A stretch of 64,000 nt of DNA, taken from positions 1 through 64,000 of the IMG/VR virus record IMGVR_UViG_3300031963_000089; one strand, given 5' to 3'. The notes beneath the pieces were generated by a model. It saw only the letters and a list, made by a program, of their open reading frames with translations. It was not told the DNA's origin and ran no database searches. Position numbers and translations under genes: made by a program. The DNA comes from a virus. Shown here in pieces: positions 1 to 64,000 of this stretch (position 1 is the first letter of the stretch; each line of letters starts with the position of its first letter).

Positions 1-245
1 AAGTCCCCAAACGATGAAAATGGGTCACCTCCCATATCACCAAAAGGATTACTTCTTCTCATATCATAATCTTTTCTTTTTTGTTCATCACCTAAGGTAT
101 CATAGGCTTCAGATATTTTTTTAAATATTTCTTCATCTCCACCTTTATCAGGGTGTGATTCAACGGCTTTTTTTCTATAAGCCTTTTTAATTTCATCCTG
201 TGATGCCGTTTCTGTAACACCTAAAATATCGTAAAAATTTTCCAA
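1..245 (-). CDS. DnaJ-like J-domain protein (cut by left window edge)
   Basis: The reverse strand reads an open frame from base 245 to the window edge that is a clear J-domain: it opens [10 protein letters not shown], has an [15 protein letters not shown] helix II/loop with the invariant HPD at about residues 30-32, and continues [21 protein letters not shown]-domains stimulate the ATPase of Hsp70 chaperones. An in-frame TAA lies three codons upstream, so the start has to be the TTG at 245-243 or an internal codon; TTG fits the usual start position just before the FYDILGV motif. After the J-domain the protein turns Gly/Phe-rich ([13 protein letters not shown]), as in type I/II DnaJ. The rest lies outside the window, so it is unknown whether zinc-finger or substrate-binding domains follow. 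Phage J-proteins can recruit host DnaK for virion assembly or replication; which applies here is not visible. Confidence 0.9.
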
Positions 246-252
246 CTGTTTT

Positions 253-260
253 TATTTTTG
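253..260 (+). promoter_or_regulatory. Possible Bacteroidota -7 promoter element
   Basis: TATTTTTG matches the Bacteroidota -7 consensus TAnnTTTG and lies in the 38-base divergent gap, 23 bases before the ATG at 284. No convincing TTG/TTTG -33 box is seen at the expected distance upstream, so the call rests on one box in AT-rich DNA and is weak. Confidence 0.3.
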
Positions 261-283
261 AAAAGTTTATTAATTTATATTCT

Positions 284-916
284 ATGAACGATAAATTTCA
301 TATATACATCTTTAAGAATAATAAAAAAAAGAAAAAACTCAAATCCTTTGTGAGAGAAAAACTTGCAAAAGATTATTACGAAAATTTAATTAAAAAGTCA
401 AATGAAATAATTTTTGATAAGAAATTTGAATCAGGTAAAGAATGTCGTTTTCACATTGCACTTATCACCAATAAATTTATTGATGGTAACATTCATTATT
501 TAGATGAATTTGGTAGGAATATCACAATATCCCCTAAAATTGATGATACAAATTATATCCAAATTATTAAAACGTATAAAGTTGAAGAATCAATATATGA
601 TGTAAAAAATGATACCCGTATTTCAATTGACGACTTTTTTAAACAATACATTAAAAAAGATAAAATATATATGGTCTCTCAACTTAAGAATAAATTTATA
701 CTTCAAAATGATGATGATTATAAATTATTCTCTTTAAAAAATTCTGAAGATTGTGATAGATTATTGGAAATATTCACAACACTTAGAGATAAAGGTAATA
801 TGATAATAGTTAAAGATATCTCAACTGTTCAAAGAAAATATCTCTATAATTTACTTATTGAAAGGGGGTTTAATAAGAAATTTTTATATACAAGTTACAC
901 TACTTATCCAAGATAA
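284..916 (+). CDS. Conserved phage hypothetical protein, 210 aa
   Basis: This is the only plus-strand gene in the first 15 kb and is transcribed away from the J-domain gene. The protein is very Lys/Ile-rich with a basic N-terminus (KNNKKKKK at about residues 12-19), no signal peptide and no membrane segment. It has a conserved-looking centre around LDEFGRNI and a C-terminal block (SLKNSEDCDRLLEIF ... DISTVQRKYLYNLL ... YTTYPR). I know of similar proteins of unknown function in large phages but can assign no fold or activity. The last 17 bases overlap the 3' end of the convergent gene at 900-1115, so the two genes meet tail to tail without a visible terminator. Confidence 0.75.
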   Translation: MNDKFHIYIFKNNKKKKKLKSFVREKLAKDYYENLIKKSNEIIFDKKFESGKECRFHIALITNKFIDGNIHYLDEFGRNITISPKIDDTNYIQIIKTYKVEESIYDVKNDTRISIDDFFKQYIKKDKIYMVSQLKNKFILQNDDDYKLFSLKNSEDCDRLLEIFTTLRDKGNMIIVKDISTVQRKYLYNLLIERGFNKKFLYTSYTTYPR

Positions 917-1115
917 AAATAAAATCAGTTCCTGAGATGTCAATTTTAAACGTCTCACTATCATAGTTACCATCAACATTTGCAACTACATGATAATACT
1001 CTTGTTCTTTTAATTCAAATATAACACTCGCCTTACCATTAAAAAGGTTTTGTGATGCATCCGCAATTATTGCTAATTTACTTAAAAGTTCAGTACCTTC
1101 TTTATCCTTTGCCAT
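900..1115 (-). CDS. Small hypothetical protein, 71 aa
   Basis: It starts MAKDKEGTELLSKLAIIADAS and continues with alternating hydrophobic residues (SVIFELKEQEYYHVVANV, then TFKIDISGTDFIFIL), which suggests a short helix followed by a small beta-sheet. No family is recognised. Its start lies 34 bases inside the 3' end of the upstream gene (1082-1279), which indicates translational coupling in the minus-strand operon. The 3' end overlaps the convergent gene by 17 bases. Confidence 0.65.
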   Translation of the reverse strand: MAKDKEGTELLSKLAIIADASQNLFNGKASVIFELKEQEYYHVVANVDGNYDSETFKIDISGTDFIFILDK

Positions 1116-1279
1116 AATGTTATTTTTTTTGGTTTTTCAAACAAATCGTCTTTTTTTAACTCTTTGAAGAAGTTTGCCGTGTTTTCTTTTTCTCTTTTTA
1201 AATCTTCATTGAGTTTATTCCTCAATGAGTTCAGAGATTCCAGCTGTTTCTGTATTTCCTTGTTTTGGTCCATTGTCAA
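1082..1279 (-). CDS. Small coiled-coil hypothetical protein, 65 aa
   Basis: The protein is highly charged and helical (NKEIQKQLESLNSLRNKLNEDLK...), with a heptad-like pattern over residues 5-45 and a basic tail ending LWQRIKKVLNF that could touch membrane or nucleic acid. The first 65 bases overlap the end of the gene at 1215-1652 in another frame. Both readings look like real protein, so I keep both. A later start is not available, because the only Met codons are at positions 1 and 3. Function unknown. Confidence 0.55.
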   Translation of the reverse strand: MTMDQNKEIQKQLESLNSLRNKLNEDLKREKENTANFFKELKKDDLFEKPKKITLWQRIKKVLNF

Positions 1280-1652
1280 CTAAAACATTTTGTGTTAATT
1301 CAAATTTTAATTTCTTAAGATTTTCTAAATTTTCTTTATCAAATATATTTTTAAGTTCAGAAACTCTATCTTCAAATAGTTTTTCCTTAGCCTCTCTTTC
1401 TAAATTGTATCTAACAATACCTAATATATTATTCTGAATTAAGTTAAGATTATTCTCATCAAAATCAGAAACAAATGATAAATATAATTTATCTTCTAAA
1501 GTTCCATTATTCAAAAATTTATCTTCAACTATATATTTTTTAGGTATTTTCCATGTTTTAGAAAATAACACATCGAAAACAATATAGTTTTCAAGTTTTC
1601 TAACTTGGTGTAGGTAGTCAAATATTGGACTAATTTCTTTGTAAAAACTCAT
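1215..1652 (-). CDS. Hypothetical protein, 145 aa
   Basis: A soluble, charged protein that begins MSFYKEISPIFDYLHQV. The middle and C-terminal part (residues 75-135) is strongly helical with repeated Leu/Lys/Glu pattern and ends in an acidic tail (ISELIEE). Its start codon overlaps the stop of the small membrane-protein gene upstream (1649-1652), the usual ATGA-type coupling. No family is recognised. Confidence 0.65.
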   Translation of the reverse strand: MSFYKEISPIFDYLHQVRKLENYIVFDVLFSKTWKIPKKYIVEDKFLNNGTLEDKLYLSFVSDFDENNLNLIQNNILGIVRYNLEREAKEKLFEDRVSELKNIFDKENLENLKKLKFELTQNVLVDNGPKQGNTETAGISELIEE

Positions 1653-1840
1653 ACTGAAAGTATTATATATGTAATAAAATAAGTTAATGTAAAATGGAAT
1701 AAAAAAGCTTCCCCATTACCTAACACCATTTTTTTAGGTGGTGTTTGTAATAGGGAAGTTATAAACACTGTTGAAATTTTCAAAACATTTAAAATGCTAA
1801 ATACAAAAATAAATAAAAATAAATTTTCTAAATTAATCAT
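1649..1840 (-). CDS. Small two-helix membrane protein, 63 aa
   Basis: I start this gene at the ATG at 1840 and not at the in-frame ATG at 1867, because the later ATG overlaps the stop of the histone-like gene upstream and the longer form would run 35 bases into it. The protein MINLENLFLFIFVFSILNVL has a hydrophobic segment at about residues 6-31, a short polar loop (LLQTPPKKMVLGNGE) and a second segment at about 45-63. It is therefore a likely inner-membrane hairpin. Function unknown; a holin-type role cannot be excluded, but it is not next to the amidase. Confidence 0.6.
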   Translation of the reverse strand: MINLENLFLFIFVFSILNVLKISTVFITSLLQTPPKKMVLGNGEAFLFHFTLTYFITYIILSV

Positions 1841-2009
1841 TTTGTTTTCTTCCTTGTAAAATTTCACCTCTGAACTGTTGAAGTAACGCTTTCAATTCTT
1901 GAGCAGTTTTTCTTGCTCTAGTACCAGCACTTTTGTTGCCATTATAGAACTTACCAGCATCAACAGAAAGAGATTCAGTCAATTCTTTGATTTTGTCTAC
2001 TGTTTCCAT
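1833..2009 (-). CDS. Hc1-like (histone H1-like) DNA-binding protein, 58 aa
   Basis: Reading the reverse strand from the ATG at 2009 to the TAA at 1833 gives a 58-residue protein: METVDKIKELTESLSVDAG, then KFYNGNKSAGTRARKTAQ, ELKALLQQFRGEILQGRKQND. The pattern helix - KFY.GNK.AGTRARK - ELK..L...R is that of the short histone-H1-like Hc1 proteins widespread in Bacteroidota chromosomes. Those bind DNA non-specifically and help compact the nucleoid. In a phage it could condense or protect phage DNA or disturb the host nucleoid; that part is inference. The gene is tightly linked to the membrane-protein gene downstream (ATG at 1840 overlaps its stop). Confidence 0.8.
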   Translation of the reverse strand: METVDKIKELTESLSVDAGKFYNGNKSAGTRARKTAQELKALLQQFRGEILQGRKQND

Positions 2010-2062
2010 TTTCTTAAATATAAAATTTGTTTATTACACTATCAAGAGTAAGGATTATTTAT

Positions 2063-2536
2063 CTATTGTAAACTTAATTTTAAAGATTTATCTAATGATT
2101 TGTAAATTGATGTTAGTAAATCTAAATCTGACTTTGTTGGTGATTTATCAAGATTAAAAACCTCATCAAAAAACTTATTCAAAGACATTTTAACTTCTTT
2201 AATCTTTTGTCTATAAAAAGTTTCTTCTAAAAAACTTTTCATAAAATCTTTATGGTCACCCTTTTCACCAAAAAAGATACCCTCTTTATTAAAATTTTCA
2301 ATTGTTTTACCCCAACACCATTCAAAGTGTTTGATATTATCCTCATCTGTTATGTTTATATTAGTTTCTTGACCTTCTGGGTCACCTAAATAGGTTTTAT
2401 ATACCAAGGAAACCAAAGATTTAACAAAGTCTTCAAACAACTCTAATTTTTGATGACAGATATCATTACTATCAATCCAAAATTGTAGCTCTTCGTCAGT
2501 AACTGGCTTAGATATATAAGAAAAAAAATTCTCCAT
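2063..2536 (-). CDS. Hypothetical protein, 157 aa
   Basis: A soluble acidic protein (MENFFSYISKPVTDEELQFW...) that looks mainly alpha-helical, with aromatic clusters such as FEWCWGKTIENF at about residues 70-80 and a Lys/Asp/Leu-rich end. No family is recognised. The start codon is inside a perfect 11-bp hairpin and its second to sixth codons form a T8 run, so the beginning of this gene doubles as an intrinsic-terminator-like element (see 2521-2552). Confidence 0.65.
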   Translation of the reverse strand: MENFFSYISKPVTDEELQFWIDSNDICHQKLELFEDFVKSLVSLVYKTYLGDPEGQETNINITDEDNIKHFEWCWGKTIENFNKEGIFFGEKGDHKDFMKSFLEETFYRQKIKEVKMSLNKFFDEVFNLDKSPTKSDLDLLTSIYKSLDKSLKLSLQ

Positions 2537-2552
2537 AGTTATATGGAGAATT
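2521..2552 (-). terminator. Terminator-like hairpin overlapping a start codon
   Basis: On the minus strand an 11-bp perfect inverted repeat (AATTCTCCATA / TATGGAGAATT, 4-base loop, bases 2527-2552) is followed immediately by eight T residues. This is the shape of a rho-independent terminator, positioned 29 bases after the stop of the gene at 2581-4077. The right arm contains the ATG (2536-2534) of the next gene. It could end transcription of the upstream gene, attenuate the downstream gene, or hide its start codon. Confidence 0.6.
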
Positions 2553-2580
2553 ATAATTTAAAATATTTTAAAGTAACTAA

Positions 2581-4077
2581 TTATTTTTTATACTGATAAC
2601 CAATTAACTTTTTCATGTTTTCCATTTCTTCATTCAACAATTTACTTGTTTCACTTTCTTTTGATTCTCCAAGATTATTCAATATTTTTTCAGCCTTATT
2701 AACTGAAGAAGTTTTTGAACCTTTTTTCTTAATAGAACCCTTTTGAGTCGTTTCACCAGCAACATCAACAGGTTGTGATTGTCTCTTATATGACGCTTCT
2801 AATTGTTCAGCACCATATAAATTTTCTTCATAGTTCTTATAAAATTTATCACCTGTCTCTGTTGGTACAACATTACCAAGTGGGTTACCGTCGGCATCAA
2901 CTTGAGCGTTTCCAGTTTTAGAACTACCTTTTAGATTCATTTCAATCCACTCATCATTTGGTTTGATTTCATCGAATACAAGATTTGTCTGTCCAGGATA
3001 AGCAAAAGCATCTACATATTCATCAACATATTCTGATGGAATATACGCCTTTTTACTCATTTTAGAAATTTCACCATTACCTTTTGGAAACATTACAGGA
3101 TTAGATTCAAACTTACCTTTAGAACCATCCTTAACGTACTCTGCCATTTTTTTGAATGAATCTTTATTTGCTTTAGAGTTTTCATTTTTTTCTTTTTTAG
3201 AAACTCTGTCATATTGAACCATTCCAGCAGATTTACCCGTCTTCTTAAGATTATCCTTAGTTTTTTCTTCAAGAACTAATTCTTCAATCATTTCAATTAA
3301 TTCAGATTCCTTTAAATCAAGAAAATCACCATCACCCATTTTAATTCTATAATTAATTGAATCTTTATCGTCACCCGAAACAAAATCAACTTCTTGGTCA
3401 ACTTCTTCAGGATAATTTCTCATGTACTTTTTCTTCAACGATTGTACTCTTGGGTTTTCATCATCAGATAGATTAATATCTTCAAAGTCATCGTGTCCCA
3501 TACCTAAACCCATACCACCTAAATCTTCAGTCACTTCATATTCTTTACCATCAACTTCAAAAGATTTTTTACCTTCTTTTTTCGCCTTTGCTAAAGCCCC
3601 AGTAAAAGCATTTCCTTCTTCCACTTCTTCTTCCATTTTTTGTAATTTTAAAAAATCCGCTTTAGTGAGTTTACCTTTAGGTTCTGCAACATCTAATTTT
3701 TTTTGACCACCATGTAGTCTTTCAGTTGTTTCACTTCTTGCATCTTTAGAATCTAACGCTAATGCTAAATCAGTGTCTTGGTCTTCTTTAATTCTTTTTT
3801 TCATGTTTGATATTTGTTTTTCACCAAAGGCGACTTCGCCACCTTTTTTATTTCTTTTAAAATGAAACGGCCCATGTGACGAATGTTTACCTCTTCTCAT
3901 AAACGTATAATCTTCTTCGTCATCATCAAAAACATAGTCATTACCAACTTCTAAATCGTACTTATCAACATCTTCATTTGATTCAATTTTTTTGTTGATA
4001 GTGTCAGTAATTTCGTTAGCCCTTTCAGTTAAACTTTCATTAACTAAACTTTTTATTATTTCATCAAATTTTGACAT
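2581..4077 (-). CDS. Putative virion/scaffold-like protein, 498 aa
   Basis: A long, very polar Lys/Glu/Asp-rich protein without membrane segments. It starts MSKFDEIIKSLVNESLTERANEI, then has an acidic patch (DDDEEDYTF, about residues 50-58), a GNAFTGALAKAKKEGKKSFEVDG segment (about 154-176), a Gly/Met-rich stretch, and a helical C-terminus ending KLIGYQYKK. The NAFTGALAKAK..GKKSFEVDGKEYEV type of segment recurs, from memory, in structural proteins of large T4-like marine phages, which is why I lean to a capsid-associated or scaffold role. This is a weak family inference. It is followed by the hairpin at 2521-2552. Confidence 0.6.
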   Translation of the reverse strand: MSKFDEIIKSLVNESLTERANEITDTINKKIESNEDVDKYDLEVGNDYVFDDDEEDYTFMRRGKHSSHGPFHFKRNKKGGEVAFGEKQISNMKKRIKEDQDTDLALALDSKDARSETTERLHGGQKKLDVAEPKGKLTKADFLKLQKMEEEVEEGNAFTGALAKAKKEGKKSFEVDGKEYEVTEDLGGMGLGMGHDDFEDINLSDDENPRVQSLKKKYMRNYPEEVDQEVDFVSGDDKDSINYRIKMGDGDFLDLKESELIEMIEELVLEEKTKDNLKKTGKSAGMVQYDRVSKKEKNENSKANKDSFKKMAEYVKDGSKGKFESNPVMFPKGNGEISKMSKKAYIPSEYVDEYVDAFAYPGQTNLVFDEIKPNDEWIEMNLKGSSKTGNAQVDADGNPLGNVVPTETGDKFYKNYEENLYGAEQLEASYKRQSQPVDVAGETTQKGSIKKKGSKTSSVNKAEKILNNLGESKESETSKLLNEEMENMKKLIGYQYKK

Positions 4078-4098
4078 TTATGTTTTATATATAAATAC

Positions 4099-4629
4099 TT
4101 AATTAATTGAGTTTTTTAAAATATCTTCTTTAATTATTTTACTTAAAATATTTTTGTCAATTTGGTATTCCTTTGATAATTTTTCAAGTAAACTTTCAAA
4201 AATATCTAATTCAGTTAATTTTAAAGCGTTAATATCTCCTTGATTACAATATGGGTATTTTAAACATTTCTTTTTTACTTTAACAAACTTACCACCTTTA
4301 TATAAAGGTTTTGAAGCTCCTCTCCAATCTTTCTTACTTTGGGATTTAGCTAAAAATGATGGCCCTGAATATTGTCCCGCAGAAGACGCCCCTGTCGCCT
4401 CAGTCGCTTCAACTTTTTTAATGTCATCAGAATTTTCTTCTTCCATTTTACTACCAAATAACGGTGCCGAAAAACTACCAGCACTACCAGCACCAGTCGC
4501 TTCAGTATTCTCTTCTTTTTTCTCACTCAGTTCTTCTGAGAATTTGTTAAAATCACGAATTGAATCTGAATCTTTTGTTGTATAATTTGACTTAATCGCC
4601 TTCATTAAATTTTGTTTCAAGTTTTCCAT
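4099..4629 (-). CDS. Phage protein with duplicated EATGA-SAG motif, 176 aa
   Basis: The N-terminal half is polar and carries two copies of the same short motif, EATGAGSAGSFSAPLFGSK (about residues 43-61) and EATGASSAGQYSGPSFLAKS (about 76-95). A basic segment follows (YKGGKFVKVKKKC) with a CLKYPYCNQGD motif near residue 125, then a helical C-terminus. Motifs of the EAT-A-S-G-Y-P type are, to my memory, frequent in structural proteins of large phages, possibly as tags or short docking sites. It sits between two other putative structural genes. The two cysteines alone do not make a convincing zinc site. Confidence 0.6.
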   Translation of the reverse strand: MENLKQNLMKAIKSNYTTKDSDSIRDFNKFSEELSEKKEENTEATGAGSAGSFSAPLFGSKMEEENSDDIKKVEATEATGASSAGQYSGPSFLAKSQSKKDWRGASKPLYKGGKFVKVKKKCLKYPYCNQGDINALKLTELDIFESLLEKLSKEYQIDKNILSKIIKEDILKNSIN

Positions 4630-4634
4630 CTCTA

Positions 4635-4877
4635 TTATTTTTTAATTTTTGATTCCCAAACACTTCTATTCATCCAAAGATATTCATAGAAATCTTTCAT
4701 GGATTTTGCGATTAAATCTCTAACATTTTTTTCTAACTTACCTCTTTCAATTTCTTTGGAAATTAACTCTAACATTTTGTTTTCAAATTGTTTAACAGTT
4801 TGTGAATCTAAAAAACTTTTGATTTCAGATTTAACAATTTTTTCTATTTCGTTTTTTTCAGATTGATTGAAAGCCAT
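4635..4877 (-). CDS. Small helical hypothetical protein, 80 aa
   Basis: The preferred start is the ATG at 4877, one base after the stop of the upstream gene; an in-frame ATG at 4889 would overlap it. The protein (MAFNQSEKNEIEKIVKSEIK...) is almost wholly charged helix, with a C-terminal aromatic block, DFYEYLWMNRSVWESKIKK. It resembles short conserved proteins of large T4-like phages that I know only as hypothetical. No catalytic or membrane feature is visible. Confidence 0.6.
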   Translation of the reverse strand: MAFNQSEKNEIEKIVKSEIKSFLDSQTVKQFENKMLELISKEIERGKLEKNVRDLIAKSMKDFYEYLWMNRSVWESKIKK

Positions 4878-4878
4878 T

Positions 4879-5301
4879 TTAAAATGCAAGTATTAATAAT
4901 AATAGTGTTAATCCTCCACCTGTGAAGGTTCCGACTTTCCACCATTTAGTTTTATCGTTATTGGTTTTAATCTCATCTTTTAAATCATCAGTCATATTAA
5001 CATACAAACCAATTTGTTTATCTTTCTCCCCAATGATTATTTGATTGTTTTTATCTTTCTCTTCTAAAATCTCAATCTTCTTATCTTTATCCCCTTCTCT
5101 CTTTTCTAATAAGGAAATTTTAGAATATAATTGTTGGTTTTCTTCAACACAACCATCTAACTTAATTAAATCTTTGGCAATCTTTCTTGCAACTTCAGAA
5201 CTGATAACAACCTTTGTAGTATCTTTACTTACCGTATTTGTCTGTGAAAAAATGTTGAAGCTCATCATTACCGAGATTATCAACAGAAGCAACTTTTTCA
5301 T
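4879..5301 (-). CDS. Secreted coiled-coil protein with C-terminal membrane segment; candidate spanin partner
   Basis: Residues 1-19 (MKKLLLLIISVMMSFNIFSQ) are a typical Sec signal peptide. A long charged coiled coil follows (about residues 55-112, SLLEKREGDKDKKIEILEEK...), then KWWKVGTFTGGG and a hydrophobic tail LTLLLLILAF. The gene starts 77 bases inside the 3' end of the N-terminally anchored coiled-coil gene at 5225-5569. The overlap and the paired periplasmic coiled coils are reminiscent of Rz/Rz1 spanins, which fuse inner and outer membranes after the amidase has cut peptidoglycan. There is no clear lipobox, so the outer-membrane role is inference. Confidence 0.6.
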   Translation of the reverse strand: MKKLLLLIISVMMSFNIFSQTNTVSKDTTKVVISSEVARKIAKDLIKLDGCVEENQQLYSKISLLEKREGDKDKKIEILEEKDKNNQIIIGEKDKQIGLYVNMTDDLKDEIKTNNDKTKWWKVGTFTGGGLTLLLLILAF

Positions 5302-5569
5302 TTGTTTTCTTTTTAATTACGTTTATGTTGTTATCAACTAATTGAATTTCTTGAGTTATTTCAGATATATTAACATCAAGTTCTACCAATTTATTATCCA
5401 ATTCTTTGTTTAGAATTGAAACTGAATCAATTTTTGTTTGAATACTATCAATTGAGTTTTGATACTTTTCAACATCAGTTTTAATTTGGTTTGTCGTAAT
5501 AATATTATAGACAAACAAACCAATAATAATTAAAAATAAAATTCCAATTATATTATTCTTATTGCTCAT
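5225..5569 (-). CDS. Membrane-anchored coiled-coil protein (Rz-like i-spanin candidate), 114 aa
   Basis: An N-terminal transmembrane segment (about residues 8-24, IGILFLIIIGLFVYNII) is followed by a periplasmic-type coiled coil over nearly the whole remainder (DSIQTKIDSVSILNKELDNK..., to about 95) and a short C-terminal end, LQHFFTDKYGK. Size and plan match inner-membrane spanins. It is in the lysis neighbourhood, downstream of the amidase and a 203-aa gene, and overlaps the next secreted coiled-coil gene by 77 bases. The first codons overlap the end of the upstream gene (5559-5569). Confidence 0.6.
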   Translation of the reverse strand: MSNKNNIIGILFLIIIGLFVYNIITTNQIKTDVEKYQNSIDSIQTKIDSVSILNKELDNKLVELDVNISEITQEIQLVDNNINVIKKKTNEKVASVDNLGNDELQHFFTDKYGK

Positions 5570-6170
5570 TTGTCTCAGGTTTTGTTTTCTTTCTACTAGC
5601 GATTATTTTAGCCCATTTAGACTTAAACTTTTCATAATAGGTTTGTAACTTATTAATTGCTTCAGTAAAGTTTTCATCAACTTTCACCATATCACCACTA
5701 ATATATAATCCGTTATTCTCACCAATAGTGAAATAGAATTCAATATCAAAATCAACAATTTTACCACTCCAATCAACATTATTTTGATAAACGTTTAATT
5801 GATTAAAATTAACCAAATCTGAAACTTCGGCAACAAACTCATCCATTGTTTCTTGGAAAGCTTTCTTATCATCCGTTGTTAATTCAACATCTTTTCTATC
5901 TTTTCCGTGTATAGTTAAAATACCTCCTGAAATTCTGTAACCTTGTTCGATTTCATTTTTCTTTTCTTCATCGTCTTGAATTTCATCTTCAACAGCCGCA
6001 GGTACATTATACTTTGTTGCAATTGTATCAACTTCAGGTTTTTCAGATTGTTCAAACAAATAAGTTTTCTTTATCTCTTGGATATGTTCCTTAACAACAG
6101 AATTATTGTTGTTAACCAAATCTCTCATTTTTTTAATTTGGTCTTTAATGTCTTGGTTATCTCTCATCAT
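5559..6170 (-). CDS. Hypothetical acidic protein, 203 aa
   Basis: The N-terminal 75 residues are charged helix (MMRDNQDIKDQIKKMRDLVNN...), the middle (QGYRISGGILTIHGKDRKDVEL and NVDWSGKIVDFDIEFYFTIGE) looks like a small beta-rich domain, and the end is Lys-rich helix. No catalytic motif or membrane segment is visible. It overlaps the amidase gene upstream by 14 bases and the spanin-like gene downstream by 11, so it belongs to the same transcription unit. Whether it is virion-associated or part of lysis control cannot be told. Confidence 0.6.
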   Translation of the reverse strand: MMRDNQDIKDQIKKMRDLVNNNNSVVKEHIQEIKKTYLFEQSEKPEVDTIATKYNVPAAVEDEIQDDEEKKNEIEQGYRISGGILTIHGKDRKDVELTTDDKKAFQETMDEFVAEVSDLVNFNQLNVYQNNVDWSGKIVDFDIEFYFTIGENNGLYISGDMVKVDENFTEAINKLQTYYEKFKSKWAKIIASRKKTKPETNEQ

Positions 6171-6759
6171 TTTCTATTAAGTTTTTAAATTTTTCATAAT
6201 CAAATGCCGGACTTATATCGGTATATCTACTATTATAATTACTTCTACATACAATACCGTTGAATAATTTAACACCATCAACTTTTGTATTATGTCCAAT
6301 AAACTTATTGTCTATTGAAAATTTTACAAGTAATTTTTTTGAGAGCTCTACAAGTGAATTTAATTGTTCTTCACTATATGGTTCCCAATATAACTTATCC
6401 TTCCATTTTTTTTGAAAAATAGATTTACTATAAATATCCCCAATCCAATTAGAATACGATAAACCTAATGGTGTTTTTTGTAACCATCCAAGATTTTCTA
6501 AACAAATTACGATTGAATTTCGATTTACCTCTTGGTCATCAAAATAGTTAGTATAACTATCATCTGAAATTAAGTTTAAAATATTCCCTTCTTTTGTTAT
6601 AAAGTAGTTCGGTATCTTATCATAAGAACCATTCTTACGATATTTTAATGAATTAAGAAAATTTTCAGCGGGACGAAAACTATGACAAAGAACTATTTGT
6701 CTTTTTTTCTTATTTTTTTCAAACTTAGGAAACTTTCCATATTTTTTAATATTAAGCAT
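6157..6759 (-). CDS. N-acetylmuramoyl-L-alanine amidase (Amidase_2 fold endolysin), 200 aa
   Basis: The protein has the plan of T7-lysozyme/PGRP-type zinc amidases, which cut the bond between MurNAc and the stem peptide L-Ala. Visible features are the first zinc-ligand strand IVLCHSF (His26), the IPNYFITKEGNILNLI segment (about 49-64), NSIVICLENLGW (about 81-92), GHNTKV with the second His (156) and YTDISPAFDYEKF near the end, where Asp181 occupies the usual third-ligand place. There is no signal peptide, so release would need a holin or other membrane disruption. The gene overlaps the four-helix membrane-protein gene upstream by 8 bases and lies just before the candidate spanins. Confidence 0.85.
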   Translation of the reverse strand: MLNIKKYGKFPKFEKNKKKRQIVLCHSFRPAENFLNSLKYRKNGSYDKIPNYFITKEGNILNLISDDSYTNYFDDQEVNRNSIVICLENLGWLQKTPLGLSYSNWIGDIYSKSIFQKKWKDKLYWEPYSEEQLNSLVELSKKLLVKFSIDNKFIGHNTKVDGVKLFNGIVCRSNYNSRYTDISPAFDYEKFKNLIENDER

Positions 6760-7690
6760 CCCTCTTTGTATAGTTTAAAACCTTGTAAACTTCACCCTGT
6801 TCGGAAAGTTCATTATTTTTTTTTTCAACCTCTTCAGGTTGTATATCAATTTCTTTATCAAGTAATCCCATGTAGACAGTATTATCATACTGACTTTCTT
6901 CAGTAATAGGTTTAATTTCTTCGATAGGTTCTTCTACAACATCTTTAGTTATTATTTGATTATTATTAATATTTTCATTAACAATTTCAGTATAAGCATT
7001 TAAAACTTCTTCAATTTTACGTAAATCTTCTTCTGATGGTTGGTATGGGTTACTTTTAGGTTTTTGTTCAACAGGATAGTTATTTTTTATTATTTCCTCT
7101 AACTTATCCAATTCTTCACTAGTAGGTGTCCATTTTTCTTTCTCTTTCTCTTTAATTTGTTCTTCAAATATCTTTTGAACATCTTCCTCGGTCAATTCAG
7201 TTTTAATATCCTCAACCACTTCTTTATTCTTTTCAGTAAATTTAACCAACATGTGAGCAAATGTAAGAGAGATGATTGGTAGTAATCCACCAGTTAAAAA
7301 AGCTAAAACTGTCTTATGACTATTCAAATCAGTTTTTTCAATTCCCATATTCTCAAACAAACCTCCAACCATTGAAATCCAATCTTGGAATGTTTGTGAT
7401 GTTTCATCAATATATGTAAATGAAAAGAATATGTTCCCCAACATTTGAATAAATGTTACGATGATAAACGGGAAATAAACAAACCTACCCATGTTAACTG
7501 ACACCGCTGCCAAGGCCGATAATGCCGCAATTTCAATACCCACCGAAAGGTATATAGCCCAAGTAAAAGGATTAGATAAACCATAAAAACTCGTAACGTG
7601 TGATATAGACACAAACGCTACGAGTAATATTGGAATAACAAAAGCTAAAGAAATTATGTTTGTTAAATTTCTACTAAACCAATTTTTCAT
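6752..7690 (-). CDS. Four-helix membrane protein with long acidic tail, next to the endolysin
   Basis: Four hydrophobic segments are visible at about residues 9-30, 41-65, 69-92 and 127-150. They are followed by a roughly 160-residue cytoplasmic-type tail rich in Glu, Lys and Pro (TPTSEELDKLEEIIKNN ... VEEPIEEIKPITEE). The start overlaps the stop of the gene upstream by four bases and the 3' end overlaps the amidase by eight. The position suggests a lysis or membrane-remodelling role, possibly as an unusual holin, but the large soluble tail is not typical of holins. Function uncertain. Confidence 0.65.
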   Translation of the reverse strand: MKNWFSRNLTNIISLAFVIPILLVAFVSISHVTSFYGLSNPFTWAIYLSVGIEIAALSALAAVSVNMGRFVYFPFIIVTFIQMLGNIFFSFTYIDETSQTFQDWISMVGGLFENMGIEKTDLNSHKTVLAFLTGGLLPIISLTFAHMLVKFTEKNKEVVEDIKTELTEEDVQKIFEEQIKEKEKEKWTPTSEELDKLEEIIKNNYPVEQKPKSNPYQPSEEDLRKIEEVLNAYTEIVNENINNNQIITKDVVEEPIEEIKPITEESQYDNTVYMGLLDKEIDIQPEEVEKKNNELSEQGEVYKVLNYTKRDA

Positions 7691-7965
7691 TGACCCAACT
7701 CATTCTTGTAATGGTTTATGGGCATATGATTCTTATCCGACAATTCTTCAATTTCCAAAGTTTTCCAACTTGGAGTTTCTTTGATAATGTTAACTAGTTT
7801 ATCTTGAGATACTACGATAGTACTTAAAGAGTCAACTTTCTTTGTTAACAACTCAACTTGTTTTTCGGTTGTCTTAACTTGTGTTGATGTTCCACATCCT
7901 TTAAAAAAGGATAGTAATACGATTACTAAAATCGCGGGAATAAAGTATTTCTGTAATTTTTCCAT
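7687..7965 (-). CDS. Small membrane-anchored or lipoprotein-like protein, 92 aa
   Basis: A hydrophobic N-terminal segment (about residues 9-22, FIPAILVIVLLSFF) is followed by KGCGTS, then a polar coiled-coil-like region (TEKQVELLTKKVDSLSTIVV) and a soluble end. The Cys could be a lipidation site, but the residues before it (FFKG) fit the lipobox poorly, so a simple N-terminal anchor is equally likely. It overlaps the four-helix membrane-protein gene by four bases and heads the lysis-region genes, after a 47-base gap from the sigma-factor gene in which I see no clear element. Confidence 0.6.
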   Translation of the reverse strand: MEKLQKYFIPAILVIVLLSFFKGCGTSTQVKTTEKQVELLTKKVDSLSTIVVSQDKLVNIIKETPSWKTLEIEELSDKNHMPINHYKNELGQ

Positions 7966-8013
7966 AATGTTTTTATATAATTTAAAATTAAATTTATAAC
8001 AATAAATAGTTGA

Positions 8014-8814
8014 TTACATATAATCGAACAAGGTAACACTCTCATTACGTAACTTACGAAGAGCTTTTTCTTTGATTTGTCTAACTCTTTCTTTAGTTAA
8101 ACTGAAATCTGAACCGATATCTTCAAGTGTTCTTGGGGTACCTGAAATACCATAGTAATCTTCAATAATCTGTCTTTCTCGTTCATCTAAAATATTCATG
8201 ATGTTGAATAACCCGTCTTTAAGTTGTTGGTCATTATTGAATACTTCATCAGGCATATCACTATCCTTATTCACAATCAAATCAATCAATGTATCACCAT
8301 CCTCATTAATCTGAGTTTGTAGGTTAATCGTTGATGGTAGGTTAGCAAATCGGTCATCAATTCTTTCACCTGTCTTATCTGTACGTTTTTTCTCTTTGTA
8401 TAAGTCTTGGATGACATTTACAGGAATACGAATTGTTCTTGAGTGTTCGTTCAAAGATTGTAGGATAGATTGTCTAATCCACCATACCGCATATGATATA
8501 AAACGAAGGTTCTTTGTCCAATCAAAACTTTGAATTGCTTTCATAAGTCCGATATTACCTTCAGCAACTAAGTCACTGAAATCAACACCCTGCCCTTGAT
8601 ATTGTTTAGCGACTGTAATAACAAATCGTAGGTTACCTTCTAACAATTCTTTACATATACCCGCCTTTTCACTATCCGATGTTTCAGGACTTTGCATCTT
8701 CGCAGATAATTCCCTTTCTCTCTCAGGAGTCATTACCTTAATACGTCTAAGTTCTTTAAGGTAGATTTGTACTTCGTCTTGATTAATTGGTATAACTTGG
8801 TTTTTTTCCATCAT
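8014..8814 (-). CDS. RpoD-family (sigma-70) RNA polymerase sigma factor, 266 aa
   Basis: This is a compact primary-type sigma factor. Region 1.2 is at about residues 15-40 (VQIYLKELRRIKVMTPERER), region 2 at 61-121 (NLRFVITVAKQYQGQGVDF, then DLVAEGNIGLMKAI, FISYAVWWIRQSILQSL), a short region 3, and region 4 at about 206-257 (LDERERQIIEDYYG ... TLEDIGSDFSLTKERVRQIK), which contains the helix-turn-helix for -35/-33 contact. It resembles Bacteroidota RpoD in length and in the WWIRQSIL segment, and is unlike T4 gp55. It would redirect host RNA polymerase, most likely to phage middle or late promoters. The start overlaps the upstream stop by four bases, so it is co-transcribed from the promoter at 9373-9403. 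Confidence 0.93.
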   Translation of the reverse strand: MMEKNQVIPINQDEVQIYLKELRRIKVMTPERERELSAKMQSPETSDSEKAGICKELLEGNLRFVITVAKQYQGQGVDFSDLVAEGNIGLMKAIQSFDWTKNLRFISYAVWWIRQSILQSLNEHSRTIRIPVNVIQDLYKEKKRTDKTGERIDDRFANLPSTINLQTQINEDGDTLIDLIVNKDSDMPDEVFNNDQQLKDGLFNIMNILDERERQIIEDYYGISGTPRTLEDIGSDFSLTKERVRQIKEKALRKLRNESVTLFDYM

Positions 8815-9359
8815 ATTATTTGTTTTGAGTAAATTTCTAATTGTTTTAATTGGTTTGCCGACAAACTATCTATACCTTTCTCTTTAATCTTATCCAATAA
8901 ATCATTAAGCGTCATGACTGGTTCTTCTTGAATAACTTCTTCATAAAAGAGCTTAAAGAAATCATCAAAAGAACGAGACTTGTGAATATGAATACCTCCG
9001 AAAAATTCTGGAATTCCCGTACTATCACTTGTGTATTTATTATATTTTAATTCTTCTTTTTCTGTCAAAATGTCAGTGTTTCCAAACAAATGTTTTTCTA
9101 TCTCTTCGTTCATAGAATATATCATGTCAGGGTCAATAGGAAAAACAAAATACATTGCCGTTAATTTAACAATATTTTTTTTCATATAGTCGTCTATATG
9201 TTCCCAATCCAACTTCGTGCCAAATGTTATTATGACACCACTATCCCCATGTTGGAATTTTATCTCACCATTTGATATCTGTGATACTGTTTCAGTTAAA
9301 AGGTTTAAAGCCTGTGGGTTTTCTTTATATTCCCCGAATGCGAATAATATGTAATCCAT
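8811..9359 (-). CDS. Hypothetical protein upstream of the sigma factor, 182 aa
   Basis: In-frame ATGs exist at 9386, 9365 and 9359. The first is unlikely because it lies upstream of a promoter (-7 box 9373-9380) whose transcript would begin near 9366. I use MDYILFAFGEYKENP. The protein has a mixed alpha/beta N-terminal part and a C-terminal helix pair, LNDLLDKIKEKGIDSLSANQ. This resembles the DUF6576-like ending (LDKI...GIDSLS..) found in Bacteroidota proteins. No enzymatic motif is seen. Tight coupling to the sigma factor may mean a related regulatory role; that is inference. Confidence 0.65.
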   Translation of the reverse strand: MDYILFAFGEYKENPQALNLLTETVSQISNGEIKFQHGDSGVIITFGTKLDWEHIDDYMKKNIVKLTAMYFVFPIDPDMIYSMNEEIEKHLFGNTDILTEKEELKYNKYTSDSTGIPEFFGGIHIHKSRSFDDFFKLFYEEVIQEEPVMTLNDLLDKIKEKGIDSLSANQLKQLEIYSKQII

Positions 9360-9372
9360 AATCATAGTTCTA

Positions 9373-9403
9373 CAAAGATAATACAATTTTTTAATTTACC
9401 AAA
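9373..9403 (-). promoter_or_regulatory. Bacteroidota-type promoter (TTTG-N19-TATCTTTG)
   Basis: On the minus strand TTTG (9403-9400) is followed after exactly 19 bases by TATCTTTG (9380-9373). Both boxes and the spacing match the Bacteroidota housekeeping promoter (-33 TTTG, -7 TAnnTTTG). It begins just past the stop of the gp46-like gene and would start a transcript near 9366, covering the 182-aa gene, the sigma factor and probably the lysis genes. It implies that host RNA polymerase reads this unit. Confidence 0.6.
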
Positions 9404-9404
9404 C

Positions 9405-11732
9405 TTATTGTGAAACTTTGGAAATGTTGTCAGTTTTTGTAATCTTGATAATGTTATCAGACCAATTCGAAATCATAGGGTTGTGAGTAATAACAAGTAT
9501 GTTTTCAAAGTATTCTTTAATCTTAATAAAGAACTCATAAACCATTTCTAAGTTGTCGTTAGAAATCTTACCAAATACCTCATCAAATACTGTAATGTTT
9601 GGTTTAGGTAAAGAACATACTTTAGCCATCACCGCTCTCAATGCCAGTGACGCAATTGTCTTTTCATATCCTGAACCTGAAGTCATTAACTTTTCAATTT
9701 GAGTATTATTGTCTATCATCCAAAATTCAACCTCATTCTTTTCACTAATACGAATTTCCAATCTGAAGTAACAAGAGTCCTGCAATAATCGTTGAAGTTC
9801 AGAGTTAATCAAAGGCATCATACTCTTCATAATTCTTTTTGAAATACCGTTCTTACCAAACAACTCTAAATAAACTTTATACTTAACTTCTTTTTGTTGT
9901 TCTTCGGAAATCTTAATGATTAAGTTGTTGTTAGAATTAATCTTTTCAAGGTTATTAGTTATCTTAAATCTTGTATTAGAAACCTCTTGTTGGACAAGTT
10001 GTTCCTCTCGTTTTAATTCTTCTAATCTTAGATTTGCCTTAATAATTTGACTTTCAATCTGTTCGTTAGATTTAATAACATCTTGTAGCTCATCATACCT
10101 TTTTAACTTGTCTAACAAACTTTCTTTCTTTAATTCAAAGTTTTCAATAGTCGCTTGGTATTTTTCGTATACAAGTTTGTTTCTTTCATACTCATCAAAG
10201 TCCTTTTTAAGTTTAACAAATCCTTGTTCTTTGTCCGATAATTCTTGCATTAACCCCTCAATTTGGGTTTTTTTCCCGATAAGTCCGTCAAGTTCAGCAA
10301 TTCTTGATTGGGTAATTGCGGCGTTCATAAGTTCAATACCACAGTGTTCACACTTGATACCACCACTTACCGAACTCTTTAACTTTTGAATGGATGATAT
10401 GTTGGTATCTAACTCAACCTTTTGCTTATAGGTTTTCTGATACTCTTCCTTAACCTTATCATGTTCATTCTCATAATAAAACTCCGAAGGTTCAACAATC
10501 TTAACACCATCTCTTAACTGAACGTTTTGTTTGATTTGATGTTCAAAGTTTTCAACTTCTTTCTTTGTATTGTCAGGATTAAGTAATGAAATTTCTCTAT
10601 CAACAACAACCTTTGATTTCAAAAGATTATCACGATATTCTTGTCCTTTAACAATCCTACCCTTAACATCTTCAATCTTAACTTCACTTTCTATAATGTT
10701 CTTTTCAAACTCTTGGTTTTTAACCAATAGTTCTTCGTTCTCATTCTTCAATGTTTCAGTATTGTAAATGTTTGAAATCATTGACTTGGAAAACTCTGAA
10801 TAGATTTCTTTACCAGTCTCTTCTTTTCTTTTAAGAAAATCTAATCCTAAAAATCTTGATAGGACTTGTCCACGAGCCGTTGGTTTTGCCTCCAACAAGT
10901 CCTCAAGGTTAGTACCAGTAGTTAATATCGTCATCAAGAAGTCCTCATAACTTCCAATGGATGTCTTAATGAACTTTTCAGTTTCACGTCGTTGTTCACC
11001 TGTAAATTTAACCAATGAACCATCGGGAAACTTCTTAAAAAAATCTAATTCTGTTTTAACATTCCATTCACCTGACTTAGATTTCTTACGTTCAAGTTCA
11101 CGAACAATAATATAATCTTCACCATCAATCACAATTTCACCTCGAACAGATACTTTATCTTTGTCAGAATATCTGTTGAATATTTCTTCAGCTTTGTTTG
11201 TTTTTGTTGTTGTATTGAAAAACAAGAACATTAACAAATCCACAGACAACACAGTTTTACCTCCAAAGTTAGGTGGGTCTGATTCAATCACAGTAATCCC
11301 ACCCAACTTTTCGAAGTTTATATGTTGGTTTTCACCATAAGATAGAAAGTTAGAAAACTCAATCTTCTTGATATACCACTTTTTAAATGAAGCAATCTCA
11401 TCTTGTTCGGCAATCATCTTATTGTTTACCGCCGAGTCAATCTTCAGTATATCTTCGTAAAGGTTTTCTTGAGATTTAGATTGAAGGATGGACTTAATCA
11501 AATCGTGTTGATAGTTCTCGTCCATAATGTTGATAGTTACATCAACATTGTCTTGTACCTCTTCTGTTTTCTTTAACTTGGTAATAACATTTACGCTTGT
11601 AGTTGAATACTTTTTTTGAAAGTATGCTTTCACACTTTTTAACTTTTCTTGTGTAAAATTCTCTGGTGTGTCTTCCCATACTACTTGTACGTAAGGATTC
11701 TCAAGTTTTGAAAAATCTAAATCTTTTATCAT
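9405..11732 (-). CDS. Recombination endonuclease ATPase subunit (gp46/SbcC/Rad50-like)
   Basis: A long SMC/Rad50-type protein. With the start at 11732 it has about 115 residues of extra N-terminal sequence, then the ATPase N-lobe (KKIEFSNFLSYGENQHINFE, about 122-141) with a Walker A region SDPPNFGGKT (about 151-160), coiled coil, a zinc hook KCEHCGIEL (about 461-469), returning coiled coil, the signature TSGSGYEKTIASLALRAVM (about 680) and Walker B ITVFDEVFG (about 710), then a VITHN switch. It pairs with the gp47-like nuclease at 12723-13502 to process DNA ends for recombination-dependent replication. Earlier in-frame ATGs (11774, 11786) would overlap the 60-aa gene; the 11732 ATG lies 16 bases after that gene's stop. 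The Walker A lacks the usual first glycine. Confidence 0.9.
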   Translation of the reverse strand: MIKDLDFSKLENPYVQVVWEDTPENFTQEKLKSVKAYFQKKYSTTSVNVITKLKKTEEVQDNVDVTINIMDENYQHDLIKSILQSKSQENLYEDILKIDSAVNNKMIAEQDEIASFKKWYIKKIEFSNFLSYGENQHINFEKLGGITVIESDPPNFGGKTVLSVDLLMFLFFNTTTKTNKAEEIFNRYSDKDKVSVRGEIVIDGEDYIIVRELERKKSKSGEWNVKTELDFFKKFPDGSLVKFTGEQRRETEKFIKTSIGSYEDFLMTILTTGTNLEDLLEAKPTARGQVLSRFLGLDFLKRKEETGKEIYSEFSKSMISNIYNTETLKNENEELLVKNQEFEKNIIESEVKIEDVKGRIVKGQEYRDNLLKSKVVVDREISLLNPDNTKKEVENFEHQIKQNVQLRDGVKIVEPSEFYYENEHDKVKEEYQKTYKQKVELDTNISSIQKLKSSVSGGIKCEHCGIELMNAAITQSRIAELDGLIGKKTQIEGLMQELSDKEQGFVKLKKDFDEYERNKLVYEKYQATIENFELKKESLLDKLKRYDELQDVIKSNEQIESQIIKANLRLEELKREEQLVQQEVSNTRFKITNNLEKINSNNNLIIKISEEQQKEVKYKVYLELFGKNGISKRIMKSMMPLINSELQRLLQDSCYFRLEIRISEKNEVEFWMIDNNTQIEKLMTSGSGYEKTIASLALRAVMAKVCSLPKPNITVFDEVFGKISNDNLEMVYEFFIKIKEYFENILVITHNPMISNWSDNIIKITKTDNISKVSQ

Positions 11733-11748
11733 TCTAACTTTTGTGAAA

Positions 11749-11931
11749 TTAATTTGCGGGCTGAACAGGTCCATTTGTTTCTTCACCTTCTGTTTTTTCA
11801 GAAGCCGCTTGTCTCATTTTTTCAAACAATTCTGACATTGTTCTTTGATAGCGTCTTTCAGCATGGATGTTTCTTAATTTCCACGCAGCAACCTTCTGCT
11901 TGTGGTTTGGTCTTAATCTTGACTTTGGCAT
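11749..11931 (-). CDS. Small basic protein, 60 aa
   Basis: The protein opens with a strongly basic stretch (MPKSRLRPNHKQKVAAWKLR, continuing with NIHAERRYQR) and ends with an acidic, Pro-containing tail (KTEGEETNGPVQPAN). Such a charge layout suits nucleic-acid binding, but no family is recognised. It lies between the gene for a three-helix membrane protein and the gp46 homologue, in the same direction with a 20-base gap upstream. Confidence 0.55.
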   Translation of the reverse strand: MPKSRLRPNHKQKVAAWKLRNIHAERRYQRTMSELFEKMRQAASEKTEGEETNGPVQPAN

Positions 11932-11951
11932 ATATTTATTTGGTTTTTAAA

Positions 11952-12302
11952 TTAATCTATTTTAGCTGGTCGGTTTACTTCAAACCATTCGATGAAAGCG
12001 TTGATTGCCCATACCGCACCTGACGCGAATAATCCGTCAAAGAACCATGAAATGTATGGACTTGTTCCGAAAAATTGATATGTAGGTGAGAATAAAACTG
12101 CTCCCACGAAAAATCCTACCCAAGTGGAACAACACATCATACAGGATAAAATACCTGAAATAAAATTGAATGTGTCTGAAAAAATTAAATCGGAGTTTCC
12201 ATAAGCTTTGATAAAATCTCTCATTCCTTTAAAGATGGTTCCATAAACCATAATTGTTGAAAACCCGTAGGCTAAAATCATAAATAATACTAACTGTGTC
12301 AT
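11952..12302 (-). CDS. Membrane protein, 116 aa
   Basis: Hydrophobic segments are visible at about residues 4-24, 45-72 (ISGILSCMMCCSTWVGFFVGAV) and 84-105, so three transmembrane helices are likely. The motif SCMMCCSTW with three clustered cysteines in the second helix stands out. The start overlaps the stop of the upstream coiled-coil gene by four bases. I know of similar proteins in large Bacteroidota phages only as hypothetical. Its place between the gp47 and gp46 genes does not by itself indicate a recombination role. Confidence 0.65.
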   Translation of the reverse strand: MTQLVLFMILAYGFSTIMVYGTIFKGMRDFIKAYGNSDLIFSDTFNFISGILSCMMCCSTWVGFFVGAVLFSPTYQFFGTSPYISWFFDGLFASGAVWAINAFIEWFEVNRPAKID

Positions 12303-12751
12303 ATTCTATTTGTTAAGTTTGAATTCTTCAGGTAGAAAGCATAAGAAGTTTTTGTCATATCTTCAAGCTCATTCACCTTTCTTGTTAATTCTTTTATTGT
12401 GTTATTTTTATCACTTAATTGTCTGTTTAGTTCAAAAAGGGTTTCCTGTAGTTTACCACATTCTACTTCCTTTTTATCTTCCAATTTACCTTTAAGAATG
12501 TAAATTTCATTTTGTAGTTCTTCAATCTTTGAGTTATCCTCAACAACAACTTCCTTTTCAAATTCTCTGTCAATTACATCAGGTAAGTTCCCTTGGTTAA
12601 GTAATCCATATTTTTCAATATAGTATCCTTTACGGAAACATAATTTAACAAAACCATTAGGGTCGGTTATTTCATTAATCTTACAGAACGAGTTAAAATC
12701 CTCAACATCCTGTTTAGATAACTCAATAGTTAACGAATTTTTCTGTTCCAT
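12299..12751 (-). CDS. Coiled-coil hypothetical protein, 150 aa
   Basis: Using the ATG at 12751 (MEQKNSLTIELSKQDVEDF) the protein has an N-terminal domain of about 50 residues that looks like a short strand plus two helices (SLTIELSKQDVEDFNSFCKI), similar in outline to ribbon-helix-helix dimers, then a linker and a long coiled coil (about residues 75-135). The start lies 29 bases inside the end of the gp47-like gene, so the two are coupled. An RHH-type DNA-binding function is only a possibility. Confidence 0.55.
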   Translation of the reverse strand: MEQKNSLTIELSKQDVEDFNSFCKINEITDPNGFVKLCFRKGYYIEKYGLLNQGNLPDVIDREFEKEVVVEDNSKIEELQNEIYILKGKLEDKKEVECGKLQETLFELNRQLSDKNNTIKELTRKVNELEDMTKTSYAFYLKNSNLTNRI

Positions 12752-13502
12752 TTTCAATATCTTCGTATGAGTTTATTCTAAATGATATGAAAGGTTTTGG
12801 GTTGAATAAATCAACTGTCGTGTATTCATCCTTTTCAACATCGTAAATTCCATATCCGTGTTTGGTTACCGTTTCACCATAGTTCTGTCCAATGGTTGAA
12901 CCAATCATATAAGCCTTCTTACCACCAGGTATATCAAAGATTTGTCTCTTGTGAATATCACCACATAATACCAAGTCACATCCATCAAACTTTGATGTTT
13001 CAAACCCATCCTCAAACTTAAATCCTAAGTTGGTTGTAAGTCCCTGAACTGGCCCGTGAAATAATCCAATCTTAACTCTATCAGTTTTTTCAATTGTAGG
13101 TGGGATGTTATGGTCCATAAGTGAATACACACACCAATCAATGTTATCATCCTGATACACACCTCTGTTCTTGTAGTAAACCACCATATCATTTTTAAGT
13201 GAATCAACCACAGGTGTTAGAGCGTCCAATCGTTCCATATTGTTTTCAAGGAAGTCGTGGTTACCAGGTATTAAGATTGTTTTAGCAATCTTTGAACACT
13301 CGGTCAATACCCACGCGATGAACTCAACAAGTTCAGGTGTCATTTGGTTCTTACTATGAACCAAGTCACCAGTGAATACAATTCTATCAGGAGCAATATC
13401 TTTCCATTGTTTAAACGCCTCTTCTAAAATTGACTTATACAATTGGTGGTCTTTGAACAACCTAATGTGTAAATCAGAAAAATGAACTAATTTTTTTATC
13501 AT
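12723..13502 (-). CDS. Recombination nuclease subunit (gp47/SbcD/Mre11-like), 259 aa
   Basis: The calcineurin-like metallophosphoesterase motifs are all present in order: HFSDLHI (Asp10, His12), FTGDLVHS (Asp46), IPGNHDF (Asn81, His82), GLFHGPV (His149) and CGDIHKRQ (Asp182, His184). These bind two metal ions and mark the Mre11/SbcD/gp47 nuclease that works with the SbcC/gp46-like ATPase at 9405-11732. The protein is near the minimal size for the family, with a short cap region after the core. The start overlaps the zinc-ribbon gene stop by four bases. In T4 the 46 and 47 genes are adjacent; here three small genes separate them. Confidence 0.93.
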   Translation of the reverse strand: MIKKLVHFSDLHIRLFKDHQLYKSILEEAFKQWKDIAPDRIVFTGDLVHSKNQMTPELVEFIAWVLTECSKIAKTILIPGNHDFLENNMERLDALTPVVDSLKNDMVVYYKNRGVYQDDNIDWCVYSLMDHNIPPTIEKTDRVKIGLFHGPVQGLTTNLGFKFEDGFETSKFDGCDLVLCGDIHKRQIFDIPGGKKAYMIGSTIGQNYGETVTKHGYGIYDVEKDEYTTVDLFNPKPFISFRINSYEDIENGTEKFVNY

Positions 13503-13732
13503 AGTTCTAATTTCGGAGATTCAATATGAAATGGGTTTAACTCTTCATTTACATTACCACAAGCTAAACAAGCGTATGTTGGAAATGGTACAACGGTATC
13601 ATCAGGTGAGCCAGTTAGTAACTTTGGTACACGTTTTAGGTAAGTGACTTCTTTAAACTCGTTATGACCACATTTGTCACAAACGATGAAATCCATTTCT
13701 CGTAAATTAATTCTTGGTTTTTCTAGTTCCAT
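13499..13732 (-). CDS. Zinc-ribbon protein, 77 aa
   Basis: Two CxxC knuckles, CDKC (Cys18, Cys21) and CLAC (Cys55, Cys58), are separated by a strand-rich insert (EFKEVTYLKRVPKLLTGSPD) and form a plausible four-cysteine zinc site. The domain is preceded by a short basic arm. Zinc ribbons of this kind occur widely in T4-like phages, where they may bind nucleic acid or RNA polymerase; the specific role here is unknown. It is translationally coupled to the gp47 gene. Confidence 0.75.
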   Translation of the reverse strand: MELEKPRINLREMDFIVCDKCGHNEFKEVTYLKRVPKLLTGSPDDTVVPFPTYACLACGNVNEELNPFHIESPKLEL

Positions 13733-13733
13733 A

Positions 13734-13931
13734 TTATTCTTCTATAAACATTATTGTATTATTAATCGGTACTCTAAGTACTGGTTTAGATTTCTCATCA
13801 ATTTTAATCATTACTTCGTAGTAACCTTCCCTTACTTGTACGGTTGACACATTAAGATAGTTATTACTCGTTTGATTTCCAAAATCAACAAACGCTGTTT
13901 TGTCTGTTGTGTTAAATGTTAGTTTTATCAT
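13734..13931 (-). CDS. Small hypothetical protein, 65 aa
   Basis: MIKLTFNTTDKTAFVDFGNQ begins a protein built of alternating hydrophobic and polar residues, ending VLRVPINNTIMFIEE, so it is probably a small all-beta domain. It starts 33 bases after the nuclease gene and stops one base before the zinc-ribbon start. No family is recognised. Confidence 0.6.
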   Translation of the reverse strand: MIKLTFNTTDKTAFVDFGNQTSNNYLNVSTVQVREGYYEVMIKIDEKSKPVLRVPINNTIMFIEE

Positions 13932-13964
13932 AGTTGTTAAATATATAACTTTTTAGTGGGATTG

Positions 13965-14819
13965 TCAATTCAGATAGTCCTTTACATTCATAGTCATCAC
14001 AGTATCTATCACATCTTGTGGTACTCTAAACTCTTTGAACTCTGAATCCTCTTGCAATAATACGACAATACATCCATATAATTTCATGTTTTCGTATTTT
14101 GTTCCTTCCAACATTTTTAAGATTAACTTACCGTATAAAGGTAGTTGAACATAATAGTGCCCAAGAGCCGTATTTGGTAGGTTTTGGAATGGTTTATACA
14201 TAGGTTTTGTAAAGTTATTACTTTCAAAGTTTTTAGGTTTGTTTGTCTTCCAGTCAGTTATCAATAACCCAAACCCGTCTTTCTTCTTATTTATCACTAA
14301 CCAAACCTTATCGGGTTGTCCTGTATATCCTAATTCAGGATGACCCAAAACAATCTCCGTATCCAACAAAACAACTTCACGTTCTTTCATTAGTTTTAGA
14401 AATTTGGAACCTGCAGTAATCATACTATCACCCTTTAGAATCTGTGTAACATCACAATCAAAAATTGGTTGACGAACTTCTTTATAACTTCCACTACTTT
14501 CAATCAACTTCTTCTCCAAAAAGAAGTGAACCCTACTACCCATATTGGTAGAATAATCACCAGCGGCCGCCCATTCCTCAATCAGTTGTTGTTTAATTAC
14601 AGGGTCACCTTTTGATTTCTTTTCCGCAGCTTCGTCAGTTGGGAACTCAGGGTAGAACTTCTTTAACACCTTTGATACTGATGGGAAATTGTTTTTAACA
14701 ACACCATCAACATCTTTCATAAAATACGTGTGGGTATCCTCAATAAAGGTTAACTCCAACTCTTTTCTTTTGTTCTCTAAAATTTCTCGTAATTCTAAAG
14801 CAATTTCTTTTAATTCCAT
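13965..14819 (-). CDS. PD-(D/E)XK nuclease (RecB/Cas4-like), 284 aa
   Basis: The motifs of the RecB-family nuclease fold are visible: GSRVHFFLE (His98) in the first helix, LLDTEIVLG (about 151-159), GYTGQPDKVW with Asp170, the LLITDWKTNK strand (Asp189, Lys191) and the QLPLYGKLI helix (Gln225, Tyr229). These residues place the metal ion and define the QxxxY subgroup, which includes Cas4 and AddB. I see no cysteine cluster, so there is no iron-sulfur site. In phages such enzymes act in recombination, replication fork processing or host DNA breakdown. It ends up in the replication/recombination operon, starting one base after the primase stop. Confidence 0.85.
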   Translation of the reverse strand: MELKEIALELREILENKRKELELTFIEDTHTYFMKDVDGVVKNNFPSVSKVLKKFYPEFPTDEAAEKKSKGDPVIKQQLIEEWAAAGDYSTNMGSRVHFFLEKKLIESSGSYKEVRQPIFDCDVTQILKGDSMITAGSKFLKLMKEREVVLLDTEIVLGHPELGYTGQPDKVWLVINKKKDGFGLLITDWKTNKPKNFESNNFTKPMYKPFQNLPNTALGHYYVQLPLYGKLILKMLEGTKYENMKLYGCIVVLLQEDSEFKEFRVPQDVIDTVMTMNVKDYLN

Positions 14820-14820
14820 T

Positions 14821-15717
14821 TTAATAACTCATTTCATAAAAATAATCATCTATCTTACCTTTCAAATCTGCAATGTCAGAATCTTTTGGTAATTTTAGAA
14901 TCTTCACTCTCCCTCTTAACTTCCCTCCATTTAGTTGGTTATAAAGTTTTTGAGCGTCTTTCCAAGCATCAGCGTCCAAACATATAATAACATCGGACTT
15001 AGCTTTGGTATATATTGTTTCAAATAATAAATCGGATAGCACCTTACCTAATAGAACAACAGGGTTAGGTGTAAAGTACCCATCTATGGCGCCTTCACAG
15101 ATATAAATAGGTTTCTCCCAATCAATTAGTTTCTCATTGAATATAATTGTTTCCTTTGGGTATTCAGGGTTTTTATATTTGTTCTTTGTCTTAAACCAAG
15201 CTCTTGAAATAAAGTAATTAATCTCTCCGTCTAATCCATATGACGGCATAATAATTCGTCCACCATATTCACCTTCAGTTGCAAAACCAATGTTAAACTT
15301 TTCAATCATCTCATCAGTAATACCACGTGTCTTAATATATTTTAAAACTTCTCTATGTGGAATATGAAGTGGGTTAGCATCCTTAATAGAAATAAACTCT
15401 TTTGGTAACTTTAACTTTTTTAATTCAACATGTTTTGATTTGTGTTCTTCAGGTTTAAATAAATCGTAAGTTTTCTTTTGATTTTTTGTCCCAAATAAAT
15501 CAATTAGTTTACCTAAAACACCATGTGTCCCGTTGAACTCAGAACAAGCCCAACATTTATAAACGTGTTCATTAATATTAATCTCAAGATTCCCCTTGTT
15601 TTTTCCATCATCACAATAAGGACAATTTACAGAAATCTGACCCTTTGAAGCATAATAATGTTTCTCTTTACCAAATAAGTCCCTTATAATTTCAAGTAAA
15701 ATTTCGTCTTCGTCCAT
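14821..15717 (-). CDS. DNA primase (DnaG/gp61-like), 298 aa
   Basis: With the ATG at 15717 (MDEDEILLEIIRDLFG) the protein has an N-terminal zinc-binding domain, CPYC (Cys32, Cys35) and CWAC (Cys55, Cys58), then a linker and a TOPRIM catalytic core with the glutamate strand IYICEGAIDGY (about residue 204) and the DxD strand VIICLDADAWKD (about 240). It makes RNA primers for lagging-strand synthesis and would work with a phage helicase outside the window. The C-terminal helicase-binding domain of bacterial DnaG is missing, as in compact phage primases. An ATG at 15753 would put a non-conserved hydrophobic stretch in front and extend into the divergent promoter gap. Confidence 0.9.
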   Translation of the reverse strand: MDEDEILLEIIRDLFGKEKHYYASKGQISVNCPYCDDGKNKGNLEININEHVYKCWACSEFNGTHGVLGKLIDLFGTKNQKKTYDLFKPEEHKSKHVELKKLKLPKEFISIKDANPLHIPHREVLKYIKTRGITDEMIEKFNIGFATEGEYGGRIIMPSYGLDGEINYFISRAWFKTKNKYKNPEYPKETIIFNEKLIDWEKPIYICEGAIDGYFTPNPVVLLGKVLSDLLFETIYTKAKSDVIICLDADAWKDAQKLYNQLNGGKLRGRVKILKLPKDSDIADLKGKIDDYFYEMSY

Positions 15718-15791
15718 TTTCTTAATAATAAGATAAAAACTTATTGTTGTCAAACTTCACAAAGTTTTAAACCCTTTTATATTTATATCAT
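15718..15791. promoter_or_regulatory. Divergent intergenic region between primase and the plus-strand island
   Basis: This 74-base AT-rich gap separates two diverging units, so promoters for both directions should lie here. TATATTTATA occurs at 15779-15788; read on the minus strand it contains TATAAATA, the T4 late-promoter core, about 60 bases before the primase ATG. I find no clear TAnnTTTG box. The promoter assignment is therefore only positional. Confidence 0.35.
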
Positions 15792-16016
15792 ATGCCAACA
15801 ACAATTACACTAAGTAACGTTATTTCAGGAGCATCCCCCTTTGATGTTTATATATGTCTTTCAGGTGGTTCTCCTTGTTATTATATTACAAGTATTGATA
15901 GCGGCGATTTACCTTATGATTTTACAGTTCCTTCTCCAATAGAAAAATTTACTTACTATTGTATGAAGGTCGTTGATTCAGATGGGTGTATAATAACAGG
16001 TTGCACAAGTATATAA
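15792..16016 (+). CDS. Small fibre-associated domain protein, 74 aa
   Basis: [20 protein letters not shown] is followed by [20 protein letters not shown] and ends with [15 protein letters not shown]. The layout ([11 protein letters not shown] ... C ... VVDSDGC) is the same as in the 73-aa protein at 23449-23670 and in the first 75 residues of the protein at 54543-55547. All are probably one small beta-sandwich module with paired cysteines, free-standing here and fused to a Thr-Pro linker in the third case. It stands four bases before the large protein at 16021, so the two are co-expressed. A tail-fibre accessory or chaperone-like role is inference. Confidence 0.65.
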
Positions 16017-16020
16017 AAAA

Positions 16021-18477
16021 TTGGCATTAAGTTGGTATTCATTTTCGGGTTGTTGTAGTGGAACTACGTTCCAAATTCAATCAACGTATTCTGCTGGAAC
16101 GTTCACTTCCGGTTATTCGTATTATTTGGTAACAGATTTTTACACAGGTTGTTCACAATATATAACAACAGGTTTTGTAACAGGAACACCAATATACAAT
16201 ATTATATCTTTAGATGTAAAATCATATTCATCTTGTACCGCATGTACCACAGTTAATCCTTGTGTCCCCGGTCCAACACCAACACCTACATCAACACCAG
16301 CGCCAAGCCCCACTCCAACAAAAACTCCAACACCTACTCCTACGGTAACAAAAACCCCAACTAATACTCCAACACAAACTAAAACCCCAACACCAACCAA
16401 AACATCAACTAGTACTCCAACACCATCAGTAACCGCAACTATAACACCAACTCCAAGTATAACACCAACTAATACACCTACAGTAACAAAAACACCAACT
16501 AACACCCCAACACCAAGTATTACTCCAACACATACACCAACAAGAACGGTTACCCCAACACCAAGTGTTACACCAACAATAACACCAACAGCAACTGTAA
16601 CAAGTTCACCAACACCAACTTTATCAATAACGCCAACAACAACTCCAACACCAACAGTTACTAAAACACCTTTACCAACTTTTTGTGAAACACCAACACC
16701 AACATTATCAACAACTCCAACATCAACCCCAACACCATCACCTGTATATACCGCATGTCCACAATCGAGTTATTGTGTATTCACAAATTTGAGTGGTTAT
16801 ACAAATTATGATGGCACTTATTACAACTATGATGTGTTTAATGGTAAAAATGTATTTTATAAACCAGATAATACAAATCCTTATTACATATACTACAACA
16901 CAGGTGAAACAAGATGGTGTCTATCAACTTGTGTAAACGGTGAATGTAAACTATTTGGGCCAACAGGTAGTAATACCGTTTGCCCTGATTTAGATGTAAC
17001 CTATTTTGGGTCGTCATGTCCAACACCTACCCCATCAAATACCGACGCTTGTAACACTTTTGATTTTACAGCAGTATTTGATTGTAACGTAACTTCAGGA
17101 GCAACTCCGACACCAACACCAACGTTAACACCAACTAACACACCAACAACAACACCTACACCAACTCCTTTATGTAATGGTAAATCATTATCGTTTAGTG
17201 GTGTAAACTACAATTATCCAGGTCCTTCACCAACACCAAGTGTAACACCGACAAATGCAGTTAAAGGTGTTGTTGTAAGTGGTTCGGTAATATACGATAC
17301 GTTTTCATCTAAATTTACAAGTTTATATTCAAAGTTACTTTTAGATTGTAACTCATCTAACAAATACGTTGTCGGTGAAACAATACCTTTTAATACAGGT
17401 TCTACATTTAGCGCAATAATTGATTTTAAATCTGTTTGTGTAACTTACGATTCTGATATTTTAGGTTCCCCTACTAATATTCTTCAATCTATTGAAAGTG
17501 GTAATTTATTTGATTGTGAGTTTTGTTCTCCAATTCCAACCGCAACACCAACACCAACTGTAACACCAACACCAACTGCCACTCAATCATGTCCAAACAT
17601 AATACAAACAATATCAGTGGGAACAGGTCCATTCTTTATAGTATTTGACGAAGTTAATGAATACATGTATGTAATTAACGAAACAAGTAATAATGTTTCA
17701 GTAATCGATATTAATGATTACTCTATTGTATCAACAATTTCTGTTGGTAATCAACCTAGAGGTGGGGTATTAAGTAATGATAGTAAATTACTATACGTTA
17801 CTAATTTCGCAGATAATACAATATCAGTTATAAATCCTCTTACACTTACCGTTCTATCAACAATACCTGTTGGTAATGGCCCTTATGGTTTAACATATGA
17901 TACAGTTAATGAGGTATTATATGTTGCTGAATATAACGCAGGAACTGTGAGTTCAATACCTGTTAGTACAATTGTTAACACTTACACTACCGGTACTAGA
18001 CCAATTCAACCAGGATTTAATGAAAATAATTTACAAGTATACGTTCCAAATAGTTTAAGTAATACCGTCGTATCTATTGATACAATAAAAGGTATTACCG
18101 CATCAACTATAACAATGCCTTCAGGTTCTTTACCAAGATATTGTTTATATGTTCCAACAAATAATACGGTATACACAGTATTAAATGGTACTAACCAAGT
18201 AATAACAATTAATCCAGTAACAAATACAACAGGAACAACTATTACAGTTGGTATTGGTACAAATCCTCAAAGTATGGCATTTGATGTTAATAGTAATAGA
18301 TTATATGTCACTAATTTAGTAACTGATAATGTATCAGTAATCGATATTAACACTAATGAAGTCGTTAAAACAATCACTGTTGGTGACGGTCCAAGAGGTA
18401 TTGCTTATGACGCTAAATACGATAGAATTTACGTTGAAAATAGTATATCAAATACTGTATCAGTATTATGTACATAA
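16021..18477 (+). CDS. Large Thr-Pro-rich adhesin-like protein with C-terminal YVTN beta-propeller, 818 aa
   Basis: The frame opens at a TTG codon ([18 protein letters not shown]). Residues 1-82 form a Cys-rich module like the N-terminus of the protein at 21372-23402. Residues about 83-241 are a mucin-like Thr-Pro repeat (TPTPS/TPTNTPT). Cys-containing segments with further short Thr-Pro linkers follow to about 523. Residues about 524-818 hold seven repeats of about 41 residues with the pattern VGxGPxG...YDxxxxxLYVxNxxxNTVSVIDxxT, i.e. a seven-bladed YVTN-type propeller known from surface-layer and secreted bacterial and archaeal proteins. It is likely a virion surface or receptor-binding protein. 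It is the only large structural-type gene on the plus strand. Confidence 0.8.
16267..16743 (+). repeat. Thr-Pro mucin-like repeat tract
   Basis: About 159 codons of degenerate (Thr-Pro)n with Ser, Asn, Lys and Val at spacer positions inside the 818-aa protein. At DNA level it is a loose aca-cca repeat with changing third bases. Similar, shorter tracts occur at 17105-17165, 41760-41895, 49285-49450 and 55108-55330. Confidence 0.85.
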
Positions 18478-18478
18478 C

Positions 18479-18502
18479 AAAAAAGGTGTCGAATGACACC
18501 TT
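18479..18502 (-). terminator. Rho-independent terminator at the end of the late operon
   Basis: On the minus strand an 8-bp perfect stem (AAGGTGTC / GACACCTT, loop ATTC, bases 18483-18502) is followed by a run of six T residues. It lies 21 bases after the ruvC stop and marks the end of the minus-strand operon. The same hairpin sits five bases after the stop of the convergent 818-aa gene and may serve both, though the T-run in the plus direction is poor. Confidence 0.8.
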
Positions 18503-18523
18503 AAATTTTAAATAAAAATCTTA

Positions 18524-19117
18524 TTATTTTTTAGCGTTTAGATAACTTAATACAACAGTATAAGCATCTGTCATATCAAAATTCTCTTTCTTTAAAGTAT
18601 TGTTTCTTGTATATAACCAATTAATTTGTGGTTCTCTTTTCGCAACAAGTTCCCATATAATCATCTTCTTATCACAATCTTTTGGGTAACCACCAAATAA
18701 AACAAACTTACCTTTTTCGTTTTTTCTAACTAATTCAGGCCAAGCCTCTTTTCTTGAATTATACGTTGAGATATATTCAGGGACAATACCTAACACATCA
18801 TATACCTCTTTACTAATCAATGTATTATATCGTAATAAAGTACCAATGGTATAAGCATTATTACTATTTAATAAAGGTTCTTCAATTACACATCTAACAA
18901 CACCAACACCTTTATATTCCTCAAGCTTCTTTCTGAATGTTGCAGACTTAAGAAGTAGTTCCTCCATCTTATTATCGGGTTGAGGTTTCGGTTGTGGTGA
19001 AACATGTGTCAACTCTAATAAATCTCTTGAAGATAAATCAAATAACGCAACACCAATAGTTTTAGTTGAAACGTCTAAACCCAAAATCTTAGGAGAATTT
19101 TTTATACTTTTTGCCAT
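18524..19117 (-). CDS. RuvC-like Holliday-junction resolvase, 197 aa
   Basis: The RNase-H-fold motifs are visible: ILGLDVSTKTIG with the first catalytic Asp15, RCVIEEPLL with Glu79/80, and NFDMTDAYTVVLSYL with Asp181 and Asp184 near the end. This is the pattern of RuvC-type endonucleases, which cut four-way DNA junctions. In phages such enzymes resolve branches in replicating DNA before packaging, the job of endonuclease VII in T4. It is the last gene of the long late operon, directly before a strong terminator, and fits late expression for packaging. A weak AT-rich hairpin (19118-19138) touches its start codon. Confidence 0.85.
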   Translation of the reverse strand: MAKSIKNSPKILGLDVSTKTIGVALFDLSSRDLLELTHVSPQPKPQPDNKMEELLLKSATFRKKLEEYKGVGVVRCVIEEPLLNSNNAYTIGTLLRYNTLISKEVYDVLGIVPEYISTYNSRKEAWPELVRKNEKGKFVLFGGYPKDCDKKMIIWELVAKREPQINWLYTRNNTLKKENFDMTDAYTVVLSYLNAKK

Positions 19118-19138
19118 ATCTAATATTAGTTATTAGAT
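19118..19138 (-). promoter_or_regulatory. AT-rich hairpin directly before the ruvC start
   Basis: ATCTAATA and TATTAGAT form an 8-bp stem around a 5-base loop, ending at the base before the ruvC ATG. There is no T-run on the minus strand. It may modulate ruvC translation or simply reflect AT-rich sequence. Confidence 0.3.
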
Positions 19139-19173
19139 TTAATATTAAAGTAATTAACTTAATTGTAAATAAT

Positions 19174-21345
19174 TTAGAAATCTAACTTAACAACTGCTTG
19201 TTGTATACCTTGTCTAACTTGAGGTGATTGGAATTTAGATAATACAAGTAAGTTTTTGTTAGCGTCATATAATCCTATTTCAGACATATAAGGTGTAACA
19301 CCTTGTGTCCAAGTAGGATTTGATGAATTTACAAATTGAGCGTTTGGTAAATTTATAAGATATCTCATTTCGTAAATTGTTGCCTGAATATCAGTATTAA
19401 CATTTCCGTAGAAGAAATATTCATCACCAAAATATAATGTTGACGAACTACCACTAATAGTTGGTAATTCTAATTGATTACCTAAATTATATGTTGCCCC
19501 ATTAGCATAAGTTGTAGGTGTAATTGTAAATGTTGTTGCCGTAAGACCTGATGGATTGATATAACCACCTGATAATGCGGTAGAATAGTTCATTCTAACC
19601 CAATTGTTTGGATTAGGTCTATTCTGAGATGTTGTTCCTGTTTGTGCTAAAATGTAAAAGTCAGTTGCAGAAAATCCTTGTGTTGTACCTGTTGTCATAC
19701 ATTTAAATTCGTTTCCAAATTTAACTGTTACGTTTTGTTCAGTTAGACCACATCCAGTAACAGGCCCAATTATCTTTTGATAATAGTTACAATGCATCCC
19801 TGTCCAAGGACTATCAAAACCATATGTTACCCATACACATTGATTATCATTGTCAAGTAATCCATCAGTTGATGTATCGTTACAAAGTCCAGGTGCACTA
19901 TATCCAAGTTTTGGTGCAGGTAGTGTATAGTTTCTATTTGCAACATAAGTCATTGCCGCAATAATTTCCTCATCATCAAAAACAATTACCTTATCATCAG
20001 GAAATACTTTACCAACTCTACTTGGTCTTCCATCAGGATTTGGGTGAGTATCATATAAATGAAAATACCTAATACCCGGATTATTCATATCAAGATTTTC
20101 ATTTGATTGAATATAATAAGGTGTTAATAAATCATATCCATCAAACCCTGGAGGGTCAATCCAAAATGTTTCTCCACTACAACAACTTATTGGATTTTTA
20201 TGCCACATTAACCAAGGTAGGTTAATTGTAAAATTCCTTGCTTGTCCTGTTGCACCAGGATTTGTTGTATCATATGCCTCACAAGCAAATTTCTCACCAT
20301 AAAAATTAATTATTGTATTGTTTGTATAGTGAACAATTGAAATTGCTTTTTGTTCTTCAGGGGTTACTAATATTTGTTCACCGTATGAATTATAATATGT
20401 AACACCTGATGTATCTGTTTGTCCACTTGAAGACATATACCCGTAATATTCTTTGGTACTAATATAATCTTTGGAACCAAATTCACCATATTGACTATAT
20501 AATGTGGAAATTAATCCCGCAGGACTTTCAGACCACGGAATATTCATATTCCAAATTTTAACTAACCCATCTTCAGGTGTACAAACTGATTCATAATTAA
20601 TAACACTATCACTCCAATAATTCATAGGTGTCGGTAAATCATAACCTGTCATACCTGATGGGTAGAAAAATAATCTAGCTTGACCAGTATTACCTGATAA
20701 ATTAGGTAATAATCTATCAACAACAAGTTGTGTTGTTCCTGAATTCCAACTCTGAACTTGGTAGGTTAATACAGGATAACAAGAATCAATACATCCACAT
20801 GAACTTCCACCACTCATAAAAATAGTTACAAGAGTTCCCGCAGAAATAGTTGTTGCTGATACAGAATCAGGACAAGGATTAGAAATAAGTGTTAAAACTG
20901 AAGTGTTACCAGTTAATCCTGATAAGTTTACAACATATTCTGAATTATAGGTATATGCACTTGTATGATAAGGACTAAAACAAGTAGATGCCGTACTCGC
21001 GGTTACAAAGAAACCGTTAGGTGATGCAGTATTAAATACTGACTCATCCGAAGATGCCATAAATGGAATACCATAAGTTAGTCCTGAAGAACCTTGTAAA
21101 TAAAAAGGATATTTTACATCATTTTTAGTTGAGTTAGGAACCCCTGTAGAATTTTGAGCATTATATGACGGTTCAAGTATTTGAAAATTAGTTATATCAT
21201 AATTTGTAATTGCATTATAATTAACCTCACTATCTCCGATTTGAAAATAAGAAACATTAAAATTACCTTCAGAAATTTTTTTACGTCCAGTATCCGTTAA
21301 TCTTGTAATTAATAATCCTTGATTTTCTTTTATAATATATCCCAT
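19174..21345 (-). CDS. Tail-fibre/baseplate-type structural protein, 723 aa
   Basis: The N-terminus (MGYIIKENQGLLITRLTDTG, then RKKISEGNFNVSYFQIGDSE) has the look of phage fibre attachment domains in which a TxxGxxKxxEG segment precedes a FQIGD strand. The middle is Tyr/Ser/Gly/Thr-rich beta sequence with several Cys pairs. The C-terminus (YMSEIGLYDANKNLLVLSKF and a final VKLDF strand) resembles the folded tips of tail-collar fibres. No enzymatic motif was found. It is the gene just before ruvC at the end of the late operon. A fibre or adhesin-carrier role is likely; the exact position in the virion is unknown. Confidence 0.75.
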   Translation of the reverse strand: MGYIIKENQGLLITRLTDTGRKKISEGNFNVSYFQIGDSEVNYNAITNYDITNFQILEPSYNAQNSTGVPNSTKNDVKYPFYLQGSSGLTYGIPFMASSDESVFNTASPNGFFVTASTASTCFSPYHTSAYTYNSEYVVNLSGLTGNTSVLTLISNPCPDSVSATTISAGTLVTIFMSGGSSCGCIDSCYPVLTYQVQSWNSGTTQLVVDRLLPNLSGNTGQARLFFYPSGMTGYDLPTPMNYWSDSVINYESVCTPEDGLVKIWNMNIPWSESPAGLISTLYSQYGEFGSKDYISTKEYYGYMSSSGQTDTSGVTYYNSYGEQILVTPEEQKAISIVHYTNNTIINFYGEKFACEAYDTTNPGATGQARNFTINLPWLMWHKNPISCCSGETFWIDPPGFDGYDLLTPYYIQSNENLDMNNPGIRYFHLYDTHPNPDGRPSRVGKVFPDDKVIVFDDEEIIAAMTYVANRNYTLPAPKLGYSAPGLCNDTSTDGLLDNDNQCVWVTYGFDSPWTGMHCNYYQKIIGPVTGCGLTEQNVTVKFGNEFKCMTTGTTQGFSATDFYILAQTGTTSQNRPNPNNWVRMNYSTALSGGYINPSGLTATTFTITPTTYANGATYNLGNQLELPTISGSSSTLYFGDEYFFYGNVNTDIQATIYEMRYLINLPNAQFVNSSNPTWTQGVTPYMSEIGLYDANKNLLVLSKFQSPQVRQGIQQAVVKLDF

Positions 21346-21371
21346 TGTTTATAATTATCTTTGTTTCATTT

Positions 21372-23402
21372 TTATTGTGTGTTTTCTTCCGGTGGTGAAG
21401 GAGCACTTGGATTACAAATAAGTGACGTATTAGTTAGTGTAATTGGAATTGGTGGTGATGTTTTATTATACCTCATATGAACAGTAGATGTTCCAATAGT
21501 ATAAGTAGGAGGTATGGTTATACAACACTGAGCCCCACTAGGAGTGATTGAATACATTTGAACTGTTACAATACCTCGTACATCTTTATTACTACAAAGA
21601 CCGGATGGATTATTAAATACCCATGCAAAACCACAATTATTTATTTGAATTGTTGACCCAAAAACATTTAGTGTATAATTTGTTGACTCGTAAACTTTAG
21701 TATAAATTACATATGGTGGACAATTACCAACCGCAGGTTGTGTTGTTGATTGGTCAATAATTAAGTTCCAAGTACCCGATGGTAATAATGGCGATATCCC
21801 AATACTTGCCGTGGCACCAGAGTAAAAATATTGATAAGTAATTCTAACTTTACCAATTAGTTGACACGATGAAGGTATATTAGATATTACAGTTTTAAAA
21901 TTCCATTTTTGATTACCACCTGTATTCAAATTAACAAGAGCCCCAGCAGAAAATGCACAATTTGAATACGTGATAGTTGAAGGTGTTGTTGATGTAATAT
22001 TAAATGAAACAATATCACTTAAATTACCATCACCGTCTATTACTTGAGCTGTGTGTCCCCCACTACATAATCCAAAAAATACAGGTGAGTTTTGTTCAAC
22101 ATCATCAACAAAATAAATATATGGCCCACCAAATGATGAACTAGGTATTAAAGTTACACCACCTTGACACTGTGTTGAATTATCACAATAATTTTCAACT
22201 TGTACAGTTAATGTAGGTGTTATTGCCGAGCAAACACCTGAAGTCACAATAATTGATGATATACTTGGCCCAGGTGTAAATGTACCTGAACCGTACCAAC
22301 CACTATCTTGTGGTTTAATCGCAAAAGGATTTTGAATAGTAAATGAAGAAGTTTGTTCTTGTTGACACTGTGTTGGTATTGGTAATGGAGCATTATGGTT
22401 TTCAACTGAACTTACCCAACTTGTATCCCAAAATAAACTCATTCCTGTAACAGAAATCTCAGAAGGATTATCAAGAGTATATAACGGTCTTAAATTGTAG
22501 GTTGATGCACTTGTAAAATTCAAATAAAACTCAACACCACAATAATCAAAATTCATACATAATTTATCAGGATAAATTATCTCAGCAGGATTCTCAACCA
22601 AACAAGATGTTGTTGCAGTTTGTGAATAAATTCCAATACCACTATCAACAACAGTTATGTTGTATGTTCCAGCACTTAAATTAGTAAGTGGTAATGTTAT
22701 AGAAGAACCTGAGTAATAGTAATTATATGGTGGTGTTCCACCTGTAACATACAATGTTAAACTACCATCATTAAATCCATTAATAGTAGGATTTGTAACC
22801 TGACACTCAGCATAAATGTTATCAGGTAACTCAGGAATAACACAATCAATAGTTTGTACATTATCACCATAATAGTCCGCAACTATTGTTGAGTATGTAC
22901 CAGGTATAACATCATTATAAAGTAAATATGTATTATTTGTTGGCTCTATAGCTTGACCAATTTGAGTTTCAGTTCCCGCACTATAAAAACTATATGGTGG
23001 TGTACCACCTGTAACAAATAAACTAACTGAACCAGTTGTTGACCCGTCTAATGTTGGGAACACACTATCACATTCAACATAGAATGGAAAAATTGTTTTA
23101 ACAGTACATTCATTTACTGTTGTAAAAATACCTGTACTCTGACTACCAAAATCAATTGTAATACCTGTTGGACAAGGATTTAATAAAATACAATTAGCAC
23201 AAGATGTCTGTGCAGTCATACCAACTAAATCATAAATCAAAGGTTCATAAAATAATTCAGGTAATTCAACGTATGTTCCACATAACGTATCACCTTGTGT
23301 TGTTTCAATATAATAAATTTCATATTCTGAAACAGAACCAGGTATACCATTTACATAGAAATAGTCCTCAATATCACAACAATTTTGAAATCCAAAAGCC
23401 AT
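21372..23402 (-). CDS. Virion surface protein with SprB-like repeats, 676 aa
   Basis: Residues 1-80 are a Cys-rich module (FGFQNCCDIEDYFYV ... CANCILLNPCP) that parallels the N-terminus of the 818-aa protein at 16021. Then come at least two SprB-type repeats with the GGTPPYSFY / GGTPPYNYY core and NLSAGTYNITVVDSG closing strand (about residues 105-265). SprB is the mobile cell-surface gliding adhesin of Flavobacterium johnsoniae, and SprB repeats are a Bacteroidota hallmark. The remaining half is beta-rich with regular Cys residues and ends in a Pro/Ser tail. Likely a receptor-binding or decorating fibre protein. Confidence 0.75.
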   Translation of the reverse strand: MAFGFQNCCDIEDYFYVNGIPGSVSEYEIYYIETTQGDTLCGTYVELPELFYEPLIYDLVGMTAQTSCANCILLNPCPTGITIDFGSQSTGIFTTVNECTVKTIFPFYVECDSVFPTLDGSTTGSVSLFVTGGTPPYSFYSAGTETQIGQAIEPTNNTYLLYNDVIPGTYSTIVADYYGDNVQTIDCVIPELPDNIYAECQVTNPTINGFNDGSLTLYVTGGTPPYNYYYSGSSITLPLTNLSAGTYNITVVDSGIGIYSQTATTSCLVENPAEIIYPDKLCMNFDYCGVEFYLNFTSASTYNLRPLYTLDNPSEISVTGMSLFWDTSWVSSVENHNAPLPIPTQCQQEQTSSFTIQNPFAIKPQDSGWYGSGTFTPGPSISSIIVTSGVCSAITPTLTVQVENYCDNSTQCQGGVTLIPSSSFGGPYIYFVDDVEQNSPVFFGLCSGGHTAQVIDGDGNLSDIVSFNITSTTPSTITYSNCAFSAGALVNLNTGGNQKWNFKTVISNIPSSCQLIGKVRITYQYFYSGATASIGISPLLPSGTWNLIIDQSTTQPAVGNCPPYVIYTKVYESTNYTLNVFGSTIQINNCGFAWVFNNPSGLCSNKDVRGIVTVQMYSITPSGAQCCITIPPTYTIGTSTVHMRYNKTSPPIPITLTNTSLICNPSAPSPPEENTQ

Positions 23403-23448
23403 TACTTATAAATAACAAAAAAACTGTTTTTATCCACACTTAATTTAT

Positions 23449-23670
23449 TTAACATGAAAGTATTTGAGTTGTTTCACAAGAATTACCATCAATAACTTTA
23501 CAAAACACTGTTGTTGACCCTGTAAGAGATATAGGTAAATTAACAATAACAGGCCAATAAACAGGGTCATATTCCGTTTGAACCAAAGAACAATTATTAC
23601 CCGCGAAATCACATAAATAAATTTGAAAGGGAGGTGTTCCATTAATATTGGATATTTCAACGTATGTCAT
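23449..23670 (-). CDS. Small fibre-associated domain protein, 73 aa
   Basis: MTYVEISNINGTPPFQIYLC is followed by DFAGNNCSLVQTEYDP and ends VFCKVIDGNSCETTQILSC. It has the same arrangement as the 74-aa protein at 15792-16016 and the first domain of 54543-55547: a GTPPFxIYxCD strand, a mid-protein Cys and a terminal KVIDxxxC. The GTPPF core also recalls single SprB repeats. It sits between the SprB-repeat gene and the glycine-rich adhesin genes. A small virion or fibre-assembly part is my inference. Confidence 0.65.
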   Translation of the reverse strand: MTYVEISNINGTPPFQIYLCDFAGNNCSLVQTEYDPVYWPVIVNLPISLTGSTTVFCKVIDGNSCETTQILSC

Positions 23671-23679
23671 ATTATATAA

Positions 23680-24558
23680 TTACCAACAAGTTACAATTAC
23701 TAATCCATTTCCACCTCTCCCACCTGTTCCACCTGTGGTTCCAGCACCTCCACCACCTCCACCACTACCAGGTCCTCCATCACCACCATTACCACCAGCA
23801 ACGTTTGCCGAACCTCCTCCTGTACCACCAAGAGATACAAAAGGTTTCCACATAAACATACCGTCAATACCTCTACCACCATCTGCTGCACCACCTGCGA
23901 CATTTTGAACAAACCCTGCACCTGTAATAGAACCTCCAGCTGAGGTCACGTTACCTGCGGTACGACCCGCACCTCCACATCCCGAACCAAGTGGGACTAC
24001 CCCTGTCCCGTATGTGTTTACAGTAGGAACACCAGTTGCACTACCCGCAATACCATTAATACCCGCCCTTGCAACAAATTCACCTAAGGATGTCATGGCA
24101 GCTATGTTAGCCGCTGTGCCAGTACCCCCATTACCTCCTGTACCACCCGCACCTACAGTTCCAGGGTTTCCACCTGAACCACCGTTAAGACTAATTAGTA
24201 GATACGTTTGTGCGTTTCCAACACCTCCAACATTTGTTGCAATTGAAGTTGAACCTCCGTTAGAACCAACAGTATTTGCAGCACCTCCAGCCCCACCAGC
24301 GCCAACAGTAACTATTAAATTATCAGTTAAAAATATCCTTGGAATAATAATACGGTTAATCGCACCTGAACCTCCACCTCCACCACCACCAGCAGCTCCA
24401 GTTGCATCTGTAAAACCTCCACCACCACCACCGCCTGGACTTATTAAAACAACATGTACCATAGAAACACCGTTAGGTAATGCACAATTATGAACACCCG
24501 CACTACTGAAGATTTGTACTTTATGACCAATATTTGTTAAATTATATGCAAAATCCAT
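23680..24558 (-). CDS. Glycine-rich adhesin, paralogue 1, 292 aa
   Basis: An N-terminal conserved beta segment (FAYNLTNIGHKVQIFSSAGV) is followed by long glycine-rich runs (PGGGGGGG, AAGGGGGGGSGAINRIIIP, GAGGAGGAAN) and ends GGRGGNGLVIVTCW. Glycine runs between short conserved strands are typical of polyglycine-II sandwich domains such as the gp38 adhesin of T4-like phages, where they carry variable receptor-binding loops. Two more genes with the same start, GAI.R.IIP..F.TD.L middle and CW end lie directly upstream (24569-25456, 25469-26377), so this is one copy of a tandem triplication. Confidence 0.75.
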   Translation of the reverse strand: MDFAYNLTNIGHKVQIFSSAGVHNCALPNGVSMVHVVLISPGGGGGGGFTDATGAAGGGGGGGSGAINRIIIPRIFLTDNLIVTVGAGGAGGAANTVGSNGGSTSIATNVGGVGNAQTYLLISLNGGSGGNPGTVGAGGTGGNGGTGTAANIAAMTSLGEFVARAGINGIAGSATGVPTVNTYGTGVVPLGSGCGGAGRTAGNVTSAGGSITGAGFVQNVAGGAADGGRGIDGMFMWKPFVSLGGTGGGSANVAGGNGGDGGPGSGGGGGGAGTTGGTGGRGGNGLVIVTCW

Positions 24559-24568
24559 AGTTATATTT

Positions 24569-25456
24569 TTACCAACACTGTATTATTACCAAACCATCAC
24601 CACCTCTTCCACCAACACCTCCAACACCTGTGGGTGAAGTACCTGCACCACCTCCTCCACCACCACATCCAATATTACCATTACCACCAGCACCACCTGA
24701 AACAGGAGTTGTTCCTCCACCACCACCTCCACTTCCTCCGACAGAATAAAATGGTGTTAATGAAAATACACCAGGTGTCCCATCAGATGTTATAGTATTT
24801 CCAATACCGCCAGGATTTGTTGGTACAAAACCACCACCTGTCAAATTACCACCGTTTGTTGCCGTAGTCGCACCTGCTGCCATACCCCCTCCACCAGCAC
24901 CTGATGTGAATGGTAACCCAATAGTCGCACCATAAGTAACTGAAGTGCCATTTGTAGTTGTTCCGTTACCACCACCTTGACCTCCAAGAGCAAACCATTG
25001 TCCTAATGTTGAATATAAAGCTTGAGCAACGTTAGCCGCGGTCGCACCAACTCCCCCTGTCGCACCAACACCACCTGTTCCCCCTGAAGCAACAACAACA
25101 AAAGTAGATACACCATTATTACGTGGAACTGGCATATCAACAGACGTGTTACCTCCCACACTACCTGAACCTGCACCTGAGGCTCCACCTGCCCCTCCTA
25201 AACCAATATTTATTATAAGTGAATCTGTTACAAACATTTCAGGAATTATTACTCTTGTAATCGCACCTGAACCTCCACCTCCACCACCTGACCTTGCGTT
25301 AGCGGATGTGTTTGTCGCACCACCAGCACCACCACCTCCAGCACCAATTGCCGTGATAGATAACATAGTTATACCAGGTGGTTTTATCCAACTACCCGAC
25401 TGATAAAACACACTCGTTTTATACGTTGTATCCGCTAAATTATATAAAAAACTCAT
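24569..25456 (-). CDS. Glycine-rich adhesin, paralogue 2, 295 aa
   Basis: Same plan as its two neighbours: an N-terminal MSFLYNLADTTYKTSVFYQS strand, WIKPPGITMLSITAIGAGGGGAG, the shared GGGGGGSGAITRVIIPEMF block with TDSLIINIGLGGAGG, variable glycine-rich segments, and a GGRGGDGLVIIQCW end. The variable parts (about residues 100-230) differ most between paralogues, as expected for receptor-binding loops on a polyglycine scaffold. The gap to the next gene is 10 bases, so the three are co-transcribed. Confidence 0.75.
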   Translation of the reverse strand: MSFLYNLADTTYKTSVFYQSGSWIKPPGITMLSITAIGAGGGGAGGATNTSANARSGGGGGGSGAITRVIIPEMFVTDSLIINIGLGGAGGASGAGSGSVGGNTSVDMPVPRNNGVSTFVVVASGGTGGVGATGGVGATAANVAQALYSTLGQWFALGGQGGGNGTTTNGTSVTYGATIGLPFTSGAGGGGMAAGATTATNGGNLTGGGFVPTNPGGIGNTITSDGTPGVFSLTPFYSVGGSGGGGGGTTPVSGGAGGNGNIGCGGGGGGAGTSPTGVGGVGGRGGDGLVIIQCW

Positions 25457-25468
25457 ATTATATACTTA

Positions 25469-26377
25469 TTACCAACATGTAATTATTACCATACCAGGTC
25501 CACCATTTCCACCTGTTCCACCTGTGGTTCCAGCACCTCCACCTCCACCTCCACTTCCAATCTCACCCTTACCACCAGAACCTCCAGTACCACCAGCAAC
25601 AGAACCACCACCAGCTCCACCAACACTATAAAAACCTTTTAATCTAGAAGTTCCGCTACCACCATTTTGAGCACCTCCAGCACCTCCACCTGTACCACCC
25701 ACAGATGAAGGCATAAATAAAACACCTGAAACATTACCACCATTAAAATTTCCGTTAGCTGCACTTTTTCCACCTCCAGCGGCTCCTCCTGATACAGTTG
25801 TACTATTACCGTTAATTGTCACACTACCACCTATTGCCGCGTTAGCACCTGCGGCACCCGCCTGACCTGCGATAGATAAAAAAGTCCCTAATGCTTGATA
25901 AACAGCGTTAGTCTGTGCACCAATAGCCCCTGCACCACCTCCAGCCGAAGCACCTCCCGCAACACCTACGTTACCACCTTGACCACCATTAGCCTGTATT
26001 ACTCTTGTTGCCGCAACGTCACTACCTCTAGCACAATCAACAAAAGTATTACCCGCAGTTGCTCCTCCACTACCTCCAGAGCCACCAATACCACCCGCAG
26101 CGACAGTTATTTCTAAACTGTCGGTTAAAAAAATCGCAGGAATAGTAAGTCTTGTTATAGCCCCCGAGCCACCACCTGAACCACCAGACGCAGCGGTACT
26201 AACAGATGAGTTACCTGAACCACCTCCACCACCAGCACCAATTGCCGTGATGTGTATCATGGTAATACCTCTTGGTTTAATCCAATAAAAAACGCTTGAA
26301 GCGGTATTATTACCAATAGGTCCAATAAAGACTTGGTCTTTATATTGATTATCCGCTAAATGATAATAATCTATCAT
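25469..26377 (-). CDS. Glycine-rich adhesin, paralogue 3, 302 aa
   Basis: The third copy of the family starts MIDYYHLADNQYKDQVFIGP and has a short insertion before WIKPRGITMIHITAIGAGGG. It shares the GGGSGAITRLTIPAIFLTDSL block and ends GGPGMVIITCW. It is closest to paralogue 2 in the WIKPxGITMxxITAIGAGGGG segment. The series is probably the result of gene duplication and divergence for alternative receptors. A role at the virion tip is inference from the family plan. Confidence 0.75.
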   Translation of the reverse strand: MIDYYHLADNQYKDQVFIGPIGNNTASSVFYWIKPRGITMIHITAIGAGGGGGSGNSSVSTAASGGSGGGSGAITRLTIPAIFLTDSLEITVAAGGIGGSGGSGGATAGNTFVDCARGSDVAATRVIQANGGQGGNVGVAGGASAGGGAGAIGAQTNAVYQALGTFLSIAGQAGAAGANAAIGGSVTINGNSTTVSGGAAGGGKSAANGNFNGGNVSGVLFMPSSVGGTGGGAGGAQNGGSGTSRLKGFYSVGGAGGGSVAGGTGGSGGKGEIGSGGGGGGAGTTGGTGGNGGPGMVIITCW

Positions 26378-26383
26378 AATACA

Positions 26384-26572
26384 TTACGCCCATGATGGTG
26401 TTACTTTACGTGGTGGCGAATATTTAAATCTATATCCATACGGACCTTCTATAACTAAAGTGTTACCACTTAAATCAGTTAATCTAAGTAACTCGGTACC
26501 TTCATTATTTAACTCTTGGTATCCTTCACTTACAGGACTACCGTATTCAAAAACAATTTCATAGTATATCAT
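26384..26572 (-). CDS. Small hypothetical fibre-region protein, 62 aa
   Basis: I start at the ATG at 26572, which overlaps the stop of the gene upstream as TAATG; the in-frame ATG at 26635 would run 64 bases into that gene. The product (MIYYEIVFEYGSPVSEGYQE...) has strands and turns (LLRLTDLSGNTLVIEGPYG) and ends with a basic Pro-containing tail, KYSPPRKVTPSWA. It may be a small beta-domain accessory to the glycine-rich adhesins immediately downstream. No family is recognised. Confidence 0.6.
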   Translation of the reverse strand: MIYYEIVFEYGSPVSEGYQELNNEGTELLRLTDLSGNTLVIEGPYGYRFKYSPPRKVTPSWA

Positions 26573-26991
26573 TAGTAATCTCCTCCTATAACTGTAGCTT
26601 GTATTCCCGCAACAACTGCTGTACCTATGGTACAATACATAATATATCCGGCAGGTAATGCAAAGTTTAATGGTAATTCATAGTTTGTTGACGCACTAGT
26701 TTGAGACGCAGTATTTGCAGCAATTGTGATTTCATCCCAAATTGTGCTGTTATTGGGAGTTGCCAAAGCGCCTCCATTATTTATAAAAACCCTAGCCATT
26801 GTAGCGGCATTATTCGTGTTAGTGGACTGATGTCTAAATCTTATCTTTTGAACATAACTTCCGTTAGTATTCGCACTAAAAACCATATATGAAGTTCCCG
26901 CAGACAAGTTACCTGTATTGGCAACCGTCATATTAGTCGTCCACATAATCTCAGGTGTTAGTGTAAAAATTGGAGCTGTATTTGCTGGCAT
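26572..26991 (-). CDS. Conserved phage structural protein, 139 aa
   Basis: The protein runs MPANTAPIFTLTPEIMWTTN, then a beta-sandwich-like pattern (YMVFSANTNGSYVQKIRFRH, TMARVFINNGGAL) and the ending ELPLNFALPAGYIMYCTIGT ... ATVIGGDY. This layout, with the PANTAPIF start, SYVQKI strand, ALPAGY segment and GGDY end, is to my knowledge a common small protein in tail regions of many tailed phages, without a firm function. It is probably a virion protein of jelly-roll type. It is coupled by TAATG to the 62-aa gene. Confidence 0.7.
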   Translation of the reverse strand: MPANTAPIFTLTPEIMWTTNMTVANTGNLSAGTSYMVFSANTNGSYVQKIRFRHQSTNTNNAATMARVFINNGGALATPNNSTIWDEITIAANTASQTSASTNYELPLNFALPAGYIMYCTIGTAVVAGIQATVIGGDY

Positions 26992-27027
26992 ATTATTATA
27001 TTAGTTTAATTTCTTTTATTATAAATA

Positions 27028-30000
27028 TTATATATAGTTAAAATTGTTTGCAGTTGTATAAACAAGTCCTAAAGTGAACGAACCACCCGCCGCTCCATCA
27101 ACACCACTTGTTCCTGATGAACCTGAACCAGAACTTCCTGATGAACCACTTGAACCAGAACCTGATGTTCCTGATGAACCAGCAGTACCTGAAGAACCAC
27201 TTGAACCAGAACCTGATGTCCCAGATGAACCCGCGGTACCTGAAGAACCACTTGAGCCAGAACCTGAAGTCCCCGATGAACCCGCAGTACCTGAAGAACC
27301 ACTTGAACCAGAACCTGATGTTCCTGATGAACCAGCAGTACCTGAACTACCTGATGAACCCGAACTACCTGAAGTACCTGATGTTCCAGATGAACCGCTA
27401 GTACCACTACTTCCATTTGACCCTGAAGTTCCCGATGAACCTGAAGTACCTGATGACCCTGAAGTTCCCGATGAACCACTAGTTCCTCTTGAACCCGTAC
27501 TACCCGATGAACCAGAGCTTCCTGATGACCCACTTGAACCCGAACCAGATGTTCCTGAAGAACCTGAACCTGATGACCCACTTGAACCAGATGTTCCACT
27601 AATACCATCTAGACCACTTGTTCCTGAAGAACCTGAACCTGAACTTCCTGATGACCCAGCACTTCCTGATGTTCCCGAAGAACCGCTAGTTCCTGATGAA
27701 CCTGAACCAGAACTTCCCGATGACCCAGCGCTTCCTGATGTTCCTGAAGAACCACTTGTTCCACTACTTCCTGTGATACCCGACGAACCAGAACTACCTG
27801 ATGAGCCAGCACTTCCTGATGTTCCTGAAGAACCACTTGTTCCACTTGAACCAGAACTACCCGATGACCCAGCGCTTCCTGAAGTTCCACTTGTACCGCT
27901 AGAACCTGAAGTTCCCGATGAACCACTGGTACCTCTTGACCCTGTACTTCCTGAAGAACCTGAACTTCCACTTGAGCCTGATGAACCTGATGTTCCCGAA
28001 GAGCCGCTAGACCCACTTGAACCTGATGAACCTGACGAGCCACTCGAACCAGATGTTCCTGATGAACCGCTAGTCCCCGAAGAACCTGAACCTGAACTTC
28101 CTGATGACCCAGCACTTCCACTTGAGCCAGAGGTACCCGAAGAACCTGACGTTCCGCTACTACCTGTAATACCCGATGAACCAGAACTTCCTGATGAACC
28201 ACTACTACCTGATGTTCCTGAACTACCACTAGTTCCACTACTTCCTGTAATACCTGAAGAACCTGAACTACCACTACTTCCTGATGAACCACTAGTTCCA
28301 CTACTTCCTGTAATACCTGAAGAACCACTACTTCCTGATGAACCACTAGTTCCTGATGAGCCAGACGTTCCCGAAGAACCAGTATTTCCACTAGAACCTG
28401 AAGAACCACTTGTACCCGATGAACCCGATGTTCCACTAGAACCCGATGAACCACTTGAACCAGTGCTACCTGAAGAACCGCTAGTTCCTGATGTACCTGA
28501 TGAACCTGAAGTTCCTCTTGAACCTGTACTTCCTGAAGAACCAGAACTTCCGCTTGAACCTGATGACCCACTTGAACCTGAAGTTCCTGATGAACCACTA
28601 GTTCCTGATGAGCCAGCACTTCCTGATGACCCTGAACTTCCTGAAGAACCTGAAGTCCCTGAACTACCACTAGTTCCACTACTTCCTGTTAAGCCTGAAG
28701 ACCCACTACTTCCTGAAGAACCACTTGTTCCTGATGAACCTGATGTACCAGAACTACCTGTATTACCTGAACTCCCACTTGAACCTGAACTTCCTGAAGA
28801 GCCTGAAGTTCCAGAACTACCACTTGTACCCGAAGAACCTGTATTACCCGAACTTCCACTTGAACCAGCACTACCTGATGAACCGCTAGTTCCAGAAGAA
28901 CCTGATGTGCCAGAACTTCCAGTAATACCTGATGAACCTGAACTACCACTTGAACCTGAGCTCCCTGAAGTTCCAGAACTTCCACTAGTACCCGATGAAC
29001 CTGTATTTCCACTTGAACCTGAACTACCCGCACTTCCACTTGAACCCGATGTTCCTGAACTTCCACTTGTTCCTGATGAACCTGTATTACCCGAACTTCC
29101 GCTACTTCCTGAAGAACCACTTGACCCTGAAGTACCCGAAGAACCAGATGTTCCTGAACTTCCACTTGAACCAGAAGAACCGCTAGTCCCTGATGTACCT
29201 GAAGAACCACTTGTTCCTCTTGAGCCCGTACTACCTGATGACCCTGAGCTTCCACTTGAACCTGAGCTTCCTGAAGTTCCAGAAGAACCACTTGTTCCAC
29301 TACTTCCAGTATTACCTGACGAACCTGACGACCCACTTGAGCCAGAAGAACCTGAAGTTCCAGAAGAACCACTTGTTCCACTTGAGCCAGCACTTCCGCT
29401 AGACCCCGAACTACCTGAAGAGCCAGAAGAACCTGATGTTCCACTTGACCCAGAAGTTCCTGATGAACCACTATTACCCGAAGAACCTGAGCTTCCACTT
29501 GAACCAGAAGAACCTGATGTTCCTGAAGAACCTCCAGTACCACTTGAGCCAGTACTTCCACTACTACCTGATGAACCCGAACTTCCTGATGTACCTGAAC
29601 TACCACTAGTCCCTGAAGAACCTGTATTTCCACTTGAACCCGAACTACCCGAAGAACCCGATGAACCTGTACTACCTGAACTTCCACTTGAGCCTGAAGA
29701 CCCTGATGTTCCACTACTACCCGATGTACCTGAGCTTCCACTAGACCCTGACGAACCACTTGAGCCAGAAGAACCTGATGTTCCAGAACTTCCACTAGTA
29801 CCGGATGAGCCAGTGTTTCCGCTTGAACCTGAACTACCCGAGCTTCCTGAAGAACCACTTGTACCTACTGAACCTGAAGTACCAGCACTACCGCTAGAAC
29901 CACTACTTCCACTTGAACCTGATGAACCTGAGCTTCCACTAGAACCAGAACTACCTGATGTACCAGAACTTCCGTTAGAACCTGATGTACCTGAACTTCC

Positions 30001-33000
30001 TGATGTTCCTGATGAACCACTAGTTCCTCTTGAACCCGTACTACCTGATGAACCTGAACTTCCAGTTGACCCTGACGAACCACTTGAACCAGAACTACCA
30101 GATGTTCCTGACGAACCACTAGTACCCGATGAACCTGTATTTCCACTTGACCCTGAACTACCACTTGAACCAGAAGAACCTGATGTACCAGAACTACCAT
30201 TAGAACCTGAAGTTCCAGATGAACCTGATGAACCTGAACTACCGCTTGAGCCAGCACTTCCCGATGTTCCTGAACTACCGTTAGAACCTGATGTTCCACT
30301 TGAACCACTACTACCTGATGAACCTGTGCTACCACTTGAACCAGATGAACCACTTGTTCCAACACTTCCGCTAGACCCTGAACTACCCGAACTTCCTGAT
30401 GAACCACTTGTACCTGATGACCCAGAAGTTCCTGACGAGCCAGATGAACCTGATGAACCAGCACTTCCCGAAGAGCCACTTGTCCCTACTGAACCCGATG
30501 TTCCGCTTGACCCTGTAATACCTGATGAACCCGAACTACCTGAAGACCCACTTGAACCTGATGTTCCTGAACTTCCACTAACACCTGATGAGCCTGAACT
30601 TCCACTAGAACCTGATGACCCTGAAGTTCCTGTTGAGCCAGATGTTCCTGAACTACCACTAGAACCAGATGACCCTGAGCTTCCTGATGACCCACTTGTT
30701 CCCACACTACCACTAGTTCCTGAAGAACCCGTACTACCACTTGAGCCAGAAGAACCTGAACTTCCTGAAGTACCTGTTGAGCCAGATGTTCCTGAACTAC
30801 CACTCGTACCTCTTGAACCTGTACTACCTGAACTTCCGCTTGAACCTGATGAACCGCTACTACCTGATGAACCACTTGTTCCAGAAGAACCTGATGTACC
30901 AGAACTTCCGCTTGAGCCAGATGAACCAGCACTACCACTTGAGCCAGATGTCCCTGATGAACCACTCGTTCCACTTGAGCCAGTATTACCTGACGAACCA
31001 GAACTACCCGAACTTCCGCTAGAACCACTTGTACCCGATGTTCCTGAAGAACCACTAACACCTGATGACCCCGAACTCCCACTACTTCCACTTGAGCCAG
31101 AGCTTCCTGATGTACCACTTGAACCTGATGTTCCTGAAGACCCTGTACTACCACTTGAACCAGAAGAACCTGAACTACCCGATGTTCCAGCACTACCACT
31201 ACTACCACTTGAACCTGATGTTCCAGCAGACCCCGATGTACCAAAACCTGATGACCCCGAACTTCCTCCCGAACCTGAGCTTCCACTAGAACCTGAAGTT
31301 CCTGAACTACCGCTAGTACCTGAAGAACCTGATGTTCCACTAGAACCAGATGAACCACTACTACCTGAAGAGCCAGATGAACCAGCACTTCCAGATGTAC
31401 CAGAAGACCCTGAACTACCGCTAGAGCCTGAGGTACCACTTGTACCTACTGAACCTGATGTACCAGAACTTCCAGATGTCCCTGAAGTACCTCTCGACCC
31501 TGTTGAGCCTGAACTACCTGAAGACCCTGAACTTCCAGATGAACCTGATGTTCCGCTACTACCTGAAGTACCGGCAGAACCTGAACTTCCTGAACTACCA
31601 TTAGAACCTGATGTTCCACTAGAACCTGCACTTCCCGAACTTCCACTTGAACCTGATGTTCCTGCAGAACCCGATGCACCACCTGTTCTATAATAAGTTT
31701 TACCTGTATTATCTACAACAACAAATTTTGTTTGATTATCATCTTGAGTAATTTGAGCAATTGTTAATTCATTTGTTGTTGTTGCCGATGCAGTTATTTG
31801 ATTAACATTAAATAAATCATTCCCTCCTAATCCTAAATCACCTGTCATTTGTCTTCCACCATCAACTAAAAGATATTGTTGGTGGTCATCAGCAGTTAAA
31901 CCTAACAAATTACCGTGTACCGATGTCGCGTTAACACCACTTGACTTAAAACCAATTACAGGTCTAATATCCTCAATTTGAACAATACCTCCAAATCCTT
32001 GTTGGATATAAACAGACGCAATTGATACCACACCATCCGTAAAATAATCAGGAGGTAATGGTAATGGAGCCGCCTCAGCTTCAACAAGAGTCGCATATTC
32101 TTGTTGACCTAAAACTAAAAAGTATTCTTCATTAATACCTTCACCGACAACATATAATGTATGTTTAGTATAATACGATGTGGTTAATGCTGATAATGAA
32201 TTTTCATTTTTATTATATTGAAAATTATTTACAAACGTAGTTGCACTTCTTGTCCAATTTGTACCATTGTTCCAATATTGTGTAAAACTTATTGGTGTTC
32301 CACCTGTTGGTGTAAAATTATTTTCTGATAACCAATAACTACCAGATGTCACATCAAGAGTAAATGATGTTGAACCTGTTGTAACAATAGAACCTGTTGA
32401 ATAAACTGGACCTAACGCTTGTCTGTTAAAGCTTGATAATAAATTTGCAGTATGTTGAGCGTTGTATGGCGCAGCATCAATCAATTCAATACCTGTCGCG
32501 TTTGTAACTACTCGACCCATAATAATATTATAGAATGGGTCAGGTAATCCTGAATTTGCAACTAACGTTCCGTTATTTGAAATATAAATGTAGTTATCAG
32601 TTTCAGCACTTAATGTTAACTGACCATCAACCCAATCATATCTTTTAATAATACTATTATCTGTTTGGTCAGCTAAATATCCAAATCCTGCAGATGTATT
32701 GATTGTTCTACCACTAACAATAGTAATTGTACCACCACTTAATAATCCCATTGGACTACCTTGAAAAATCAGTGTAGAAGCATCTGTATGTGTTCCATCT
32801 GCGAAAGTAACCGATAACTTTCTTGTTACGTCGTTCTCACCATCCGTATCATCCAAGAAGTTCCAATAAAAGTCCTCACTTGCTGTAATTATTTTTGAGT
32901 GGTCTGAAATACCCTGAAATCTACCTATTGTCGATGCGTTTTCAATTAAAAAGTCATTAGTAATTGAATCGTGAATCATGGTACCAACCATTCTAAAAGT

Positions 33001-34938
33001 AGGCCCACCACCTGTATTTGGTACGTAAACGGCAATATCCCATTCTTGAATATCCATACCTGTTCCTTCCAATACCGCAGAGTCTGATAACACAAATGCG
33101 GTTGAACCTGTTAGTAATGCACCTTCAAAAGTACACCCGTTGAACGATAAAAGTGTTCCAGAGCCAGTACCGCTATTACCAATAACATCATCATATGTTG
33201 GGAACAAGAAATAGTTTTCCATATTACCCAACGCCTGAAACCCATTAGTTGCTTCAACTTTTAATCCGTAACTAAACTCACCATTAACATCGACATATTC
33301 ACCATAGAACTTGGTATCTTGTGTTGATGATTTTATCCATACACCAATATCTGAATCATATATTGAAATCTTATGAGCTTGTCCAAAATCACCGATATCA
33401 TCACAGTGAATTGCCGCATATCCTGCACCAGCACCTGATAATGTTAAAAACGATACTTCGTTATTAATACCTATATTAATAATATGTTGAGTAGAACCCG
33501 TTGGGACAATTTGTGTAGTTTGAATATTACTACCCTCAATACTCACATACGGTTTTCCAGTTAAATTAATTTGTCCCTCAGAAAATAACCCAGGTCCAAC
33601 TCTAACCAAAAAACGATTATTAATTGACGAACCTGTAATCCAATCAACTGCACTCTTAATAGATGTAAAGTCACCACCTTTTTTAGCGACCGTAATAACT
33701 CTTGGGTCTTGGTTAACTTCATATAACGGAGCGTCAATCGGTATTGTAGTTTTTAAGAATGTATCAGTACCTTCAATTTTACCTGTTGCAGTTGGATGTT
33801 CAACTAATACGTCTTGAGTATTATTTTCAAAGTTAAGAGCCGAACCAAATATACTTGGAGCTGAGCCCGTGTTTGGAGCATATATCGCAGTTACCCATCG
33901 TTGGAAATTAACTGCCGTTAATCTTAACGAACCTCCGTTTTCAACCCAAAATCCTGTTCCTGCCGCAACCCCAACAGCCTTTGTTAATAAACATCCGTTA
34001 ACAATAAACGTACAACCTGGTTGGTCTGCCTTTGCAAATATTAATCCTGATGTCGTACTAACACCTCCATTAGTAGATGTAACGTTTCTAAGTTGCATCC
34101 TACCAATACCACTACCATCATTTGTAACATAGAAACCTATAGTAAATGGATATCCACCATACTTAACGTTAGAACACTGTATGATACAGTTTCCACCACC
34201 TGTTCCAACAACTTTTGCGTGAGTATAGTTTGTACCAAATCTTACGTTTTCAACATATGCAATTGCATTAGTTTGAGGAGTTGTCGATGATGAATAAACA
34301 ATAGACGACGCACTTGTTCCTGATGAACCTTGAATTTGCATGTCCTGAACCATTGATTGGTCGGCCATGATGAAAACACTATTATTAGGATTACTTGCTT
34401 GTAGGATAGTTGTTGTACTATCACCACCTCTAACCGTAATCCATGATTTCATTGTGATGGTATCTTCAATATATAAACCAGGATAAACTCTAACTTCCCA
34501 AGTACTATTTGGAGTTGCACCTGTTATACTATCTACCGCATCTTTAACGGAATTAAAGTCTGTTGAACTACCACTTAATCCAACAGTTACATAATTTTCT
34601 ATAATTGTATTAAAATTATAACTTAACGATGTCCAATTTGTACCATCACTAGTTATTTGAATTGAATCATTCTGAATTAATGTAACCGTAGTACTCCCAT
34701 CTATAGTTTCACTACCATTTGGGTCAACAGTTATTGTACCGGTACCATTATTTTTAATTACATATAATTTACCCTGCACACCTACCGCAGTAGGTAAATT
34801 AATAGTAAAAGTACCACCAGAGACAGCGACCATATAGTCGTCATCAGTAATCGTATATGTACTACCAATTGTTACTTGTGGATATGTTATACCACCTAAG
34901 GATATTATACCCCTTCTCGCAACAAACTCATTTGCCAT
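27028..34938 (-). CDS. Giant tail fibre with two beta-helix units and a ~1,530-residue collagen-like tract, 2636 aa
   Basis: Residues 1-~110 form a module (ITDDDYMVAVSGGTFTINLP, LYVIKNNGTGTITVDPNGSE) also present inside the protein at 50421-54533. About 115-400 and 410-690 are two pectin-lyase-like beta-helix units that start alike (DFNSVKDAVDSITG and DFTSIKSAVDWITG, then VRVYPGLYIE / VRVGPGLFSE). A fibre domain follows with the phage motif LTADDHQQYLLVDGGRQMTG (about 1000-1040). From about 1086 to 2612 the protein is Gly-X-Y with X and Y almost only Ser or Thr and occasional Ala, Val, Asn, Arg. It ends with a short tip (AAGGSFTLGLVYTTANNFNYI region). The tract should form a long triple-helical or polyglycine-like rod. 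It has its own transcription start region downstream of the 35032-35066 terminator. Confidence 0.88.
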   Translation of the reverse strand: MANEFVARRGIISLGGITYPQVTIGSTYTITDDDYMVAVSGGTFTINLPTAVGVQGKLYVIKNNGTGTITVDPNGSETIDGSTTVTLIQNDSIQITSDGTNWTSLSYNFNTIIENYVTVGLSGSSTDFNSVKDAVDSITGATPNSTWEVRVYPGLYIEDTITMKSWITVRGGDSTTTILQASNPNNSVFIMADQSMVQDMQIQGSSGTSASSIVYSSSTTPQTNAIAYVENVRFGTNYTHAKVVGTGGGNCIIQCSNVKYGGYPFTIGFYVTNDGSGIGRMQLRNVTSTNGGVSTTSGLIFAKADQPGCTFIVNGCLLTKAVGVAAGTGFWVENGGSLRLTAVNFQRWVTAIYAPNTGSAPSIFGSALNFENNTQDVLVEHPTATGKIEGTDTFLKTTIPIDAPLYEVNQDPRVITVAKKGGDFTSIKSAVDWITGSSINNRFLVRVGPGLFSEGQINLTGKPYVSIEGSNIQTTQIVPTGSTQHIINIGINNEVSFLTLSGAGAGYAAIHCDDIGDFGQAHKISIYDSDIGVWIKSSTQDTKFYGEYVDVNGEFSYGLKVEATNGFQALGNMENYFLFPTYDDVIGNSGTGSGTLLSFNGCTFEGALLTGSTAFVLSDSAVLEGTGMDIQEWDIAVYVPNTGGGPTFRMVGTMIHDSITNDFLIENASTIGRFQGISDHSKIITASEDFYWNFLDDTDGENDVTRKLSVTFADGTHTDASTLIFQGSPMGLLSGGTITIVSGRTINTSAGFGYLADQTDNSIIKRYDWVDGQLTLSAETDNYIYISNNGTLVANSGLPDPFYNIIMGRVVTNATGIELIDAAPYNAQHTANLLSSFNRQALGPVYSTGSIVTTGSTSFTLDVTSGSYWLSENNFTPTGGTPISFTQYWNNGTNWTRSATTFVNNFQYNKNENSLSALTTSYYTKHTLYVVGEGINEEYFLVLGQQEYATLVEAEAAPLPLPPDYFTDGVVSIASVYIQQGFGGIVQIEDIRPVIGFKSSGVNATSVHGNLLGLTADDHQQYLLVDGGRQMTGDLGLGGNDLFNVNQITASATTTNELTIAQITQDDNQTKFVVVDNTGKTYYRTGGASGSAGTSGSSGSSGSAGSSGTSGSNGSSGSSGSAGTSGSSGTSGSSGSSGSSGSSGSTGSRGTSGTSGSSGTSGSVGTSGTSGSSGSSGSSGTSGSAGSSGSSGSSGSSGSSGTSGSSGTSGSSGTSGSSGSSGSGGSSGSSGFGTSGSAGTSGSSGSSGSAGTSGSSGSSGSSGSTGSSGTSGSSGTSGSSGSSGSSGSSGSSGVSGSSGTSGTSGSSGSSGSSGSSGNTGSSGTSGSSGTSGSSGSAGSSGSSGSSGTSGSSGTSGSSGSSGSSGSSGSSGSTGSRGTSGSSGTSGSTGTSGSSGSSGSSGSTGSSGTSGSVGTSGSSGSSGSSGSSGSSGTSGSTGTSGSSGSSGSSGSSGVSGSSGTSGSSGSSGSSGSSGITGSSGTSGSVGTSGSSGSAGSSGSSGSSGTSGSSGTSGSSGSSGSSGSSGSVGTSGSSGSSGSTGSSGSSGSSGTSGSNGSSGTSGSAGSSGSSGSSGSSGTSGSNGSSGTSGSSGSSGSSGSSGNTGSSGTSGSSGTSGSSGSSGSSGSTGSSGSSGSTGSRGTSGSSGTSGSSGTSGSNGSSGTSGSSGSSGSSGSSGSSGSSGSSGSAGTSGSVGTSGSSGSSGSSGSSGNTGSSGTSGSSGTSGSSGSSGSSGSSGSSGTSGSSGTSGSSGSSGSSGSTGSSGSSGSSGSSGNTGSSGTSGSSGTSGSSGSSGSSGSTGSSGTGGSSGTSGSSGSSGSSGSSGNSGSSGTSGSSGTSGSSGSSGSSGSSGSAGSSGTSGSSGTSGSSGSSGSSGSSGNTGSSGTSGSSGTSGSSGSSGSSGSSGSTGSRGTSGSSGTSGTSGSSGSSGSSGTSGSSGTSGSSGSSGSSGSSGNTGSSGTSGSSGTSGSSGSAGSSGSSGNTGSSGTSGSSGTSGSSGSSGSSGSSGITGSSGTSGSSGTSGSSGSAGSSGSSGNTGSSGTSGSSGTSGSSGSSGSSGSSGNTGSSGTSGSSGTSGSSGSSGSSGLTGSSGTSGSSGTSGSSGSSGSSGSAGSSGTSGSSGTSGSSGSSGSSGSSGSSGSTGSRGTSGSSGTSGTSGSSGSTGSSGSSGSSGTSGSSGTSGSSGSSGNTGSSGTSGSSGTSGSSGSSGSSGITGSSGTSGSSGSSGSSGSSGITGSSGTSGSSGTSGSSGSSGSSGSSGITGSSGTSGSSGTSGSSGSAGSSGSSGSGSSGTSGSSGTSGSSGSSGSSGSSGSSGSSGTSGSSGSSGSSGSSGSTGSRGTSGSSGTSGSSGTSGTSGSAGSSGSSGSSGTSGSSGTSGSAGSSGSSGSSGITGSSGTSGSSGTSGSAGSSGSSGSGSSGTSGSSGTSGSAGSSGSSGSGSSGTSGLDGISGTSGSSGSSGSGSSGTSGSGSSGSSGSSGSSGSTGSRGTSGSSGTSGSSGTSGSSGTSGSNGSSGTSGSSGTSGTSGSSGSSGSSGTAGSSGTSGSGSSGSSGTAGSSGTSGSGSSGSSGTAGSSGTSGSGSSGSSGTAGSSGTSGSGSSGSSGSSGSGSSGTSGVDGAAGGSFTLGLVYTTANNFNYI
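27110..31682 (-). repeat. Collagen-like Gly-Ser-Ser/Gly-Thr-Ser repeat, about 4.6 kb
   Basis: About 1,525 codons of 9-base-like periodic sequence coding GSS, GTS, GSA, GST and similar triplets. Third bases and Ser codon families (TCN versus AGY) vary from unit to unit, so the DNA repeat is much less exact than the protein repeat. Register breaks of the form GSGSS occur near both the C-terminal end and around 28085 and 27650. Pro is essentially absent, unlike animal collagen. Confidence 0.9.
27144..27347 (-). repeat. Four tandem 51-bp units inside the collagen-like tract
   Basis: The block with gtacctgaagaacc recurs at 27185, 27236, 27287 and 27338, exactly 51 bases apart. Each unit codes 17 residues (GSSGTAGSSGTSGSGSS), so the Gly-X-Y register shifts once per unit. 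Copies differ by a few synonymous changes. Confidence 0.85.
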
Positions 34939-35031
34939 TTATTCTTTCCTTTTTTCCCTATCCAAAAGAAAATTCTTCTATGTTTATTTGTTAATAAATA
35001 TACTTGAAAAGTATTCTGTCAATCCTAAAAT
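34939..35031 (-). promoter_or_regulatory. Probable promoter region of the 2636-aa fibre gene
   Basis: This gap lies between a strong terminator and the ATG at 34938, so a promoter is expected. TTGACA followed by TATATTTATT is visible on the minus strand at about 35010-34985, but the spacing does not fit a housekeeping promoter well, and a near TAnnTTTG match (TTCTTTTG, 34970 region) lacks the conserved A. The element may be read by the phage sigma factor. Placement is positional. Confidence 0.35.
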
Positions 35032-35066
35032 GAAAAAACCATCACATTTATTATTATGTGATGGTT
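35032..35066 (-). terminator. Rho-independent terminator between the two giant fibre genes
   Basis: On the minus strand an 11-bp perfect stem (AACCATCACAT and its complement, 35037-35066) with an 8-base AT loop is followed by six T residues. It is 23 bases after the stop of the 1998-aa fibre gene. It should separate transcription of the upstream fibre/glycosyltransferase genes from the 2636-aa gene. Confidence 0.8.
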
Positions 35067-35088
35067 CATGTTTTTATATATTTTAATA

Positions 35089-38000
35089 TTAAATTGTAAT
35101 TCTTGTTGATATACTAATGTTCCAACTACCTTTATTCACATCAGCCCAAAACTCAACATTACCACCTGACACCGTAACCCTTAACTCAATACCCAAAGTA
35201 GAGTCATTTAAGTCAGGAGTTGATATATCAACATAAGTAGCGTTAGATGTGTCCCAAATACTCATTACTTGGCCACCTCTTGTTGCAGTTGTGGTTGGAT
35301 TATTAACCCAATAATCAAAAATTGCACTACGTCCTAATGATGTACTAAATGAACAAATACGTGTTGATGCGGTAATACTTGTACCACTACAAGAAGTTAA
35401 AGATTGTTTTCCATATTCAACAGTATCACCTGTAATACCTAAAGTTGTACCATCAAAAGTTAATTTACTTTGAGCAATCGCACTATTTGTAGAGGTACCT
35501 GAAGCAGTTAATATTCTGTAATCAGCAGGATTAGCAATTGTATTGAAACCTGTACCTGATGTACCAGCACTACCGCTAGAACCCGAAGTTCCACTTGAGC
35601 CGGATGAACCTGAACTGCCAGAAGACCCTGATGTTCCTGAAGAACCACTTGTACCCGAACTTCCTGAGGTACCACTTGAACCTGACGAACCACTTGACCC
35701 AGATGAGCCAGAACTTCCGCTAGAACCAGATGTACCCGAACTTCCTGAACTACCACTACTACCTGAAGACCCTGATGTACCACTTGAACCAGAAGTTCCT
35801 GTAGAACCGCTAGACCCTGATGAACCTGATGTTCCTGAAGACCCACTACTTCCCGAAGTACCTGATGAACCACTTGACCCACTTGACCCACTAGTACCAA
35901 CCGACCCAGAAGAACCGCTTGTACCAACACTTCCTGAACTTCCACTACTACCTGATGAACCAGACGAACCTGAAGTTCCAGATGAACCACTAGTACCAAC
36001 ACTACCTGACGACCCAGAAGAACCCGAGCTCCCTGATGTCCCACTTGAGCCCGATATTCCTGAAGAACCGCTAGTACCTACACTACCGCTACTTCCACTT
36101 GAACCAGATGTTCCTGTAGAACCGCTAGACCCTGATGAACCACTACTACCCGATGAACCTGAAGAACCACTTGTTCCTGATGTACCCGCACTTCCTGAAG
36201 AACCGCTACTACCTGAAGAACCAGAAGAACCACTAGTACCAGATGTACCTACGCTACCACTACTACCAGAAGAACCACTACTACCGCTAGACCCTGAACT
36301 ACCTGATGTTCCACTTGAGCCAGATGTTCCAACACTTCCACTAGACCCTGAACTACCCGATGAGCCAGAAGACCCTGATGTTCCGGAACTTCCTGAAGAA
36401 CCGCTACTACCACTAGTACCAGAACTTCCCGTAGAACCAGATGTTCCGCTACTACCTGATGAACCAGAAGTTCCAACACTACCACTAGAACCAGAACTTC
36501 CTGAACTCCCACTACTACCTGATGTTCCGCTTGACCCAGATGTTCCAACTGAACCTGATGAGCCAGAGCTTCCTGAACTGCCACTTGAACCAGAAGAACC
36601 TGATGTTCCACTACTTCCCGATGAACCACTACTACCGCTAGTTCCTACACTACCTGAAGAACCTGAACTTCCGCTTGTTCCCGAAGAACCAGTTAGACCT
36701 GAAGAGCCTGAACTTCCACTACTACCACTAGAACCACTTGTTCCTGAAGAGCCACTTGTACCTACACTACCGCTACTTCCACTTGAACCAGAAGAACCTG
36801 ATGTACCAGTTGACCCAGATGTTCCTGTACTACCCGAAGAACCGCTACTTCCACTTGAACCTGATGACCCTGAAGTTCCTGATGAACCAGTTAATCCCGA
36901 AGAGCCTGAACTTCCACTAGACCCACTTGAGCCAGAAGTTCCAACACTACCGCTACTTCCACTTGAGCCAGAAGTACCTACACTACCACTTGAACCAGAA
37001 CTTCCTGAAGTACCTGTTGACCCAGATGACCCTGAAGTTCCTGATGAACCACTTGTACCAGCACTTCCCGAAGTTCCAACCGAACCCGATGAACCACTAG
37101 AGCCCGAAGAACCACTACTACCTGATGTGCCACTTGAACCTGAAGAACCTGTTGACCCTGAACTTCCACTACTACCACTTGTTCCAGAAGAGCCAGTTAA
37201 ACCTGAAGACCCAGAACTTCCACTACTACCCGAAGAACCTGAAGTTCCTACCGAACCACTACTACCTGATGTTCCAGTACTCCCCGAACTTCCACTTGAG
37301 CCTGCACTACCTGATGAACCTGATGTTCCACTAGAACCCGATGAACCACTTGACCCAGTGCTACCTGAAGTACCACTAGACCCACTTGAGCCAGAAGTCC
37401 CAACACTACCGCTACTTCCAGATGAACCTGAACTTCCACTTGAACCAGAACTTCCTGAAGTACCTGTTGACCCAGATGTTCCAGAACTTCCTGTAGAACC
37501 CGATGAACCTGAACTACCCGATGAGCCACTTGTACCAGCACTTCCTGAAGTCCCAACCGAACCCGATGAACCACTTGAACCTGAAGAACCTGATGTTCCA
37601 ACACTACCAGATGAACCAGAACTTCCTGAAGTACCAACAGAACCACTACTACCTGAGCTTCCACTTGTTCCCGAAGAACCAGTTAGACCTGAAGAGCCTG
37701 AACTTCCGCTACTTCCTGATGTTCCAGAACTTCCTGTAGAACCCGATGAACCTGAACTACCTGATGAACCACTTGTACCAGAAGTTCCAACACTTCCACT
37801 TGAACCAGATGAACCGCTAGAACCTGATGTTCCTGAAGACCCTGTTAAACCCGAAGAACCACTTGACCCTGAAGTACCAACACTACCTGATGTACCTGAA
37901 GAACCAGAACTACCACTAGAACCTGAACTTCCTGATGAACCAGAAGAACCACTACTACCACTAGTTCCTACACTACCAGATGAACCACTTGTACCACTAG

Positions 38001-41000
38001 AACCTGTACTTCCACTTGAGCCAGAACTTCCACTAGTACCTGTTGAGCCAGAACTTCCACTTGAACCAGAAGAACCCGATGTACCAACACTACCTGAACT
38101 ACCACTAGAACCTGAACTTCCTGATGAACCACTAGAACCTGAAGTTCCAGATGTACCAGAAGAACCTGTTATTCCAGAACTTCCACTTGAACCTGACGAG
38201 CCTGAAGACCCTGATGTACCGACACTACCACTAGAACCAGACGTTCCACTTGAACCTGTACTTCCGGATGAACCTGAACTACCTGAGGTACCCACAGAAC
38301 CTGATGTTCCTGAACTACCTGAACTACCTGATGTACCCGCAGAACCTGAAGAACCACTTGTCCCCGATGTACCTGAGCTACCACTATTACCTGAAGTTCC
38401 GCTAGTACCATTAGTACCGTCAACACCACTCAAACCTGAAGAACCCGATGTTCCAACACTACCTGAACTACCACTACTACCACTTGACCCCGCACTTCCT
38501 GAAGAGCCACTTGTACCAGCAGTTCCTGAAGTACCAACAGAACCAGAACTACCACTTGAACCCGAAGAACCTGATGTTCCAACACTACCAGAACTTCCTG
38601 AAGAGCCTGTACTTCCACTTGAACCTGATGTTCCTGCAGAACCAGAACTTCCTGAAGAGCCTGTGCTTCCACTTGAACCTGATGTTCCTGAACTACCTGT
38701 TATACCACTTGAACCTGAACTTCCTGAGGAACCAGAAGAACCTGATGTTCCCGAAGAGCCAGTTAGTCCTGAACTTCCACTACTACCACTAGACCCTGTA
38801 CTTCCTGAAGAACCTGAACTACCAGAAGTTCCAGATGTACCAGTACTACCTGATGTCCCTGAAGAACCATTAACACCAGAACTTCCTGATGAACCTGTAC
38901 TTCCACTACTTCCTGATGTCCCACTTGAACCTGAAGTTCCACTTGAACCTGAAGTTCCAGCAGAGCCAGAGCTACCACTTGAACCTGAGCTACCAGCACT
39001 TCCGCTTGAACCTGATGTTCCTGAGCTACCGCTTATTCCACTTGAGCCTGATGAACCAGCACTGCCACTTGAGCCTGATGAACCTGATGTTCCTGTACTA
39101 CCTGATGACCCCGTACTTCCACTTGAACCAGAACTTCCAGATGTTCCAGATGAACCTGTTAAACCTGAACTACCCGATGAACCCGAAGAACCTGTGCTAC
39201 CTGACGTTCCTGAACTACCACTAGTGCCTGAAGAACCTGTGCTACCTGACGTTCCGCTAGTACCTGAACTTCCAGTTAATCCACTACTTCCAGAACTTCC
39301 ACTTGAACCTGATATTCCTGAACTTCCTGATGAACCCGTACTTCCACTTGAACCTGACGAACCAGCACTACCTGATGTACCAGAAGAACCTGTTAACCCA
39401 CTTGAACCTGATGACCCTGATGAGCCTGAAGAACCCGAAGAACCCGAAGAACCCGAAGAACCCGATGTACCACTTGAACCTGTACTTCCTGAAGAACCAC
39501 TTGAGCCCGAACTTCCTGATGTACCTGAACTACCAGTAATACCACTTGACCCACTAGAACCTGAAGAGCCTGATGTACCACTAGAGCCTGAAGACCCTGA
39601 TGTTCCTGAAGTTCCAACACTTCCCGAAGAACCACTTGAACCTGAAGAACCAGATGTTCCTGAAGTTCCAACACTTCCCGAAGAACCACTTGAGCCCGAT
39701 GAGCCACTTGAGCCTGAACTACCTGATGAGCCAGACGTACCTGAAGTTCCAGATGAACCTGAGCTACCTGAAGAACCACTTGTTCCTGATGAACCTGAGG
39801 TACCACTTGAACCTGAGGTTCCAGCACTACCACTACTTCCTGATGTTCCTGAACTACCACTTGTACCAGAACTTCCTGATTCACCTGATGAACCAGAACT
39901 TCCTGAAGAACCATCCGCTCCATTATGAATCCAAGAAAATGTATATGTGCTACCACTTGTTAAATTACCATTACAAGTAAAAGGTATGTCTAAAGTAATA
40001 TCCCAATAAGGTCCATTATTAACTATAGTTAAAATTTTGTAAATACCTAATATAGGAAAATTACCAACTTCTTCAATCTGTAAATAAACTTCTTGACTTA
40101 AATTGATAGAATCTTGAATTGCGGTTAACCAATTATCATAATTAATATTATAAACATCATTATCTGCAATAGATATATAATTTACTGAACATAACTCATT
40201 AATGTTTGTTGCAAAAAACCCTTGGTTAGGGTCATTTGGGGTAACTATAGATGATGTCCATAACCATCTACCGCTATTAGCACCGTCATTACCACTATAT
40301 CCACTTGAGCCAGATGTACCAGATGTCCCACTAGCACCATCAACACCGTTTATACCACTTGTTCCAGCACTACCACTTGAGCCAGAGCTACCCGATGTAC
40401 CCGAACTTCCTGAAGAACCGGCGGAACCTGAACTCCCTGACGTACCGCTAGTACCATCACCACCTGAAACGGTAATACCTGTAACACTTACAACGGTACC
40501 ATCACTATTATATAATTCTAAAGTGCTTGTACCTGAAAAGAACGTACCACCAGTTAATTCTGTTCCTTGAGCAAAAACTCTCCATCTCGCATCATTTCTT
40601 GATGTTCCACTAACACCTTCAATTGTTGAACCTGTCCAAGCGTTAATAAATGCCTGTCCTTCAGGTGTATTATTTTTTACAATTGTCTCATAAGATAATT
40701 GAGTAACAGAATTAGCACTTACCGCAGCGTCCCATAAATCGTTATAGTTGTCTATTTGAAATTGGTATGCCGTTTCAGTTTCATTAACCCAAACAATCAT
40801 ACCTAACCTTCTTCTACCTGATGAAAAATTATCAGAGTTAAGGGTTAAATAAGTCGGCATAAATGTACCATTACCAATTGTGATATTAATTGGGATAGTA
40901 TTTGCACTAAGTTGTTGTTGTCCCTTCCCACTAAATGACAACCCTAAATTAGTAAGGTAAGCGGCTTCTTGCCAACCCCCAACATTTAAGACGTTAAAGT

Positions 41001-41085
41001 TGGTTCCGTATGGACTTGTTCTTGCTACACTGAAAGGTCCTGTTATTTGGGACGCACTTATTGGATTTTGATACGGTATTGCCAT
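35089..41085 (-). CDS. Giant collagen-like tail fibre, 1998 aa
   Basis: The N-terminal ~200 residues (MAIPYQNPISASQITGPFSV, SSGRRRLGMIVWVNETETAY, GQAFINAWTGSTIEGVSG) are homologous to those of the protein at 50421-54533 and probably form the attachment domain. A short collagen-like stretch (about 207-270) precedes a globular insert (NSGRWLWTSSIVTPND... to about 385). About 387-1844 are Gly-X-Y triplets of Gly/Ser/Thr. The C-terminus (GFNTIANPADYRILTASGTS, LTFDGTTLGITGDT) repeats a module of the 50421 protein and then ends in a unique beta domain (WADVNKGSWNISISTRITI), a likely tip. It is the gene just downstream of the glycosyltransferase-containing block. Confidence 0.88.
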   Translation of the reverse strand: MAIPYQNPISASQITGPFSVARTSPYGTNFNVLNVGGWQEAAYLTNLGLSFSGKGQQQLSANTIPINITIGNGTFMPTYLTLNSDNFSSGRRRLGMIVWVNETETAYQFQIDNYNDLWDAAVSANSVTQLSYETIVKNNTPEGQAFINAWTGSTIEGVSGTSRNDARWRVFAQGTELTGGTFFSGTSTLELYNSDGTVVSVTGITVSGGDGTSGTSGSSGSAGSSGSSGTSGSSGSSGSAGTSGINGVDGASGTSGTSGSSGYSGNDGANSGRWLWTSSIVTPNDPNQGFFATNINELCSVNYISIADNDVYNINYDNWLTAIQDSINLSQEVYLQIEEVGNFPILGIYKILTIVNNGPYWDITLDIPFTCNGNLTSGSTYTFSWIHNGADGSSGSSGSSGESGSSGTSGSSGTSGSSGSAGTSGSSGTSGSSGTSGSSGSSGSSGTSGTSGSSGSSGSSGSSGSSGSSGSVGTSGTSGSSGSSGSSGSVGTSGTSGSSGSSGTSGSSGSSGSSGITGSSGTSGSSGSSGSSGSTGSSGTSGSSGSSGSSGSSGSSGSSGSSGLTGSSGTSGSAGSSGSSGSTGSSGSSGISGSSGSSGSSGLTGSSGTSGTSGSTGSSGTSGSSGTSGSTGSSGSSGSSGLTGSSGTSGSSGSSGSTGSSGSTGTSGSSGSSGSAGSSGSSGISGSSGTSGSSGSAGSSGSSGSSGSAGTSGSSGTSGSSGTSGSSGSTGSSGSSGVNGSSGTSGSTGTSGTSGSSGSSGSTGSSGSSGSSGLTGSSGTSGSSGSSGSSGSSGITGSSGTSGSSGSTGSSGSSGSAGTSGSSGSTGSSGSSGSVGTSGSSGSSGSSGSVGTSGTAGTSGSSGSAGSSGSSGSSGSVGTSGSSGLSGVDGTNGTSGTSGNSGSSGTSGTSGSSGSAGTSGSSGSSGTSGSVGTSGSSGSSGSTGSSGTSGSSGSVGTSGSSGSSGSSGSSGITGSSGTSGTSGSSGSSGSSGSSGSSGSVGTSGSSGSSGSSGSTGTSGSSGSSGSTGSSGTSGSSGSVGTSGSSGSSGSSGSSGSSGSSGSSGTSGSVGTSGSSGSSGLTGSSGTSGSSGSSGSSGSVGTSGTSGSSGSSGSSGSTGSSGTSGSSGSSGSSGLTGSSGTSGSSGSSGSVGTSGSSGSSGSVGTSGSSGSSGSSGSVGTSGSAGTSGSSGSSGSSGSTGSSGTSGSTGTSGSSGSSGSSGSSGSSGSVGTSGSSGSSGTSGSTGSSGSSGSSGTSGSSGSAGSSGSSGSTGTSGSSGSVGTSGSSGSSGSSGSSGLTGSSGTSGSSGSSGSTGSSGSSGTSGSSGSSGSSGSSGSVGTSGSAGTSGSSGTSGSSGSTGTSGSSGSSGSVGTSGSSGSSGSVGTSGSSGSSGSSGSSGLTGSSGTSGSSGSSGSSGSSGSTGTSGSTGTSGSSGSSGSSGSVGTSGSSGTSGSSGSSGSSGSSGLTGSSGTSGSSGSSGSVGTSGSSGSSGSSGTSGSSGSSGSSGSSGSSGSVGTSGSSGTSGSSGSSGSSGSSGSVGTSGSSGSSGTSGSTGSSGTSGSSGSSGSSGTSGSSGSSGSSGSSGSVGTSGSSGTSGSSGSSGSSGSSGSSGSVGTSGTSGSSGSSGSSGSSGSAGTSGTSGSSGSSGSSGSSGSSGSTGTSGSSGSSGSVGTSGSSGISGSSGTSGSSGSSGSSGSVGTSGSSGTSGSSGSSGSSGSSGSVGTSGSSGSVGTSGSSGSSGSSGTSGSSGSSGTSGSSGSSGSTGTSGSSGTSGSSGSSGSSGSSGTSGSSGSSGSSGSSGSSGSSGTSGSSGTSGSSGTSGSSGSSGSSGSSGTSGSSGSAGTSGTGFNTIANPADYRILTASGTSTNSAIAQSKLTFDGTTLGITGDTVEYGKQSLTSCSGTSITASTRICSFSTSLGRSAIFDYWVNNPTTTATRGGQVMSIWDTSNATYVDISTPDLNDSTLGIELRVTVSGGNVEFWADVNKGSWNISISTRITI
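35556..39925 (-). repeat. Collagen-like Gly-Ser-Ser/Gly-Thr-Ser repeat, about 4.4 kb
   Basis: About 1,455 codons of GSS/GTS/GSV/GST/GLT-type triplets in the 1998-aa fibre, with scrambled synonymous codons. A higher-order unit of roughly SSGSSGSVGTSG recurs. A second short tract lies at about 40275-40465 of the same gene. Confidence 0.9.
39431..39466 (-). repeat. Four exact 9-bp repeats
   Basis: The unit gaacccgaa occurs four times in a row (last copy with one end mismatch), coding consecutive GSS triplets with identical codons. It is the most exact short tandem repeat I noticed in the collagen-like tracts and is therefore a candidate slippage site. Confidence 0.75.
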
Positions 41086-41113
41086 TTTGTTACTTACTAA
41101 TAATTATCTTTTT

Positions 41114-42319
41114 TTAGGTTTTATATACCCCTTTGAAGTAGTAATTATTTTTATCAGGAAGTTTTGGTGGTAACAATCCGTCATTAGATAAGTATAAAAT
41201 TCTATATGTTCCCGCAGGTATTGAACCACCTGAGGTTATAACATCCCCAACCGAAATTTTAGGGTCAGGAGTTGCTAAAATGTCAAAGTCACAAGGTTGT
41301 GACTGATAGCCCACATTTACACTCATATTATTCAAAGTTCCTCCGACACCATCAAGTGGTATCCAAATCGTATACATGTACTGTAAACTAGTATTAATAT
41401 CACTATTATTAACTTCAATAGTTTCAAATGTGTATTGGTTAATCAAACATCCAAAACTATCTTTAATCGTACTTGGGAACTGATTTAAAGCACCTTTTAA
41501 GTTTGTAGGTTGTACAAAGTTTCCTGTTCCACCTGTAAATCCTGAGTATGATGCGTATTTGTTCATCATATAACTGTAATTTGGACTTGTTGGTAATGGA
41601 AGCGCTCCTGAATTACCCCATCCGTACCAACTAACATTAGTGTCAGGTGTTACACCATCCGCTAAGTAATACATATAACTTCCTAATCCAAACAACGAAC
41701 CACCTGCAGAAGAATCTTGAGGTTCTGCAAATACGTAAGCATAATACAAAGGTTTTGTAATAGATGGTGTTGGAGTAAATGTTGGTGTTGTAGTAACTGT
41801 TGGTGTAACAGTTTGTGTAACACTTGGTGTAAGAGATATTGTTGGTGTAACACTTGGGGTAATTGATGGTGTCGGTGTTGGTGTCGCTGGTAGAGCCGGC
41901 GCATTACAACATGGTCTATCAATAATGTAAGGATTATTAGTCGGATAAGAGTAAGAATTTAAACTAAAACTACTTAAAACACTTATATATAATTTTTCAG
42001 GTAACGGTATGATAACAATCCCCTGAGATGACTGTTTTAAAAACTGAACTAAAAACTTACCTTCATTTTTTGTTTCTCTACTTGTGAATTGATAATTCAC
42101 ATAATAAGTAATATCTAAAGGATTTACTGTAGACGCACTTGTTGTAATATAACATTCTTTGGATGCAACAATATATTTTTTATTAACTTCGTCATATACC
42201 GAAATTAAAATTGTATTACCCGAAATATTTTCATCTAAACCAAAATCACTTCTTCCGTTTTTTGATACCTCAACTTGGAAAACTGGTAACGTTGAATTTT
42301 TCTTAATAAACCATTCCAT
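41114..42319 (-). CDS. Modular fibre protein: N-terminal domain, Thr-Pro linker, shared C-terminal domain, 401 aa
   Basis: With the start at 42319 (MEWFIKKNSTLPVFQVEVSK) the gene begins two bases after the upstream stop; an ATG at 42346 would overlap it. Residues 1-~135 are homologous to the whole 122-aa protein encoded just upstream (MEFFINKGATLPVLKMQVVK). A Cys pair (RPCCNAPALP) and a Thr-Pro linker (about 143-188) follow. The C-terminal domain (YYAYVFAEPQDSS ... MNKYASYSGFTGG) is shared with the protein at 54543-55547 ([14 protein letters not shown] ... [13 protein letters not shown]). It looks like a product of domain shuffling. Role probably in the distal tail or on the fibre surface. 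Confidence 0.72.
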   Translation of the reverse strand: MEWFIKKNSTLPVFQVEVSKNGRSDFGLDENISGNTILISVYDEVNKKYIVASKECYITTSASTVNPLDITYYVNYQFTSRETKNEGKFLVQFLKQSSQGIVIIPLPEKLYISVLSSFSLNSYSYPTNNPYIIDRPCCNAPALPATPTPTPSITPSVTPTISLTPSVTQTVTPTVTTTPTFTPTPSITKPLYYAYVFAEPQDSSAGGSLFGLGSYMYYLADGVTPDTNVSWYGWGNSGALPLPTSPNYSYMMNKYASYSGFTGGTGNFVQPTNLKGALNQFPSTIKDSFGCLINQYTFETIEVNNSDINTSLQYMYTIWIPLDGVGGTLNNMSVNVGYQSQPCDFDILATPDPKISVGDVITSGGSIPAGTYRILYLSNDGLLPPKLPDKNNYYFKGVYKT

Positions 42320-42320
42320 A

Positions 42321-42689
42321 TTAGATAGATACGTAACTATTACCAATTTTTATCGTTAGTTTTTCTCTGATTGGTAAAATGTAAGTTCCTGTATCAGTAA
42401 TAAAAACAAACTCCCCTTCATAAAGACCTTCTCTACTTGTATCACTTGAAGTGAATTTATAATAAACATAATATTCTGTCTCAGCGTTTGGGTCAACAAA
42501 TGTCTTCTCAACAAACCCTCCTTTCTTATTCAGAATCTTATATGCTCCCGTTTTAACATCTATCATGGAAAAGTAAATCAACGAGTTTTCGATTATTGAC
42601 ATGAACTCTGTTATGTCAGCAATACCATCTTTAACCACTTGCATTTTAAGAACAGGTAGTGTTGCACCTTTGTTAATAAAAAATTCCAT
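42321..42689 (-). CDS. Small domain protein homologous to the start of its neighbour, 122 aa
   Basis: MEFFINKGATLPVLKMQVVK and the later YYVYYKFTSSDTSREGLYEG match, residue by residue in pattern, MEWFIKKNSTLPVFQVEVSK and YYVNYQFTSRETKNEGKFLV in the next gene. The domain is all-beta and ends ILPIREKLTIKIGNSYVSI. It exists here alone and there fused to a Thr-Pro linker, which suggests duplication followed by fusion. Likely a structural component of the fibre region; no known family recognised. Confidence 0.65.
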   Translation of the reverse strand: MEFFINKGATLPVLKMQVVKDGIADITEFMSIIENSLIYFSMIDVKTGAYKILNKKGGFVEKTFVDPNAETEYYVYYKFTSSDTSREGLYEGEFVFITDTGTYILPIREKLTIKIGNSYVSI

Positions 42690-42718
42690 TAATAGTTTTT
42701 TAAATAAATATCAAAAAA

Positions 42719-44389
42719 TCAACATTCTTTCCTTAAATTACTATCATAATGTTCAAATCTATCATGTTCGGTAGGTGTGAGTAGTAAAATACCAGGTTTT
42801 AACTTACCTTTAATTGTGTTTTGGAAGTTGTGAGACATCAAAGTTTGTTCATATGGGTGTTGATATTTTGTCTCCAAATAACATTTATAACTCCCACTTT
42901 TAGAAAGAATAATTGGCCAGTTACATAAATAAATTTCCCCTGACGCATATGGAATACCCTTATGTGTTTTTATCTCGTTGAACTTTGTTTTTGGTGCGTT
43001 TGGGTCTAAACCATGTTGTGGTAATCTTGGGTTTTTTGGCCAATGTTGTTCTCTGAAATTTTGTGGGACATTATACCAACTCCATTGTGTACTATTATCA
43101 CCATAAAATTCTGTGAAATTTAATTTTAGGAAATCAAAGTTTTCTTTATTAACTATCTCTAAACTTTTCTGATATAGATTACTTACATATCTATTAAACC
43201 CATTTCTACACACTTCATTTTTTTGTGAGTAAAAAAACATGTCGTCCTCAAAAAATAACATATAGTCCAACCCTGTTTCATCAAAATGTTCAGCAATCCA
43301 TTGTCTTCCACCTGTAATACCTATATTATCTTTTTTAATATGTTCAAAATCATATTCTTTACAAAGTCTTAAATATTCTTCGGTTGTTGATAGGTCGGTT
43401 GAGTTATCCAATAAAAACTTTTTTGGTTTATCTAAAAAATCTCTATCGTATTCAATCATGGATTGAATTAATGTTTCAAATTGTTTTGGTGAATTAAATG
43501 TTATTACATATAACGCAACTTTATCAATATCTAAATCGTTTTGGATTTTAACAAACTCTGTCTTTTTAACTAAAACATCATCTTTTAAATTTTCGAAGAA
43601 TTTTCCAAATAAACCGTTATAATCGATTTCAAAATAATTTATATATTCTTTTAACTTATAAACCATTATTGAAAATATTGATTCCTCAGTTCCCATGTAC
43701 CCACTCGATAGTGTATCATTCAATAGATTATAATATTCACCATTCATCTGTGATATGGTTTCTTTCGGTCCACCAAAAAATCCTCCACGAGCAACTTTCT
43801 TTACATCATCTTCAGCCCATTCGTTAATCTTTGGGTATGAAAATCCGTGTATCTCATTATTAGCGTCATATGGGAAACAAACGAATGTAAACTTATCAAT
43901 ATACTTACTTAAATTATTTAAAACCTTATCGTGTGTGAAATATCCTGGATGAACTGTATTTGTAAGTCCAGCATCAATCCAAAATAAAAACTCTGAATTA
44001 AATCTGTCAAAAATCCTTGCGTCGTTTAACAAAAACATTTTAGACATAACAAGAGGATTATACATTTCTAATCTACCTTGTGTCGATTCTTTTAACCAAC
44101 CTGATTGATTATACCATTCAGGGTTATTTCTAATTTCTTGTATCTTATTATAAAAGTCATTTTCAACAAACCAACTCTTATCTCTTAAAATAAATTGAGT
44201 ATTACTTTGGTCTCTTCTTTCCCAAACAAAATCCTCTAATTCTTTTTCACCAAAAATTATTAAGTTTTCCTCAACCTTTAATAGTTGTTCAAATTTTTCT
44301 AAATAATGTGAAAAAGAACGAGACCAACCTTCTTCAAGGTTTTCTCTACCAATATTCCACAATCCTGTAACTAATGTAATATTACTCAT
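42719..44389 (-). CDS. Two-domain glycosyltransferase-like protein (HtrL/YibB-like plus GT2-like), 556 aa
   Basis: The N-terminal half (MSNITLVTGLWNIGRENLEE ... FLFWIDAGLTNTVHPG at about 134-149 ... CFPYDANNEIHGF ... RGGFFGGPKE) has the layout of the HtrL/YibB (WlaTC-like) family linked to surface glycan synthesis. The C-terminal half starts near residue 289 (VALYVITFNSPKQFETLIQS) and has a GT-A-type acidic motif, MLFFEDDMFFY (about 380), as in family 2 glycosyltransferases. Two sugar-transfer domains in one chain suggest successive transfers to one acceptor. It overlaps the next gene by four bases and is part of a five-gene sugar-transfer cassette within the fibre operon. Confidence 0.75.
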   Translation of the reverse strand: MSNITLVTGLWNIGRENLEEGWSRSFSHYLEKFEQLLKVEENLIIFGEKELEDFVWERRDQSNTQFILRDKSWFVENDFYNKIQEIRNNPEWYNQSGWLKESTQGRLEMYNPLVMSKMFLLNDARIFDRFNSEFLFWIDAGLTNTVHPGYFTHDKVLNNLSKYIDKFTFVCFPYDANNEIHGFSYPKINEWAEDDVKKVARGGFFGGPKETISQMNGEYYNLLNDTLSSGYMGTEESIFSIMVYKLKEYINYFEIDYNGLFGKFFENLKDDVLVKKTEFVKIQNDLDIDKVALYVITFNSPKQFETLIQSMIEYDRDFLDKPKKFLLDNSTDLSTTEEYLRLCKEYDFEHIKKDNIGITGGRQWIAEHFDETGLDYMLFFEDDMFFYSQKNEVCRNGFNRYVSNLYQKSLEIVNKENFDFLKLNFTEFYGDNSTQWSWYNVPQNFREQHWPKNPRLPQHGLDPNAPKTKFNEIKTHKGIPYASGEIYLCNWPIILSKSGSYKCYLETKYQHPYEQTLMSHNFQNTIKGKLKPGILLLTPTEHDRFEHYDSNLRKEC

Positions 44390-44949
44390 TCTGTATCTCT
44401 AACTTTATAGATTATATAATCAACAAATTCACTTTCAAACATTTGTCCTATCTCTTCATAAAAAATAACATCTCCAAAAACATCTTCTTGAAACATCGGT
44501 AAATTATGTGTGTTTGGAATCACACCCATACATTTACCTACATTACCTCTTGTGAAATCTTTTAATTTCCAATTAACATCACCTAACCAATTGTGTTTGA
44601 ATATGTATAACTTGTTTTTATCTTTAACACTTTCTTTAATTACTTTGAATGCTTCTTCAGTGTATCTATCATCATCATCGGCAAACATTATAAAATCACC
44701 TTCTAATGAATTAATGTTCTCATTAATTAATGGATGTCCGTATTTCCACTTTTGTTCCCCTTGATTTAATATATGATTAACTTTGAATTTAAACTCATAT
44801 CTTGATAATACTTCTGAAACAAAGTCGTGATTAATATCAGAGATTATTGTAAAAATATCTGTTGGGTCTAATTGGTCTTTGAATGACTCAATTAATCTTG
44901 GCAGTGTTTCTCTCCCGATTGAAGTACAAACAATATTAAGACTAAACAT
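44386..44949 (-). CDS. GT-A-type glycosyltransferase-like protein (GT2-like), 187 aa
   Basis: The start MFSLNIVCTSIGRETLPRLI, the helix LIESFKDQLDPTDIFTIISD and the acidic motif FIMFADDDDRYTEEAF (about residues 90-105) follow the nucleotide-sugar-binding half of GT-A enzymes, with DDD as the likely metal/donor site. It is short for a full GT2 enzyme, so the acceptor side is small. It overlaps the gene before it by eight bases and the one after by four. The acceptor is unknown; the fibre proteins encoded on both sides are candidates. Confidence 0.72.
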   Translation of the reverse strand: MFSLNIVCTSIGRETLPRLIESFKDQLDPTDIFTIISDINHDFVSEVLSRYEFKFKVNHILNQGEQKWKYGHPLINENINSLEGDFIMFADDDDRYTEEAFKVIKESVKDKNKLYIFKHNWLGDVNWKLKDFTRGNVGKCMGVIPNTHNLPMFQEDVFGDVIFYEEIGQMFESEFVDYIIYKVRDTE

Positions 44950-45805
44950 AACATTTCTCCCTTACATATTTTGTTTCATCATAAATGTCTAAAATTTCTA
45001 AAAACGCTTTTTGTAAGTCTAACCAATCACCAAATTCAAAAGCGTGACATTCATCCGAATGTTTACCTGTAATAGCCGTGAGAACTTCTTGTTCACTAAT
45101 AAGTTGGTTATGTGTTGTTAAGTATTGATTAAAAATGTCTAAATATCCATTTAAAATATGTCTAACTTTTTCTGATGTTCCACCGAATAGACATCCAGGA
45201 ACAACCTTTAATTCAACACCAAATAGTTGATTGAATTTAGAAACTGTTTCATAGTTCATCACAATTGAATTACCTTTCAAATGAATAAACCCGTGTTGGT
45301 TTATTTTATCAACCACCTTATCCAAAAAGTTTTTTGAATTAATTAGTGGAGCCATATAATCTCTCCACCCATCATGACAAGACGTTCCAATCAAACCAGC
45401 ATCAATCCAAAAGATATTATCACAATCATGTGATTCATCAATTAAGAATTTAAGTTTATTTAAAACAACTTCTAAATAATTGTTAACACAATAAATTCTA
45501 TCATAGTTAATTCCACCCGATAATTCTTGAGTTCTAATTCTATCAATTAATTCACAAGTTTCAGAAGTATTTAATTCTTTAAATTTAAATTCAACATTTG
45601 GAAAATTAAATTCATACTTTAAATTGAACTTATCATATGAATTTTGGTCAGTATAAATTACGTAACGATATTCAGGATAAATTATGTTTTTAATTGTTGC
45701 AACCAATAATGAAAAATTTTTATATCTCTCACTATTAATTCCTTCAACATATTTTAATTCATAAATCGCCGAAATTATTTTAGTACCATTTGTCATGTTC
45801 TGCAT
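44942..45805 (-). CDS. HtrL/YibB-like glycosyltransferase-family protein, 287 aa
   Basis: The protein shares the motif IFWIDAGLIGTS (about 127-138) and the later VPGCLFGGTSEKV with the N-terminal half of the 556-aa neighbour, and has the same order of blocks (GTKIISAIYELKYVEG at the start, YRYVIYTDQNS). This matches the HtrL/YibB family of presumed sugar transferases. The first ATG (45805) overlaps the gene before by 26 bases; an ATG at 45796 is an alternative. It has no membrane segment, so it would act in the cytoplasm during virion production. Confidence 0.7.
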   Translation of the reverse strand: MQNMTNGTKIISAIYELKYVEGINSERYKNFSLLVATIKNIIYPEYRYVIYTDQNSYDKFNLKYEFNFPNVEFKFKELNTSETCELIDRIRTQELSGGINYDRIYCVNNYLEVVLNKLKFLIDESHDCDNIFWIDAGLIGTSCHDGWRDYMAPLINSKNFLDKVVDKINQHGFIHLKGNSIVMNYETVSKFNQLFGVELKVVPGCLFGGTSEKVRHILNGYLDIFNQYLTTHNQLISEQEVLTAITGKHSDECHAFEFGDWLDLQKAFLEILDIYDETKYVREKCYV

Positions 45806-46490
45806 ATATTATATTTGATGCTTTATAAGCATTATTTTTTATTTCAATTCCATTCAATAATGCCGAGAAACACATCTCATCTATGTTACCAGCGGGTATG
45901 TTTCTTAAACCTTTTTCTTTTTTATATTCAATACACTTGTCCCAAGTATCTAAAAAACTATTAAACTTATCTTCATCAATACTCAAGTATTGAATACAAT
46001 CTTCAGGCATAACCTCCAACTTATCTTTATCAACCTCATGATTGAAATACTTTTCATACTCAAGTAATCGTCTACCTAATTCACTATTGGTATGAACTTG
46101 TTCGTTAAAATTATATGTTACAGGCCCTGATAAACAATTTTCATCAAACGCCCCCAAAATCTTTTCTTGATTAAAAAAAGATGGGTTAACTCTCATATCA
46201 CAATCAACTAATATGATTTTAGTAAAACCAATACTTAAAGCAGCTCTTAACGAATATCTTTTAACTGAAAAATCAAAGTCATAGTAGTTTTTAGCATACT
46301 CCAAATAATTTGGATTAAAATCATTAATGTTAAAAGTGTGGACAAATTCTTGATTATTAATCTTACTTGGGTCATCAGTAATGACAACCAAATTTGTTTT
46401 ATAATCTGATTCTATGATATCACCAATAAATCTATTAACTTGGTTATAATATCTTTCACCAAAACAAAAAGTAGCAAATGTAAATTTCAT
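45780..46490 (-). CDS. Glycosyltransferase-like protein with DxD motif, 236 aa
   Basis: MKFTFATFCFGERYYNQVNR, NLVVITDDPSKIN and FTKIILVDCDMRVNPSFF (about 91-108, with the DCD motif) outline a Rossmann-like nucleotide-sugar domain similar to family 8-type or other retaining GT-A enzymes. A later EMCFSALLNGIEI segment resembles the acceptor-side helix of such proteins. It begins three bases after the stop of the GT60-like gene. The donor sugar and acceptor cannot be read from the sequence. Confidence 0.68.
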   Translation of the reverse strand: MKFTFATFCFGERYYNQVNRFIGDIIESDYKTNLVVITDDPSKINNQEFVHTFNINDFNPNYLEYAKNYYDFDFSVKRYSLRAALSIGFTKIILVDCDMRVNPSFFNQEKILGAFDENCLSGPVTYNFNEQVHTNSELGRRLLEYEKYFNHEVDKDKLEVMPEDCIQYLSIDEDKFNSFLDTWDKCIEYKKEKGLRNIPAGNIDEMCFSALLNGIEIKNNAYKASNIIYAEHDKWY

Positions 46491-46493
46491 ATC

Positions 46494-47738
46494 TTATAAA
46501 TTTCCTGTTATTCTATCACACCATCCTTTAGATTCCGAGTGTGGCCAAACCACCCAATATTTAGGTTTTGAATCAGTTAAGAACTCTCTCCAAACTTTAC
46601 AATAACCATCAGGGTCTCTTAGCATTCTATCAACTTCACCTTTATCAGCATCTTGTCTGTAAATGGTTTCATCTAATTCATTATGGAACGCAACAACCCA
46701 AAAGTCATAATCCTTTTCAGGTACTTGAGTAAACCCAATATCAATACAATGTTTGAATACTGATGTAAATGATTTTAACCATTCTTCTTCTGAATTGAAG
46801 TTATTTGGATTAGGTGGATAACCTTTATCTAATGTATATTGTTGAACGGCTCTCTTTGAAAAGAGTAGTCCTGAATATTTTTCATAATCTCTTAAACTTC
46901 TAACTTTACCAAAACCATATTTTCCGTGATTCATATTTTCCTCACCATCCATACCAAATAGAGAACGATTTTTCTTGTGAGCAAAATTATTCTTATCCAC
47001 CCATTGTTTATCGTCGTCCCATTGTTTGGTTCTACCTTTGCGAGTATATTCATGCCAAATCAAAACTTTGTGTGGGTGGAATAAATCATATCCGTGAGTG
47101 TAAGCTCTTGCGGCAATTGAAATCTCTTCTCCGTGAAAATAAAACTCAGGGTCGTGTTGAACTTCTTTAGCGAACTTACCAAGAGTAAAACAGAAGTGAG
47201 CGGAATAAAATCTTGCGGTAACAGGTTCAGTTAGATTTTGCCAACCAGGAATTGTTTCAGGTAAAAAGAAAACCGCACCTTCAGGAATAAATCTATCAAA
47301 CGCCATTCTCCACGGCTCGTTAACACGTAAACTTGGGTCATTGTCAGGGTCAAATGATGAAACATATCCTGTCAATAAAGGTTTCTTATATCCTTTCTTT
47401 TGAAGTTGTTTAATCATCTTAATCATCTCATCATCCCAATCTTCAGCAAACCTCATGTGTGAGTCAATTTGAAGAGTGTAATTTTCCTTATCATACACTT
47501 GTTGTATTTGATTTCTCGCCCAACATGCTCCTCTAGATTCATAATAAGGAATATCAATTATTCTAAATCTTTCATCATCTCTATATTCATCTAAATTATC
47601 AAAATTATCATCGCGATGATACTGACGAGCAATACCGAAAACTAAGTTTTCAGGTCGTTTAGCATTTTCTAATGCAGATTTTATAGTTGGGATTAACTGT
47701 GGGTCTCTATAAGACGCAACTTGTATAAAAATTTTCAT
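46494..47738 (-). CDS. GT60-type polypeptide N-acetylglucosaminyltransferase-like protein, 414 aa
   Basis: The protein follows the GlcNAc-transferase family (CAZy GT60, Skp1-hydroxyproline GlcNAc-transferase type): IFIQVASYRDPQLIPTIKSA at the start, ESRGACWARNQIQQVYDKEN (about 67-86), the DxH motif in TLQIDSHMRFAEDWD (Asp92, His94), PLLTGYVSSFDPDNDP, and FYFHGEEISIAARAYTHGYD followed by IWHEYTR. Characterised members add GlcNAc to a hydroxyproline of Skp1 in Dictyostelium, and the family is related to mucin-type polypeptide GalNAc-transferases. Protein acceptors are therefore the expected substrate class. It heads the five-gene cassette, after a 53-base gap from the discoidin-domain fibre gene. 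No prolyl hydroxylase is present in the window. Confidence 0.8.
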   Translation of the reverse strand: MKIFIQVASYRDPQLIPTIKSALENAKRPENLVFGIARQYHRDDNFDNLDEYRDDERFRIIDIPYYESRGACWARNQIQQVYDKENYTLQIDSHMRFAEDWDDEMIKMIKQLQKKGYKKPLLTGYVSSFDPDNDPSLRVNEPWRMAFDRFIPEGAVFFLPETIPGWQNLTEPVTARFYSAHFCFTLGKFAKEVQHDPEFYFHGEEISIAARAYTHGYDLFHPHKVLIWHEYTRKGRTKQWDDDKQWVDKNNFAHKKNRSLFGMDGEENMNHGKYGFGKVRSLRDYEKYSGLLFSKRAVQQYTLDKGYPPNPNNFNSEEEWLKSFTSVFKHCIDIGFTQVPEKDYDFWVVAFHNELDETIYRQDADKGEVDRMLRDPDGYCKVWREFLTDSKPKYWVVWPHSESKGWCDRITGNL

Positions 47739-47791
47739 GTAAACGTTTTACCCAAAATGTATTAATTTTAAATAAAAATTAAAGAAATAAA

Positions 47792-48598
47792 TTAATAAGT
47801 TTGAGCAGTTTGATATGTTTGTCTTGCAACAGTTGCAGTAAAGTTATTTACAGTATGTAGCGTAGTCCATGTTGTTCCATTATTACTACCCGCAATAGTC
47901 CATGATTTAGGGTCTCTACTTTCAGCATCATTTGCGGTAGCCCATCTATATCCATTAAATGTTTTAGCAGTTGAGAACTGAAATATAAAATTAGTAACAT
48001 TTCCGTTTGAGACAAAGTTTAAATCTAATCCTTTTGTTGCCAAATTACCATCAATTAATTTTGAGGGTTCTTCACCTACAGGATTACTACCACCAGGATT
48101 TGTAACGGTAACACCCGTCATACTTTGGTCAACACCATTTAACCTAAAAACAAATTCAGCAGCCTGTACAGCATTAGCATCAGGTGGCGATGTCTTTGTT
48201 TGAGTTATTTGCCATCTATAATAAGTAAATGAACTAACATAAGATGTCCAATATCCTGATGAGTTCAACCATGTTTTAGCCGCGGATGCACTTGCAAATG
48301 TTTGTGGTGTTCCCGTAAAACTTGATACGTACTGAGACAAACTAATAAAGTTATTATCTGTCTTACCTGATGTTCTCCAAAAACCAATATAAGCAGGAAC
48401 TCCAACAGGATTTGGTTGTGTTCCTGATGGAACAGTATGAGCAATCACATAACCCAAATCTTCATCAGGCCCATTCCACCATCTTAAACCTGTGGATGTA
48501 AACCCACTTGTTGGTGTACCAATAGCAATACTTCCGACTTGTTCTGTCCCTGATATTGTTGAACCTGTGTTATATGCGAAGGGTCTTGATGTTGCCAT
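47792..48598 (-). CDS. Fibre protein with discoidin-like carbohydrate-binding domain, 268 aa
   Basis: The first half (MATSRPFAYNTGSTISGTEQ, GLRWWNGPDEDLGYVIAH) is a domain seen in phage and Bacteroidota surface proteins. The second half, from about residue 125, has the F5/8 type C (discoidin, CBM32-like) plan: YRWQITQTK..., AAEFVFRLNG, LIDGNLATKGLDLNF, FIFQFSTAKTFNGYRWATAN, and SWTIAGSNNGTTWTTLHT. Such domains bind galactose- or glucosamine-type sugars. The protein could bind host surface glycans, or glycans on the phage's own fibres. It stands next to the GT60-like gene. Confidence 0.75.
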   Translation of the reverse strand: MATSRPFAYNTGSTISGTEQVGSIAIGTPTSGFTSTGLRWWNGPDEDLGYVIAHTVPSGTQPNPVGVPAYIGFWRTSGKTDNNFISLSQYVSSFTGTPQTFASASAAKTWLNSSGYWTSYVSSFTYYRWQITQTKTSPPDANAVQAAEFVFRLNGVDQSMTGVTVTNPGGSNPVGEEPSKLIDGNLATKGLDLNFVSNGNVTNFIFQFSTAKTFNGYRWATANDAESRDPKSWTIAGSNNGTTWTTLHTVNNFTATVARQTYQTAQTY

Positions 48599-48603
48599 TT
48601 TAT

Positions 48604-50421
48604 TTATAATCCATATTTTGATTTAGTATTATTATAGTTTGTTGTTACATCACTGGCGGTTAATCCTGTGGTATAAAAATAACAGGCACCTATTTTACCA
48701 TTTAAATAAAGTGATGATATACCAGTACCAATGTAACCCAAATAAAGAGGGTTAGTTTCACTATATGTATCAGTACCATGAGCGGTTGTTATATATTCGG
48801 TATTATTAATATACACTTTGGTGGTATTAGCAGTTGAGGTAATTCGTGAAACAAATGTAAATAAATACCAAGTATTAATTGAAACGGTTAACGTAGAGTC
48901 GGATATTTTTTGAACCCCCGTTCCATTTGTAACTACCCTCACAACGCCAGCATTCGAGAATAACCCACCCCAATACCCATCAAATCCAAATGAACTGGAT
49001 AGTTTTCCAAAGACCGGAACTTGTTGACCTGAACTAGGTAAAACGTCAAATTTAACCCAAACTTGTATTGTTCTTTGGGTTGTAGTATTTAAACTAAGAT
49101 TAGCAGTATGAGGTATACTTATTGTATTACTAGTCCCATTTAAATCAAAAATACCTCCGTCAGTAGACAACCAAGTGGCACCATTTATAGTTGCGTTATT
49201 CCCATTCCCCGTTTCATCAGTCCAAGTACCACTAACATAATTAGTTGCATCTAACTTCATAAATAAATTACTACTAATTACCCCACCCTCACTTGTTGAT
49301 GACGGAGTAATTGTTGGTGTTGGTGTAATTGTATTTGTTGGGGTTTGTGTTGGTGTTGGAGTATTAGTTTGAGTGTTAGTAGGTGTAATTGTTGGTGTTA
49401 TTGAAGGTGTTGGAGTTTGAGTATTAGTTGGAGTTGGAGTAGGTGATGGTGAAATAAATCTTGATGAAAATGAATTAAAGTTTGTTAACACTTCTGTTGA
49501 ACTTAAAACTCTATTGTAAGTCATTGCAATTGAAACTCTACCATTTAATAAATTACCTCCTGCGCCATAAGAACCAATCCTTGTAGAACCATTACCACTT
49601 ACAGGTGTTTTTTGAGCAGTATATGTACTATCCTGAACACCATTAACATATAGAATGAAACCATTTGTTGTGTCAAAAGTAAGACATGCATTATACCAAA
49701 CACCATTACTAAAACTTGTTGTTGAGGGATAAACACCATAATTACCCCAATTTGAGTGTCCACAGTATAATTTATTTGAACCTGCAAAATACATAAAGTG
49801 TCCACCCGTATCGCTACTTAATAAGTTGTTATCAGCAGTTGAGTTTAGGTAAAACCAAACGTTTTTAGTATATGCTGTTATTCCAACAGGAGTACCTGCA
49901 ACGTTAACATATTGATTACTTCCGTTAAATGTAAGGTATCCATTATTACTTGAACTGAATGTCGGAGTATTAATTAATGTTCCGTTGTTACCACTAAAAC
50001 TTAAATCATCCCATCGTGAACCACTTCTTGGATATGATGAAACATAACCAGCATCAAGTAATAATGTTAATCCATTAGTTACAATATCAGGATAATCAAG
50101 GTTAACACAAATAAGTCCTGTTTGACCTGTATACCATCCTAACGCTTCGTTAGCGGTACTAAATGTTTGACCTGCAAATCCTTGAGTAAACCCAATAAGT
50201 TCTGAGTCGTTTTGAGCAACCACTATGGATGGTCCGGCAACAGCCTTGTTTCCATACATGGTATAACCACCTGATGGTGGTATAATAGAATTCCAAAATC
50301 CTGTAACACTTGTTGGCCCGTATTCCGCACCTTCATTAATACCTAAAACCCAATCCTTAACTTTAATCGTATTAGGATGAAAGGACGTTGAGTATTTTAT
50401 TTTATTTGGTGGTATTGGCAT
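48604..50421 (-). CDS. Fibre protein with two LamG-like domains joined by a Thr-Pro linker, 605 aa
   Basis: The ATG at 50421 overlaps the upstream stop as TAATG and is preferred over one at 50451. Residues 1-~110 are an N-terminal domain (MPIPPNKIKYSTSFHPNTIK ...). About 114-323 form a concanavalin-A/LamG-type sandwich (LLLDAGYVSSYP, LTFNGSNQYVNVAG, WYNACLTFDTTNGFILYVNG, RIGSYGAGGNLLNGRVSIAM). About 324-379 are a Thr-Pro linker. About 380-605 are a second sandwich of the same kind (LDATNYVSGTWTDETGNGNN ... VWVKFDVLPSS ... INNTEYITTAHG ... LYLNGKIGACYFY). LamG-type domains commonly bind sugars or proteins. Probably a receptor-binding or glycan-recognition fibre. Confidence 0.78.
   Translation of the reverse strand: MPIPPNKIKYSTSFHPNTIKVKDWVLGINEGAEYGPTSVTGFWNSIIPPSGGYTMYGNKAVAGPSIVVAQNDSELIGFTQGFAGQTFSTANEALGWYTGQTGLICVNLDYPDIVTNGLTLLLDAGYVSSYPRSGSRWDDLSFSGNNGTLINTPTFSSSNNGYLTFNGSNQYVNVAGTPVGITAYTKNVWFYLNSTADNNLLSSDTGGHFMYFAGSNKLYCGHSNWGNYGVYPSTTSFSNGVWYNACLTFDTTNGFILYVNGVQDSTYTAQKTPVSGNGSTRIGSYGAGGNLLNGRVSIAMTYNRVLSSTEVLTNFNSFSSRFISPSPTPTPTNTQTPTPSITPTITPTNTQTNTPTPTQTPTNTITPTPTITPSSTSEGGVISSNLFMKLDATNYVSGTWTDETGNGNNATINGATWLSTDGGIFDLNGTSNTISIPHTANLSLNTTTQRTIQVWVKFDVLPSSGQQVPVFGKLSSSFGFDGYWGGLFSNAGVVRVVTNGTGVQKISDSTLTVSINTWYLFTFVSRITSTANTTKVYINNTEYITTAHGTDTYSETNPLYLGYIGTGISSLYLNGKIGACYFYTTGLTASDVTTNYNNTKSKYGL
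49285..49450 (-). repeat. Thr-Pro linker between LamG-like domains
   Basis: About 55 codons of (Thr-Pro)n with Ser, Asn, Gln and Ile spacers, the same composition as the linkers in three other genes. The DNA repeats tgttggtgt/tgttggagt-type units with third-base variation. Confidence 0.8.
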
Positions 50422-53400
50422 TATCTTGCAACTTCTGTTATTCTTAACCACATTGATGTAGCCCCATTTACTATTGTAATACTATCATCCGCAGAATCTC
50501 TACGACACGCAACAACTACTGATTTTGCAGTAGTGTTAGAGTTAGTATATCTTCCCGTTAATGGAAACAATACACCACTACGATTACCATTTACAGTACT
50601 TTGTTTTGAATATGTTATTTCACTACCATCAATTTTTATTCTAGAAAAATATGAGTCATTACCTGTACCACTAGCAAAACTATAATCCGCTAAATGATAA
50701 TGTATCACTAAATAACTTGTAGAACTTAATGGTGTATAACTATAAGTAACAAAATCAGTATCCGAAGTACTGGTAGCAATAGTTGTAGTACTAACAGTTA
50801 CCTCAGTATTACTCAAAATAATATCGTTAATTACCTGACCGGCTCTCCATGCATTAGCCTTTATAAATCCTGTAAATACCACATTACCTGAAGTGTCTAC
50901 GGCCATCTTTACAGCCCCACCAGTTTCATTTAATTTATTTGTGATACGAACTAACTGTCCACTTAAAACATCAAATGAACCGTTCCAACTATCAATACCA
51001 TAGTTTGAATTATTAGCATAATAAAACAAAACACCCGGAGTATCTGTACTATTATTATCAAGAATAACATCACCAGTAGCTGACCCCGCCCTTGTAAATG
51101 TTCCGTTACCAAGAGAGGTTACACCTGTAGTACTTATATTACCAGTAATAGTCGTGGAACCAATAATTGTTGTATCACCTGTTACCGCCAGTTTAATTCC
51201 ATCAAAAGTCATTTTAGCTTGAGCAACCGCAGCGTTAGCTGTTCCATCAGATGTTAATATTCTATTACTACCCGGACTTGTAATTGTAGTAAATCCAGTA
51301 CCTGATGTTCCAGCAGAACCTGAACTACCCGATGAACCTGATGTACCAGAACTACCTGACGTACCAGAGCTACCACTCGTTCCTGATGTACCCGAAGAAC
51401 CTCTTGAACCTGATGTACCACTACTTCCACTTGACCCTGAAGAACCTGATGTTCCACTTATCCCATCTAAACCACTTGTTCCCGATGAACCACCATTACC
51501 TGAGGTACCACTACTTCCTGACGTTCCTGAAGAACCCGATGAACCACTACTACCACTAGTACCTGAACTACCCGAAGACCCTGATGTCCCACTACTTCCA
51601 CTTGAGCCCGAACTTCCCGAAGAACCACTAGTTCCAGATGTACCTGAAGTTCCGTTAACACCACCTGTCTGATAATATGTATTACCACTAGTATCAACAA
51701 CAACATAACGAGTATTTCCTGTTGAACTTGTAATTCCTGTAACAGTTAAACTACTTGTTGTTGTTCTACCTGAACCATTAAAATGAATTCTATCAATACC
51801 TGAACCATCTTGAATAACTAACACATTGTCGGCATCCGACGCACTACCTCTTCTAAAAGTAATTCCATCAAGAGTTGAGTTAGTTGTTATTTCTGGTTCA
51901 GATGAGTTGTTATATGCTTGTTGTAATGTAGTTGTCGCAACACCTCCCGCAGAACCTACAGTTTCACCAAATTTTGATGCAAAAAAGAATTGAGCTTTAG
52001 ATGAATCACTTAAATCAGTTGCAGTACTTACAACTGATAAAACACCAATTAAAATACCATTACTTGTAAAATTACTAAACGTATTAAATTGTTCAGTTGC
52101 AAGACCAGCGATTGCTGCAGATAACTGATTATATTCTGTTTGACCATATTGAACTCTAAATTGACCATTTTGAACCAAATAAATTCTTTGGTTGGTTGCC
52201 TTTGTTCCTGTAAGAGGAGTAACAACTCCACCAACATCATAATTTAACGGGTCAATAAATGTTGTATTTGATGCGGTACCACCTGTTTGTGTTCGATATT
52301 GAAAAGTACAAGGACTTGTACCTGTAACATATAACGCGTTTGGAGTTAGTGTACTTGACGCAAAATTAATACCTAAACCATAAAGATATCCTGCACTTGT
52401 ATTAAAACTTAAATTAACACCATTAGCTGACGGATATATTCCACCATTTATAAGATTAATAGGAACAAACATGTCCCTGAGTTGAGCTAATGGAGATAGT
52501 ACAAAATCAGGTTGACTGAACGCGTTAATAATATTTGTTTTGTTTGCATGACCTAATTTACCTAAAAATATATTTTGTCTTCTTTGTTGTTCCGTTAGTT
52601 CAATATTTGATTGAGCAATAGTCGACCCACTTGTAAGATATACCCAAGTCTCAGTATCAGTATTAACATATATTGCAGTATGAGTACCACCACTATAATC
52701 AACATAATAGATTTGAGGACTTAATGGATTTGTTGTATCATCAACTATCCACCCTTTAACAGGTGCAACTCTAAACGTTGTTGTGGATACAATTGATAAT
52801 CCTGTAAATACAAATACACCTGTTGAGTTATTAACAGTACTTCTATCTTGTCCTAAAATTACCCATTGAGAACCATTACTCACAAGTTGTGCGGCGTTTG
52901 TTTCACTTAGAATTAATAAAGTTTTATCGTCAATCTTTTCACTCCCATAGGGTAGAATAGTTACCGCACCTCCACCATTATTTTTGATAGCTAATAGTCG
53001 ACCTTGAATACCAACTGCGGTTGGTAATTGTACATTAAAGGTACCACCAGTAATGTCCACCATATAATCTGAAGGTGTAATATTATATGTACTAGTAACG
53101 GTTTTTTGAGGAAATGTGATACCACCTGTAGATGTTATCCCACTAGTCTGAGTTAAACCTGTAACAGTTAAAGTACTAGCGGTTAATCCGCTTGTAAAAT
53201 AAGTATTACCATAAACAGTTCCACCAGTTAATGGTAAGTAATCACCACTAACACCTCCACCACCTGGTATGGTAACTGTAACCGCAGGACCTCCTGTTGC
53301 ATTAACACCTGAGCCAACAAAATCAATAGATGTTACCCCTGATGTTAATAAACTACCTTCGTTATAAATCGATATAGCGTTTCCTGATATACCACTACTT

Positions 53401-54533
53401 CCTGAACTACCAGAAGAACCCGGAGAACCTGTTGGACCTGAAGTACCCGATGTACCAGAACTTCCTGATGACCCACTACTACCTGATGAACCTGAACTAC
53501 CATTTGTACCAGTACCTCCACCTCCACCATTAACAGGAATAACTGTAACAATCAAAGAAGGGATTGCCGGATGTAACGCAGTTGCCGCCTGAGCATATAA
53601 AGATATATTAGTATTATCTGTCGCCCACATTAATTCAACATATGTTCCAGCGGTAACTGTAACCAAGAAGTCCCAAGCCGCAACAACATATCTATTATTA
53701 GTTTGAACTGTAACTTGAGTATCAGTATAAGGAACGTCAACACCATTTTGCCTTAACCATATATCAACATCTTCACCCGAACCACCACCTCCATTATTAC
53801 TTAATTGAACTGAAAATTGGATGTCATATGTTCCCGCACTTGCGAAAGTAATCTGACTACCCGAAACAATTGTGATACCACTAGCCTCAGCGACACTATT
53901 TAACCTCATTGGATAAGCGGTATTAATCAAAGAAGCGGTTTGTCCTGAAGTATCATAGAATGAACCATAAGCATTCGCTCCCGTAACACCACCTGACGAA
54001 CCCGTTACAAACTTTCTCCATACCGCAGTAGTATATGTTGCCCCACTAACATCTTCAATAGTGTTAGCCGTCCAAGAATTAATAAACGACTGACCCGCAG
54101 CCGTTTTATTATTTATTGTTGTTCCAAAATTAGAAACCTGAGCACATCCCGTACTAGCAGTCGCAGCATTAAATAACGTCTCGTAATCATTAATATGGTA
54201 TTGATAAACTTGGTCAACCTCATAAACATAAGCCAACATACCAAGTCGTCTTCTACCTGATGAGATGTTATCTGAAGCCAAAGTAATTACATCAGGTGAC
54301 CAAGCATCTCCCGTTCCTTTTGTAAACTCAATAGGAATAGTATTACCCGAATATTCAATACTTCCCGTGGTACCTGATGGTATTGTATAATAGAGGTCAG
54401 ATAAACTGAACACCTCCATGTAACCACCCGTATTATTAACACTGAAAGTAGTACCATACGTATTGTTTCTTGGTACAGTTTGTGTTCCATTTGCTTGGAT
54501 AGATGATATTGGGTTTTTATATGGGAAACTCAT
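50421..54533 (-). CDS. Large tail fibre with two short collagen-like tracts, 1370 aa
   Basis: Residues 1-~180 (MSFPYKNPISSIQANGTQTV, SSGRRRLGMLAYVYEVDQVY, GQSFINSWTANTIEDVSG) match the start of the 1998-aa fibre. A jelly-roll-like part follows, then a short Gly-X-Y tract (about 343-385), then a segment (TYNITPSDYMVDITGGTFNV, AIKNNGGGAVTILPYGSEKI) homologous to the first module of the 2636-aa fibre. Fibre domains lead to a second Gly-X-Y tract (about 958-1081), the GFTTITSPGSNRILTSDGTA module shared with the 1998-aa fibre, and a C-terminal tip (SYLVIHYHLADYSFASGTGN, ISRIKIDG-type strand, WLRITEVAR) of a kind common in phage fibre tips. It therefore combines parts of both giant fibres. Confidence 0.85.
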   Translation of the reverse strand: MSFPYKNPISSIQANGTQTVPRNNTYGTTFSVNNTGGYMEVFSLSDLYYTIPSGTTGSIEYSGNTIPIEFTKGTGDAWSPDVITLASDNISSGRRRLGMLAYVYEVDQVYQYHINDYETLFNAATASTGCAQVSNFGTTINNKTAAGQSFINSWTANTIEDVSGATYTTAVWRKFVTGSSGGVTGANAYGSFYDTSGQTASLINTAYPMRLNSVAEASGITIVSGSQITFASAGTYDIQFSVQLSNNGGGGSGEDVDIWLRQNGVDVPYTDTQVTVQTNNRYVVAAWDFLVTVTAGTYVELMWATDNTNISLYAQAATALHPAIPSLIVTVIPVNGGGGGTGTNGSSGSSGSSGSSGSSGTSGTSGPTGSPGSSGSSGSSGISGNAISIYNEGSLLTSGVTSIDFVGSGVNATGGPAVTVTIPGGGGVSGDYLPLTGGTVYGNTYFTSGLTASTLTVTGLTQTSGITSTGGITFPQKTVTSTYNITPSDYMVDITGGTFNVQLPTAVGIQGRLLAIKNNGGGAVTILPYGSEKIDDKTLLILSETNAAQLVSNGSQWVILGQDRSTVNNSTGVFVFTGLSIVSTTTFRVAPVKGWIVDDTTNPLSPQIYYVDYSGGTHTAIYVNTDTETWVYLTSGSTIAQSNIELTEQQRRQNIFLGKLGHANKTNIINAFSQPDFVLSPLAQLRDMFVPINLINGGIYPSANGVNLSFNTSAGYLYGLGINFASSTLTPNALYVTGTSPCTFQYRTQTGGTASNTTFIDPLNYDVGGVVTPLTGTKATNQRIYLVQNGQFRVQYGQTEYNQLSAAIAGLATEQFNTFSNFTSNGILIGVLSVVSTATDLSDSSKAQFFFASKFGETVGSAGGVATTTLQQAYNNSSEPEITTNSTLDGITFRRGSASDADNVLVIQDGSGIDRIHFNGSGRTTTSSLTVTGITSSTGNTRYVVVDTSGNTYYQTGGVNGTSGTSGTSGSSGSSGSSGSSGTSGSSGSSGTSGSSGSSGSSGTSGSSGTSGNGGSSGTSGLDGISGTSGSSGSSGSSGTSGSRGSSGTSGTSGSSGTSGSSGTSGSSGSSGSAGTSGTGFTTITSPGSNRILTSDGTANAAVAQAKMTFDGIKLAVTGDTTIIGSTTITGNISTTGVTSLGNGTFTRAGSATGDVILDNNSTDTPGVLFYYANNSNYGIDSWNGSFDVLSGQLVRITNKLNETGGAVKMAVDTSGNVVFTGFIKANAWRAGQVINDIILSNTEVTVSTTTIATSTSDTDFVTYSYTPLSSTSYLVIHYHLADYSFASGTGNDSYFSRIKIDGSEITYSKQSTVNGNRSGVLFPLTGRYTNSNTTAKSVVVACRRDSADDSITIVNGATSMWLRITEVAR
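51300..51660 (-). repeat. Short collagen-like Gly-Ser/Thr repeat
   Basis: About 120 codons of GTS/GSS/GNG-type triplets in the 1370-aa fibre, with one non-repeat pair GLDGIS that also occurs in the 2636-aa fibre. A smaller tract lies at about 53385-53510. Confidence 0.85.
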
Positions 54534-54542
54534 TTACTATAA

Positions 54543-55547
54543 TTATATATCAACCTTACTTCCTCTAAAATAAAGGTCGTAAGTATTATCCAATTCAAAT
54601 GTATTTGATGGGTATGTAGTATAAACTCTATAAGTTGTTTTTGCAATAGTATTACCCGTATAAGTAAATGTATTAGTATAAATTGTCGGTTCCATCTTTA
54701 CACTTGTAAAGACATTTGGATTTACAATTCCTAAATCAATCTCAATCTGATATTGGTTATTTGTTAAATTAGTCGGTATTATCCAAGTGTACCATGCTTT
54801 ACATCCAATAGTATTTTCAGGTACTTTAACTGTTGGGAAATTATATCGAATATACGGATTACCATATGTATCAAATCCCCCACTTGTTCCTGGCACAATT
54901 TGTTTTATAATACTTGGAAACAATCCTGTTGTCCATCCCGAAAAATTAACATATTTATTCATGTCCAAATCAAATGTACTCGCTGAACTACTCGGTTGTG
55001 TAGTATTTGTAAACCCATAAAAACTTGAGCCAAGTGAGTTCATGTATGAACCAATACTTGATGAACCTGAATACGGTTCAATGAATAAATAAGCGTAAAT
55101 AGGAGTTTCAGGTGTCACAGTTGGAGTAGGGGTTCTTGTAACAGTTGGAGTAATTGTCTGAGTTGGGGTATGAGATGGTGTAACTGTTTGTGTAGGTGTA
55201 ATACTTGGTGTTATACTCGGTGTCGGTGTAAATGATGGAGTGATACTTGGTGTTGGAGTATTTGACGGAGTTAAAGAAATTGTTGGAGTAACACTTGGAG
55301 TAATACTTGGTGTTGGTGTTGGTGTTACACATATATATTCTTGTGTAAAAACACATCCTGTTGAATCAACTATTTTAATTAAAACTTTTGGTGCCGATGA
55401 ATATGGACTCGGAATATTAAAACTAACAGATGGTGGAATATAATCATATATAGTTGTCACAGTTTGACAAGAATATTGAAATATATCACAAACTGAAATA
55501 ACATAAGGAGGTGTTCCTCCCAAACTATCTATTGTTACTAAACTCAT
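54543..55547 (-). CDS. Modular fibre protein: small Cys domain, Thr-Pro linker, shared C-terminal domain, 334 aa
   Basis: Residues 1-~75 ([20 protein letters not shown] ... [17 protein letters not shown]) are the same module as the free-standing 74-aa (15792) and 73-aa (23449) proteins. Residues about 76-143 are a Thr-Pro linker ([20 protein letters not shown]...). The C-terminal domain ([20 protein letters not shown] ... [20 protein letters not shown]) is homologous to that of the protein at 41114-42319. The gene is therefore a chimaera of parts present elsewhere in the window. It lies between the SprB-repeat protein and the 1370-aa fibre in the late operon. Confidence 0.75.
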
Positions 55548-55574
55548 TTAATGATAAATAGTTTTTCAACTATT

Positions 55575-57755
55575 TTAAGTACGACAAGATATACTATAAT
55601 CTATTCTTACAGATATAGTTAATACTTCATCTTTATAAACTTCAACACCACCAACAACATCTGATTCAATACTAATTGTATTTGTCAGTAAATTAACCTC
55701 GTAAGATTTAATATCAGGTATAGTATTGATTAAAGCGTCAATTGCCGTTTTAAATACTGTTACTGTCGGTGAATTAGATAAAGATGTTGTTGTAAAGAAA
55801 GTACCGGAATAAACCGTTCCGGCAAGTTCTATATCACAATTAAATTTAGCGTATTTAAGTTTACAATCTTCATGTCCTGTCGTTAATGACAAATACCCCT
55901 CATTTAACATTTTTGTAAAATTAAATATTGATGAAGGTAAATATGTTTTATCACCAATTGTATATTTGTAAGTTGAACTAGCGGTTCTTAATGGGTTACA
56001 ACTAATATCAATTGATTTAGTTGTTTCACAATTACTTGTACCGCTAACAGTTAATACATAAGTACCCGCAGTTAAACCTGTAATATATGTACCACTTTGA
56101 CCATTAACATTATCACTCCAAATAAAATTAAAAGGCCCAATACTTTCATTCAATAACACACTTATTGTCCCACCACTACCATTTATACAATCAGTGCCGT
56201 ATAATGCAAATTGGTAAGGAGCTAAATAATCAATTGTAGTTGATGTAGTTTGAGTACATCCTGAAAGATTTTGAATGGTTACGTCGTAATCACCCGAAGG
56301 TAAATTAGTAAAGGTGTATGTTGTTGACGTTGTTGGGTATGAACTAGCCCCATTTGATAATGAATACGTATAAAATGTTGAAGATGTATAACTTGGAGTT
56401 ACTGATATATTAATAGACCCATCATTAAGACCACAATAAGTACTGTTTCCTGTAATAGAAAAATTAAATGATGTATCATTTAATACTGTAATATTATTAG
56501 TATAAGTACAAGCACTACTACTATCATTAATTGTTAAAGTATATGTACCTGATTCTAAACTGTTAAATGTATTGGTTTGAAGTATCGAGGTATTAGTTGT
56601 TGTTACACCACTATTATTACTTAAAGAATAAATAAATGGAGGAGTACCACCTAATAATGTAACAGTTATTGACCCACTATTATATGAACATTGTGAGTTT
56701 GAAACTGTTTCAGAAACTAATGAAAAACTTCTTGGGACTAAAAAATCAACCTCCGTTGAAAAACTACATAACGAAACATCAGTTACTGTTAGAGTATAAC
56801 TTCCTGACCCAATATTATTAAATGTTACAGATGTACCATATGTTGTAACTGAATCACCATTACTTAATAAGTAAAAATACGGAGCCGTTCCACCTGTAAT
56901 ATTAAATGTTATACTCCCGTCAGCATTAAAACAAGTCGGTGGTGTAGTAGTATAAGATATGAATGATATCGGTTCAGCATTTGTAATAGTTGTTGTTTTA
57001 GTTAAACTACATCCATTTGCGTCTATTACAGTTAAATTGTACGAGCCTTGAGTTAATCCAGTCACAAATGTATCACCAGTACCACCGACAGTAGGTGACC
57101 ACTCATATATAAATGGTGAAACTCCAGTAATTCCTGTGACATAAATTTTACCACTTTGTTGTGAACAAGATGGATTGTTAATAACATAAAATTCAAAATC
57201 TAATGTATTTGGATTAGTATGTATTATGACCGACTCTGTTTCACAAGGACAATTACCGTCACCTGTAACTTCAGCATAATACATACCTTCAGATAAATTT
57301 AAAAAAGAATATGAAGTGTTAACTGAAGTTGCTGAAGCATAATAAACATAATCTTTATATAAATTAATTGTTGCACCAACAAAAGTACCCAATGGATTTT
57401 GAATCACACCATTTGTGGTACCTGTAGTAATAACTGTTAAATAAGCACTATCCGGTTGACAAGTTACAAATTCTGAAGTTTCAATGTAAGCAGTACTTGC
57501 AGAAACAATATTAAAATATATTGGCCCAATAACTTCATTTGTCGGGAATGTTGAAGCGGTAATACTAAACCCATAAGTACCCGCGCTTAATCCTGTAACA
57601 GAATAAGAACTCGTAGAAAAAGTTGAGGATGGTAATACGTTATTTTCCCAACCAATCGTATAAGGACTTGAACCAACTAAATTAATAAGTGCGGAACCTG
57701 ATGATGTGTTTGAACAATCTCCCGTTAAATTTATTGTATAAATAGTATTTGCCAT
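55575..57755 (-). CDS. SprB-repeat adhesin-like virion protein, 726 aa
   Basis: From about residue 5 to 595 there are six to seven Ig-like repeats of roughly 75-85 residues. The best five have the SprB pattern: C...SGSI.V...GGTPPF.Y.LSN ... F..L.SGTYTLTV.D...C (for example PPTCFNADGSITFNITGGTA and GLTQGSYNLTVIDANGCSLT). The C-terminal ~130 residues (YTIGDKTYLPSSIFNFTKML ... SVRIDYSISCRT) are a different alpha/beta domain. SprB repeats belong to gliding adhesins of Bacteroidota; in a phage they probably extend a receptor-binding or decorating protein. The start overlaps the stop of the baseplate gene upstream by one base. Confidence 0.8.
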   Translation of the reverse strand: MANTIYTINLTGDCSNTSSGSALINLVGSSPYTIGWENNVLPSSTFSTSSYSVTGLSAGTYGFSITASTFPTNEVIGPIYFNIVSASTAYIETSEFVTCQPDSAYLTVITTGTTNGVIQNPLGTFVGATINLYKDYVYYASATSVNTSYSFLNLSEGMYYAEVTGDGNCPCETESVIIHTNPNTLDFEFYVINNPSCSQQSGKIYVTGITGVSPFIYEWSPTVGGTGDTFVTGLTQGSYNLTVIDANGCSLTKTTTITNAEPISFISYTTTPPTCFNADGSITFNITGGTAPYFYLLSNGDSVTTYGTSVTFNNIGSGSYTLTVTDVSLCSFSTEVDFLVPRSFSLVSETVSNSQCSYNSGSITVTLLGGTPPFIYSLSNNSGVTTTNTSILQTNTFNSLESGTYTLTINDSSSACTYTNNITVLNDTSFNFSITGNSTYCGLNDGSINISVTPSYTSSTFYTYSLSNGASSYPTTSTTYTFTNLPSGDYDVTIQNLSGCTQTTSTTIDYLAPYQFALYGTDCINGSGGTISVLLNESIGPFNFIWSDNVNGQSGTYITGLTAGTYVLTVSGTSNCETTKSIDISCNPLRTASSTYKYTIGDKTYLPSSIFNFTKMLNEGYLSLTTGHEDCKLKYAKFNCDIELAGTVYSGTFFTTTSLSNSPTVTVFKTAIDALINTIPDIKSYEVNLLTNTISIESDVVGGVEVYKDEVLTISVRIDYSISCRT

Positions 57756-60718
57756 TATCCTTGTATCTGTATATTATATAATATGTTTATATCACTTATA
57801 ACAACATCATCAAATCCGCATATTGTTGATATTAATTGTAATTGACTTGTATTACTATCATAAACTATTTGTACACCAGCATCATTATTAATTCCACTGT
57901 TTGCAAAATATACTAATCCTTGATTAATTGTGTTAACCCATTGTGTTTCTGTTGGTAGGATAGAAGTGTAATAGTAGGTTGGCCCATTATTATACTCAAA
58001 TGTATATTCTTCACCTGTGTCAACGTGAGTTAATGTAAAACCAAATCCATAAGTTGCACTAACAATAGTATACCCTGCGGTAAACCCTTGTTCAGTAGCC
58101 AACTGTTGTGCAACAATATTTAAACCATCCCCAATATTTTGAATTGATGGTATATCAATATTAAACGTATATGAGTCACAACCATTAGTTTGTAAAGTTC
58201 CCGTTGTAACTGGCCCTACAACTTCTTGTAATACCAATTGACAACCTCTTTGCATTCGATAAATAAACTTCTGTCTATGGAATATTGAATTTTCAAACTT
58301 TGTTCCTGTATTCCAAATAGTTGTTGCTGGGACAAATTGTTCAATTAATTTAATCCAAAAATCACCTAATCCATTAATATACTCAATCATATTTTGATAA
58401 CCAAAATTATCATTAGTTAATCCTGTATCTTGATACATTGTAAGGTATTTCCAAAATAGTGATTGTAATGTTGGATAACCACTTGTTTTTCCGTCGGATG
58501 AAAATTGTCGATTTCTAACATTTATCATGTTTAACCAAAATGTTTTATAAAACTCATAAAAAGTTTTATTTTGTGGTTGTGGGTTAATAAAAGTCCAATC
58601 AATACCACCTATCTGTGGATATGGTGTAGATAATCCTGTGTAAGGTATTGGGTAATTTTTGGTTGACGAAACATACCAAACATCATAAGCAAGAGCTTGA
58701 GCTGGATTTAAGAATATTTCAATATTCTTAACATTAAGTAATAACCTATCAGTTGATATTGGGTAATAAGCATTAAACAAATTATCAATATTTTTTCTTA
58801 ATCCAACATCTTCATTAGTCCAACTCTTTTTATTATCCTGAACTTTTTTAAGATTAAATCCCATATCCATGAATGGGAAATTTCTAAATCTATCTAAGAA
58901 TTTTTGACCATATGTGAATGGTTCTAAGCTAGTCTGAATGTTAACATTTTGTCCTGTATATACACTTGTATTATAATTAATTTCTTCAGGTGCTCTATGT
59001 TGTACTGTAGATTCAATCCAACCAGCACCTTTTTGGAAATAAAAACTTGGTCTACTTGTTGTTCCTTGAGTAAACGCAGGATTTACAGGATAACCCTCAC
59101 TGTCAATAGGATAATCAGATAATGTTGTATTTGTCGGAATTGTAACACCTGATTGTGTAAATGCGGTATATGTTACCCCTTGGAAATTATACGTATTACC
59201 ACTATTTAAAACCGTAAACTGTGGGGTATATGTTCCACCTGAAATTTGGGAATACAATAAATTAAATCTTTCAATATTAATGTTTGTATCCGCCAAATAA
59301 ACGTTTTCATTAAATTCAACAAGAGCGTTAGGTGCTCCAATAAAACCCAATAAAAATTCAATCGCCTTTCTTGTACCTTTAGACCTATATAAATAAGATG
59401 AATTAAGAATTAAATTTCTAAAATATTGATTGTTTAAATCTTGTTTTGTTTGACTTGTAGAGTAAGCAGGAAACGCATTATCAGTTGTACCATAAACCGA
59501 CTCTAAAAAGTCAGCATTTGCAATCGGTGACATTCTGATTGACCAACCAAGTGTTTGGGCTAAATTAGTTACTAAACCTGAAGGTATGTCATTTCCAATA
59601 TTATAATTTACGGAATTAACATATTGTATACCATCAATATATTTTTTAGTCTCATCGAAACTTCTACCATAAATTTTTAAAGTCTTATCAACCTTCTCAT
59701 CTACAGTATCAAATTCCTTTAACGCATTTGTTGTGTAAAATCTAGATACTAAATTTGTTTTATTTTCATCATAACTTGCACCTAATATCTGTAATTCAGA
59801 TATATAATTTTCATATCCAAAAGAACTAATATCAATATTCCATACACCACCTAATGGCCAAGTAATTGAGCGTACAACATTTGAAATGTAACCATCATCC
59901 GATTCAGATGGTGTTTGATATTGGTACGTATATATTGGGTTAGAGTATCTATTTAATAACGCTTCTTCAATTTCTCCTAACTCAAGATTAAAAACTTCAT
60001 TTACTATAGTATCATTTGGTCTAACAACAAAATTTTGAGAAAATGTTGTTAATCCACTAAATGGGTTACCTTTAACATATATTGTTAGGTCGGTTGAAAA
60101 ATCAGAGGTTGTATCAATATAATTTAACTCATAACTTTGCCCGCTAAGAAATAATGAATAACTTCTAAATTGATTTGTTAAATTTCTATATTTTGAAACA
60201 GGAAATCCTAAACTACTAATAAAAACAGTGGCATTAATTCTATAATCAATATTAAAAGGATTACTTATTGTTTGCCAAGGAATAGTTAATACAGTTTCAT
60301 CTAAATTACCATTATAACTAATATTAACCGCAGTATTTGCAGTTGTTGAACCTGATGTATAATTTCTTATTTCTAACGCCGCTGGAAAATAATTTAAGAC
60401 ATTATTAATCGCAACTTCTAATCGTTTACTTAATGAACCATAGGATACAAAATTTGTAACATCAGTTTCATCAAAATTTGGGTATAATCTGAAATTATTG
60501 TTATAAACAGATGCCGCTAATTCAGGTGTTAAATTTAAATCATCATTATTAAATAATGATGAAAATGTACCAGTTTCAAAATTTCTATTAACTTTTTCCG
60601 TAATACTTGTTGAAAATTCAAAAGTACCAAGCGTAAGTCCCCCACCATCAGTCAGTTGTAAACCAACAAGATTATCCGAAAAGTTTCTATTTTGTGGTGG
60701 ACATTTATAAGTCGCCAT
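57755..60718 (-). CDS. Baseplate structural protein, 987 aa
   Basis: A long protein with no membrane segments or repeats. A central motif, YLYRSKGTRKAIEFLLGFIG (about residues 440-460), is of the kind found in tail-protein-I/baseplate wedge proteins (…KGTxxAIxxxLxxxG). Around it are many aromatic and Asn/Gly-rich segments, and in the last third FYKTFWLNMINVRNRQFSSD and IEQFVPATTIWNTGTKFENS, typical of baseplate proteins. The final ~120 residues look like a separate domain. It starts one base inside the stop of its upstream neighbour and is followed directly by fibre genes, as expected for a baseplate wedge component such as gp6/gp7-type proteins. Exact T4 counterpart not assigned. Confidence 0.75.
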   Translation of the reverse strand: MATYKCPPQNRNFSDNLVGLQLTDGGGLTLGTFEFSTSITEKVNRNFETGTFSSLFNNDDLNLTPELAASVYNNNFRLYPNFDETDVTNFVSYGSLSKRLEVAINNVLNYFPAALEIRNYTSGSTTANTAVNISYNGNLDETVLTIPWQTISNPFNIDYRINATVFISSLGFPVSKYRNLTNQFRSYSLFLSGQSYELNYIDTTSDFSTDLTIYVKGNPFSGLTTFSQNFVVRPNDTIVNEVFNLELGEIEEALLNRYSNPIYTYQYQTPSESDDGYISNVVRSITWPLGGVWNIDISSFGYENYISELQILGASYDENKTNLVSRFYTTNALKEFDTVDEKVDKTLKIYGRSFDETKKYIDGIQYVNSVNYNIGNDIPSGLVTNLAQTLGWSIRMSPIANADFLESVYGTTDNAFPAYSTSQTKQDLNNQYFRNLILNSSYLYRSKGTRKAIEFLLGFIGAPNALVEFNENVYLADTNINIERFNLLYSQISGGTYTPQFTVLNSGNTYNFQGVTYTAFTQSGVTIPTNTTLSDYPIDSEGYPVNPAFTQGTTSRPSFYFQKGAGWIESTVQHRAPEEINYNTSVYTGQNVNIQTSLEPFTYGQKFLDRFRNFPFMDMGFNLKKVQDNKKSWTNEDVGLRKNIDNLFNAYYPISTDRLLLNVKNIEIFLNPAQALAYDVWYVSSTKNYPIPYTGLSTPYPQIGGIDWTFINPQPQNKTFYEFYKTFWLNMINVRNRQFSSDGKTSGYPTLQSLFWKYLTMYQDTGLTNDNFGYQNMIEYINGLGDFWIKLIEQFVPATTIWNTGTKFENSIFHRQKFIYRMQRGCQLVLQEVVGPVTTGTLQTNGCDSYTFNIDIPSIQNIGDGLNIVAQQLATEQGFTAGYTIVSATYGFGFTLTHVDTGEEYTFEYNNGPTYYYTSILPTETQWVNTINQGLVYFANSGINNDAGVQIVYDSNTSQLQLISTICGFDDVVISDINILYNIQIQG

Positions 60719-61623
60719 TAAGCTGTGATATTATCAAAATTTTTAGTTGTATCAATATTACTTCCTCTATTTTGTCTAACCTCATATAACAACTCATTAA
60801 ATTGACTTCTAATTTCATACAAATTGTATTGTTTGTAAATGTTGTTATTTGTGTCATAAATGGTGTATATACCATCTTCAATAGATTTAGTTTGATTACC
60901 ATAAAGAGCAATTGCCAATGTTGAGATATCATTTTCAACAATTTCAACTTCAATCATTATTGGGTCAAAAAAAGTATTTGTTAAAATAATATTTTGTCCC
61001 GCAGCTCCAATATAAGGTGTTGCATTTGGTTTGTTTGAGGGTGATGAACTTGGTGAAACTGTACAAAATAAAAGATTAGTTTCACCATCACTATAAACCC
61101 ATCTTTGTGCTTTATCTGATGTATTATTAGTATTTGCAACTACCGCCTCACAATAAAATGAAGAAGTAATTATTCTAAAAAAATTAGTATTTTTTGTACC
61201 ATCACTATTCAAATATTCTATTCGATAACCCACCAATCCTTGTGGAACAAACCTGTTTAAAAATTCTTGGGGTACATTTGTTAAATCGATAATAATACCC
61301 TTAACATTTGGTAATGCTTGTAATACCCCACAATCAAGAATTTCAGTTCTAATTTGAACTGGTCTAATTAATAGGTTATAAATTCCAAGATTATTAAATT
61401 CTGAAGATGGTAATTTTAAATTATACATCCCACCTAAAATTTCATTTGTTTGCCCACCAATCGCAGGATTACTAAAATAAGGTTGTAACAACTCAAGAGC
61501 ATCTAATTTTTTCAAGATGAAATTATTAGTGAAATCTCTTGATGGTGTATAATTCATTATTATTTCCACATCAGCTGGACTTACATCCGCCAATCTTACT
61601 GTTCCATAATTACCTGTTGCCAT
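60718..61623 (-). CDS. Putative baseplate/virion protein, 301 aa
   Basis: MATGNYGTVRLADVSPADVE begins a protein of mixed helix and sheet with no signal or membrane segment. Recognisable stretches are ILKKLDALELLQPYF, LIRPVQIRTEILDCGVLQ, and a middle strand-rich part (YRIEYLNSDGTKNTNFFRII). A Ser-rich loop (VSPSSSPSNKPNATPY, about 190-205) precedes the C-terminal third, which ends NELLYEVRQNRGSNIDTTKN. It is tightly coupled to the 987-aa baseplate gene. A baseplate role is inferred from position only. Confidence 0.6.
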   Translation of the reverse strand: MATGNYGTVRLADVSPADVEIIMNYTPSRDFTNNFILKKLDALELLQPYFSNPAIGGQTNEILGGMYNLKLPSSEFNNLGIYNLLIRPVQIRTEILDCGVLQALPNVKGIIIDLTNVPQEFLNRFVPQGLVGYRIEYLNSDGTKNTNFFRIITSSFYCEAVVANTNNTSDKAQRWVYSDGETNLLFCTVSPSSSPSNKPNATPYIGAAGQNIILTNTFFDPIMIEVEIVENDISTLAIALYGNQTKSIEDGIYTIYDTNNNIYKQYNLYEIRSQFNELLYEVRQNRGSNIDTTKNFDNITA

Positions 61624-61659
61624 TTTTTACCTTATTAGTATAAATATTAATTTTTAATT

Positions 61660-62745
61660 TTATTGACTGTTTTGTATGTTGAAAAAATTATATCCGTAAT
61701 TTACCAAATCCGACATTGTTGAAACTTCACCAATTCTTCTGAAGTTTTCCAACGCAGAGTTTTTACCTCGTTCAACAAAAACACTTGAAAATAATTGAGG
61801 TTGGTCTATTACATTCATAAGAACTTCATTCTTTGTAATAGCACTTTGAACTAACATATCTGAAGTTAATCCTGAAGAAGCCACAACAAAAATTGATGTC
61901 CCACCCGAAAAGTCAATATAGTCAGTATTGTTTATAGTATATCCTGTTTGTTGTGACGTTAAATAATTAACAACACCATACCCACCTCCAGGTAAATTAA
62001 CCGTCTGCCCCACTTGGTATTGTGTCGGCCCATACAATGATAAATCCTCTAATCTTGACGTTGTTACCCCTGTAATAAAATAAGGTACTTGTCCATAGTA
62101 TGAACCTATTTGATACGCAATTTCATTATATGAATCCGCAGTGTAAATAAAATTATATGTTTGAGGACTGGCACTCCAACTTCCACTTGTATTTGCAAAA
62201 GTCACAGTTCCATATGGATTTGAGTTGTCCACAGGTGAATAAGGAACATTAACTGTTTTTGTTGTCGTAACAGTCCCCCACATGTTTTCTTGTCTTAATG
62301 TAATGGTGTAACTTGTTGGGTTAGGTAAAGGATTTGCATAAGTGTGATTTATAAATTCAGGATAAAAAGAATTTATAACTTGTGAACTCCCATCACCCCA
62401 ATCTATTGTATATGTTGAGTCAATTAAATAAACTGCACCCTCACTTGAGTTATTAAATAAACTAACAGTGTATGGACTTTCAGTTGACGCAGTAAATGAA
62501 AAGTTTGCAGAAATAACTTGTTGTGTAATATTCCCATCAAATCCATCATAGTAACCAATGTCTTGATACTTTTGTTTTAATAAAATAGGAAATGTAAGTC
62601 CTGTAAGTAATGATGTTCCACCAGTATTACCTTGTAATATACTTGTCAATCCAGTATATACTCCAAAAGTATACCCACTAGATGTTACTTGTACAATATC
62701 TGATTCTAAAAATTCAGGAGATATTTTAATTTTAATTATTTCCAT
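61660..62745 (-). CDS. Baseplate/tail protein with PKD-like domain, 361 aa
   Basis: The N-terminal 60 residues are a short alpha/beta part. Around residues 75-170 there is an Ig-like PKD pattern: YTIDWGDGSSQVINSFYPEF, then NHTYANPLPNPTSYTITLR and TVNVPYSP. The WGDGS and HTY...YTITL motifs are characteristic of PKD folds, which serve as spacer or binding domains in surface proteins. The C-terminal half (GYGVVNYLTSQQTGYTINNT and ALENFRRIGEVSTMSDLVNY) looks like structural tail sequence. It is two bases upstream of... the next gene in the same direction and lies in the baseplate block. Confidence 0.65.
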   Translation of the reverse strand: MEIIKIKISPEFLESDIVQVTSSGYTFGVYTGLTSILQGNTGGTSLLTGLTFPILLKQKYQDIGYYDGFDGNITQQVISANFSFTASTESPYTVSLFNNSSEGAVYLIDSTYTIDWGDGSSQVINSFYPEFINHTYANPLPNPTSYTITLRQENMWGTVTTTKTVNVPYSPVDNSNPYGTVTFANTSGSWSASPQTYNFIYTADSYNEIAYQIGSYYGQVPYFITGVTTSRLEDLSLYGPTQYQVGQTVNLPGGGYGVVNYLTSQQTGYTINNTDYIDFSGGTSIFVVASSGLTSDMLVQSAITKNEVLMNVIDQPQLFSSVFVERGKNSALENFRRIGEVSTMSDLVNYGYNFFNIQNSQ

Positions 62746-62747
62746 TT

Positions 62748-63503
62748 TTATACTGTAGGTGGATTTTTATACTCATACCAATTATTCGTTGAAAGTGGAT
62801 TTTGTGTATCAATATTATTTATTGTATATGTTTGTTGAGTAAAATTAAAATTAACTTCTCTCATAAAATAATCAGTCGTCAATCGATATGGTGTCGATGA
62901 ATCGGTCTGTTTTTTTGTTGTAAATGTTGTAAAAGTTCCATCCGAACCATCAAAAAATTTAACAGTCATATACAATTTTGTTAAATTTAATATTTCAGGA
63001 TTTTCAAACCAATAAAGGTAAAAACCTTCAGGATTAGTTAATGGGTTCAAACTATAACTAGGTATTGATAGTTTACCCGTTCCTTGATTATTTCCTAAAT
63101 CAACATCTGTAGTATCATTTTTTTTGTTTAAAATAACAGTTAGAAAATTTCTTCTTCTTAAAGTATTTTGACTATCGTAGAAATCAATCTTGAAAAATGA
63201 TTTCATAAATGCAGTTGTCTTATTTAAAACTTGAGGTTGTGTAAATCTTCCTGATTCAACATAACTATTTACCCAATCAGTATCACCACTGTTTTTAAAA
63301 TTAAAAACATACTTAAAAGGATATGGATATGAAAATCTTGCGGTTTCATAATTTTCAGGTTCACCAATTATTTCAGTAATAATTTGTTCCTCATACAAAT
63401 TAAGAGCATCTTCTCTATCCAAAAAGTCCCAATTCATATTGATTGGGATATTAATACCCTTATCAATATTTGTTTTTAATATTTTAAAATTATTCACAAC
63501 CAT
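62748..63503 (-). CDS. Putative virion structural protein, 251 aa
   Basis: MVVNNFKILKTNIDKGINIP starts a soluble protein of strands and loops with many aromatics (YPYPFKYVFNFKNSGDTDWV, LYWFENPEILNLTKLYMTVK). It ends NNWYEYKNPPTV. Neighbours upstream and downstream overlap or abut it (14-base overlap with 63490), so it belongs to the baseplate/tail block. No specific family recognised. Confidence 0.6.
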   Translation of the reverse strand: MVVNNFKILKTNIDKGINIPINMNWDFLDREDALNLYEEQIITEIIGEPENYETARFSYPYPFKYVFNFKNSGDTDWVNSYVESGRFTQPQVLNKTTAFMKSFFKIDFYDSQNTLRRRNFLTVILNKKNDTTDVDLGNNQGTGKLSIPSYSLNPLTNPEGFYLYWFENPEILNLTKLYMTVKFFDGSDGTFTTFTTKKQTDSSTPYRLTTDYFMREVNFNFTQQTYTINNIDTQNPLSTNNWYEYKNPPTV

Positions 63504-64000
63504 CTGTAATTGGGTCGTTAACTTGTGTAGTGTTTATATTATTAACATTACTTCCTTCAGGTATTAATCTAAAAATGAAGTTTTCATGCACATAATGTTT
63601 GTTATTTAAAAAAGGTCTATCAACACCTCGTCCAATATCATCAATGAAACCATAAGGATATATATCTCTCCATCTGAAATCATTATTATAACTTGAGAAG
63701 AAAGCGTAAGTAGGTAAATTAACTAAAGGAAAATTTTGAGGATTACTTTCGTCACTTTGTTCTACATAATCAGAAAAAACTCTTATTTGAAACTTATAAT
63801 GTGGTTTATAGTAATAACCTTCAGTATTTGGATTCGATTCACCAATAGGTGATGTTTTAAATATTTTTTGATTAAAATTTATTTTTTGGTAATATTCAGA
63901 CAAAACAGTTTCAGTTTGTGTCATATCATTCCATTCACAAATATCCCCATCAAGAGTATCTCCAACATTATATGGTAAATTGTAATAAAATCTTAAAGTG
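63490..64000 (-). CDS. Virion structural protein, cut by right window edge
   Basis: The minus-strand frame is open from 63490 to the window edge. Upstream of the Met at 63924 it reads RFYYNLPYNVGDTLDGDICE and WND, which looks like genuine protein, so that Met is internal and the true start lies beyond base 64000. The visible 170 residues include DGDICEWND, TVLSEYYQKINFNQKIF, the aromatic YYYKPHYKFQIRVFSDYVEQ segment and a SSYNNDFRWRDIYPYGFIDD block that also contains an IGRGVDRPFLNNKHY stretch. I associate these with tail/baseplate proteins of large Bacteroidota phages, by memory only. It abuts other baseplate genes. Confidence 0.7.
   Translation of the reverse strand, partial: TLRFYYNLPYNVGDTLDGDICEWNDMTQTETVLSEYYQKINFNQKIFKTSPIGESNPNTEGYYYKPHYKFQIRVFSDYVEQSDESNPQNFPLVNLPTYAFFSSYNNDFRWRDIYPYGFIDDIGRGVDRPFLNNKHYVHENFIFRLIPEGSNVNNINTTQVNDPITDGCE

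Follow-up and report, generated by a model that had tools for sequence, protein, structure and literature searches.

Mucin-type and Skp1 O-glycosylation in protists starts with a GT60 polypeptide transferase (pp-alpha-GlcNAcT), which is followed by bifunctional transferases. The viral gene cassette described here likewise has a GT60 homologue as its proposed starter, and its enzymes, like those of the protist/Skp1 system, appear soluble and cytoplasmic. In the Dictyostelium Skp1 pathway the second enzyme is a bifunctional GT2/GT74 protein, and its counterpart in the cassette is also a two-domain fusion; GT60 relatives modify Ser/Thr in proteins (both from the part of PMC8724618 available). Unlike the Skp1 pathway, however, the cassette is phage encoded, its second enzyme combines HtrL_YibB with a GT-A domain, and its extension genes are exchangeable. 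The animal GT27 transferases (ppGalNAc-Ts) are the closest listed solved folds to the GT60 homologue, 46494 (genes are named by their lower coordinate), and share with it a DxH motif, whose replacement of DxD has been reported for GT27 and GT60 (PMC7185993, available part). They differ from 46494, which is a PF11397 protein, has no lectin domain by Pfam, and is predicted to be cytoplasmic.

Glycosylation of phage virions has been described as seldom identified (PMC5852040, available part). Xanthomonas phage XacN1 and Stenotrophomonas phage RAS14 have the same cassette ends as our locus, whereas their interior has a carbamoyltransferase and the genes that follow the fusion are encoded on the opposite strand. 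Mycobacteriophages also carry glycans on virion proteins, although at the C-termini of the capsid and tail tube rather than on Thr/Ser-Pro (TP) stalks as proposed here (Freeman et al. 2023, as cited in the available part of PMC12619734). The clusters of jumbo cyanophages are polymorphic and contain several glycosyltransferase families, like the cassette, and have been read as modifying host polysaccharide (PMC7824862, available part). Moraphages, which are aquatic, Bacteroidota-associated jumbo phages and perhaps the lineage of our phage, have four core putative glycosyltransferase orthogroups, and the available text mentions neither a cassette nor GT60 nor a connection with TP repeats (PMC12619734). 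Our literature search, covering titles and the beginnings of abstracts with subscription journals mostly outside, gave no match for GT60 together with phage and no paper connecting phage virions with GT60 or with TP repeats.

Organization of the cassette

The window, i.e., the whole 64-kb stretch of DNA analysed (64,000 nucleotides of a giant aquatic phage), carries the cassette at 42719-47738 as five consecutive minus-strand open reading frames (ORFs) among co-directional fibre genes, as the first-pass annotation had it (Table 1). Its statement that these genes overlap each other was nearly right: three junctions overlap (by 26, 8, and 4 bases), and that between the GT60 gene and 45780 is a 3-base gap. 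No intrinsic terminator was found between 41 and 51 kb, and promoter-like sites were no commoner than in shuffled sequences (55 versus 52.2). None of the five enzymes has a membrane segment (19-residue hydropathy maxima of 0.71 to 1.21, compared with 2.72 for the window ORF at 6752-7690, which has a hydrophobic stretch). Gly-Ser/Thr tracts were found in 27028, 35089, and 50421, and TP tracts in 41114, 48604 (where the tract follows the lectin-like domain), 54543, and the plus-strand gene 16021; 47792, the immediate upstream neighbour of the GT60 gene, has no TP tract.

Table 1. Features of the window relevant to the cassette
Coordinates	Strand	Feature	Size and basis
46494..47738	-	Polypeptide glycosyltransferase of the GT60 type, proposed to initiate the glycan	414 aa; PF11397, AlphaFold fold
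45780..46490	-	Putative glycosyltransferase carrying D96-x-D98; exchangeable gene of the interior	236 aa
44942..45805	-	Putative glycosyltransferase resembling HtrL/YibB; exchangeable gene of the interior	287 aa; profile match to fusion
44386..44949	-	Small GT2-like glycosyltransferase; exchangeable gene of the interior	187 aa; PF00535
42719..44389	-	HtrL_YibB + GT-A fusion, conserved last gene	556 aa; PF09612
44390..46490	-	Exchangeable interior block	blastn against L008, L009, L010
42321..42689	-	Small conserved domain 3' of cassette	Relatives
41114..42346	-	Fibre-like candidate acceptor carrying a Thr/Ser-Pro tract	10 [ST]P in 60 aa
48604..50451	-	Laminin-G-like virion protein, proposed acceptor	PF13385, E 4.7e-26; 14 [ST]P in 60 aa
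54543..55547	-	Candidate acceptor with a Thr/Ser-Pro tract	16 [ST]P in 60 aa
16021..18477	+	Thr/Ser-Pro tract and beta-propeller protein, possible acceptor	16 [ST]P in 60 aa; PF10282, E 3e-15
47792..48598	-	F5/8 type C-like protein directly upstream of GT60	PF00754, E 5.8e-6, below cut-off
50421..54533	-	Collagen-like/Gly-Ser fibre	PF01391, E 1.3e-19; tract count
35089..41085	-	Gly-Ser-Ser fibre, acceptor favoured by the first-pass annotation	Tract count
27028..34938	-	Gly-Ser-Ser fibre	Tract count

The five cassette enzymes

The proposed GT60-like nature of 46494 was borne out by a Pfam match to PF11397 (E 2.7e-68; 231.4 bits against a curated cut-off of 21) and by a match to PHROG 24687 (E 7.6e-171). 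The protein bears the marks of the PF11397 family, namely DxH in the place of DxD (D92-S93-H94) and a conserved C-terminal His (H229, with a putative metal-binding role), as well as GEE at 203-205, and D92, H94, E205, and H229 were unchanged across 57 sequences. Structure prediction, recommended as a check by the first-pass annotation, yielded an AlphaFold model with a pLDDT of 95.3 and a pTM of 0.88 from 57 diverse sequences, compared with a pLDDT of 49 from a 17-sequence alignment. In VIA-align, rows 1 to 29 for this model were all ppGalNAc-Ts (Z 19.4 to 22.5; the best other listed row, 16.7), and the top 22 among the Foldseek matches listed were ppGalNAc-Ts as well. The predicted fold is a ppGalNAc-T-like GT-A fold, nearest to the mucin-type ppGalNAc-Ts among the solved folds listed. 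The C-terminal ricin-like lectin domain that characterizes GT27 gave no Pfam match in 46494 at E ≤ 0.1. A profile search of solved-structure sequences returned nothing for 46494, 45780, or 44942, and two meaningless matches only for the 42719 fusion.

The N-terminal half of 42719 matched HtrL_YibB (PF09612, E 2.7e-13), as expected of an HtrL plus GT2 fusion, whereas the half supposed to be GT2 had only weak matches to GT-A sugar transferases (TAGT in Pfam, 0.0027; phrog_842 in PHROG, 2e-5). The GT2-like label of 44386 found a PF00535 match (E 8.8e-5) that, at 22.9 bits, lies slightly under the Pfam cut-off of 23.3. No Pfam family, PF09612 included, matched 44942 directly; comparison of profiles by hhalign did connect it with the HtrL portion of the 42719 fusion (probability, 98.7; E 2.9e-16), making HtrL/YibB-like a putative assignment. 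For 45780, annotated as a DxD-type sugar transferase, no family was found in Pfam, PHROG, or profile searches, nor did its profile match the fusion. The motif itself held, D96 and D98 being kept in all nine relatives compared, so a glycosyltransferase is plausible but unproven; in locus L052, a relative forms one protein with regions that weakly match a methyltransferase and GT25.

Fixed ends and a variable middle

One scan of viral contigs returned 399 GT60 relatives, and given that number the cassette occurs more than chance would allow. Taking the best 80 of the 399 as loci, which share ancestry so that counts over them are not independent, we found the fusion downstream of GT60 in 76 of 80, with all genes of the GT60-to-fusion stretch on one strand in 76/76. 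GT60 comes first and the HtrL-GT2 fusion last, with 2 to 13 varying genes between. The first-examined DNA of the remaining four loci (L027, L041, L042, and L043) held no fusion; on the L042 contig (G002), one with 67% identity comes after 21 interior ORFs (approximately 17.5 kb). In three close relatives, the interior block is replaced at gene borders by non-aligning DNA, and both flanks are 92 to 95% identical (blastn, E ≤ 1e-10). A family scan of 120 representatives of the 214 distinct interior ORFs (299 in total), with 25 of 45 families listed, gave among the matches listed FkbM, GT10, GT11, GT25, PLOD GT, UDP-Gal mutase, UDP-GlcNAc 2-epimerase, and DegT, which by sequence match are glycan-building families.

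The cassette ends are also kept in XacN1 (GT60, ORF334; fusion, ORF330) and RAS14, where ORF330 and its counterpart are homologous to the 42719 fusion. The only XacN1 genes named as glycosyltransferases in the available text are ORF328 and ORF334 (PMC5852040). In the XacN1-like set, the fusion is on the strand of GT60 in 13 of 17 loci and on the opposite strand in L114, and there was none among the rows listed for L105 (where the contig ends), L116, and L117.

Association of GT60 with Thr/Ser-Pro repeats

We defined a TP tract as at least eight [ST]P per 60 aa, a threshold fixed after the first bacterial examples had been seen, and a Gly-Ser tract as at least eight triplets per 60 aa. That Thr-Pro sequence might be the acceptor gained support, since such proteins track GT60: there were 15 among 300 ORFs in XacN1, 12/432 in RAS14, and 8/331 in G001, as opposed to 0/466 in RaK2, 0/436 in CBB, and 0/326 in phiKZ, the three nearly whole jumbo phages without GT60 that were counted (GAP32 was left out). 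The PF11397 search of the four GT60-minus phages found none, with no control match there; the same search succeeds in GT60-positive phages. PF11397 was present in 12 of 30 contigs containing TPTPTPTPT-encoding DNA and was not found in the other 18, as against 0 of 30 neutral-pattern contigs (Fisher, 1.2e-4); the former were 30 of at least 80 listed (47 to 229 kb) and the latter 30 of 80 (30 to 337 kb), mostly the longest in each, with lengths unmatched between the sets.

The distance of TP genes from GT60 was counted after removal of duplicates and of loci in which ORF calling gave no GT60. This left 52 distinct GT60 sequences from the first viral lineage (80 loci), 15 of the 17 loci of the XacN1-like set, and 72 of the 80 from bacteria. 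In the bacterial contigs, TP-repeat genes made up 16/383 genes at up to three positions from GT60, in 15 of 72 loci, versus 0/443 farther away (Fisher, 5e-6, computed on an earlier far count of 0/428), and 11/264 within two positions versus 0/336 at five or more. Jiulongibacter sediminis is one bacterium with a TP-repeat protein encoded next to GT60. The other 57 bacterial loci had no TP gene inside three positions. Of the 16 TP genes, 5 sit at position +3; 4 of these belong to Burkholderiaceae, and there the link could be accidental. The GT60 genes of Paraburkholderia and of one Neisseriaceae bacterium lie among T6SS-like genes, beside a secreted or fimbrial-type gene, suggesting that GT60 acceptors vary. 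In the first viral lineage, the immediate upstream neighbour of GT60 was TP-rich in 24 of 51 cases, and in XacN1-like loci that position had a TP tract in 2 of 15, though the genomes hold many.

The first-pass annotation had favoured as acceptors the Gly-Ser-Ser/Gly-Thr-Ser (collagen-like) fibres, whose tracts lie on either side of the cassette and would offer the protein Ser/Thr that GT60 relatives target (PMC8724618, available part). However, GT60-positive XacN1 (0/300 ORFs), RAS14 (0/432), and G001 (0/331) have no Gly-Ser tract, and only 1 of the 51 upstream neighbours in the first viral lineage has one, against the 24 with TP. We dropped these tracts as the acceptor and regard them as an improbable target.

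Alternative targets of the enzymes

It is likewise improbable that the glycans are placed elsewhere on the virion, on the small downstream domain, the capsid, or the tail tube as in mycobacteriophages. A 42321-like domain does lie directly 3' of the fusion in many first-lineage loci, and in some relatives it forms part of a larger protein; the XacN1 glycoproteins are unnamed in the available text (PMC5852040), and capsid and tail-tube glycans have the mycobacteriophage precedent (cited in PMC12619734). Such a site would, however, leave the TP association in both phages and bacteria unexplained.

We consider it quite unlikely that the enzymes modify host surface polysaccharide for serotype conversion or superinfection exclusion. 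A phage serotype-conversion (Gtr) module comprises a membrane-bound flippase and a lipid-linked sugar transferase, and no such membrane protein was found among the five cassette proteins, none of which has a membrane segment. The interior genes do resemble O-antigen/capsule genes (GT25, GT10, DegT, UDP-Gal mutase, and 2-epimerase), and a jumbo-phage survey interprets cyanophage clusters as modifying outer polysaccharide (PMC7824862, available part); against this stand the position amid structural genes with no terminator found, the conserved first gene, a polypeptide-transferase homologue, and the TP association.

An Asn marks true thymidylate synthases (TS), while hydroxymethylases are TS-like proteins with Asp. 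We consider glycosylation of hydroxymethylated phage DNA very unlikely, although the moraphage paper names DNA glucosylation as a role that phage glycosyltransferases may have (PMC12619734, available part) and the C-half of the fusion shows a weak likeness to TAGT and the T4 glucosyl-HMC glucosyltransferase: in 10 genomes, possibly fragments, TS-like proteins occurred in 8, each with the true-synthase Asn, TAGT matches were below the cut-off in 3, all at the position of the fusion (shown for G002), and Tet_JBP was found in none, without a positive control match.

Proposed mechanism and implications

Glycosylation of virion proteins from within the fibre operon, as first proposed from the annotation, is well supported by the GT60 homology, the ppGalNAc-T-like fold, and the lack of membrane segments and, further, by the 41-51 kb region in which no terminator was found, the ordinary Asn-type thymidylate synthases of relatives, and the at least two unnamed glycoproteins reported in XacN1 virions from a supplementary figure (PMC5852040, available part). 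The original search of the deposited XacN1 virion data (PXD008065) took Met oxidation and Asn/Gln deamidation as its dynamic modifications (PMC5852040, available part). XacN1 reportedly has no visible tail fibres, and "fibre" may therefore be the wrong virion part. The cassette is probably a mucin-type O-glycosylation system acting on TP stalks of the virion; to the gene order, homology, predicted fold, interior swapping, and TP-repeat association that were observed, this adds the acceptor, sugars, order of steps, and benefit, which we infer. GT60 would add the first sugar, probably an alpha-linked HexNAc, to Thr/Ser in the host cytoplasm, within the TP stalks of freshly synthesized, fibre-like virion proteins whose genes surround its own. 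The conserved fusion, acting as a bifunctional enzyme, would then extend the core sugar, and the exchangeable interior genes (here 45780, 44942, and 44386; elsewhere fucosyltransferases, methyltransferases, a carbamoyltransferase, and sugar-synthesis genes) would assemble and modify an outer glycan that varies in a serotype-like manner. The likely benefit would be stalks that are rigid, protease-resistant, and antigenically variable.

If true, this would be a new case of virion glycosylation, with a mucin-type initiator, glycan genes that can be exchanged, and a likely repeat acceptor that each phage has in 8 to 15 proteins. It would also give a reason why Thr-Pro repeats are so extreme in proteins of jumbo phages. 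GT60 together with TP repeats would provide a simple sequence rule by which phages with a sugar coat, and mucin-like proteins of bacteria, could be recognized, and a GT60 active in the bacterial cytoplasm could be a tool for producing mucin-type glycoproteins. We see about equal reason to accept and to doubt the broader view that GT60 and the HtrL-GT2 fusion form a portable prokaryotic mucin core that makes mucin-like stalks out of Thr/Ser-Pro repeats, serving jumbo phages on many virion proteins together and bacteria on secreted repeat proteins, with the middle swapped as a unit in phages. Were it correct, phages would alter the sugars that cover their particles by exchanging the middle genes, which would be the viral equivalent of O-antigen switching.

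A same-strand cassette encodes a GT60 protein resembling ppGalNAc-transferases

The virus record totals 75,026 bases, the window being its first 64,000, and five minus-strand genes run from 42719 to 47738. The first-pass annotation had placed this run amid fibre genes, and the same-strand ORFs and fibre-like flanks bear this out. Its GT60, HtrL-like, GT2-like, and HtrL-fusion calls also held, but 45780 fits no family. No intrinsic terminators were detected at 41 to 51 kb of the window, versus 3.7 in shuffles, and a hydrophobic membrane stretch was absent from all five enzymes. The long antisense ORFs opposite the Gly-Ser giants are probably by-products of repeat codons.

Features of the cassette and its surroundings in the window
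ORF	Strand	Location	Assignment
46494-47738	-	cassette	clear PF11397 (GT60) protein by Pfam search
45780-46490	-	cassette	no assignment from family search
44942-45805	-	cassette	groups with the HtrL half of 42719 in profile comparison
44386-44949	-	cassette	GT2-like
42719-44389	-	cassette	fusion; one half HtrL_YibB (E 2.7e-13), other half GT-A-like
47792		one flank	weak F5/8 type C match
48604		same flank as 47792	Laminin-G-like protein; Thr/Ser-Pro tract
50421		same flank as 47792	collagen-like fibre
42321		opposite flank	small conserved protein
41114		opposite flank	Thr-Pro protein; Thr/Ser-Pro tract
35089 and 27028		opposite flank	two Gly-Ser-rich giants
54543		near cassette	Thr/Ser-Pro tract
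16021-18477	+	amid minus-strand genes	long ORF; dense Thr-Pro tract and beta-propeller
27074-31693	+	antisense to Gly-Ser giants	1539 aa
35543-39928	+	antisense to Gly-Ser giants	1461 aa

Structure prediction of the GT60 protein, proposed at the first pass, gave a poor first AlphaFold model and a confident one with 57 diverse sequences (pLDDT 95.3, pTM 0.88). Its nearest folds were ppGalNAc-transferases, which made up the top 22 Foldseek matches in the PDB (best E 3.5e-10) and filled rows 1-29 of a second structural alignment (Z 19.4-22.5), with other glycosyltransferases following after a step (Z 16.7). D92, H94, E205, and H229 are invariant across the 57 GT60 sequences. GT27 and GT60 are described as having the metal motif in DxH form, and polypeptide Ser/Thr O-glycosylation is said to be common to both (PMC7185993). 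GT60 enzymes of protists are described as beginning O-glycans on Thr or hydroxyproline, a bifunctional transferase acting after the GT60 step in the Skp1 pathway (PMC8724618; PMC3769586).

The cassette has fixed ends and an exchangeable interior

A viral contig scan yielded 399 GT60 relatives, and in 76 of the best 80 of these, which were retained, the fusion lay downstream of GT60. The stretch between them was on a single strand throughout in 76/76 and held 2 to 13 ORFs. Very large cassettes include L045, with 13 ORFs, and one of the four other loci (G002:C1:59551-79969; L093, L094), with 21 ORFs over ~17.5 kb between GT60 and fusion. In L021, L024, L047, L063, and L069, the fusion is separated from the following gene by an opposite-strand ORF of 179-208 aa, perhaps a mobile element. 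The 299 interior ORFs (214 distinct) formed 55 single-linkage groups. Among the Pfam matches listed for 120 interior representatives were FkbM methyltransferase, GT25, and GT10 fucosyltransferase (8 each), PLOD-type GT, GT7C, GT2, and CmcI (3 each), DegT (2), and UDP-galactopyranose mutase, UDP-GlcNAc 2-epimerase, and GT11 (one each).

Interior exchange is seen directly in L008, L009, and L010, whose GT60 proteins are 98% identical to that of the window. Their DNA matches the window at 92-95% identity as far as the fusion gene's end (44389-44392), and the match resumes at the GT60 border (46491-46494), with no alignment in between at E 1e-10; their interiors carry an unmatched ORF and a distantly related ORF of HtrL type (22-23% protein identity). 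The cultured jumbo phages XacN1 (GT60, ORF334) and RAS14 keep both ends with a carbamoyltransferase between, their fusions being 43% and 41% identical, respectively, to those of the first viral lineage (the retained loci). The same two ends occur in 13 of 17 XacN1-like viral loci, and one more has an opposite-strand fusion. Among bacterial loci, 11/80 have a fusion relative at most 4 ORFs from GT60, including Saprospiraceae L118 and the isolate Jiulongibacter L125, the latter with a carbamoyltransferase between, and some MAG contigs in this set may be phage. L125 also encodes a second, diverged GT60 (L125:7945-8862, 28% identity) adjoining a Thr-Pro protein.

Thr/Ser-Pro tracts, not Gly-Ser tracts, accompany GT60

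Gly-Ser triplets and [ST]P dipeptides were counted per 60-residue window. The Thr/Ser-Pro (TP) thresholds were picked after the first examples were known, and the loci counted are related by descent. In the GT60-positive phages, a count of 8 or more [ST]P was reached by 15/300 ORFs in XacN1, 12/432 in RAS14, and 8/331 in G001, versus 0/466 in RaK2, 0/436 in CBB, and 0/326 in phiKZ, three phages in which PF11397 was sought and not found and no ORF exceeded 4. Gly-Ser tracts occurred in none of the six. The immediate upstream neighbour of GT60 carries a TP tract in 24/51 first-lineage viral loci and a Gly-Ser tract in 1/51. The Gly-Ser-rich fibres initially favoured as the acceptor are thus not supported. 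In the XacN1-like lineage, this upstream gene has a TP tract in just 2/15 loci, and therefore the TP genes there sit elsewhere in the genome.

In bacterial contigs, TP tracts were found in 16/383 genes (15/72 loci) at most 3 positions from GT60, versus 0/443 further off (Fisher 5e-6, computed on the first far count, 428). At thresholds of 6, 8, and 10, they numbered 14, 11, and 11 of 264 near genes (at most 2 positions) versus 1, 0, and 0 of 336 far genes (at least 5). Position +3 accounts for five of the 16 (four of them from Burkholderiaceae), and these may be chance cases. Genes close to GT60 encode strikingly repetitive proteins, including those in L125 and in L118, which has SPTPTTSVSPSNS repeats and a T9SS sorting domain, and several have twin-arginine-like N-termini, the RR motif being read as an export signal. 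In L148, L155, and L134 (Paraburkholderia and a Neisseriaceae bacterium), GT60 lies amid type VI secretion-like genes, which we take to be TssF/TssA-like, and adjoins a secreted-looking protein, with Fimbrial and MrkD-like domains in L155.

Conversely, among the matches listed, PF11397 was encoded by 12/30 viral contigs with TPTPTPTPT-coding DNA versus 0/30 neutral contigs, the two sets being unmatched in length (Fisher 1.2e-4). The 18/30 in which GT60 was not found may be incomplete, carry the repeat in a different frame, or rely on a different initiating transferase.

Proposed function and alternative targets

Most likely, the cassette decorates virion proteins with a mucin-type O-glycan along their Thr/Ser-Pro stalks; GT60 would begin the glycan, the fusion would lengthen it, and the exchangeable interior genes would vary it. 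Homology, fold, cassette structure, swapping, and TP association are observed, and we infer the acceptor, sugar, and benefit. Published support comes from XacN1, whose virions are reported to contain at least two glycoproteins; tail fibres are described as not seen on XacN1 particles, and therefore these glycoproteins may belong to a non-fibre part of the particle (PMC5852040). Possibly, the glycans go on another virion site. Alteration of host polysaccharide would fit the interior gene types, but the enzymes are soluble, the cassette sits amid structural genes, and the TP association would be unexplained. Glycosylation of phage DNA is disfavoured, the needed base being lacking as far as seen: all 8 thymidylate-synthase-like proteins, found in 8/10 genomes, keep the Asn that marks ordinary synthases, and a Tet/JBP search, run without a positive control, found no match. 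Thymidylate synthase matches were split in two at G001:60011-61096, G005:3879-4964, and G008:199944-202823, the G008 halves lying ~1.9 kb apart, which suggests an inserted element.

Our literature search found no paper connecting phage virions with either GT60 or Thr-Pro repeats. The window phage is perhaps related to the aquatic moraphages, which are described as having four core putative glycosyltransferase groups whose purpose is left open (PMC12619734). As a route to mucin-type O-glycans on virion stalks, the cassette would add a variant form to phage virion glycosylation.
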